A stretch of DNA of 35,815 nucleotides. Origin: Methanobacteriota archaeon (GTDB taxonomy: Archaea; Thermoplasmatota; Thermoplasmata; SG8-5). Shown piece by piece: positions 1-35,815 of this stretch. Position 1 is the first letter of the stretch. Each line of letters begins with the position of its first letter. The stretch is from the NCBI GenBank assembly GCA_013791785.1, contig VMTD01000102.1:1-35815 (forward strand), read 5' to 3'. The position numbers and the translations under genes are program-made. The notes beneath the pieces are model-generated. The model saw only the letters and a list, made by a program, of their open reading frames with translations, did no database searches and was not told the origin of the DNA.

Positions 1-115
1 TATGTACTGATATAAAATTGATTTACCTTATTTCACATTTATTCTACTTTTGCTCAATTTAATTATGTTCTATCAGGAAGTTAGTCTCCTATTAATTAGC
101 AATAGATTCAAACTT
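1..115. other. AT-rich left edge, no gene seen
   Basis: This stretch lies downstream of the first minus-strand gene. It is AT-rich, and I see neither a convincing gene nor a hairpin-plus-T-tract terminator in it. Confidence 0.5.
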
Positions 116-2650
116 TTATTCTAAAGTTTTCATTGTTTCATAAAACAATGATAATTGTGTAATAAACAATAGTATAGATATCACAATAAAGCCTACATCT
201 AAAGCTAAATGGCCAAGTTGGATAGTTGCACCGTTTGTTAATAGCGAAACCCCACTGACTATAAATGCGAAGGCAGCGTATATAATACTGTTAGCTGAAA
301 ATATAAAGGTTAATGCATCATTATCAACCGCCTCGGCACCTGTTGCAACAAGCCCAAGAATCAGAGCGATTGTTGTCAATATAAATGCTAATACATCTTC
401 ATCTAAAACATTTGGGGCGATATCGGCTATTACAAGAGCGAAAAGAACCACATATAATGCTGAAGCAAAGCACATTGCTACATTCAAATAATCACCAGTA
501 CTTGTTGATGAAGTTGACGACATTAAATCATCAATAGGTGTTTCCTGTGAAGGTGGTCTATCAGCAGGTACATCGTCTGGATCATCTGGAACGTCGATTA
601 GGAATGTAAATAATCCCATGGTAAACAATATTACAAGGGGTATCAAGAAAGGTAACGCAACCGCAAAACCGTCAACGACATACATCGCTATTGAGATTCC
701 TAATCCAATAGCAGCAATAATTGCAATTAATGGCATCAATTCTCTTATTGTAGAATCAAGGGAAATTTCATCAATAGACCCGCCTGAATTTATTATTGCT
801 AGTGCATTATTCCAATCATTATTTGCAGCCAGTGTAATTCGAGATATGTAACCATCAATAGATGATTTAATTGGATCGATAATCGGATTTATCAATTTTT
901 CGATAACTTCCATGATAATATCGCCCAGTATATTCACCGCCCCCTTCACCGCCTCCCACGCCGCGCTGAACGCCCCAGCAACCGCGTTCCAAACATCCTC
1001 CAGGAAGTTCATGATTCCCCCGAAGAACCCGGCCACTTCCTTCTCGTAGTACGCGATGTTGTTTGCCGCGTCCCAGGCCGTTACATTGACGTAATACTCA
1101 GCCGCAACATCCGCCCAGTAATCCAGGTCGATTACCGCATGATGAACTTGTTCGTACTGGCCGCCGGTGCCGCTGAAGAATAGATATGTCCCCCGGTCGG
1201 TGACGCCTATCCAGAGGTTATAAGGTGCAACGTCCAGTATCGACACGTCAATCTCGGCCCACGCATGTTCGCAGTGCCAAACGCCCCAGCTCCAGCCCCA
1301 TGATTCCTTGGTGTCGATAACTACATTTGTAATCATCGGCGGAATGTTCTCTTTCACGAACGCATTGAACTGGTTGGACAAATACTCGGTCGCGTTGAAC
1401 TCCGGCGGGTTTTCGGTACTGGTCCCGGCCTGGAACGACTGGTTCGCCACTTCCCACTCGGCCCTCTTGGTGTTCGCCCATTCCACTATCGCGGGATAAG
1501 CGTCGGCATAATGCGTCTCGTTATAGTCGCTTATCCCGTCCTTGTCCAGGTCCCTCCACGCATTTCTCGCGTCAAGGGGGTTGCTCCTCGTCCCGTTCTC
1601 GTAGTGTTCGGTCACGGTTCCATCGGCGCCGATGCTCATCCACACAAGGTCGTACCCGAAGAACTCCTGGCCGTCATTTGCAGAGTCGCCGTCGGTGTCC
1701 GGGTTGAGGGGGTCAGTGCCGACGCTTTCCTCTCCGATATGGTTCTTCTTGTCCAGCGTGTAGGTGTAATCGACATTGGGGCCGTCGTATAATCCATCTC
1801 CATCCGTGTCGTTCGAGGTGGGGGAGAGGCCGCCCCATATTTCGCGGGAGGAGTTGGCGTATGCTTGGACTGGTGATTGGTTGCCCATGTCACCGGAGGC
1901 CGCGCCGACATAATTGTAATAGTAGAGCGTAAGCTGCCACGTTCCAAGAGAATAATCCAGCGTGACATTCTTCACAATAACAAGATGCGTGCCGATTTTT
2001 GTGATATTGTAGCCCTCGGGAGTAGAACCTATATCAGTCCATGCCTGGGAAACATTCACGCCGAGCGGTACAGTGTTCTGGTATGTGTAGAGAGTCAGGT
2101 TCCATATCCAATCATTCCAGCCGCCTGCTGAATCGTCAATCGCTATCTGGCCGCTGGTGTAATTTATGGCGCCGTCGTATGAGGTAGCAACCGGCGCTCG
2201 CCCGTTGCACTGGCTCGCTACTTGGGGCATTTCTTCGAAATACCCTCGGCCTCGCACCCCTTGGCTGAGGCCAATTCCGCAAGGCCGACCGATTTCCGTG
2301 CCGGAAATCGGCTGCGCCGCATTCACGTACACGCCACCATGCTGAACGCATCCCCCACCCGCCGCTCCTCCGCTGGCTTCCTGCCCGTCCCCCCAGTCGC
2401 ATGCTCGGAGCGGCTGCACCGGCGCGTAGAGGCCGGTGTCGTAGTGCTGGATAGAGTAAGGGAAGGTCGGGGCGTTGGCGAGGGGGTTGAAAACTGCCGA
2501 ATTTGGAACTCCAAAATATGCGCTGGATTCTTCCTCCCGCCATTCCTGGCGCTTGACCACCTTCTTACGCCTGGGCCGGGTTGAAAAACGATTGTTGGGG
2601 AATGATGGCTGGACGATAACTCTCCGCTTGTGGATGCACTTCCCTGACAT
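116..2650 (-). CDS. 5'-truncated copy of the giant TSP3 protein's C-terminal region, with a different membrane tail
   Basis: An 844-aa reading frame. From about residue 165 to 555 it closely matches the C-terminal part of the 5805-aa neighbour. That part holds the GSTPEGYNI jelly-roll segment, TSP3 repeats (DTDGDGLYDGPNVDYTYTL is shared), the NNV/TNVVIDTKESWGW Ig-like segment and the GFFGGIMNFLE amphipathic segment. After that both proteins end in a multi-pass membrane region of 5-6 helices, but the sequences there hardly match. About 50 residues present in the giant are missing near nt 1420. Residues 1-160 have no match in the giant, are rich in R, P and G, and contain no signal peptide, although the rest is clearly extracellular. 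There is no good Shine-Dalgarno before the start. It may be a pseudogene, a silent cassette, or a gene whose real beginning was lost by rearrangement near nt 2160. Confidence 0.6.
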   Translation of the reverse strand: MSGKCIHKRRVIVQPSFPNNRFSTRPRRKKVVKRQEWREEESSAYFGVPNSAVFNPLANAPTFPYSIQHYDTGLYAPVQPLRACDWGDGQEASGGAAGGGCVQHGGVYVNAAQPISGTEIGRPCGIGLSQGVRGRGYFEEMPQVASQCNGRAPVATSYDGAINYTSGQIAIDDSAGGWNDWIWNLTLYTYQNTVPLGVNVSQAWTDIGSTPEGYNITKIGTHLVIVKNVTLDYSLGTWQLTLYYYNYVGAASGDMGNQSPVQAYANSSREIWGGLSPTSNDTDGDGLYDGPNVDYTYTLDKKNHIGEESVGTDPLNPDTDGDSANDGQEFFGYDLVWMSIGADGTVTEHYENGTRSNPLDARNAWRDLDKDGISDYNETHYADAYPAIVEWANTKRAEWEVANQSFQAGTSTENPPEFNATEYLSNQFNAFVKENIPPMITNVVIDTKESWGWSWGVWHCEHAWAEIDVSILDVAPYNLWIGVTDRGTYLFFSGTGGQYEQVHHAVIDLDYWADVAAEYYVNVTAWDAANNIAYYEKEVAGFFGGIMNFLEDVWNAVAGAFSAAWEAVKGAVNILGDIIMEVIEKLINPIIDPIKSSIDGYISRITLAANNDWNNALAIINSGGSIDEISLDSTIRELMPLIAIIAAIGLGISIAMYVVDGFAVALPFLIPLVILFTMGLFTFLIDVPDDPDDVPADRPPSQETPIDDLMSSTSSTSTGDYLNVAMCFASALYVVLFALVIADIAPNVLDEDVLAFILTTIALILGLVATGAEAVDNDALTFIFSANSIIYAAFAFIVSGVSLLTNGATIQLGHLALDVGFIVISILLFITQLSLFYETMKTLE

Positions 2651-2783
2651 ATTAGCAAACCGATAAAGATGTTTCTGGTTAAAATCATTTCGGGATGCTA
2701 GGTCGTCCAGAGGAGGCTGTCCGGGATGTACGGGGAGGGAGAGGGCGCTGGGGGAGTGGAGATAATGATTCAGACTGATTATT
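2651..2783. other. Intergenic spacer with a purine-rich tract
   Basis: A gap between the truncated copy and the small membrane-protein gene. On the plus strand, roughly 2710-2760 is strongly G-rich, unlike the AT-rich sequence to its right. I recognise no tRNA, hairpin terminator or clear promoter. Confidence 0.4.
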
Positions 2784-3281
2784 TCAAGTTTTTGATATAT
2801 TTTGTATTGGAGAATTTACTACTCCTTTTTGGGCAAGAGTCTGCATTAAGATGCTTAGCTCCTTTGATGATAGTTTTACAGTAATAGAATCATTGGTGGT
2901 TAATTGAATTTTTATAAATTTTAACCCAATTGAATTTTCCTTTGGAGAAACCTCTACAGAAATGATATTGATATATCTAATTTTATATATTTTATTCATA
3001 ATAAAATATTTAAAAGGTCTTGTTGAAGGTGTAAAAGAATTTTCGAAAATGATAAAACATTGAGTTCTTCCATACAATAAAAAAATCAATAGAGTGAATA
3101 GAATAAGAAAAGTAAAAAAATACATTAAAAAGTTAATTTCATATCCAAATAATAATGATAACACAATGGATATTCCAGTTAATAATATCATACCAATAAA
3201 TAATATTATAATTCGAAACATACTTTTTCTCCACATGGCATATGATTTTTTCTCCATATACTTTATCTTATCTTTTTTCAT
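2784..3281 (-). CDS. Two-helix membrane protein translationally coupled to the giant gene
   Basis: A 165-aa protein. A short basic N-terminus (MKKDKIKYMEKK) is followed by two hydrophobic helices (about residues 22-45 and 50-70) and then about 90 soluble residues with alternating beta-strand character (ISVEVSPKENSIGLKFIKIQL). The helix pair plus beta-rich cytoplasmic tail resembles bacterial PH-like membrane proteins, but I cannot assign a family. I chose the ATG at 3281 because GGTGAT lies just upstream; a longer frame opens at 3302. That GGTGAT contains the TGA stop of the giant gene, so the two are probably cotranscribed and coupled, and the protein may help anchor, export or regulate the giant. 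It is AT-rich, like the giant's own membrane tail. Confidence 0.65.
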   Translation of the reverse strand: MKKDKIKYMEKKSYAMWRKSMFRIIILFIGMILLTGISIVLSLLFGYEINFLMYFFTFLILFTLLIFLLYGRTQCFIIFENSFTPSTRPFKYFIMNKIYKIRYINIISVEVSPKENSIGLKFIKIQLTTNDSITVKLSSKELSILMQTLAQKGVVNSPIQNISKT

Positions 3282-3285
3282 AATA

Positions 3286-6200
3286 TCACCATCCATAGAC
3301 ATTAATGTAGTTTACGAGTTCATAATATGAGAAGAAGATTTGTATAACGGACCAAGAATATCCAATGAGTCCAAAAATAAAGGTGAAGGGTGCAGTAAAT
3401 GCTTCAGCTAAACCTCCTTTTATTAAATAATAAGTACTCGTTAATAGGATTACAATTGAGCCAAATAGAAGCAACGTTGCAGCTAAAGGGTTAAAATCAT
3501 TTAATGACGCAATTGACGCAAATGATAGCATTGCCGATGCAAAAGCCAAAGCGATACCCCATGCTAAATCATTTACTCCACTTCCAGATTTACCCTTATC
3601 TTTTGCTAAAAAGAATGATTGAATTGCGACCATAATTCCTGCGACATCTATTGCTGCATTAATTACTGAATTTTCAGGTTCTGGAAGGTTGGTACAGGCA
3701 GGCACATATGTACGATCACCATTAGCTGGGGAAACAAATTCATTCATGTTATTAATAATTTTTATCATGAATAATATAAAGAGAGAAATTATTATTATTG
3801 CTACAGCCCAAACAAGTGGATTACATCTAGAAATTTTTTCAAATTGTTCTAAACCTGTTAATATAAGAAATAGCACAATCATGAACTGTGATCCTAAAAC
3901 ATAATCAGCTAAATTTTTTGCAGTTCCAGTATCAAATATGGTATTTATTTCCATTATATTAGAAGAAGATAAAATATTATGCTCCGGGGGCATTTTTGTT
4001 GATGATGAATCAGATGACGACCCTAATAAATTTAATAAACCATTGAAGAAATTATTCACCGTCGTGTTTACCTGTTCAAACAACGGTCTGAATATTTTCA
4101 TAATTGCTTCTACCATAATATTATAAAGGATATTCACCGCTTCCTTCAACTTCTCCCACGCCTGCGCAAACTGGTTGCACATCTCGTTCCAGACCCCCTC
4201 CAGGAAGTTCATTATCCCGCCGAAGAACCCGGCGACCTCTTTCTCGTAATACGCGATATTGCCAGCAGTATCCCAGGCCGTAACGTTGACATAATACTCG
4301 GCCGCGACATCCCCCCAGTAATCCAGGTCGATTACCGCATGGTGTACTTGGGCGTACTGCCCACCAGAACCGCTGAAGAATAAATATGTCCCACGGTCGG
4401 TTACGCCTATCCAGAGGTTGTAAGGAGCCACGTCCAGGATTGAAACATCGATCTCGGCCCAGGCATGCTCGCACACATAACCGTACCATGTCCAGCCCCA
4501 GGATTCCTTGGTGTCGATTACCACGTTCGTAATCATCGGCGGATTGTTCTCCTTCACGAACGGGTTGAACTGGTTCGACAAATACTCGGTGGCGTTGAAC
4601 TCCTGCGGCTCCGGATGTGCCTTTCTGAAATCTCCTTTTGTTATATCGGCGAGTGGTGTTGGGAGATCAATTACTATTTCGTCCTCATCTCCACTCACTA
4701 TGTCCCACACAAATGCATAGGGACTGTTGCGGCCCCAGGTGTTGTTCCAGACCGGGTATTCGAGCACCCACTCCGCCCTCTTCTGGTTCGCCCAATCCAC
4801 TATCGCCGGGTAAATATCGCCGTAGTGCGTCTCATTGTAATCAGATATACCGTCCGTGTCCAAATCGCGGTACTCCGACCAGCCTTTTCTGGAATCGTAA
4901 CCGTAGTTGAACGCGTCCAGCGGGTCGCTCGTCGTCCCGTTCACGTAGTGCTCCTTCACGGTTCCATCTGGATTAATACTCATCCAGACCAAATCATATC
5001 CGAACAACTCCTGGCCGTCGTTGGCCGAGTCGCCGTCAGTGTCGGGGTTGAGCGGGTCGGTGCCGACGCTTTCCTCGCCCTGATGGTTCTTCTTGTCCAG
5101 CGTGTAGGTGTAATCGACATTGGGCCCGTCGTATAATCCGTCGCCGTCCGTGTCGTTCGAGGTGGGGGAGAGGCCGCCGTAGACCTCGGTTCCGTTTATC
5201 GCGAACCACTGGCTGGGCGCGCTGTCCAGAATCGCGCCTGCACCTGCTTGGAACTTGTATTCAATAATCTGCCAGGTTCCCGTTGTATAGTTAAGCGTCT
5301 TATTGACTATGATAGATATGCCGCTGGCGGTCTTGGAAATGTTGTAGCCCTCGGGTGTCGAACCGATGTGATCGACTGCCACGCTCACGTTCTCGCCGTG
5401 GATAACCTTGCATGGTGACGCAGGAATATAGCCATTGAGCGTCCAGACATTGTCTGTCCAGCCTGTATCATCGAGCGCTATCCAGGCGTTCCCGAAGTCG
5501 GGAACTCCCTCAATATCAATAGCATTTGTTCTGTAAACCACCTTCGGCTCTGCCCCATCCAGAATCTTGTCCCGGTCGGTGTCCGGGTCAAGCGGGTCGG
5601 TGCCCATGGCGAACTCGGTGCCGTCGGAGAGGGTGTCGCCGTCGGTGTCGGCCAACGTCCAGTTCGTCGGATAGGTGTACATTTCATCGTAATTCGCCAG
5701 GCCGTCGTGGTCATAGTCGCCAGTGCCGTTTATCGGGTCCAGCGGGTCAAAGTCGGTTTCGCTTTCGTGCGCCAGCGCGAAGTCATGCTCCACTTTATCG
5801 GGTATGCCATCCGCGTCCGTGTCCGTGCTGGCCGCGCTGAACACGGGATTCCCCGGCGTCGTGTGGTTCCTGTTGTACTCGTACTCCACCAGATTCATCA
5901 GCCCGTCCTTGTCCGAGTCCATGCCCCTGTCGTCGGCACACGGGTCCATGCCCCAGTCTATCTCCTCCTTGTCGAGCACGCCGTCCAGGTCGGTGTCGTT
6001 CAGGTCCGGGCGCGTCCTTAGCGCTCCTCTGTCATTCCAGCAGCCCCATTTCCCAGATGTCCTCTCACCTGGCAACTTGTCATAATCCGTAGCTTTGACA
6101 CCGTTTTCTCCGTCGAGCAGAATGTTCTTGTCCTCGCTGGTTATGTAATACAGGCCGACCTCCATGTGGTCTGGAAGCAGATCCCCATCTTTGTCGCTAT

Positions 6201-9200
6201 TGACGCCGGTGGGATCGGTCGAGTATTGCATCTCTCCGATGTAGCGTTTGCCTTTGATTACAAGTGTCGGACCGTCCAGCAATCCGTCGTCGTCCGTGTC
6301 CATGTCCAGTGGATCAGTGCTGAGCGTGTTCCTCTCATAACCATCTTTCAGGCCGTCCCCGTCGGTATCTGGATTATTCGGGTCTGTCTCGCCAGGGTCG
6401 CGCTTTCCGTTCACTAAAGTGTACTCTTCCTGGCTATCGTTCAGTCCGTCATAATCGCTGTCTGGATTCCTCGGGTCGGTCGTGGTAGCCGAATCCATGT
6501 CCACCTTGAACTGGGCGGGATTGGTGTACCAGACCGTATATCCGTGGTAGGCGGCGCTGTTCAGCTTCACCTTCGTGGATGTGAGGCCGACCTCTTGCCC
6601 GTCCCAGAGACCGTCTCCGTCGTAGTCTCGTGCTTTATTGATATCCGCGTGATATGCCAGCGTACCGTAAACTATCTCGCCTGTGTAGTTCCCGACACTC
6701 GGTCCGTCCCACAATCCATCATCATCGTAGTCTGCATCTCGTTTCGCAGGGTCGATACCGTCCTTCAACATGTCTCCGTCGCTGTCTGCGTTAGTGGGGT
6801 CTGATTCACGTGTGTCGTCAGAAACCTTTCCGTCACCCCACTGGCCACGAACTGTCGGGATATCCTCACCGTTCGTCCCGTCCCAGCCGTCCCATAAGCC
6901 GTCGCCGTCAGTGTCCTTCAATAGGGGATTTGTGGTCTTGGTCGGGTCTGAGTCTGGAACAAATATGTTCATATTGGTTCCGTAGATGAACATGTTCACC
7001 TCGGAATTCCAGTACCCCGATTGCACCATATCTGCAGTAACTCCGTTTTCGGTGCCATCCTGGACTCCATCGCCATCTGTGTCGATTTTACCGGGATTCG
7101 TACCTAGAACAAAAAGCTCGTATCCATCTGCCAGCCCGTCATCATCAGAATCTCGGTCCCTTGATGAGCACCCATAAGCGCTCTCAAGGCCATCTATTAT
7201 GCCGTCTCCGTCCGCGTCTGCGGTCTTGGCGCAGTTGCGGTAGACTTCCTGGTCTGCGAGGGCGTAGGAGAGAACAGGACGATAGGATGGCTCATAATTG
7301 GAAATTGTACTGCTGCGATATTCGTAACATACCGGCCCGTTTTCAATCCAGATGACATTGGGTGGCGATGCTCTATTACAGTACATCATTAAATTGTCTG
7401 GCGTTTTGTAATATATTGGAGAACCGAGTTGAGTTGTTATGCTACTTCTCGGAATCGTGCCGACAAAAGTGAAAGCCTGCAATGTGTTGCTTTGCTTCAT
7501 TGGTATATATCCTACTGTGTAGACTTTGACATTGTCAGCACTCATGTAAGACAATTCAGTTCTGAAAGAGAGGTATCGTCCGCGATATGTCTGGGAGCTT
7601 GGCGAATCCTGCCAAGAGCCAATGAACGCTCCATCTCTATAGATGCATAGCATTCTATCCTTCACGTCAAATCTTACAAGGTAATTGTATGTAGCATGTG
7701 TCGATAATATCGCGAATAAAGCACTTCGTGGTAATTCAATATTGTTTTCTATTTTATGAAGAACCAACCCTGCAGGTGCTTGCCAGATGAAGTATGCGTT
7801 ACCCCGGTTGGTCTGCGTCGGATCACTAGCGAAGATGTATATCCCGCAATGGATGTTTTGACCTCCACTCATCGTCCACGATATCTCAATGACGGAGTCT
7901 TCGCTATAATCATTATCAAATGCTTGTGTGTATATATTAGTGTTGCCCGCATTAGGCGCCCCTTGCCACAGGCCTCCATTCAAAATGCTCCAACTGGCAT
8001 ATGGATACGTTCCTGACCCCACTGTCCATTGTGCCAAGGACGAACTGAAATCGTCTGCAAAGGTTATTGTGTGTATCTCCACTAATTTCGGGATTGCTAT
8101 CCATGTGCCAACCTTGTAAAAAATCAGGCTTCCATCACTATTCGCTGTAGCGTTCGTCCTGAATATCACCTGTATCTCCGCGCCATCTCCGTCCACCAGA
8201 TAATCATACTCTGTGTCTGGATTCCATGGGTCCGTTCCAACCTTCGGCATCGCTTCAATGCCGTCCAGTAAGCCGTCGTTGTCAGTGTCCCTGACCATCG
8301 GGTTACAGCGGTAGGTTCCACGCTCCTGGCCATCGGAGAGGCCGTCCGCGTCCGTGTCCCAAGTCAATGGGTCGGATATCATCGTGCCGTTCGGGACGTT
8401 GGCGAGCATCCAGCGGTCTACGAGGAGTTGTCCTGCAGATAATCCTTTTATTTCGATGCCCCACCTTCTGTTTGTTGTTGTACCAAAGGATGGTGTGGAG
8501 AACCATTCGTACTCTGTTGTTAGCGGTTCGATTTTTGAAGATTTTACTGTATTTATTATCACGAGATCGTCCCAATATCCATGTCCCAAAGCTAGCTTAG
8601 ATGTAGTAGTAAAACCAGGGTAGGATCCAAAAGTAACTTGCATATTGGATATGGTAACTGTCCAAGAGCCATGCCAATTACACTCTCCATCGACGTAGCC
8701 CAACCAGGTTCCGTTACTGTAATAATAGAACTGGAAAAGGTGCCACAAGTTGGCATCGCTCCCAAGGATTGAATATACGCCACCCACATTGGCGAGGAAT
8801 TCATCAGCATTTTTCTCTAAGAAAACAACAATGAATGGAAGCGTGGCTATCCTAAAAGAGTTAGCAGGAATGATTCCAGTACCAGGTCGGAAATTGAAGG
8901 AAACTACGAACTCTGGATAATAGATTGGAGTAACAGTGCTCGGACGTGCCCGTGCATAATCTGTTGTCAGATTGTCGAAAATCTCAAGAATTCCATTGTT
9001 TATAACGGCATAAGCCCCGTTTCCGGGTGATATCAACTCCCAATCTTCGGCAGAATCCATCGTTTCGTTCTTTGCCTCGACAGATGTGGTTAGAATAATC
9101 TTGACCGATTCGGATTCCACGATTTTAAAGTTGTCCCAGAAGGCGCTGCCATAGTAAGCTGAGTTGTCGCTTACATCGCCAATGTAACCTATCCGAACCA

Positions 9201-12200
9201 TCCTACCAGTGTTAATCTGAATTCCAGACTTGACTAATCGTTCGTCAATGTATATGCGGTATGTTCCATCGCTGACCATATAAAGGTCGAAATGATGCCA
9301 GAAGTCGGCGGAGATAGTTGCGAAAGGGGCAGAATCAGGATAGCAGTATAGTTTATCATTAGTTTGTTGAATGTAAATGTCGTCGTATTCCGCGCCATCG
9401 TAGGAGCCAAAGACGATAAAATTGCTCATTGGACTAGCCGGTGGCCAGTAATAGTCAAACGAAACAATATAATCATTTCGCGAAGGCTGCGTTGGTAACG
9501 GATAATATACCCAAGAAGCATTACTACTGTTTCCTGATAGATATAAATATCCGTCCGAAGCAGTAGCGAAACCATATTTTTGCCAGCCATTTATTCCACT
9601 TGAGAAATCTTCATAAAATAATGCATTCTCAGGAGTGTCCAAATAATTGCCTTTCACCCGAACGTTTAATTTCCACAGACCATCTTCAAGCACGGGTAAG
9701 AGGTTGGAATCTCCGATGGCGGGTAAGTAGACATTGCCCGTCGCGAAGTCTCCATTCGCCTCGGGATCATATATCGAATTAGCGCTGTAGTTCTCAGCTT
9801 CAAACCACATGACCCCCGGAATGCGTTCCACACCATCCACCAGGCCATCGTTGTCAGTGTCCGGGTCGCGCGGATGAGTCTCGTCCCAGTCCTGAACATA
9901 GTTCTGGTTCACATCCTCGCCCACCTCGGTACAGGGGTCGAATATGCCGTTCCCGTTCAGGTCCTGGAATCCGTCCCAGAGTCCGTCATGGTCAGTGTCC
10001 CGCATCGCCGGATTCGTGCCGGTCGGGCCCATTATTTCCCAGTAGTCGGAGAGCATGTCATCGTCCGTGTCCCACGATAATGGGTTGGTGCCGTAGAAGT
10101 TGACCTCGTACCAGTCGGTCAATTCGTCCTCGTCCGTGTCTTTCGCTGTGGGACATGTGCGGATGGGGGCCAATCTCAGATAGACAATGACATAACCCAA
10201 CATGCCGCCGTAAAGGGCTCCGAACGATAGCGAGAGCACTCCCGTGGTCTTGTTGACCTGCTGGTTGAAGTAATCCTCCATGAATTCCGCGGTTACTGTT
10301 TCGGTGAACGCGCCGTAATTGGCCCATATCGGGACCGTTTCGTTGCCGATGGACAGGGTGAGGTCTTGGACGTAGTTGCTGTCCTTCGCGGTTGTGTTTT
10401 CTCCTTCATCGAAATGGTACCATACAACAGTGCCGTTCCTCATGGGGTACTTGCCTGTGGCGTTGTAGTCCTCCATTATTTCAGTGGCTGAAAGGGACCT
10501 GTTGAGGATGCGGAACTCATCAATTGAACCTCCGAATTTGTATCCATTATCGTTGTTCCAGCCACTAATTTTGCATGTGGAGGAAACCAACATGGACGCA
10601 ATTGAAGCCCCTTCCATTTGAGATAATTCCTGTAGTTCACTATCTATGTAAAGCAACGACAGTTTGATGTCGCCATTATTGAAAATAGCTACAACATGCA
10701 CCCACCGGTTTGCCAGACCTATGGATGAGATTCCATAAATGTCACCAGCACCAGAATTAAATCCGAAGGCATTGTTATACAGCCAGAGGTCATATGTGTT
10801 CCACCCGAATGGCATCTGATTATTACCACCTTTCCAATACATCCAGAATTCCACCGTGACCTTCGTGTTTGGTTCGGTAGGCAAAGTCAACCCAGTTATA
10901 GAAACATAATCATCCGAACTGTCGAAGTTCAGAGCAGCACCGTTTACTGCCACCTTGCAACCGCCTTCAGAGTATGTCGGTGTCCATCTGTCATAAACAA
11001 TTACAAGTCTATCAACGGATAAATCAAAAGAATTCGCTTCACCCGACTTTATTGCTTTAATATAAATTGTATCTCCGTTAATAATTCCTGTCAAATAAGA
11101 AGATATTTTTTCAGTTTCTGAAATTTCGGATAGCGAAAATAGACTATTATAATTTGTACCATCTTTTGACCATGAAAAAGGTATACTCACACCATCGGGA
11201 GACATGCCCCGAAGTAAAATCCTGAAGTTTTCAGCAATCCCATCTACATTGAGAGGTGCTGCTATCTTCCATATATATCCCAATCTGTATCTGGTGACCT
11301 CAACAAATGTCCATGTACCAGTATTATCATCCCAGACTTTAATATTTTCTAGATATGTTTTACTTCTAATAGTCATAATGTTATCATCATTATCCCCCAA
11401 AGTTCCTGTGGAGTCAATTAAAGTCCCATATATGGGTTGCCAATTATCAAACGCTACTTCGACTGTGCCACCAGGTATAATGGTTGCCACATTATATGTC
11501 GTGCCTAAATTATTAAAGCCTGAGAGATCATAGATAGTGTTCGGGCTAGACCTGTTAGCCTCGTCAAATGTATACCAGGCGGTCGTATTTGACCTGATTG
11601 GGTATCTTCCAGTCGCATTATAGTCCTGGAAAATTTCCTCTGGGGTTAAGGCACGATTGAGGATGCGAACTTCATCGAGAAGGCCATTATAATGATAATT
11701 TGACCCTGCAAATGTTGGGGTACCGCCAATGGTTAGGTTTGTCGAAAATACATCAATATTACCAGTTACTGTCCTGTTTGCCATCTCTGTTCCGTCTAAA
11801 TAAATTTTTAGGACCGTGCCATTGTACGTAGCAACAATATGATGCCATCGCCCGTCTGGAATGAAGGAATCTTGCATTGTTTCTAGTTCTTGCACTATGC
11901 CATTAATAGAAACACCGAATCTAAGTTTGTATGAATTGTTGTAACTCCCAGAATATCCAACAGCATACTGGTAATGAGGCGTGACCTGACTCGTAAATGC
12001 CTTCTGGACAAATGGTATCCAACCTGCTGGTGTGGATGTTGAAGAGGTATTCACCCACAGTTCAATAGTTAATGCATTAGTTGGATTAAGTGATGTCGCG
12101 TCGCCAATTTCGACAAAGTCATCAACACCGTCGAACACCATCGCGTTCCCTACCTTACCAGAAGACCACGTGGCTCCCGAAATGTTGCCGTCGTGTCTGC

Positions 12201-15200
12201 CTACGGGCGTGAATTCTACGGATGCATCCTCAATATAATACCCGTCCGGTATCGTTATTTCGCGGGTCTCGCCGATGGAGAGGTTGTACCAAGAATAGTT
12301 AGTCAATACCAGTACTGGCGCCGACACCAGCACGCGGCGGATTGTCACTCCGGGAGACGCGAAAAGTGTGATGTTTGCGTATGCAGTAATGTCCAGGCAA
12401 TCCACAATCGAGATCCACCTGATTCCAGGCTTGACCGTTGCCATACCGTTACCGGGTGCGGTCATGGTGACTGTGCCTTCACAGGTCGCATTGACCAGCA
12501 CCAGAATAGAGTAAGTTCCGTTTTGTAGTGGCGTGATTAACGAAACATTGTTCTGATTGTCAACGTAGAACCAGTACGTGCCGAAACTGGTCTCCGCGCT
12601 GTCATTGAGCCCGTCCCGGTCCGAGTCGAGGCTGTTGGGAGATGTCTCGTTCATACCCATCCACGAGTCCACCTTACCGTTCAGGCTCAGGTCCTCGCCT
12701 TCCCAGGGTTGACGGGCGCCATCTTTGGTTCCGTTGTTCCAGCCGTCAATCCATCCATCAGGAATGTCATCGAAATCGGTGTCGATTTTCGTGGGGTCGG
12801 TCGTCGTTCCATGGTCGGCATCGGAATGATTCAGGAACACGGACAGATTTGTGGCTTTTACACCAGTCATGTTATCGGTGACAATGTTGAGAGAGGTTGC
12901 GTTGTGATAATAAAGACCCACCTCCTGGCCGTCCCAGAGACCATCGCCGTCGAAGTCTGTGCTATTGGGACCGCTTGGTTTGGTTCCCAGCGCCAGTTCT
13001 CCCAAGTACAATGTCCCATCAATGAACGTCGAGTATCCGTCCAGCAATCCATCATCATCGGTGTCTATGTCGAGGGGGCATGTTTCCAGACTCAGCTCCC
13101 CTGTGCGGTTGGCACCATACCTGTCCGTGATGTTATACCCGTCCCAGAGTCCGTCTGCGTCCGTGTCATAAAGTACCATACTGGTGCCGAGATTATGCAT
13201 CTCATGGGAATCATTCAACCCATCGCCGTCCGAATCTATGTCAAGTGCATTTATCAGACCGTCGCCGTCCGTATCTATGTTCCAGTCTATTTCATCTCCA
13301 TCCAGGATGCCGTCACCATCCGTGTCCGGTATGAACAGATTCGCTTCGCCGGGGCCAGGAAGGCCGTTGCCGTTTGCGTCCTCCATGCCGTCTAAAAGCG
13401 CGTCACCATCGGAATCCCTGTTGAGGACGTTCGCATATTCAATCGTTTTATTCTCCGAAAGAGATATCCAGGCAAGATATTCCTGATTGTTTTTGGTGAA
13501 GCTCGTTATCGGGAAAGAGGAATTCGTTGCATTCGGTGAATAGCCCTTCGTGAAGTGCGACCACGAGGTGCTGTTGTATATGTAAAGGTCGCCATCTGGT
13601 GCAAATACAATCTCCAGGTCAATGCCGTTGGAGATATTCTGCATGATGGTTCCGCCCAATGTTGTCTGGTCATAATCAACGAAGAGGTAGGTTGTCAGTG
13701 TCCAGTTCAGCAAAGGCGAGGGAGCTTCTTCCCAGGCTGCCGTGTTGTTCATTGCTTCAACCCAGGTTTGGTTGCCGAACACCAGATTAACTGCGTTTGT
13801 CCTGAACAATACGCGAACCTCCTTTCCGTCCGGGAGGCCATCGCCGTCGCTGTCGCTATCCAAAGCATTGTGAAGTGTATCAAGGTCCGTATCTATCATT
13901 TCTCCTCCACCCAGCACCGTTATTTCCTCCCAGTCCCTGATGCCGTCGCTGTCCGTATCCGCATCTATCGGATTGGTCTCCCCGGCCTCGATTATTCCGT
14001 TTCCGTTGAGGTCCTCGCCAAGTCTTCCGCCGATTGTAGGCCCGTCCAGCAATCCGTCGCCATCGGAATCATTGTCCAACATCCCGATAAGTCCGTCACC
14101 GTCGATATCCTGGTACCAGAGCGGTTCGTGGCCGTCCTTGATGCCATCATTATCGGAATCCGGGTTCGTGGGGTATCCATCCAATTCGATTTCCCTTCCG
14201 TCCGGTACACCGTCGTCATCGGAGTCCGGGTTCGTGGGGTCGGTTCCTATACTACGTTCATACCCATCCTTCAATCCGTCCCCATCCGTATCCATCTTTG
14301 TCGGGTCGGAACCTATGTAAAGTTCCATATTCCTGTAACCGGCCGCCGGACGCAACAGATCCGGGGACACGCTTTCAAGAGTGGCATTATATTGGGCGCA
14401 AACCCCGGAAAGCTCTCCGGTGCGCCGGGAGCCGGCTTTCCAGATATAAATCGTGGTATAATCCACGCCCGAATATCCGCCGACCTTGAACACAATGTCC
14501 TTCTTCACAGGGTTCCACCATGTGCTCTGGCCGCGCCTCATCCTGGCTTCTCCGAATGAATATGATTGCTCCCCGCCTGAAGAGATGCTCACGTTATCCT
14601 TGCCCGAATCAGGTGCGCTTATAACGAGCCAGTACATTCTTTGCGGTTTGAGGAGAACCGGGGATACCATTACTTGTGTCAGGTTCCCGCTTACGATGGG
14701 GAAGAGAGATATGTTCGCGGTGCCAGTGGTTACTATTATGCTAGATGGCTTATTGAGATTGTCCTCTCTGATTTCAACATTCAGTGTGCCGTTCACGCTC
14801 GCATTCTTTCTATAAACTCCAAGTGCGATTTTGGAAACCACAGGTTCCGGGCCGGAGACGCTGAACGACTGGGCAATAATATTATCTGTTCCAAAAGATA
14901 TATTGCTGCTTGCAGTTGCTTGAGAAGTGTGATTTAATTCATTTCCGACAGGTTCCCACCTTGCCAATATTACTCCTCCGTCATCGAATGCTTTCACCTC
15001 GACAACCTGCGTGGAATCGCCGCTACCCGCATATTGCTGGTCAAATGTGTTATTGGAATGGCTGAACATGTATCTGGTTGGGATGGTACCAATTTGTGCG
15101 TCAATCCAGGTGTTTGGCTGCCCATAACCGGAGGAGGATATCGCCCCTTCTGTGGCATTGGTTCTTAATTTTACGCTGATTGTTTCATTGTTATCTTCTA

Positions 15201-18200
15201 TGCCATCACCATCTGTATCTTTGATTGTCGGATATGTGCCCAAAACATATTCCTGAGCATTCTTAAGCCCGTCTCCGTCTTTATCCGAGTCTTTATCAGA
15301 GGGGGTTGTAGGGGATAATCCATATCCATCTTCCCAGCCATCTGGCATTGTGTCGTTATCAGTGTCCCATTTTATTGGGTCATAACGCATTTCATATTCG
15401 AAACCGTCTTCCAGTTCGTCTCTGTCCGTATCATTTGAACGGGAGTTGGTGCCCAACGATTGCTCTCCCAGATAGTATAATGTTTCATCAATCACTTCTG
15501 TTATAACTTCTAAAGAATCATAGTATTTCCTTTGTAGTTCACTTAAAGTGGAAGCATTCACATTAAACCCGTCGAGTAATCGGTCTTCGTCCGTATCCGG
15601 TTTTGCAGGATGGGTACCATATCCAGAAACTTCCTCACCATCGAGAAGCCCGTCCCCGTCAGAATCCGTGGACCAGGGATTGGAACCCAGCTTGGTCTCA
15701 TTGCCATCGGAAAGACCGTCGCCGTCCATATCCGGGTCGAACGGGTCCAGCCAGCGTTTGGACACGATTATCGAGGTTATTGTACTGGTTGTGTTTAATG
15801 CTTGAGTTGCATCAAAAGTTGCAAAATAACTTCCAGGAGTCAGATTAAGATAAACGATATAGTATCTTGAGGATGTGATGTTGACGAACTGGAGATTGGT
15901 AAGGTTGGATGAGAGAATTGCACAATTTGTGTTATTTTTGGTTTTATAAATGACATCCAAACTATTCGAAATTTTTAGAACATTATCGGAAACAATCTCA
16001 TTCGCCAGGAACTCAGCCTTTACCTCCTGCGGATTGTTCGAGGCAAAGAATATCCCCATGGTCAAATACTCCTCATAATAACTTGCATCGAAATTGGTTG
16101 TGGTTACCTCGGTTGTTATCTTGACAGAGTATTCACCAGGCAAGGAGATGTCGAACCATTGGGTTCTGGATGCAATATCCTTCTTGAATATCGGGATGAA
16201 CTGGCCGGCCTCTTCGAAATCATTGAGACCGTCCTCATCGTAATCCGCAACAGTCGGCATGGTATTCAGATATACCTCAGCCCCGTCCGGGAGGCTGTCA
16301 TTATCCCAGTCCTGGCACTTCACACGTTCCCAGACCTCAGGCCAGGAGAGTTGCTCGATGGTGTACCAATAAACCGCTTCTGCCGAATCCCAGAAATTAT
16401 CTCCATCCGTGTCATAGGTCCATATGCCAAGTTCAGATTGGCTCTTCATTTTGTCGCTTAGGAATATGTCGTAGGTGTTGGCTTGATTGGGATCAGTTCC
16501 TTGTTTCAGATAAGTAATAGTTGACAATGTGATTTTGAAATATGTTCTTCCGTCAAAATTCTCGGGATTTGCCGCGAGCCATAATTCTGAAAAACCATTT
16601 TTGTTGAATATACCTGAATAGGATATGTCAATATCGACCCAGTTATCGGTCAATGTTCCAATATCTGTCATCTGATTTAATGTGGTATTATTTAATCCAT
16701 TACTAAGAATGCCAGCTAATTTAAGGGCATTCTGAAGGAGCGGTGCGGTTGTGGAGTTGACATGTGCTGTGCCATTCAAGAATACCATGTAATTGCTGTC
16801 CGAAGGATAATCCGAGATATTCAGGTATGTTTCAGATGAGGGGGAGAAGAATTTTTTGTTAATAGGTATGGTTTCCAACATCCAATAATTGAAAATCTCT
16901 TCATTATCTCTTAATCCATCATAATCAGAATCGGGGTTTATCGGAGAAGTACCGTAATATTGTTCCACGCTGTTTACTAAGCCATCTCCGTCCGGGTCTT
17001 CTTCCGGGGCATTTGCAGCATTTGGCCCCAAACCGTACTCTGTTTCCCAGAGATCAAACAGCCCGTCATTGTCTGAGTCAAGAAGAGATGCGTCAGCAGC
17101 GGTGAATACACTTAAGCTATGAACCTTCGCCCAAACAGTGTTTGTTTCCAGTTCCACACCGGTCGTGTCACCGATTGACGGATTGGCACATATTTGCCAT
17201 GAACTGCCATCAAAATGATATAATCTCAAGGCGGCTTCATTAATGTTCGTCGGTAAGGTTGCTGGGTTGTATTTGATTTTAATGTATGCGGTCAGCGCTC
17301 CTTCTGCATTTATATCGTAATATTCTCCGGTAGAATGTGCCAGGGGTATCGAAGGAACAACTGAGGTGACTGTTGGTGCCGTGGTATTGTCATCTTCATA
17401 ATCTATGAGAACCGACACCGAACCGTCCGGTGCCGTATATGACGCGTCGCCGCTGATGGACGTATTATCATTCAGGTCAAATTCTGTGGGGTGAATATCA
17501 TTCTGGTCAACGATGCCATCATTGTCGAAGTCAACGCGGATGTAATAATTGACTCCGCAACCGAATTGATATACCGTGACCTGCAAGAATTCCGAAGTGA
17601 TTTCCAATTTCATGTCGGTTGCGGATATCTGGGGCATAGATGCAATATATTTCGGTTCCTGCCAGGTAACTCCATCAACCGACGTAGTGTAGAAAAGTTG
17701 CTTGGGGCATGTATTGGAGAGCCAGGCAACATATATGATATTTGAATGTGGGTCGACGCATAATCGGGGGACAAGTCCATCATTTGTGATTATGACTTCT
17801 TCCGACCACTGGTCATCAATCACCATGTTATTTGCATAAACCACTGTTTTGTTACCCCCGAAAACTCCGATTGCATGAACAATCCCTTTACCATCAATGC
17901 CATAGGAGTGATAATCTTTAACATCAGGGTTTATCGCTTGCGGTTGTGAAGACAAGGACTGGATGGTGATTGTTGCTTGACTTGTGAGTCCATTATGGTC
18001 CGCTACAATAAGAGTGACTTCATGAGTTCCATGATGCATGAATGTATAATTGAATTTTGGTGCGATTGACAAAACATCATCTATATTCCAAAGGGTGGTC
18101 CTAATTCCATCATCTATATCTGTCGATAAATGGGAGTCAAAAGTATAGCTAGGGCATAATTGTGAAATTTGTTCGATGTAAGGGTCTAGATTCAATGAGT

Positions 18201-20703
18201 CCTCATAAGTTTCTCCTTGATTGATTTTTTTATTGATGACATAGGTTCTGACCTGATTATCCAACTGTATTCGTATTTTCAGTTGCATATTAGTTTTACT
18301 GTGGCCAGTAGCTGATATATTCAACGAATAGGAGTGACCTAAATGACATACTAATTCAATTGTCGCTTCATCATTATCGGCATCCAACGATGTTTGAGAT
18401 ATTATCACCCCCTCCTCAAGAAGTGAAAAATCAACATCCACATCTCCTTGATTTAGTTCATAAGTGATTGAATATGATTGATACACATCGATAATAGCAA
18501 CTGGAGGTTGGTTGACAAATATCGAGTGCTCGATTTTGGCAATAAGACCATTGTCAAGGTTTGTGTCTGAATCCACGGTTGCCACCATCGTATGGTACCC
18601 GAGTTCGGCAATCCAGGTGATTGAGAATGTCTTGGTTGTATGGGCCGGGAAACAAGCGACCGGTATGCTCGCAATCAATGTTGGTTCTGACAAAATGTAA
18701 AAATTAACAAACACGTTGAAAAGGTCTCCATCCCCATCATTCGAGAAGGTTGCACTTAGGGTAACCTCTTCTCCGGCTGTCGGAGAATTCAACTCACTTG
18801 AGACATCCGCATTCGAACCGTTTATTGCTGCAGAACCGGCGTTGAGATAGTAAATCTCAGAATTCCCATTCCTGTAATCCTGCCATACAACATGGATGCA
18901 GCCGTTTCTGTCTACTGAGAGGTCGGGATTGACGCTATCTGTTATCACATCGGTCAGGTATAGTTCCGGCGTCATGAATGCTCCAGACTCTTCCATGGCT
19001 CGGTATTTTACAGTACCCTCTGCCGGTTGTTCGCCTTGATATTCCTCTACTTCAGTCCAAACCGCATGAAGTGTACCATTGTCATCCAACGCGCCATTTG
19101 GTAATATTGCATTCCTTTGAGATATGGTCACCTGAGCATCGTCACTCCATGTAATGCCTTCGTCTTCAGAATATTTTTGATATATTTGGTATGAGCCAGA
19201 CCGCGCATCACTCCATAGTAACATCAACCGAGTTTCGTTCCTGATAAGCTGCATTTGTCCGAGCCATATGCCACCAGTGTCCGGTTCCCCTGTGTATTGT
19301 GTTAATATTATCGGTTCCTCCCAATTCGTACCATTGTCCAGGCTGAGCCAGTAATAAATATTCTTACTATCGAAATCTGCAATTGCCACGTAAACTGAAC
19401 CATTGTTGACTTCAATATCAGGTATGCCAGCAAACTCACCACCGTTGGGATTGGCAAAGATGTATTGACTCACCTCAGTCATGCTTGTATTGGCCATCAC
19501 TAATTTAATGTACATGTAGATGTCAGGGCCACCTATTCTAAAGCTTCTATGTGCCAGATATATTTTGCTTCCATCAATTACTAAACTTGGATCCCATGCT
19601 GCAGCGCATGTATAAGGTTCGCTCCATGATGTCCCCCCATCCAAACTGCAAATTACATAAACGTATGAACCACTTTCCCAAGCAATAACCAATGATGTCC
19701 CGTCTGCATCAAATACAACATCCCCGATTGCTCCATTGAAACCCCACAGATATGATTCATTGGACCACGTAACTCCGAAATCATCACTTTTTTTGAATAA
19801 TACCAGGTCATCTCCGTCAATATTTTCCTTCCAAGTCACATATATTTCCCCATTATCCCCAGTCGCCACTTCTGGGGAATAGGAATCGTAAGTTACATTT
19901 GTCAATCGGATATTCGGTCTATTTAACCAGTTATTATATAACACTGGGTTCCAGGATTGCCCAATAAATGAACTTGTAAGATTTAGAGTGAATTGTGAAG
20001 GAATTTTACTGCGAAGAACTATTCCGTCCGTTTCTGGTGGAAGGTTCAGAGGAAATATGGGGTCTGGCATTCGGTCATCGTTCAAAACATCGAATATCGA
20101 AATAGAACCCTTGGTCATTGAGAAAAAGGGCATTTCCACATCAGTATCCAATGAAATGGAATGATTTAACCCAGGGGCAAAGCTGAGTCTAGCTTCGTAT
20201 GGGTAATATTTCTCTTCGTCGGTCAAAGCACTGGCATTGAATCGGCCAGGAACGGTAGTGCCATGAACAAAACAGTCATCCTCTATCGAGAAGGATTCAC
20301 CAGCTGGCAGATTGAAGGCTTCCAGGGTAATATCAGCTAGTGGATTAATTGTATTCGTTAAATTATTATGAGTCCAGTTCAGAGATATGATAACATAGTT
20401 GATACCAGAAGGGAAAAACCCTGCTCCAAGACCAATCTTGGTAAGGTCATAATCGGTTTCCGATCCACTATCGAGTTTCAATACGATTGAAATATTGGCG
20501 GATATGTTATTGAATATCAAGTTAAACTCACCATTTCCGCTACGAGAAATTGGTCCGAACGGGCAATTATTCACATCAATTACTACGGGGTCTGAATTCG
20601 CCAATACGCCCTGCGCGGCACTCAGCAGTAAAACAGCCACTGCGAAAACCGCAAAATAGACACCGTTCGTCCTCATTTCCTTCCAGGATTTCTTTATTAA
20701 CAA
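3286..20703 (-). CDS. Giant secreted, membrane-anchored TSP3/LamG/PKD repeat protein (5805 aa)
   Basis: One intact frame of 5805 codons. The start is TTG at 20703, fixed by a strong GGAGGAGGG five bases upstream. The N-terminus (MLIKKSWKEMRTNG, then a hydrophobic run ending AQGVLA) is a signal peptide. Approximate order: propeller/BNR-like sheets with VYVAW-type strands (265-620); CARDB-like (620-730); PKD interrupted by an insert (730-915); second propeller-like stretch (915-1050); then about 57 DxDxDG TSP3 motifs to about 5300. Between these lie two LamG domains (about 2850-3030 and 3250-3430), three further jelly-roll modules (about 3695-3865, 3900-4055, 4215-4400), an Ig-like region (about 5385-5500), an amphipathic helix and 5-6 membrane helices (5560-5805). 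TSP3 repeats bind calcium and form stiff rods; LamG/concanavalin folds usually bind glycans or proteins. Likely a surface adhesin or S-layer-associated stalk. That role is inferred. Confidence 0.9.
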   Translation of the reverse strand: MLIKKSWKEMRTNGVYFAVFAVAVLLLSAAQGVLANSDPVVIDVNNCPFGPISRSGNGEFNLIFNNISANISIVLKLDSGSETDYDLTKIGLGAGFFPSGINYVIISLNWTHNNLTNTINPLADITLEAFNLPAGESFSIEDDCFVHGTTVPGRFNASALTDEEKYYPYEARLSFAPGLNHSISLDTDVEMPFFSMTKGSISIFDVLNDDRMPDPIFPLNLPPETDGIVLRSKIPSQFTLNLTSSFIGQSWNPVLYNNWLNRPNIRLTNVTYDSYSPEVATGDNGEIYVTWKENIDGDDLVLFKKSDDFGVTWSNESYLWGFNGAIGDVVFDADGTSLVIAWESGSYVYVICSLDGGTSWSEPYTCAAAWDPSLVIDGSKIYLAHRSFRIGGPDIYMYIKLVMANTSMTEVSQYIFANPNGGEFAGIPDIEVNNGSVYVAIADFDSKNIYYWLSLDNGTNWEEPIILTQYTGEPDTGGIWLGQMQLIRNETRLMLLWSDARSGSYQIYQKYSEDEGITWSDDAQVTISQRNAILPNGALDDNGTLHAVWTEVEEYQGEQPAEGTVKYRAMEESGAFMTPELYLTDVITDSVNPDLSVDRNGCIHVVWQDYRNGNSEIYYLNAGSAAINGSNADVSSELNSPTAGEEVTLSATFSNDGDGDLFNVFVNFYILSEPTLIASIPVACFPAHTTKTFSITWIAELGYHTMVATVDSDTNLDNGLIAKIEHSIFVNQPPVAIIDVYQSYSITYELNQGDVDVDFSLLEEGVIISQTSLDADNDEATIELVCHLGHSYSLNISATGHSKTNMQLKIRIQLDNQVRTYVINKKINQGETYEDSLNLDPYIEQISQLCPSYTFDSHLSTDIDDGIRTTLWNIDDVLSIAPKFNYTFMHHGTHEVTLIVADHNGLTSQATITIQSLSSQPQAINPDVKDYHSYGIDGKGIVHAIGVFGGNKTVVYANNMVIDDQWSEEVIITNDGLVPRLCVDPHSNIIYVAWLSNTCPKQLFYTTSVDGVTWQEPKYIASMPQISATDMKLEITSEFLQVTVYQFGCGVNYYIRVDFDNDGIVDQNDIHPTEFDLNDNTSISGDASYTAPDGSVSVLIDYEDDNTTAPTVTSVVPSIPLAHSTGEYYDINAEGALTAYIKIKYNPATLPTNINEAALRLYHFDGSSWQICANPSIGDTTGVELETNTVWAKVHSLSVFTAADASLLDSDNDGLFDLWETEYGLGPNAANAPEEDPDGDGLVNSVEQYYGTSPINPDSDYDGLRDNEEIFNYWMLETIPINKKFFSPSSETYLNISDYPSDSNYMVFLNGTAHVNSTTAPLLQNALKLAGILSNGLNNTTLNQMTDIGTLTDNWVDIDISYSGIFNKNGFSELWLAANPENFDGRTYFKITLSTITYLKQGTDPNQANTYDIFLSDKMKSQSELGIWTYDTDGDNFWDSAEAVYWYTIEQLSWPEVWERVKCQDWDNDSLPDGAEVYLNTMPTVADYDEDGLNDFEEAGQFIPIFKKDIASRTQWFDISLPGEYSVKITTEVTTTNFDASYYEEYLTMGIFFASNNPQEVKAEFLANEIVSDNVLKISNSLDVIYKTKNNTNCAILSSNLTNLQFVNITSSRYYIVYLNLTPGSYFATFDATQALNTTSTITSIIVSKRWLDPFDPDMDGDGLSDGNETKLGSNPWSTDSDGDGLLDGEEVSGYGTHPAKPDTDEDRLLDGFNVNASTLSELQRKYYDSLEVITEVIDETLYYLGEQSLGTNSRSNDTDRDELEDGFEYEMRYDPIKWDTDNDTMPDGWEDGYGLSPTTPSDKDSDKDGDGLKNAQEYVLGTYPTIKDTDGDGIEDNNETISVKLRTNATEGAISSSGYGQPNTWIDAQIGTIPTRYMFSHSNNTFDQQYAGSGDSTQVVEVKAFDDGGVILARWEPVGNELNHTSQATASSNISFGTDNIIAQSFSVSGPEPVVSKIALGVYRKNASVNGTLNVEIREDNLNKPSSIIVTTGTANISLFPIVSGNLTQVMVSPVLLKPQRMYWLVISAPDSGKDNVSISSGGEQSYSFGEARMRRGQSTWWNPVKKDIVFKVGGYSGVDYTTIYIWKAGSRRTGELSGVCAQYNATLESVSPDLLRPAAGYRNMELYIGSDPTKMDTDGDGLKDGYERSIGTDPTNPDSDDDGVPDGREIELDGYPTNPDSDNDGIKDGHEPLWYQDIDGDGLIGMLDNDSDGDGLLDGPTIGGRLGEDLNGNGIIEAGETNPIDADTDSDGIRDWEEITVLGGGEMIDTDLDTLHNALDSDSDGDGLPDGKEVRVLFRTNAVNLVFGNQTWVEAMNNTAAWEEAPSPLLNWTLTTYLFVDYDQTTLGGTIMQNISNGIDLEIVFAPDGDLYIYNSTSWSHFTKGYSPNATNSSFPITSFTKNNQEYLAWISLSENKTIEYANVLNRDSDGDALLDGMEDANGNGLPGPGEANLFIPDTDGDGILDGDEIDWNIDTDGDGLINALDIDSDGDGLNDSHEMHNLGTSMVLYDTDADGLWDGYNITDRYGANRTGELSLETCPLDIDTDDDGLLDGYSTFIDGTLYLGELALGTKPSGPNSTDFDGDGLWDGQEVGLYYHNATSLNIVTDNMTGVKATNLSVFLNHSDADHGTTTDPTKIDTDFDDIPDGWIDGWNNGTKDGARQPWEGEDLSLNGKVDSWMGMNETSPNSLDSDRDGLNDSAETSFGTYWFYVDNQNNVSLITPLQNGTYSILVLVNATCEGTVTMTAPGNGMATVKPGIRWISIVDCLDITAYANITLFASPGVTIRRVLVSAPVLVLTNYSWYNLSIGETREITIPDGYYIEDASVEFTPVGRHDGNISGATWSSGKVGNAMVFDGVDDFVEIGDATSLNPTNALTIELWVNTSSTSTPAGWIPFVQKAFTSQVTPHYQYAVGYSGSYNNSYKLRFGVSINGIVQELETMQDSFIPDGRWHHIVATYNGTVLKIYLDGTEMANRTVTGNIDVFSTNLTIGGTPTFAGSNYHYNGLLDEVRILNRALTPEEIFQDYNATGRYPIRSNTTAWYTFDEANRSSPNTIYDLSGFNNLGTTYNVATIIPGGTVEVAFDNWQPIYGTLIDSTGTLGDNDDNIMTIRSKTYLENIKVWDDNTGTWTFVEVTRYRLGYIWKIAAPLNVDGIAENFRILLRGMSPDGVSIPFSWSKDGTNYNSLFSLSEISETEKISSYLTGIINGDTIYIKAIKSGEANSFDLSVDRLVIVYDRWTPTYSEGGCKVAVNGAALNFDSSDDYVSITGLTLPTEPNTKVTVEFWMYWKGGNNQMPFGWNTYDLWLYNNAFGFNSGAGDIYGISSIGLANRWVHVVAIFNNGDIKLSLLYIDSELQELSQMEGASIASMLVSSTCKISGWNNDNGYKFGGSIDEFRILNRSLSATEIMEDYNATGKYPMRNGTVVWYHFDEGENTTAKDSNYVQDLTLSIGNETVPIWANYGAFTETVTAEFMEDYFNQQVNKTTGVLSLSFGALYGGMLGYVIVYLRLAPIRTCPTAKDTDEDELTDWYEVNFYGTNPLSWDTDDDMLSDYWEIMGPTGTNPAMRDTDHDGLWDGFQDLNGNGIFDPCTEVGEDVNQNYVQDWDETHPRDPDTDNDGLVDGVERIPGVMWFEAENYSANSIYDPEANGDFATGNVYLPAIGDSNLLPVLEDGLWKLNVRVKGNYLDTPENALFYEDFSSGINGWQKYGFATASDGYLYLSGNSSNASWVYYPLPTQPSRNDYIVSFDYYWPPASPMSNFIVFGSYDGAEYDDIYIQQTNDKLYCYPDSAPFATISADFWHHFDLYMVSDGTYRIYIDERLVKSGIQINTGRMVRIGYIGDVSDNSAYYGSAFWDNFKIVESESVKIILTTSVEAKNETMDSAEDWELISPGNGAYAVINNGILEIFDNLTTDYARARPSTVTPIYYPEFVVSFNFRPGTGIIPANSFRIATLPFIVVFLEKNADEFLANVGGVYSILGSDANLWHLFQFYYYSNGTWLGYVDGECNWHGSWTVTISNMQVTFGSYPGFTTTSKLALGHGYWDDLVIINTVKSSKIEPLTTEYEWFSTPSFGTTTNRRWGIEIKGLSAGQLLVDRWMLANVPNGTMISDPLTWDTDADGLSDGQERGTYRCNPMVRDTDNDGLLDGIEAMPKVGTDPWNPDTEYDYLVDGDGAEIQVIFRTNATANSDGSLIFYKVGTWIAIPKLVEIHTITFADDFSSSLAQWTVGSGTYPYASWSILNGGLWQGAPNAGNTNIYTQAFDNDYSEDSVIEISWTMSGGQNIHCGIYIFASDPTQTNRGNAYFIWQAPAGLVLHKIENNIELPRSALFAILSTHATYNYLVRFDVKDRMLCIYRDGAFIGSWQDSPSSQTYRGRYLSFRTELSYMSADNVKVYTVGYIPMKQSNTLQAFTFVGTIPRSSITTQLGSPIYYKTPDNLMMYCNRASPPNVIWIENGPVCYEYRSSTISNYEPSYRPVLSYALADQEVYRNCAKTADADGDGIIDGLESAYGCSSRDRDSDDDGLADGYELFVLGTNPGKIDTDGDGVQDGTENGVTADMVQSGYWNSEVNMFIYGTNMNIFVPDSDPTKTTNPLLKDTDGDGLWDGWDGTNGEDIPTVRGQWGDGKVSDDTRESDPTNADSDGDMLKDGIDPAKRDADYDDDGLWDGPSVGNYTGEIVYGTLAYHADINKARDYDGDGLWDGQEVGLTSTKVKLNSAAYHGYTVWYTNPAQFKVDMDSATTTDPRNPDSDYDGLNDSQEEYTLVNGKRDPGETDPNNPDTDGDGLKDGYERNTLSTDPLDMDTDDDGLLDGPTLVIKGKRYIGEMQYSTDPTGVNSDKDGDLLPDHMEVGLYYITSEDKNILLDGENGVKATDYDKLPGERTSGKWGCWNDRGALRTRPDLNDTDLDGVLDKEEIDWGMDPCADDRGMDSDKDGLMNLVEYEYNRNHTTPGNPVFSAASTDTDADGIPDKVEHDFALAHESETDFDPLDPINGTGDYDHDGLANYDEMYTYPTNWTLADTDGDTLSDGTEFAMGTDPLDPDTDRDKILDGAEPKVVYRTNAIDIEGVPDFGNAWIALDDTGWTDNVWTLNGYIPASPCKVIHGENVSVAVDHIGSTPEGYNISKTASGISIIVNKTLNYTTGTWQIIEYKFQAGAGAILDSAPSQWFAINGTEVYGGLSPTSNDTDGDGLYDGPNVDYTYTLDKKNHQGEESVGTDPLNPDTDGDSANDGQELFGYDLVWMSINPDGTVKEHYVNGTTSDPLDAFNYGYDSRKGWSEYRDLDTDGISDYNETHYGDIYPAIVDWANQKRAEWVLEYPVWNNTWGRNSPYAFVWDIVSGDEDEIVIDLPTPLADITKGDFRKAHPEPQEFNATEYLSNQFNPFVKENNPPMITNVVIDTKESWGWTWYGYVCEHAWAEIDVSILDVAPYNLWIGVTDRGTYLFFSGSGGQYAQVHHAVIDLDYWGDVAAEYYVNVTAWDTAGNIAYYEKEVAGFFGGIMNFLEGVWNEMCNQFAQAWEKLKEAVNILYNIMVEAIMKIFRPLFEQVNTTVNNFFNGLLNLLGSSSDSSSTKMPPEHNILSSSNIMEINTIFDTGTAKNLADYVLGSQFMIVLFLILTGLEQFEKISRCNPLVWAVAIIIISLFILFMIKIINNMNEFVSPANGDRTYVPACTNLPEPENSVINAAIDVAGIMVAIQSFFLAKDKGKSGSGVNDLAWGIALAFASAMLSFASIASLNDFNPLAATLLLFGSIVILLTSTYYLIKGGLAEAFTAPFTFIFGLIGYSWSVIQIFFSYYELVNYINVYGW
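4800..17550 (-). repeat. Thrombospondin type-3 repeat coding array
   Basis: Degenerate DNA repeats encode the motif D-(T/S)-D-x-D-G-(L/I)-x-D, often followed by GxE...GTDP.NPD. By eye I count about 57 copies in the giant protein, interrupted by beta-sandwich modules. This is a protein repeat with varied codons. It is neither a CRISPR array nor an exact DNA tandem repeat. The block is GC-rich compared with the membrane tail and the LamG parts. Confidence 0.85.
8000..12200 (-). repeat. LamG/jelly-roll module block inside the giant gene
   Basis: Five concanavalin-like modules lie between blocks of TSP3 repeats. The two LamG copies end alike: (E)xRILNR(A/S)L(T/S)..EI..DYNATG(R/K)YP(I/M)R, then W(Y)xFDE. 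The first spans about 12160-11590 and the second about 10960-10400. Three related modules with WHHF/WHLF and DNFKI/DDLVI-type strands follow, at about 9620-9110, 9000-8540 and 8050-7510. The block is more AT-rich than the flanking TSP3 code, which suggests separate evolutionary input or different codon constraint. The coordinates are approximate and were read from the translation. Confidence 0.7.
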
Positions 20704-20708
20704 AATAA

Positions 20709-20750
20709 CCCTCCTCCAAATTGAAAACGGGATTATTTTAGAGGTATATA
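20709..20750 (-). promoter_or_regulatory. Promoter and ribosome binding site of the giant gene
   Basis: Read on the minus strand, a TATA-like TATATA (20745-20750), preceded by an A-rich BRE-like stretch, lies about 42 bp before the TTG start. A transcript starting about 26 bp past the TATA box would carry an 18-base leader. That leader includes GGAGGAGGG (20709-20717), an unusually long Shine-Dalgarno, which explains the use of the weak TTG start. Confidence 0.6.
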
Positions 20751-20850
20751 GTCTTTTAGCTGGAAAAGACTCATATCACACAATCCACGACCTCGAATGG
20801 ACAGCGCACCCTCACCAGGGACCAGGGGGGGAAGTAACACCACTTAAAGT

Positions 20851-20889
20851 ATTATGAAATTCCAACCTGTTAAAAAGTAGTATATTAAG
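20851..20889 (+). promoter_or_regulatory. Shared 39-bp upstream element, copy 1
   Basis: This segment aligns without gaps to 25657-25695 at 32 of 39 positions. The core TAAAAAGTAGTATA is identical. It lies about 150-190 bp upstream of the giant gene start, and the second copy lies about 125-160 bp upstream of the 1391-aa gene start, in the same orientation relative to its gene. It probably binds a common regulator. It also sits just upstream of the divergent winged-helix gene. Confidence 0.55.
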
Positions 20890-20895
20890 TTTTCC

Positions 20896-20925
20896 TGAGC
20901 TTGCTCAAAGTTCCTACATATATTA
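20896..20925 (+). promoter_or_regulatory. Palindrome plus TATA-like box of the winged-helix gene
   Basis: TGAGC-TT-GCTCA (20896-20907) is a perfect inverted repeat. It ends 11 bp before a TATA-like TATATTA (20919-20925). The ATG at 20945 is about 23 bp past the box centre, as expected for a leaderless archaeal message. The palindrome is a candidate autoregulatory operator. Confidence 0.5.
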
Positions 20926-20944
20926 CCAAATGTATCTATCAATC

Positions 20945-21214
20945 ATGAATATCGGAAACATACAGAAGCCAGTGGGTTCTCTAGAGATACTCGTGCATCT
21001 CCACAGGAACGAGAAAGCGACCATAACCGACCTGATCGGCAAGGCAGGTCTCAACCAGCGCACTGCATATTCCGCACTTTTGAAGTTGCAGGAACAGGAA
21101 CTAATCACCCAGGATGTAGGAAGCGGATTCCCCCTGTGCAAGTATTATGGGCTTACCAAGAAAGGCCAGGTAATTGCAAATCACCTGGACTCGGTGGATA
21201 AGCTGTTAAGGTAA
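20945..21214 (+). CDS. Single-domain winged-helix transcription regulator
   Basis: An 89-aa protein that is essentially one winged helix-turn-helix. Helices 1-2 cover PVGSLEILVHLHRNEKATI, the recognition helix region is NQRTAYSALLKLQEQEL, and the wing is GFPLCKYYGLTKKG. It follows the same pattern as the regulator at 31221 (VGxLxI..L, Nx3Y..L..L, GFP..KYY.LT.KG), so the two are paralogues of a MarR/PadR-like archaeal family. I prefer the ATG at 20945 to the upstream ATG at 20930, because the TATA-like box spacing fits a leaderless start and no Shine-Dalgarno is present. It is divergent from the giant gene and close to the shared upstream element, so it is a likely regulator of the secreted giants. 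The target is inferred. Confidence 0.8.
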   Translation: MNIGNIQKPVGSLEILVHLHRNEKATITDLIGKAGLNQRTAYSALLKLQEQELITQDVGSGFPLCKYYGLTKKGQVIANHLDSVDKLLR

Positions 21215-21304
21215 ATTAAAAAATTGCCGAACGAAATAAATAGTAGAGTGTTGATGATTATATGGTCAAAGGAGAGCACTTTGAATGAGATTGAGTAATA
21301 ACAA

Positions 21305-21351
21305 TAGAAAAAGAAAATAAAAAAGGAAAAGAAGGGAGCTTTATTGCTCCC
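21305..21351 (-). terminator. Hairpin-plus-T-tract terminator of the 1391-aa gene
   Basis: On the minus strand, just after the stop at 21358, GGGAGC-(6 nt)-GCTCCC (21334-21351) forms a perfect 6-bp stem. A pyrimidine-rich run with several T-tracts follows, down to about 21305. It also separates this gene from the convergent winged-helix gene. Confidence 0.65.
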
Positions 21352-21357
21352 ATTTGT

Positions 21358-24300
21358 CTAAATCGTTATTGTTGCTGTGGCAATGGCTTCGTCGTTGTCG
21401 GTTACGGTAAGTATTGCTGTGAACGGTGTCTGAGTTACAATCTTTTCAACAACGGGGGTATCTGCAGTTGTTCCATCGCTGAATTCCCAATGGTAGTACT
21501 GTAGAGTTCCATCTAGGTCATAGGATTGCGTAGCATCGAAGAAGTAGGTCGTTGTGCCTTCGAGTACGTCGTTTAGTTCATCGTCGATGCCAAATGTTAT
21601 TGTCTGTTCGAACCCATCTTTAGTATTGAATGTGTGATGGATTGTGGTGGAATCTGTCTCGCCTGCTATTGTTATCTTCACAGGATTTGCTCCTTCGTGT
21701 TGTGCCGAATATTCAAGCAATATCTGATAGCTTCTTCCAAGGTATCTCTTTAGGGTTAATGTTTTTGCCTGCTCATTTGGATTTCCAGAGTTCCTTGTGA
21801 CAGAGACAGAATCGATTATCGCACCGTTTTCTAAAACGCACATCGTGACGGTGTTGTCTTTTCGTCCCTCGACAGTTAACATGACATCCACTAGCTGATA
21901 GACCTCTATCGCTGCAATTGGCGGTTTGTTCAATACGTTAACAGTTGCTGTATCCGTTGCCACATTGTTATGAGCGTCTCTAACTGTCAGAGTCACCACA
22001 TATTCGCCATTTTCCATGTATTGGTGTGTTATCTGGGCTCCCTGGCCAGTAAATCCGTCACCGAAATCCCATGAATACTCCACGACATCATTGTTCACAT
22101 CCCTGGAAAGGCTGGCATCGAAGCTTGCGTATTCAGAGGTTTGTATTGTTTGGTGCCTTGGAGTTGCCACGGCGAATGGAGCTAAACTGGGCTCAATTGC
22201 AGTTGTATCAACAGTGTTGCCAAAGAAGGCGTTATTGCTGAGAGTCGGTGAAGAACTCGGGGCAATGTAAATCCCAATACTGTTGTAATACAAGCGATTA
22301 TTGGCAATTGTCGGAGAGCCAGACTTACAGAATATGCCAACAGAGTTGTTGCTTATGATGTTATTGGTCAATGAGAGATTTGATGCGTCTACGCATTCAA
22401 TAGCGATGATGTTAGAGTAGAATTTGTTGTTGTCGAAGACCGTTGTGGGAATTGGACTGGGCGGATCATAAGAAAGTGCTATCCCGTTGTCATGGAAAAT
22501 GTTCCAATTGGCGCAATGCCATATGACAGAGTTATCAAGTTTTGCACCAACAGTGTTGTGATGTATGGTGTTGTACCATATTCCGCCATCATAGGAAGTA
22601 TATGCATAGAATCCATAGGCATTATAGGAAAGGTCATTGTGCTGGATTCTCGAATTGGTTGTGTGGTCCATGTAAAGCCCATATATGCAATGAGTAATCT
22701 CAATATAGGAGATCTTCACGTTGTCTATATAGTCACAATAGATGCCATAGCCATTATCTCCGTTTTGCACAGTGAACTCTTCTATGACTACGTCATCTGC
22801 TGTAACGTGGATTACATTGCCCAGGGTTAAATCTCCATCAATAATAGTTGTTCCAGCGCCAGCACCTCTGAGCTTGATTGGTTTGTTTATGGTGATGGTT
22901 TCCACATAGGTTGTCGCTTGCAAGGTTATTGTGTCATAGTTGCTTGCTAGGTTTATTGCCGTCTGAATCCCAACCACGACAGGTTTGAAATCCTTGTTAT
23001 TCCCTTCGTCTGCTTCTTGGATGGCATTTAATGGGTCAATCAGTACAAAGATATCGTGTAAGCCCGCAACGCTAGTCCATTGAACAGTGGCCAGTCCAAA
23101 ACCTCCAGCAGGTATAGACGCGATTATCTGGTCGCCATCTATTTTAACGCCGCCAGCAACAGGATCTCCATCATAGAATTGCACGACGACATTTTGAGCA
23201 TTCCACGTACCGATGTTGCGGATTGTTGCAGTAATGGGAGTTGTGCTTCCTATGGGTATCGGATTAGGCATTGTGATTGTAATGTCCGTTGAGTCGACTA
23301 CAAGGTCTGGACCTACTCTCAAGAGCTTAGAACCCTCGTTGTTGAGTTCGTTTGCTTCAAGGATTGTGTTACTCGGGTCGATTTTCACGTTTATTGTGTG
23401 AATGCCGATAGATGGACCAAGCAAAAATATCCCGGCTGTCCCTGTCCCGCCGTTTGCCGGTATTGAGGAAATCGTAAAGGGCGAAGGGATAAGGGTGACG
23501 CCATCGTAAAATTCCACAACGACATTGTTCGCAGGTTCGGTTCCTATATTATGCACCGTTGCGGTGATGACATAGAAAGTCGGATTGATTGTTGTGAAAA
23601 CAATATCGACATCTGGGTTCACGAATGTCAGGTCAGGACCGATTAAAAGCGTAACAGTCGCTTCGTTATTGGTTTCATCGGCTTCGACAACGCGGCCTGG
23701 CGCTATGTAAGGATCGACGATGACGGTTATGTCATAAGTTCCAATTGCTGGCGTCCAAGCAACGGATGCAACCCACGATCCATATGCAGGGACGATAGTA
23801 GTGAGGGCCTCTGCAAACGGCACTCCGTTTTGCCTAAACTCTGCCACGATATTTCCGAATGACGGGACGGCGTTTTGTGCTCCTATGTTATGGATTATTG
23901 CGCTAACTGTACCAGCGGAATACGTTATATCCCCTGCCTCCAATGTCAAGTCGGGTCCTACCATTACGGTGCAGGTGTCCGAGTCAGTAAAGTCATTGTT
24001 GTCAGTCACAGTTAATGTGACAGTGTACGTACCCCCGTTATTGTACGCATGGGTCGTAATCCCGTTGAAAGCACCATCTGGGGCATTGGTAGGCGTCTCG
24101 GTGTATGTAACTCCATCATCAAAGTTCCACGAATAGGATATTATCGAACCTCCTGTGGGTGGCTGTGAGCCAGTGCCGTCAAATGTCACTGTTTGCAAGA
24201 CTGCTGTTCTGTCCGGAATAGCTACCAATACTGCCGTTGGTCCCTCAATGTAGTAAAATCCAGCTTTGTAATCCGAACCTGGAGCACCAGGCACGTAATC

Positions 24301-25533
24301 GTTATAGCTATAGACGATTATGTTGATTGCTGGCTGTAGGAAAGTACCTGTCAATAGGCTCATGCCAGGAGTGTCCAAGAGATATTTGTATGGATTGGCA
24401 CCATAATTCCCATTGTAGTCTATCTCCATGTACATGATGTCCATATCTACGTCTGTCCACCGTTGGAAATAAACCACATAGCTGTAGCCATTGCCTTTGT
24501 CTAATATATGGGAGTTATAAGAGCCATAAGAAGACCCCGAATCGCTGAATTGGTTTATGGTTAGATCCTTCCATGGAACTAATACGGTAAGGTCAGATTT
24601 CACTTTCATGAATATAAGCCAGGCGGGCTTCCCCCAGCTCACGTGAGAAGTAATCTGGATGTCTCCGTTGTTGTCAATGTACACGTCGGCCGGGGAAACC
24701 AGGGCGGAGTGTGACTCAAGCCTTACTGGTCCAGCAATCAATGCACCGTTTGCAGTTGAAAACTTAGCAATGTAGAGATCGCCCCAATAGTTAAGGTTCG
24801 AATCTGTCCAGGAAAGATACAAGTCATTTCCCTGCACATCGATTTCTCCGATTCTAGATACTGACGCAGATGGCCATTCATTTTTTACGTTTTTTATCCA
24901 TTTTGCGTCTCCGTTCAATTCAAAGGCCCCGAACCATTGCTCTGAAGTGCGCCAGCCAGTATTCGAATAGCCCGCCCTAGATGTCCACTCTGACCATGCA
25001 GCATAGAAAAAACTGCCATCATAGACAATGCAGATGGCGTGGGCGTAATACATGCTATCATGCAGTAGTCGTTCAGGTACAAGGATGTCGCCCTGAGGGT
25101 TGACACTGATAAACCTTAGATCCCAATCGTCCCATGGGTAACCCGTCCCTGGAAATATTCCGTTATCACTATAACAATTAAAGACAATCAGCAGATTGCC
25201 TGAGGCGTCTGTGGCCACCTCAAGTTCTTCTTTGTCTAAGTTATGACTGGTTGACGATATTATCTTCTCCGCTATCAACAATTCGCCGGTCGGGGTGTAT
25301 TTTTTAAAGGCTATTTTGTCATAAATGTTCATAGTGGGATTGTATTTGATGTAGACCACGTACCAATTTCCATCAGGGGCTAATAATATGCTCGGATCTT
25401 TGCCGTCTCCCAATTGTATGCCCAGGGCAGTCGTCTCTGTCCCTGGCTCGCTCGCGTACACCGATGCCGAAAACACGGTTGTGATCATAAGACTCACAAC
25501 AATTCCAATCATTAATTTCCTTAATTTTTCCAC
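21358..25533 (-). CDS. Secreted PKD/CARDB/beta-helix multidomain protein (1391 aa)
   Basis: The GTG start at 25533 has GGAGG seven bases upstream. A signal peptide (MEKLRKLMIGIVVSLM... ending VYA) leads into a beta-propeller-like region (about 40-430), then a PKD domain (about 431-524, ISYSWNFDDG...HAYNNGGTYTVTLTVTD). Three CARDB domains begin at about 524, 631 and 739, each opening GPDL and ending with EADExNN or ANELNN. A NosD-like right-handed beta-helix (about 854-1104) shows NN-rich coils such as NNIISNNSVGIF and NNRLYYNSIGIY. PKD follows (about 1119-1198), then a final PKD split by an insert (about 1198-1391). There is no C-terminal membrane helix, so it is probably released or attached non-covalently. 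NosD/PbH1 folds often bind polysaccharide, but no catalytic residues can be assigned. It shares domains and an upstream element with the giant protein. Confidence 0.9.
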   Translation of the reverse strand: MEKLRKLMIGIVVSLMITTVFSASVYASEPGTETTALGIQLGDGKDPSILLAPDGNWYVVYIKYNPTMNIYDKIAFKKYTPTGELLIAEKIISSTSHNLDKEELEVATDASGNLLIVFNCYSDNGIFPGTGYPWDDWDLRFISVNPQGDILVPERLLHDSMYYAHAICIVYDGSFFYAAWSEWTSRAGYSNTGWRTSEQWFGAFELNGDAKWIKNVKNEWPSASVSRIGEIDVQGNDLYLSWTDSNLNYWGDLYIAKFSTANGALIAGPVRLESHSALVSPADVYIDNNGDIQITSHVSWGKPAWLIFMKVKSDLTVLVPWKDLTINQFSDSGSSYGSYNSHILDKGNGYSYVVYFQRWTDVDMDIMYMEIDYNGNYGANPYKYLLDTPGMSLLTGTFLQPAINIIVYSYNDYVPGAPGSDYKAGFYYIEGPTAVLVAIPDRTAVLQTVTFDGTGSQPPTGGSIISYSWNFDDGVTYTETPTNAPDGAFNGITTHAYNNGGTYTVTLTVTDNNDFTDSDTCTVMVGPDLTLEAGDITYSAGTVSAIIHNIGAQNAVPSFGNIVAEFRQNGVPFAEALTTIVPAYGSWVASVAWTPAIGTYDITVIVDPYIAPGRVVEADETNNEATVTLLIGPDLTFVNPDVDIVFTTINPTFYVITATVHNIGTEPANNVVVEFYDGVTLIPSPFTISSIPANGGTGTAGIFLLGPSIGIHTINVKIDPSNTILEANELNNEGSKLLRVGPDLVVDSTDITITMPNPIPIGSTTPITATIRNIGTWNAQNVVVQFYDGDPVAGGVKIDGDQIIASIPAGGFGLATVQWTSVAGLHDIFVLIDPLNAIQEADEGNNKDFKPVVVGIQTAINLASNYDTITLQATTYVETITINKPIKLRGAGAGTTIIDGDLTLGNVIHVTADDVVIEEFTVQNGDNGYGIYCDYIDNVKISYIEITHCIYGLYMDHTTNSRIQHNDLSYNAYGFYAYTSYDGGIWYNTIHHNTVGAKLDNSVIWHCANWNIFHDNGIALSYDPPSPIPTTVFDNNKFYSNIIAIECVDASNLSLTNNIISNNSVGIFCKSGSPTIANNRLYYNSIGIYIAPSSSPTLSNNAFFGNTVDTTAIEPSLAPFAVATPRHQTIQTSEYASFDASLSRDVNNDVVEYSWDFGDGFTGQGAQITHQYMENGEYVVTLTVRDAHNNVATDTATVNVLNKPPIAAIEVYQLVDVMLTVEGRKDNTVTMCVLENGAIIDSVSVTRNSGNPNEQAKTLTLKRYLGRSYQILLEYSAQHEGANPVKITIAGETDSTTIHHTFNTKDGFEQTITFGIDDELNDVLEGTTTYFFDATQSYDLDGTLQYYHWEFSDGTTADTPVVEKIVTQTPFTAILTVTDNDEAIATATITI

Positions 25534-25871
25534 CCTAATTCCTCCATTTACCTTGCGAGAGAAAGGATTACGGATTACTTTTCAATCAGACATTTCCTTA
25601 TAATTACTCTTCCTCACGTAAGTGAATAGTAATCTATTTTGACCTATTAGAAATTAATTAGGAAATTTCAGCATGCTAAAAAGTAGTATAGTAAACTACT
25701 GGCCTCTTCCAGGCATCTAATCTGATTTAAGGAATGTTGTTTGACTTCATGGATGGGCGGATCGCCGTTCCAAATCAAGGGGCAAGGTTGAATCTGGAAA
25801 TGATGTTTTGTGGTTTGGAAGGGGGTGAAGTGAGATGTCCAGTGGGTTGGGATGGGGTGAGAGCCCATCTT
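25534..25871. other. Intergenic region with the promoter of the 1391-aa gene and shared element copy 2
   Basis: On the minus strand, a TTATAA box at 25598-25603 could drive the 1391-aa gene with a leader of about 40 bases containing GGAGG at 25541-25545. The shared element (25657-25695) lies further upstream. From about 25700 to 25871 I see no gene and no clear terminator for the next gene. Confidence 0.45.
25657..25700 (+). promoter_or_regulatory. Shared upstream element, copy 2, with overlapping inverted repeat
   Basis: Positions 25657-25695 match 20851-20889 at 32 of 39 bases, including TAAAAAGTAGTATA. Here the core also forms an inverted repeat, AGTAG (25682-25686) with CTACT (25696-25700). 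It lies upstream of the 1391-aa secreted-protein gene and is likely a regulator site shared with the giant gene. Confidence 0.55.
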
Positions 25872-27188
25872 TCAAACCTCTAAAACGCCCTTAATTGTTA
25901 TCCTATTATGTTCATTACTCCATTGAACACAACCCCATCGGCTGAGTTCATCAATGACATCGGGAGATGGATGTCCATAGGCATTAAGGATGCCTGCTGA
26001 CACACACCACAATGTAAACCACCGTTCATGACCTAAAAGATCGAGCATAATGAGGCTGTTCCAGTTCTCCACAGAGCCGTGATGAGGCACTTGAACAATT
26101 TTTATTTGATTTTTAAATTCATCGTAATGTTTCAATAGTTCTATGTTCCTCTTGTGGTTTAGATCTATATCTCCAGTTAATAAATGACCAAATCTGTTTG
26201 AGTCGTGTTCACATAAATGTTTTGTAAGGTAAAATGGAAAACATTCATACCCACGTTGAATACAATAATTACAGAGTAAGGATACATGCTTTGGTTTCTT
26301 AATGGGTCCGTGGTATAAAACCAGTGATGTGTCATTTGATTTCATGCGAAGTTTCGAATAACTCATTTTTATTTTTTTTCGTTCTTCTTTGCTTCGTATT
26401 ATCTCTCTTAGGGCATTTGAATCATCTGGGTCGATACCTATATTTTTAAGACAGTTATGAAAACCTTCCAGTGTATCCTCTTCGACCTTGTAATTAAAGA
26501 ACTTAAAAATCCAATAATTTGATAATGGAACACTGTGTAAATGGTTTTTTACTAACAGTTTGTTTTCTTGAACCCAATTTGGGTCGTGTTCGCTTATCTG
26601 TTTTTTTAGTTGCCAATCGTCGTGCATTTTTATAAAATTTAAATCATTTTTCCCGATATCATCCTCTCTGAATTGGTCACTAAATTTAAATTTAGTTTTC
26701 GCATATTCTTCAGTCTCAGAATCCCCTCCTACAATAATTACTTGGTTCGCCTTCTTATTTTTTATTAAAAACGACACAGGGTCTGATAAGAAATCAAAGT
26801 ACCAGTCATAGGGCTTTTCATCATCTGACTTTTCTGGAGCCCCTGGATTTCTCAATCCTATAATCAATCGTTCTATAGGGGTAAAATATGGTATGACTAC
26901 CTTATCTACAGCAACATCAGACAAAAGTTTATCGACACCATTAATATGGTCAATATCAAAATGAGACAGAACTAATAAATCTATTTGGTTTCGTTGAATA
27001 TGATTCTTATAGGCCGTGATAGCTTGGTCTAAAAAATGCCTCGGACTTTTAGTGCCACAATCGTAAACAAAGTTGAATGATCTTGTATGTGCCATTTTTA
27101 TGCGTCCAGAATAAAATAGGCCCTGACCAACATTATGGAATATGGACTCTGCCTGATTATCCCTCATCATCTTTAACCACCAAGCCAT
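25872..27188 (-). CDS. Metallo-beta-lactamase-fold hydrolase (ComEC-like MBL subfamily)
   Basis: A 438-aa protein. The MBL signature is HFDIDH (residues 76-81), the form in which the second His of HxHxDH is Asp. Later metal and active-site segments are DTSLVLYHG, LLTGDID, VPHHGS and GHPS. The N-terminus (SIFHNVGQGLFYSG) is typical of ComEC/Rec2-like MBL proteins, but no membrane domains are present, so this is a soluble stand-alone hydrolase. About 150 residues between the HxDxDH motif and DTSL form an extra, partly charged insert. Members of this group occur in defence and NTPase-nuclease contexts; the substrate cannot be told from sequence. It is divergent from the nucleotidyltransferase/DUF6602 pair, which suggests one module. 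The start may instead be the ATG at 27170, which has GGTGG upstream. Confidence 0.75.
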   Translation of the reverse strand: MAWWLKMMRDNQAESIFHNVGQGLFYSGRIKMAHTRSFNFVYDCGTKSPRHFLDQAITAYKNHIQRNQIDLLVLSHFDIDHINGVDKLLSDVAVDKVVIPYFTPIERLIIGLRNPGAPEKSDDEKPYDWYFDFLSDPVSFLIKNKKANQVIIVGGDSETEEYAKTKFKFSDQFREDDIGKNDLNFIKMHDDWQLKKQISEHDPNWVQENKLLVKNHLHSVPLSNYWIFKFFNYKVEEDTLEGFHNCLKNIGIDPDDSNALREIIRSKEERKKIKMSYSKLRMKSNDTSLVLYHGPIKKPKHVSLLCNYCIQRGYECFPFYLTKHLCEHDSNRFGHLLTGDIDLNHKRNIELLKHYDEFKNQIKIVQVPHHGSVENWNSLIMLDLLGHERWFTLWCVSAGILNAYGHPSPDVIDELSRWGCVQWSNEHNRITIKGVLEV

Positions 27189-27201
27189 CGTTAACGGTAT
27201 G

Positions 27202-27210
27202 ATATAATAA
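27202..27210 (-). promoter_or_regulatory. TATA-like box for the MBL gene
   Basis: The minus strand reads TTATATC within 27202-27210. Initiation about 26 bp downstream falls near 27180, between the two candidate starts (27188 and 27170). This slightly favours the downstream ATG with its short leader. Confidence 0.35.
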
Positions 27211-27336
27211 CCTTGGCAACTGTTCGATTTATTAAATGAGTAATCAAGGAATACATCATAGACGCATCGAACTGTATTGATAAATATTTTTGCTATGCAT
27301 GAATAACATGTTGAAAAGGATTATAAGTCCCAATAT

Positions 27337-27344
27337 TATTTAAA
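27337..27344 (+). promoter_or_regulatory. TATA-like box for the nucleotidyltransferase unit
   Basis: TATTTAAA lies about 45 bp before the ATG at 27386. Initiation near 27366 gives a 20-base leader with GGTGG just before the start codon. Confidence 0.45.
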
Positions 27345-27385
27345 GGTAAACAGTATTAAGGGGATTGCAACAAAGTGGTGGAAAA

Positions 27386-28147
27386 ATGGTAACCCAACAA
27401 CAATATATGGAGCAGATACTAGCTAAGTATAATTTGAAAGAAGCGGACATAGTGCCATTAAAGAAAAAGAGAGCGGTGATAGAGGATTATGTAAGGTCAC
27501 GATATGGCTCAAAAATGGCTACATTCTATTACTCTGGGTCTTATGCAAAAGGCACAGCAATTAATTTAAAGTATGATCTTGATTTATGCATTTACTTTAA
27601 ACATAATGCGTTCTCTTCACTTTCTGAGATGTATAACGAGGTTTACAAAGTGTTGAATGAAAAATATCCTGTCTATAAGCAGAAAGTCGCAATTGGCCTT
27701 AAATATGGAGATGACAACATAGATGTTGTACCAGCTAGAAAAATAGACGAGAGAACAGATGATGCCAATTTGTTTGTCACGAGCACTAATGGCCAGATAA
27801 AAACAAATATTCCCAAGCACAAAGAGTACATAAGCCAGGCGAAATGCAGGCCTACGATTAAGTTGATGAAGATATGGAAATTCAGACATTCACTCCATTT
27901 TAAATCATTTGCTCTTGAGTTGCTTACAATAAAGGCCCTTGAAAACTGCAACAGTGATGACCTTGGCGAACAGATCTTGCATGTTTTAAGATTCATACGT
28001 GACAATGTACAAAATGTAAAATTAGTTGATCCAGCCAACTCAAATAACATAGTTTCAGACTTAGTGGACCAAAACGATAAAGTCAACATGAAAAACAATG
28101 CTGACGCCTCTCTGAGAAAAGAACAATGGAATGATATTATCTGGTGA
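27386..28147 (+). CDS. CD-NTase/OAS-like nucleotidyltransferase
   Basis: A 253-aa protein of the polymerase-beta-like superfamily. The glycine-serine motif is GSYAKGT (residues 51-57), the metal-binding pair is DLDL (D64 and D66), and the third acidic residue is in NIDVVPARK (D113). Short helices before GS and strands around DxD fit the OAS/cGAS-like class I group, which makes cyclic or linear oligonucleotide second messengers in CBASS defence. The second half (RPTIKLMKIWKFRH...SFALELLTIKAL) matches the helical OAS/CCA-adding core. I chose the ATG at 27386 over the in-frame TTG at 27365 because GGTGG precedes it. It overlaps the next gene's GTG start, so the two are cotranscribed. A less exciting alternative is an orphan NTase with another substrate. 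Confidence 0.75.
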   Translation: MVTQQQYMEQILAKYNLKEADIVPLKKKRAVIEDYVRSRYGSKMATFYYSGSYAKGTAINLKYDLDLCIYFKHNAFSSLSEMYNEVYKVLNEKYPVYKQKVAIGLKYGDDNIDVVPARKIDERTDDANLFVTSTNGQIKTNIPKHKEYISQAKCRPTIKLMKIWKFRHSLHFKSFALELLTIKALENCNSDDLGEQILHVLRFIRDNVQNVKLVDPANSNNIVSDLVDQNDKVNMKNNADASLRKEQWNDIIW

Positions 28148-28899
28148 CAATAATGGCTAAAGGGAAATCAAAAGTAAATCTTCCCCATCTTTTTATGGAT
28201 TTACAGAAAGAGATGGTCGCTAAACTTTCGACTGGCCGAAGAGCTATTCGCCATCCGGGTAGCAAAGGTGATGACTCTGAACTTAACTGGCGTAACTGGC
28301 TGAAAAATTACCTGCCGTCTAGATATTCTGTTGACAAAGCGTTTGTTATAGATTCGAGAGGGGCTATTAGCGATCAAATTGATCTTGTGATTTATGATTG
28401 CCAGTACTCTCCATTTCTATTTAAACATGAAGGAGCTATGTATATCCCAGCTGAAAGCATATATGCTGTGTTTGAAGTCAAACAGGCTTTAGATAAAAAG
28501 ATGATACAATACGCAGGTGAAAAGGCTGCTTCAGTCAGAAAACTATACCGTACAAGTGCAGAAATTACACATGCTGGAGGAAAATTTACACCACGCGAGC
28601 CAATTCCAATCTTTGCAGGGATTTTGTCTCTTGACAGCAAATGGAAACCCTTGTTTGGTTCGCCTCTTAAAGAAGCGTTGGTTAATCTTAAGAAACTTGA
28701 ACGTCTTGACTTTATTTGCGCACTTAAAAATGGGTCCGCAGAGATTTCTTATAATGCTAATAGACCAGTATTTGATGAAAGTAAAAAAAATGACGCTTTA
28801 ATATTTTTCTTCTTTGCACTACTCGCTAGGTTACAAAAAGCCGGAACTTGCCCAGCTATTGAATATTCCGAATACGCTAAAGCATTGATTAAAAGATAA
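28144..28899 (+). CDS. DUF6602-like protein with PD-(D/E)xK-type motifs
   Basis: A 251-aa protein starting at GTG (28144), overlapping the previous stop by four bases; an ATG at 28153 is the alternative. Residues 58-113 carry the family pattern: LPSRYSVDKAFVID, QIDLVIYD (D80, D85), IPAESIYAVFEVKQAL (E104, E111, K113). The D...ExK spacing in a beta-strand context is that of restriction-endonuclease-like folds. In the same operon as a CD-NTase it is the natural effector candidate, perhaps a nuclease switched on by the nucleotide product. No SAVED, CARF or other known sensor domain is seen, so activation by a messenger is inference. The C-terminal half is helical and unassigned. Confidence 0.65.
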   Translation: MTIMAKGKSKVNLPHLFMDLQKEMVAKLSTGRRAIRHPGSKGDDSELNWRNWLKNYLPSRYSVDKAFVIDSRGAISDQIDLVIYDCQYSPFLFKHEGAMYIPAESIYAVFEVKQALDKKMIQYAGEKAASVRKLYRTSAEITHAGGKFTPREPIPIFAGILSLDSKWKPLFGSPLKEALVNLKKLERLDFICALKNGSAEISYNANRPVFDESKKNDALIFFFFALLARLQKAGTCPAIEYSEYAKALIKR

Positions 28900-29397
28900 A
28901 TGCCACGGGATTAAACGAAGAAAATGCTCCTGTCGAAAATATTGATTAATGGTTATTATTTTTCACTATTTGTATGATTGTTTTATGCATTGTAGTAATT
29001 TACTATGTAGATGAGAATGGTGTTCCTGTTTTTCATCCTTAAACAGCATTATCAAAGTCATTTTGCGTTCACTAGTGTTTGATATTTCATAGTTCAATCA
29101 ATACGATACCCCAACCATCCGCAAATGGAGACAATAGGGCTGAATATCTGGCCATTGGAATTGTAAGCGCAGTGTTTGGCCTGATGAATTTTTTAACCTT
29201 AAAGTATCGTTTCTGACCCAGAATTAGCCCTTTCAGGTGAATTTAGGTGCAACGATTTTGTAAGAACGAGGTATTTTATACTGATATTAGCTTTCATTTG
29301 CAGCGCGATAATTACGTGACTTAGAGAGGAACGATTATGAGCAAAGGTTGGGGGTATTATTAGAATGAGTAATAACCTAAATATTGGGTGAGAAAAT
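28900..29397. other. 500-bp gap with possible remnants of small membrane proteins
   Basis: I see no full gene. A short frame ending at 29042 reads as a hydrophobic helix followed by YYVDENGVPVFHP. A second frame from TTG 29079 to the stop at 29216 (45 aa) contains AIGIVSAVFGLMNFLTL, one membrane helix. Neither has a good ribosome site. They look like decayed or very small membrane-peptide genes. The end of the gap holds GGTGAG just before the ATG at 29398. Confidence 0.3.
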
Positions 29398-30312
29398 ATG
29401 AACTTACTTATTCCATTTGTATATTTATACGACCATGATGACCCTCTTTTTAAGGAATTTACCTATGGTGATGTTGGAACGAGAGCCAAAAAATTGAAAA
29501 ACTCTCTCAAAAAAGGTGACTATATCTTCTTTCATACTAGCATCGGTAGTAAAAAATACATCACTGCTTATTATGTAATAGATAGAGTACTGGATACAAT
29601 CGAAGCAATTAAAGATAAAAATATTATGGCAAAATACAAAAATCCTCATTTAGAAAGACGACCGTCAAAACATGAAAGGTATGGGGGAGATGTACTTGTC
29701 TTTGGTGATCCTATTACTTCAAGAACTTTAGATAGGCCATTGCTATTCGATAAGGTTCTTGCCAGGAAACTTTCATTGGATATCAAATTTCCAAAGGGGA
29801 GAACAGAAACGCAAGCTATCGGCTCTGCAACGAGAGCCTGGAGGGAATTAACAGAGAACGATGTGGATGTCCTTTTATCAGCTATTAAATTATCTGAACT
29901 AGAGGGGCAACCCATTGAAACCATCTTATCTACAGATGAGGTAACCGAGATTATTGAAAAAGATATTGAGAATTACATCGAGAAAAACCCAAGTTTGATT
30001 GGAGAATCTCTAACATTAATGAAAAGACAGTTAGATACGCCAGTAGGTAGGATAGACTTACTTTTTGAAGATAAAAAAGGCAATCTAATAGTTGCTGAAT
30101 TAAAACTTAATAAGATTGGAAGAGAGGCAGTAAATCAATTGAGAAGATACATGAACTGGGTTAAGAAGGAAACTAAAAAAGAGGTTACTGGAATCATCAT
30201 ATGCAAGGGTGTGATGCCAGCATTTGAGGAGGATATTAAGAAGCTAAAGGATATAGGGGTTTTTTGTTACGGGTGGCAACTAAAGGTTTACCTGTGGGGG
30301 GAGATTATATGA
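29398..30312 (+). CDS. NucS/DUF91-type endonuclease domain fused to an unidentified N-terminal domain
   Basis: A 304-aa protein. The C-terminal part (about 185-300) matches the NucS (DUF91) nuclease domain: IEKDIENYIEKNPSLI, RQLDTPVGRIDLLFEDKKGN, VAELKL, and the QLRRYMNWV helix. Catalytic residues are D220, E234 and K236 of the PD-(D/E)xK set. The N-terminal 170 residues (GDYIFFHTSIGSKKYITAYYVIDRV and onwards) are not the usual NucS N-terminal domain. Their beta-rich look resembles EVE/PUA-like or Nmad-type modified-base-associated domains, but I am not sure. NucS cuts at mismatches; in this two-gene AT-rich cassette a defence role against foreign or modified DNA seems as likely as repair. 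Its stop overlaps the next start (ATGA). Confidence 0.75.
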   Translation: MNLLIPFVYLYDHDDPLFKEFTYGDVGTRAKKLKNSLKKGDYIFFHTSIGSKKYITAYYVIDRVLDTIEAIKDKNIMAKYKNPHLERRPSKHERYGGDVLVFGDPITSRTLDRPLLFDKVLARKLSLDIKFPKGRTETQAIGSATRAWRELTENDVDVLLSAIKLSELEGQPIETILSTDEVTEIIEKDIENYIEKNPSLIGESLTLMKRQLDTPVGRIDLLFEDKKGNLIVAELKLNKIGREAVNQLRRYMNWVKKETKKEVTGIIICKGVMPAFEEDIKKLKDIGVFCYGWQLKVYLWGEII

Positions 30313-30728
30313 TAGAAATAAAAATTGAACTCAGCGAAGAGGATTTATCTACACTTAATACGCTTAAATCTGAAAGAGGTAAGAGTGCATCAATAGGAAA
30401 ACGGGCTGAAGAGATACTAAAAATTTATTTTAGAAAAGAAAAACCAGGTTGTACTTTTGAAAAAACACGTGATGGCTCAGATTTAAAAATAATACATAAC
30501 TCTGTAAGTTTTGAAATCGAAATCAAAGGAACTGAGGATAAAAATATCGCTTGGAACAAGTTAAAAGTATCAAGCCAGAAATCTCATGATTGCTTAATTG
30601 AAGGATTACCGATTTATAGAGTAACTGATGTCTTTTCAAAGAGACCAATTTTGTATATCCTTAAATATGGTATCGATTTTGATTTAAAAAAAGAACCCAG
30701 ATGGTCTATAAAATCGATAAAGAGTTGA
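30309..30728 (+). CDS. Ribbon-helix-helix plus nuclease-like protein
   Basis: A 139-aa protein translated from the ATG at 30309 through a 4-base overlap with the nuclease gene's stop. Residues 1-42 (MIEIKIELSEEDLSTLNTLK...SIGKRAEEILKIYF) have the beta-helix-helix layout of ribbon-helix-helix DNA-binding domains. The remainder has an acidic-lysine pattern, SDLKI then FEIEIKGTED (E-x-K), followed by WNKLKVSSQKSHDC, IYRVTDVFSKRPILYILKYG. This looks like a small PD-(D/E)xK-related or DUF3883-like domain. It is likely the DNA-targeting or partner subunit of the NucS-like protein. The family assignment is tentative. Confidence 0.65.
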   Translation: MIEIKIELSEEDLSTLNTLKSERGKSASIGKRAEEILKIYFRKEKPGCTFEKTRDGSDLKIIHNSVSFEIEIKGTEDKNIAWNKLKVSSQKSHDCLIEGLPIYRVTDVFSKRPILYILKYGIDFDLKKEPRWSIKSIKS

Positions 30729-31156
30729 GTTCATATATAATCTTAAGTGCTTTGAGCTGGAAGGGGACAGCCAGCGGAGGAACACGATGGGCGGGGGAGG
30801 AATGAGGTAATTTATAGTGCAAAACCCTTAATTGGCGTCAAATAAAGGGCAACTGAGCTATTGTGGCCATGAAAATGTCTGTTTTTGACTTCGACCTATC
30901 ATCGTATGAAGATGTGGTGCAATGGGTGTCTACCGCCTTTGTGATTATTCCGTTCTAGGCTGTATATCACAACAGAGTCATGATAGGGTTCAGTGGGTTG
31001 ATGTAAAGGCTGTTTGGATTTCGGTTTTTGGAGCTTTCCTCTAATCCAAATTAGGAACTTTACGATCTTATTACCTCCGTCCCTCTAGGATGGTAATTGT
31101 CATTATTGCATATATAAGTTTCTCTACCTTCGTTAATGTATTTAAATAATTAAGAA
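30729..31156. other. Intergenic region, no firm gene
   Basis: The region is G-rich around 30760-30810 and then mixed. A 29-codon frame (30869-30958) has no ribosome site and is not called. CTAAT-CCAA-ATTAG (31041-31054) is a perfect inverted repeat whose half-sites resemble the downstream palindromes, so it may be a distal operator. Confidence 0.4.
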
Positions 31157-31188
31157 ATGTACTAATTACATGACCAAAAGTATAAATA
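31157..31188 (+). promoter_or_regulatory. Operator-like palindrome and TATA box before the second winged-helix gene
   Basis: ATGTA-CTAAT-TACAT (31157-31171) is a perfect inverted repeat nine bases before a good TATA box, TATAAATA (31181-31188), with A-rich BRE-like sequence between. Initiation near 31207-31212 places the start at 31221 rather than at the upstream ATG (31170), which lies inside the palindrome. Confidence 0.55.
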
Positions 31189-31220
31189 CGGAAAGTCATT
31201 ACAGAAGAGATGAGAATAAT

Positions 31221-31511
31221 ATGCCTTTTGATGACATTGGAAAACAGGTTGGCACCCTTCAAATAATGCGATATTTATATGCACATAAAGAAATTGAGAA
31301 AGGTATACCAGTCACAACAATCCAGAAAGAATCAAGAGTAAATTACAATCCAATGTACAAATCGCTTAAATTATTAATTGAACATGATCTCGTTGAAAAG
31401 GAAGAAGTTCATGGTTTTCCTCCAAGAAAATATTACTGGCTCACAGATAAGGGCAGTAAATTAACTGAACTTGTAATTGCAGGAGACGAACTGCTTAAAT
31501 CTGATGAATGA
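31221..31511 (+). CDS. Single-domain winged-helix regulator, paralogue of the 20945 gene
   Basis: A 96-aa winged helix-turn-helix: QVGTLQIMRYLYAHKE, IPVTTIQKESRVNYNPMYKSLKLLIEHDL (recognition helix), GFPPRKYYWLTDKG (wing). I set the start at ATG 31221 for two reasons. The GAGATGAG-AATAAT leader matches those of the 31631 and 33702 genes, and the TATA box at 31181 lies downstream of the other possible start (31170). It is followed after 120 bp by the amidohydrolase-like gene, whose promoter carries palindromes with the same CTAA/TTAG half-sites, so this protein probably represses or activates both. Metal or ligand binding is not evident. Confidence 0.75.
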   Translation: MPFDDIGKQVGTLQIMRYLYAHKEIEKGIPVTTIQKESRVNYNPMYKSLKLLIEHDLVEKEEVHGFPPRKYYWLTDKGSKLTELVIAGDELLKSDE

Positions 31512-31528
31512 AATCCTTCTGAGGGCGC

Positions 31529-31573
31529 CATACTAACTATTAGTATGCTAATTGTTAGTAACGAATATTTAAT
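31529..31573 (+). promoter_or_regulatory. Double palindromic operator and TATA-like box of the amidohydrolase-like gene
   Basis: CATACTAA-CTA-TTAGTATG (31529-31547) is a perfect 8+3+8 inverted repeat. It abuts a second, shorter one, CTAA-TTG-TTAG (31548-31558). TATTTAAT (31566-31573) follows within eight bases. The two sites share CTAA-N3-TTAG cores, one helical turn class apart, as for two regulator dimers side by side. The winged-helix protein encoded just upstream is the obvious candidate to bind here. Confidence 0.6.
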
Positions 31574-31630
31574 TATCAGCTTTTTACTTAGGTTAGCCTA
31601 GAAGTGAGTGGATAAAAGAGAGATGATAAT

Positions 31631-32278
31631 ATGGATATAACAGATATAAAGAATAATCTAGGTAGAAGAGACATTAGTCAGCTCTTAACAATTGAATTCG
31701 GAACAGAACCTATTGTAATTGGTGCACCTCACCATACGCTAGGTGGCACCGCTAAGATGGTTTGTGGGAGAGAAGGTGATGAGAATACGGGATATCTCGC
31801 CCTTATTCTTGCTGAACATCTCAGGGGACAATGTATCATTGCTCACAATTACTGGCTTGATCCCAATAAAATATGTAATGACTATCTCCACTTTATTAAA
31901 TTGAAAAATCCCCAAAATCTTATTGAAATTCATGGGCACGGTGGAAGTGCAAAATCGTATATAGAAATCTCATGTGGAACTGAGGAATTGTCAGATAGAA
32001 GTGAGAAATTGGCTGAATTTATTAATGATGAAATTAGGATTTTAGAGAAAATAGATTCCTTTTGGAATGATGTTTCTGTTTGTGGGACATTTTCTGAAAT
32101 CAAATATAAAGCACAGGAAGCTCTTTCACTAAGGTATGTGAGAGAGTGTGATGCAACTCCATTTCATATTGAAATTTACCCCAAACTAAGAAAGGATGAA
32201 AAGAATAGGGTGCCAGAACAAGGAAATAAATTTATGGAAGTAATTGCTAATTCTTTAAAGAAGATAAGATATCTCTGA
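31631..32278 (+). CDS. N-formylglutamate amidohydrolase-like metal hydrolase
   Basis: A 215-aa protein with the FGase-like pattern: GAPHHTLGGT (H34, H35), then GREGDENTGYLALILAEHL (E48, D50, E51), AHNYWLDPNK (D77, N79) and IEIHGHGG (H101, H103). It ends with HIEIYPKLR. The His/Glu sets fit a zinc site for hydrolysing an amide. True FGases act in histidine degradation, but no hut genes are present, and relatives in accessory regions are often uncharacterised amidases. The start ATG has GAGATGAT six bases before it. Its dedicated palindromic promoter next to a winged-helix gene suggests substrate- or stress-controlled expression. An oligo-T tract follows the stop. Confidence 0.65.
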   Translation: MDITDIKNNLGRRDISQLLTIEFGTEPIVIGAPHHTLGGTAKMVCGREGDENTGYLALILAEHLRGQCIIAHNYWLDPNKICNDYLHFIKLKNPQNLIEIHGHGGSAKSYIEISCGTEELSDRSEKLAEFINDEIRILEKIDSFWNDVSVCGTFSEIKYKAQEALSLRYVRECDATPFHIEIYPKLRKDEKNRVPEQGNKFMEVIANSLKKIRYL

Positions 32279-32308
32279 TGGCTACCATAGTGCTGCGAAT
32301 GTGTTGGA

Positions 32309-32317
32309 TTTTTTTTT
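32309..32317 (+). terminator. Oligo-T terminator after the amidohydrolase-like gene
   Basis: A run of nine T lies about 30 bp after the stop at 32278. Archaeal RNA polymerase stops at such tracts without needing a hairpin. It sits right before the end of the convergent minus-strand gene. Confidence 0.5.
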
Positions 32318-32319
32318 AT

Positions 32320-32643
32320 TTAGTCATCAAAACATTCCCTATAGTTAGTTTTTAAAACTCTAATATTATACTTTCCATAAATAATCATGCCTAAATTCTG
32401 TCTTGGATGAGGACAAACAATATGACCTTGGTGAGGTTTAATCAATGACTTGTTTTGCAGAGCTAGTTTAATAGGTGTGCAATCAAAGACTCTATGGCAA
32501 ACACCTTCTTCGGCACCTTTCATTTGTTGATAAGTCTGACATATATGGGCTTTTACGAAATGTAAATGTGGGTCTACACCCATACAATTGAAGCATAGAA
32601 TTTTATCATTTGTTGTTTCATCTTGACAATTAACGCATTTCAT
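32320..32643 (-). CDS. Small cysteine/histidine-rich zinc-ribbon protein
   Basis: A 107-aa protein beginning MKCVNCQDE, with C3, C6, C17 and C20 as a four-Cys zinc knuckle. Further Cys and His residues follow (HLHFVKAHICQTY, GVCHRVFDC, GHIVCPH), enough for a second metal site. The ATG at 32643 lies 26 bp from a TATATA box (32666-32671, minus strand), so the message is probably leaderless; an ATG at 32649 is the alternative. No family is recognised. It is divergent from another protein that also opens with a four-Cys knuckle (32846). Confidence 0.55.
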   Translation of the reverse strand: MKCVNCQDETTNDKILCFNCMGVDPHLHFVKAHICQTYQQMKGAEEGVCHRVFDCTPIKLALQNKSLIKPHQGHIVCPHPRQNLGMIIYGKYNIRVLKTNYRECFDD

Positions 32644-32649
32644 GGGCAT

Positions 32650-32845
32650 GGAATGGAGACTTTGATATATAATAGTAAAGAGGAGGTAACCGAAAGTAAA
32701 ATCTTAACAAAGATGAGAAAAACATCGTGTACCAAAAGTTAATATATGCCTTAGGGTTATGGTTCCTAACTATGAGATGCGTAACACGAATATTGCATAC
32801 AATAACTGCGATACATGAAACGAGATACTTTGATATGGTGAGATT
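32650..32845. promoter_or_regulatory. Divergent promoter region of two zinc-knuckle genes
   Basis: On the minus strand, TATATA at 32666-32671 serves the 107-aa gene. The inverted repeat TTAGG-N9-CCTAA (32751-32769) lies in the middle. For the plus-strand operon, GGTGAG sits four bases before the ATG at 32846; an AATATAT box near 32740 is rather far away, so its promoter is uncertain. Confidence 0.4.
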
Positions 32846-33697
32846 ATGATTTGTCAAAAATGCGGTATGAACAAAAGAGGAGTCGGTGATTTTTTTATTT
32901 GTGATGATTGTGAAAAATTCTCCGGTTTGGTGAATAAAATCTATAGCGATTTAGATACAAAGATTAGAGATATGAAAACAATAGATCCAGAAATAACTCC
33001 TATTTTTAGAATGATTGCAGATAGTTCATTTATTACAGCACAAAATCCACAAACACGAATTTTTTACAAAATGTGTGAATTTTTCGTCGAAAATGCAGTT
33101 GAAGGAAAATATGAGATTACAGAAGATGAATTGAATCGAGGAATTCCAACAACACGGGCCTGGTCTGATGCGTTAAAAGTGTTTGCTGAACTAGAATTAA
33201 TTGATATCAAACGGGGGAAATATATGAGGACTATTATCCTCAAGGACAAAATGAAAAAATTTGCCAAACAATTTTTCAGTGTAAAACCCAAAACTCAGCA
33301 GCTAACCGACCGTTTGGCTCATATTTATACTGGTTATGTCCTTCTATATATATTAAATTCAATGGCAGACATGGACGAGGGGTCTGACCCCTCAATTCTT
33401 CCATATAAACAGAGGCCAAAAACTTTGTGGATAACGCTCATGTATATTTGGACCTGTGTTTATGATGAAAACGATAATTTCTCAGAAGAAGATATGAGGA
33501 AATTCATGGCTAAAAGGCGCGTCCCATCCACCTCGCGAAGTCAAATCATTCGAGCACTACAAAATATCGATGGAAAAACTGTTCAAAGCCTTATTAAGGA
33601 TTGGAAATACAAAGGAGACGATCTAATCTTTACATTTGATGATTATGTAATCCTCGAAATGGAAAGATTAAGAGAAGATAGAGAGAGGAAGAGGTGA
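32846..33697 (+). CDS. Zinc-ribbon/winged-helix protein, first gene of the AAA-SMC operon
   Basis: A 283-aa protein. MICQKCGMN...FFICDDCEK holds a four-Cys knuckle (C3, C6, C19, C22). Residues about 85-135 (YEITEDELNRGIPTTRAWSDALKVFAELELIDIKRGKYMRTI) have the helix-helix-wing pattern of a winged-helix domain. The helical C-terminal half (VLLYILNSMADMDEG to the end) is unassigned. It ends with a basic tail (RLREDRERKR). It is probably a DNA-binding subunit or the operon's regulator. The stop codon sits inside the GAGGTGAT ribosome site of the AAA gene, so translation is coupled. Confidence 0.65.
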   Translation: MICQKCGMNKRGVGDFFICDDCEKFSGLVNKIYSDLDTKIRDMKTIDPEITPIFRMIADSSFITAQNPQTRIFYKMCEFFVENAVEGKYEITEDELNRGIPTTRAWSDALKVFAELELIDIKRGKYMRTIILKDKMKKFAKQFFSVKPKTQQLTDRLAHIYTGYVLLYILNSMADMDEGSDPSILPYKQRPKTLWITLMYIWTCVYDENDNFSEEDMRKFMAKRRVPSTSRSQIIRALQNIDGKTVQSLIKDWKYKGDDLIFTFDDYVILEMERLREDRERKR

Positions 33698-33701
33698 TAA
33701 T

Positions 33702-34472
33702 ATGTCGCAATCAAAAAATGAAATTCTTCAGGTTTTAAGTCCAAGTGAAATCATTGAAGTTAATCTTCTCCCTGAATTACAGGAAATTGCAGATTTGATG
33801 GCTAGAACCTGTGAATATTTTTTCAAAGGATATGGGCCAATGGGTGAAAATGCACCATTTAAAGGATTTTTATTAGAAGGTCCTCCCGGAACAGGAAAAA
33901 CTGAGGTTGTAAAACAAGTAGCAATTAGGCTAGACAGAATTCTTCAAAATGTAAGTTATATGATGATAGATGGGGCATCAATTGCTGCACCAAAATGGGG
34001 AGAAGCTGAAACAAAATTACGAGGCGTTTTTCGTAAATCATTCGAACTTGAAAAGGAAAAAAGTAATGCTAAATTGGTAATTCTCTTTGATGATATTGAG
34101 AGTTTAATGATATCTAGGGGAGTGGATCTCGCCAAAGAATGGCATTATTCGATTAATTCTATTCTTTTTCATGAACTAGACGCAATGAATCCATATCATA
34201 CAATTGTATGTGCAACAACAAATCGTGCTGACCTCGTAGATGAAGCTATAAAAACTAGATTGTATCCTATAAAAGTGCCAGATGTTCCCATTGAAAAACT
34301 GATAGGAGTTGTTGACGAACTCATAGATATGAGCAAGATTAAAGATGACGATAAAACATATATCACTGAAGTGATTATCAATCGATTAAAGGAATTAGAG
34401 CGTCCAACGATTAGAGAAGCTCGTCAAATTACAGTAATTGAATGTATAAAAAATGGTGTGTGGAGTGTATGA
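33702..34472 (+). CDS. Single-domain AAA+ ATPase of the Vps4/CDC48 type
   Basis: A 256-aa protein. The Walker A motif is GPPGTGKT (residues 60-67), the pore loop is KWGEAE (K98, W99; compare KWxGESE in Vps4/p97), Walker B is LVILFDDIESL (D130, D131), and sensor 1 lies in ATTNRADL (N174). A candidate Arg finger is R186 in IKTRLYPI. The catalytic Glu of Walker B is Asp here, which may slow hydrolysis. There is no N-terminal adaptor domain and no protease domain. Enzymes of this clade form hexamers that thread or remodel proteins, so the substrate is likely a partner from this operon, such as the SMC-like protein. The start ATG follows GAGGTGAT, and the stop overlaps the next ATG (ATGA). Confidence 0.85.
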   Translation: MSQSKNEILQVLSPSEIIEVNLLPELQEIADLMARTCEYFFKGYGPMGENAPFKGFLLEGPPGTGKTEVVKQVAIRLDRILQNVSYMMIDGASIAAPKWGEAETKLRGVFRKSFELEKEKSNAKLVILFDDIESLMISRGVDLAKEWHYSINSILFHELDAMNPYHTIVCATTNRADLVDEAIKTRLYPIKVPDVPIEKLIGVVDELIDMSKIKDDDKTYITEVIINRLKELERPTIREARQITVIECIKNGVWSV

Positions 34473-34852
34473 TACCTTTGGAAAATATCCCAAGAAGTGG
34501 AATGTTAGTGATTAGTGTATATTTTAAAGGCTATAAAGACTATTATCAAAATGAATCAAGAAAAGAACTTAAAGAACAGATTCCAGTAATTGATAAAAAT
34601 GCAAATCTAGGTATAGAGTTAAAGCCTTTTCAATTTTCATTACTTCGCCATGTTGATGATGATGGAGAAAGCAGTAGGAGAAGGGGACGAAGTATTGGAG
34701 TAATCTATAGCTTTTCATTTAAGAACATGACAGCAGAAAAATATCAAACTTTACATTCCCAGGTTCAAGATCTTCTAGGTAAAAAAAAGAGTAAGTGGAG
34801 TCACTTTGATATTATGATTTCTAGCAGGGTTGGGGGTTTGTCTGATGAATGA
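34469..34852 (+). CDS. Unknown 127-aa protein in the AAA-SMC operon
   Basis: Starts at ATG 34469, overlapping the AAA gene's stop by four bases and preceded by GGAGTG. The fold appears mixed alpha/beta: LVISVYFKGYKDYY, a charged middle (HVDDDGESSRRRGRS), then IGVIYSFSFKNM and a helix AEKYQTLHSQVQDLL. No family is recognised. Its stop overlaps the next start, so it is a fixed part of the operon and may be a subunit of the same complex. Confidence 0.65.
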   Translation: MIPLENIPRSGMLVISVYFKGYKDYYQNESRKELKEQIPVIDKNANLGIELKPFQFSLLRHVDDDGESSRRRGRSIGVIYSFSFKNMTAEKYQTLHSQVQDLLGKKKSKWSHFDIMISSRVGGLSDE

Positions 34853-34976
34853 AGAACTTAAAAAGGAAATTGAAAATTTTGCAGGAGCAAAAAAATCAAA
34901 TATTAACAAATTTGAAAAAGAGCTAGATAAAGTTCTTAGTAAAATCGCAGAAGAGGTGTACAACAATGAAGGCTAA
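34845..34976 (+). CDS. 43-aa microprotein between the unknown gene and the SMC-like gene
   Basis: Starts at ATG 34845, overlapping the previous stop, and ends at TAA 34976 inside the next gene. The product (MNEELKKEIENF...NKFEKELDKVLSKIAEEV) is a highly charged, predicted amphipathic helix pair suited to coiled-coil binding. Its 3' end supplies the GAGGTG ribosome site for the SMC-like gene. Retention between tightly overlapping genes argues that it is translated. A small kleisin-like or adaptor peptide is possible, but that is speculation. Confidence 0.5.
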   Translation: MNEELKKEIENFAGAKKSNINKFEKELDKVLSKIAEEVYNNEG

Positions 34977-35815
34977 ACTGACTGTTAAAGAAGTTGGAGG
35001 CCTCCGAGGTGAGCACGTTTATGAATTAGAATCTGGAAAAACTTGGTTATTAAAATCATCAAACTCAGGTGGAAAAACTTCCCTTCTCAGAGCGCTTTCT
35101 GCAGTCCTCTCAGTACCTCAAGATGGAGACTTCGGAAAATATCCTCGTGAAGAAGCTATTAAGCTAGGGATACAAACGGAAGATGTTTCACCTAAAGAGG
35201 GTTTTGTAAATGTACATTCCAAACAAGCAGAAGTTACACTAGAGATCGGGGATGTCACCAGCAAATATATTGTGACACGAGATGGTAATTACATTTCTTT
35301 ACCTCATAATGGGGATCCTAGATTTTTATTAGCTGGAGTAATATCTAATAACTCAAAGATACTACGTCAATTAAGAAATGTTGATGGCCGGGACCAACCG
35401 GATGATTTCGAATGGGCAGTTAGAGAACTGTCTAAGGCTGCACGATACGAAGATATTTTGAATTTACTTAAGAATAAAAGGGATGAATATTCAAATCAAG
35501 TTATAACTGTAAATAGAAAGGTAAAAGATCGAGAGCGGTTAGAAAAGGAAGAGACTAACCTGATTCAAGAAAAGACAAAATTAGACAAAAAACTTGATGA
35601 TACAAAATTTGAAGATACAAATATTGAAGAACTAATAAAAAAGCGAGAAAAGTTGATTGAAAAGATTGATAACAAACGAACTGCAATTTCTGATGAAGAA
35701 ACAAAGATTAAAGAAACCAAAGGGAAATTAAATGAAATAAAAAAATCAATCAAAATTATTCAGAAGGAAAATAAAGAATATGAGGCAGAATTAAAGAAAT
35801 TTGACCTTGAGAAAA
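34966..35815 (+). CDS. SMC/Rad50-like ATPase, partial (archaea-specific SMC-related type)
   Basis: Runs off the right edge; 283 residues are visible. It begins MKAKLTVKEVGGLRGEHVYELESGKTWLLK, the N-terminal ATPase strand pattern of SMC-like proteins. The P-loop is SSNSGGKTS (S31-S39), with Ser in place of the first Gly. A long charged coiled coil starts at about residue 165 and is still running at the edge. The VxxVGGL...GxTxLL...N..xTSLLxAL pattern recalls the 'archaea-specific SMC-related protein' family of haloarchaea, which also has an unusual P-loop; this is from memory. A GAGGTG site lies six bases before the ATG. The second ATPase half and hinge should be in the sequence beyond 35815. 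Confidence 0.75.
   Translation, partial: MKAKLTVKEVGGLRGEHVYELESGKTWLLKSSNSGGKTSLLRALSAVLSVPQDGDFGKYPREEAIKLGIQTEDVSPKEGFVNVHSKQAEVTLEIGDVTSKYIVTRDGNYISLPHNGDPRFLLAGVISNNSKILRQLRNVDGRDQPDDFEWAVRELSKAARYEDILNLLKNKRDEYSNQVITVNRKVKDRERLEKEETNLIQEKTKLDKKLDDTKFEDTNIEELIKKREKLIEKIDNKRTAISDEETKIKETKGKLNEIKKSIKIIQKENKEYEAELKKFDLEK

What the first reader, a model, noticed from the sequence alone, without database searches (positions are those of the whole stretch)
32846..35815. Overlapping operon pairing a Vps4-type AAA+ ATPase with an SMC-like ATPase
Five genes are translationally coupled: stop codons within ribosome sites, or 4-11 base overlaps. They encode a zinc-ribbon/winged-helix protein, a one-domain protein-remodelling AAA+, a 127-aa unknown, a 43-aa helical microprotein and an SMC/Rad50-like protein. 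I know of no described archaeal system with this set. A DNA-loop-extruding or DNA-sensing SMC complex that is assembled or recycled by a hexameric unfoldase would be new; plasmid/virus defence or chromosome organisation are both possible roles.
Basis: partly seen in the sequence, partly recalled or inferred. Interest (0 to 1): 0.8.

Follow-up and report, generated by a model that had tools for sequence, protein, structure and literature searches.

The report
Mobile SMC-like, AAA and sulfur-enzyme operon
The genes at the end of this archaeal contig belong to a seven-gene machine, apparently not described before, that pairs a DNA-handling SMC-like ATPase with a ring-shaped protein remodeller and a sulfur-transferring enzyme, and it has spread between unrelated archaea and into bacteria, which suggests a DNA defence or DNA-marking role that nobody has yet tested.

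Summary
The contig ends inside the SMC-like gene. Its other half lies on contig C102, followed by a paralogue of the first zinc-ribbon protein and a PAPS-reductase/ferredoxin enzyme. The order ZnR-A, AAA, 127-aa protein, microprotein, SMC-like, ZnR-B, plus an adjacent PAPS-reductase gene, recurs in Hydrothermarchaeota, Archaeoglobaceae, Thermoplasmatales and an Actinomycetota-labelled contig. A shorter core (AAA, small protein, microprotein, SMC-like) recurs in Chloroflexota and other archaea: 16 distinct loci in all. The SMC-like protein belongs to the known archaea-specific SMC-related family (ASRP: coalescin, Sph). Its partners are not those of Sph/RdfA, Lamassu, Wadjet, Mre11-Rad50, Dnd or BREX. 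The AAA protein is CDC48-like, not Vps4, and always has Walker B 'DD'. The 127-aa protein is predicted to have a ferredoxin-like fold; the zinc-ribbon proteins are predicted tandem winged helices. Gene and species relationships conflict, so the operon moves horizontally. A CBASS operon lies 4 kb upstream, but most other copies are not in defence islands. Best reading: a mobile DNA-sensing or DNA-marking system, probably anti-invader. The gene set is strongly supported; the function is inferred only.

The parts
32846..33697 (+). ZnR-A: N-terminal four-cysteine zinc ribbon followed by two predicted winged-helix domains, 283 aa
   Evidence: Open frame; AlphaFold2 model pLDDT 86.6 with Zn ribbon and two H-H-strand-strand modules; conserved in 8 other loci; homologous over full length to ZnR-B (hhalign 99.0%, E 5e-18)
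33702..34472 (+). Single-domain CDC48-like AAA ATPase, 256 aa; Walker A GPPGTGKT, pore-loop-like PKWGEAE, Walker B ILFDDIE (DD, not DE), sensor TTN, single Arg before LYP
   Evidence: Pfam AAA 2.9e-19; Walker B DD in 21 of 21 family sequences; 62% identical to L055, 40% to L047
34469..34852 (+). 127-aa protein (S127) with predicted ferredoxin-like fold (beta-alpha-beta-beta-alpha-beta)
   Evidence: AlphaFold2 pLDDT 81.8, pTM 0.76, elements E11-19 H24-44 E50-60 E75-85 H89-104 E110-119; best PDB matches include dimeric ferredoxin-like and PII-like proteins, E about 1e-3; orthologues
34845..34976 (+). 43-aa microprotein (MICRO), translationally coupled on both sides
   Evidence: Frame and overlaps; small ORFs of 42-53 aa at the same place between S127 and ASRP in L047, L054, L055, L056, L057, L059, L065 and, by position, open small frames in L061, L063, L103, L104
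34966..35815 (+). N-terminal 283 aa of an archaea-specific SMC-related protein (ASRP) with Walker A; cut off by the contig end; the C-terminal 359 aa with zinc hook KCPLCED are on contig C102 (locus L043, 2-1081), followed there by ZnR-B (1083-1883) and a PAPS-reductase/ferredoxin protein (1949-3079)
   Evidence: NF045487 profile positions 2-237 here and 249-593 on C102; junction gap of about 4 residues by comparison with L055

Best explanation
A horizontally transferred multi-gene system built round a zinc-hooked SMC/Rad50-like ATPase (ASRP). Proposed working. (a) ASRP dimerises through the zinc hook and its heads, and samples DNA. (b) ZnR-A and ZnR-B, paralogous zinc-ribbon/tandem-winged-helix proteins, serve as its DNA-binding or clamp-closing partners, in the place that ScpB/KITE or DndE subunits hold elsewhere. 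(c) The CDC48-like AAA ring, fed by the ferredoxin-fold protein and the microprotein encoded between it and ASRP, remodels or resets the ASRP clamp. (d) The PAPS-reductase-like enzyme (BrxP/SspD/DndC-like PP-loop enzyme with a ferredoxin domain in most copies) uses ATP and Fe-S chemistry to place sulfur on DNA as a self mark, or acts as the effector. The net role is most likely recognition and restriction or marking of invading DNA. Shown by sequence: the gene set, its order, coupling, domain content, homology of ZnR-A with ZnR-B, and lateral transfer. Inferred: every step of mechanism and the anti-invader role.
For: Same seven genes in window+C102, L055, L056, L057, L059, L047/L064 and L065, and six of the seven (no recognisable microprotein) in L102. 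Shorter AAA-small-micro-ASRP core in L054, L061, L063, L103, L104; AAA-small-ASRP in L105; AAA-378/381 aa-ASRP in L053 and L066. A PAPS-reductase-like gene directly adjacent in 9 loci, on either side and either strand, with differing architectures (window, L055, L056, L057, L059 with ferredoxin Cys; L047, L065 without; L053 very divergent), which argues for function rather than hitch-hiking. The window genome's enzyme scores BrxP 180 bits, SspD 64, DndC 33; BrxP and some SspD of phosphorothioation systems have the same PAPS + alpha/beta + ferredoxin layout (PMC12839542). Lateral transfer: window sister to Hydrothermarchaeum 100/99, Actinomycetota contig sister to Archaeoglobaceae 100/100; only 2 of 300 genomes of the class carry a close ASRP; a Dehalococcoidia copy sits on a 139-kb contig near bacterial DnaA. 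A CBASS cyclase (282 bits) and NucC (319 bits) lie 4 kb upstream in the window; L102 is next to a Mokosh-like helicase and an integrase; L063 has an integrase, L059 a resolvase.
Against: Only two of eleven loci have strong neighbouring defence genes; E-plasma, Hydrothermarchaeum and one Dehalococcoidia copy lie among housekeeping genes. No nuclease or other obvious killing effector is in the operon. The two Dehalococcoidia copies have no PAPS-reductase gene within the DNA held. No cysteine desulfurase in the operon; hosts mostly encode a strong match elsewhere but the two Archaeoglobaceae genomes do not. PAPS-reductase/ferredoxin proteins of this kind are also ordinary in archaea (PRK13795, 211 bits). 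The tandem winged-helix assignment rests on a prediction without a significant global PDB match.
Confidence: 0.5

Rival explanations
1. Chromosome- or cell-organisation module: like coalescin or Sph/RdfA, the ASRP complex shapes the host chromosome or cytoskeleton, and the AAA ring recycles it; no immune role.
For: ASRP family members of known effect act in chromosome compartments (ClsN) and cell shape (Sph3 with RdfA) (PMC9389158, PMC10869688). Some copies lie near dnaA/gyrB-like genes (L061) or cdc6 (L056, L059).
Against: Very patchy distribution (2 of 300 genomes of the class) and transfer across phyla do not suit a housekeeping role; zinc-ribbon partners are not RdfA (hhalign <1%); does not explain the PAPS-reductase.
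Confidence: 0.2
2. A Lamassu-like sensor system: the ASRP is the LmuB-like sensor with short coiled coil and zinc hook, S127 or MICRO the LmuC-like middle component, and the PAPS-reductase or a ZnR protein the effector that kills or arrests the cell.
For: LmuB profiles match 8 of 9 ASRPs (best 1.3e-25); LmuB also is about 650 aa, often has a CPxC hook and usually a substituted Walker B glutamate (PMC10586767); here the position is D, G or N in most full-system copies.
Against: ASRP profile far better (275 vs 51 bits for L055); no LmuC or LmuA match for any operon protein; the LmuA-like metallo-beta-lactamase on C102 is a separate, oppositely oriented gene.
Confidence: 0.15
3. Sulfur or RNA-modification regulon: the PAPS-reductase modifies RNA or assimilates sulfur and the ATPases are stress-linked partners unrelated to foreign DNA.
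For: The enzyme family also contains ordinary archaeal PAPS-reductase-like proteins.
Against: SMC-like and winged-helix partners point to DNA; the enzyme is missing in the Dehalococcoidia copies while the ATPase core stays.
Confidence: 0.1
4. Chance neighbours: unrelated genes that happen to lie together.
For: None beyond incomplete assemblies.
Against: Same order and few-base spacing in several phyla.
Confidence: 0.01

Closest known systems
Archaea-specific SMC-related proteins (ASRP; ClsN/coalescin, Sph)
   Same: The SMC-like protein matches NF045487 best of all families, has Walker A, short coiled coils and a CPLC zinc hook; AAA-linked members form one group beside the Sph/RdfA-type members (89/89, midpoint-rooted).
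   Different: Partners are AAA, S127, MICRO, ZnR-A/B and a PAPS-reductase; the ASRP survey found no consensus flanking genes (PMC9389158). Also present in a clear bacterial contig.
Sph-RdfA pair of haloarchaea and Methanosarcinales
   Same: ASRP with an adjacent cysteine-containing protein, often on plasmids.
   Different: RdfA is not homologous to ZnR-A or ZnR-B (hhalign probability <1%); no AAA/PAPS-reductase set is annotated in the eight ASRP neighbourhoods inspected.
Lamassu (LmuABC)
   Same: Short zinc-hooked Rad50/SMC-like ATPase behind a small protein; Walker B glutamate often replaced.
   Different: No LmuA or LmuC; SMC-like protein is ASRP, not LmuB; AAA and PAPS-reductase are extra.
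Dnd / PbeABCD / Ssp / type-4 BREX phosphorothioation systems
   Same: Coiled-coil ABC ATPase plus DNA-binding partner in Dnd/Pbe; PAPS-reductase with alpha/beta and ferredoxin parts as in BrxP and some SspD.
   Different: No DndD/DndE, SspB/C, PglZ, BrxL or DUF4007 found in or beside the operon; no desulfurase in the operon; an ASRP and a CDC48-like AAA instead.
CDC48/VCP-like AAA ATPases
   Same: AAA domain with Walker A, aromatic pore-loop-like region, sensor 1.
   Different: One domain of about 250 aa, no N-domain, Walker B DD in place of DE, one Arg in place of the usual finger pair.

Membership tests
ASRP (NF045487) | Best match to the ASRP profile | tested here: met
   9 of 9 members match, to 4.1e-90, far above Rad50/SMC profiles; window halves 103 and 160 bits; note L055 at 275 bits is under the curated 300-bit cut-off
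ASRP (NF045487) | Zinc hook and Walker A/B at the two ends | tested here: met
   CPLC or CPVC in window/C102, L047, L055-L057, L059, L061, L063, L065; no CPxC match in L053, L102-L105; Walker A in window; residue after the Walker B Asp varies (DD, DG, DN, DE)
Sph-RdfA | RdfA partner | tested here: not met
   ZnR-A and ZnR-B vs RdfA profile: probability 0.9% and 0.4%
Lamassu | LmuB, LmuC and LmuA | tested here: not met
   LmuB weaker than ASRP; no LmuA/LmuC hit in operon proteins
Wadjet | JetC/MukB-like SMC with hinge, JetA/B/D | tested here: not met
   JetC hits only weak coiled-coil matches, no other Jet protein
Mre11-Rad50 | Mre11 nuclease next to Rad50 | tested here: not met
   No Mre11 in the operon; a Rad50-like gene and a phosphoesterase-like gene beside it (by inspection) lie on contig C137
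Dnd/Ssp phosphorothioation | PAPS-reductase-type sulfur transferase | tested here: met
   BrxP 180 bits, SspD 64, DndC 33
Dnd/Ssp phosphorothioation | DndD-DndE or SspB-SspC scanning pair | tested here: not met
   No DndE, SspB or SspC hit among operon proteins or flanks
Dnd/Ssp phosphorothioation | Sulfur in DNA backbone | not testable with these tools
   Needs mass spectrometry
Type-4 BREX | PglZ, BrxL, BrxC, DUF4007 | tested here: not met
   None at 1e-15 among 64 flanking proteins, none in the operon
Vps4/CdvC | CdvC profile and MIT domain | tested here: not met
   44 bits vs cut-off 650; match only to AAA core; no N-terminal domain

The most novel reading that the evidence does not exclude
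A new class of mobile DNA-defence or DNA-marking machine in which a zinc-hooked ASRP clamp, closed by a pair of winged-helix proteins, is loaded or unloaded by a CDC48-like unfoldase through a ferredoxin-fold adaptor and a microprotein, and directs a sulfur-transferring enzyme on to DNA. It would be an AAA unfoldase working on an SMC-like complex in prokaryotes, and an ASRP-based immune system shared by archaea and bacteria.
Probability: 0.35. Interest if true: 0.92.

Novelty: new variant of a known kind. Interest (0 to 1): 0.76.

Why it matters
ASRPs are widespread but their original function is unknown, and their survey found no recurring gene neighbourhood (PMC9389158). This is such a neighbourhood, conserved from Thermoplasmata to Chloroflexota, so it gives the family a defined set of partners to test. 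If it is anti-invader, it adds an archaeal SMC-based immune system beside Wadjet and Lamassu; if it marks DNA with sulfur, it links SMC-like scanning with phosphorothioate-type chemistry by a different route from Dnd. In either case it would let one ask directly whether an AAA unfoldase drives an SMC-like cycle.

Tried and rejected
RdfA homology of the zinc-ribbon proteins: rejected by profile comparison. Lamassu, Wadjet, Mre11-Rad50: rejected on partners. Vps4/CdvC: rejected. Viral or proviral origin: three viral-contig scans with AAA queries found no relative. Plasmid search with L055 ASRP found only a Methanohalobium Sph-RdfA-type locus, and the plasmid search with the AAA gave only ordinary AAA proteins among the rows shown. 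General defence-island location: tested on 64 flanking proteins of 11 loci; strong hits only beside the window and L102, so it is weak support. AAA family members without ASRP (L058, L062 and seven Chloroflexota loci) are solo genes and were left out of the system; the L058 and L062 genomes lack an ASRP match. PDB fold searches gave no specific function for S127 (generic ferredoxin-like) or ZnR-A (single winged helices only; ScpB at rank 42, E 0.6). Literature not held here, such as the 2020 ABC-ATPase classification of Krishnan, Aravind and co-workers (recalled, not read), may already list this neighbourhood; open-access searches found no description.
Full report
Observation. The five frames are as described, with spacings of +4, -4, -8 and -11 bases. 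The window is the complete contig C5 of a 2.62-Mb, 145-contig genome, so the last gene is cut by the assembly, not by the window.

Completing the operon. A search of the own genome with the ASRP profile found positions 2-237 at the end of C5 and 249-593 at the start of C102. Both halves align to the intact 647-aa orthologue in Candidatus Hydrothermarchaeum (L055) at residues 1-282 and 302-638 with 41-43% identity, leaving about four residues missing. C102 continues with a 266-aa zinc-ribbon protein 1 base after ASRP and, 65 bases on, a PAPS-reductase with a C-terminal ferredoxin region. L055 has the same genes in the same order, with spacings of 1 and 68 bases at these two places. All longer genes are alike: ZnR-A 57%, AAA 62%, S127 42%, ZnR-B 46%, PAPS 50%.

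Conservation. A distant Thermoplasmatales genome (L047, E-plasma) gave the first independent copy, and a scan of GTDB genomes with the AAA sub-alignment gave 13 loci. Local ORF and HMM annotation shows seven genes in window+C102, L047/L064, L055, L056, L057, L059 and L065, and six of the seven in L102 (microprotein not recognisable, S127 duplicated in one frame). The AAA-small-micro-ASRP core is in L054, L061, L063, L103 and L104; L105 has AAA-small-ASRP; Euryarchaeota L053/L067 and L066 have AAA-378/381 aa-ASRP. The hosts that carry a name span Thermoplasmatota, Hydrothermarchaeota, Archaeoglobaceae, Chloroflexota (139-kb contig with bacterial DnaA) and an Actinomycetota-labelled 12-kb contig that could be mis-binned. 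A PAPS-reductase-like gene touches the operon in nine loci, upstream divergent, downstream co-directional or downstream convergent, and is absent from the two Dehalococcoidia loci.

Proteins. ASRP: NF045487 matches all nine full members tested and is the best family where the full table is shown; most carry a CPLC/CPVC hook, and the residue after the Walker B aspartate is D, G or N in most full-system copies and E in some variants. AAA: CDC48-like, Walker B 'DD' in 21 of 21 family sequences. S127: predicted ferredoxin-like fold. ZnR-A: predicted zinc ribbon plus two winged helices, homologous to ZnR-B and not to RdfA. MICRO: 42-53 aa, just upstream of ASRP where found. PAPS-reductase: closest defence family BrxP, whose PAPS + alpha/beta + ferredoxin layout is reported for phosphorothioation-type BREX and some Ssp systems (PMC12839542), but ordinary archaeal homologues are as close.

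Mobility and context. The ASRP tree places the window with Hydrothermarchaeum (100/99) and the Actinomycetota contig with Archaeoglobaceae (100/100), against host relationships; the grouping of all AAA-linked ASRPs apart from the Sph/RdfA-type is moderate (89/89, midpoint root). For that tree the two halves of the window's ASRP were simply put end to end. Close ASRPs occur in 2 of 300 genomes of the class. Integrases, a resolvase or transposase-like genes flank several copies. A CBASS cyclase-NucC pair lies 4 kb upstream in the window, and a Mokosh-like helicase beside L102; the other nine loci show no strong defence neighbour.

Mechanism. The combination of a zinc-hooked ABC ATPase, DNA-binding-type partners, an AAA ring with small adaptor-like proteins and a sulfur-transfer enzyme is best read as a DNA-scanning machine that restricts or marks invading DNA. 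This step is inference. Chromosome organisation is the main rival, since known ASRPs act there (PMC9389158, PMC10869688).

Known or new. No defining partner set of Sph-RdfA, Lamassu, Wadjet, Mre11-Rad50, Dnd/Ssp or type-4 BREX is met. The ASRP survey found no consensus neighbourhood (PMC9389158), and open-access searches found no description of this set; subscription papers were not searched. The parts belong to known families, so it is filed as a new variant of the broad kind 'SMC-like-ATPase-anchored systems', with a fair chance that it is a class of its own.

Noticed in passing
window 27365-28147 and 28144-28899: A two-gene CBASS operon: oligonucleotide cyclase (PADLOC 282 bits) and NucC effector (319 bits), 4 kb upstream of the finding.
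   Followed up: partly
window 29398-30312: PD-(D/E)XK nuclease with NucS C-terminal domain and an Nmad3-like N-terminal match, a possible modified-DNA or defence nuclease.
   Followed up: partly
window 25872-27188 (-) and L043 4125-5078 (-): Two metallo-beta-lactamase-fold genes with weak LmuA/RTasMBL-like matches, one on each side of the operon.
   Followed up: partly
window 3286-20703 (-): A 5805-codon open frame rich in DxDxDG calcium-binding-type repeats with apparent membrane segments at the end; followed by a shorter relative at 116-2650.
   Followed up: no
L061 (Dehalococcoidia, 139-kb contig) 9614-13771: An ASRP operon on a clearly bacterial contig near dnaA, so the family is not strictly archaeal.
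   Followed up: partly
L061 10396-10911: The small protein between AAA and ASRP in Dehalococcoidia matches the Mu-transposase C-terminal domain (Pfam PF22483, 1.1e-6) at residues 116-167; unexplained.
   Followed up: no
L058, L062, L106-L112: The same AAA subfamily, also with Walker B FDD in L058 and L062, occurs as a solo gene without ASRP, once (L058) among genes that look like hydrogenase and hydrogenase-maturation genes.
   Followed up: partly
L044 (own contig C137) 604-6434 (-): Four adjacent genes that look like Rad50, Mre11, HerA and NurA, so the ASRP is additional to normal end-processing genes.
   Followed up: no
L102 2915-6754 (-): A 1279-aa SF1 helicase-type protein similar to Mokosh MkoA / DpdJ next to a copy of the system and a tyrosine integrase.
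   Followed up: partly
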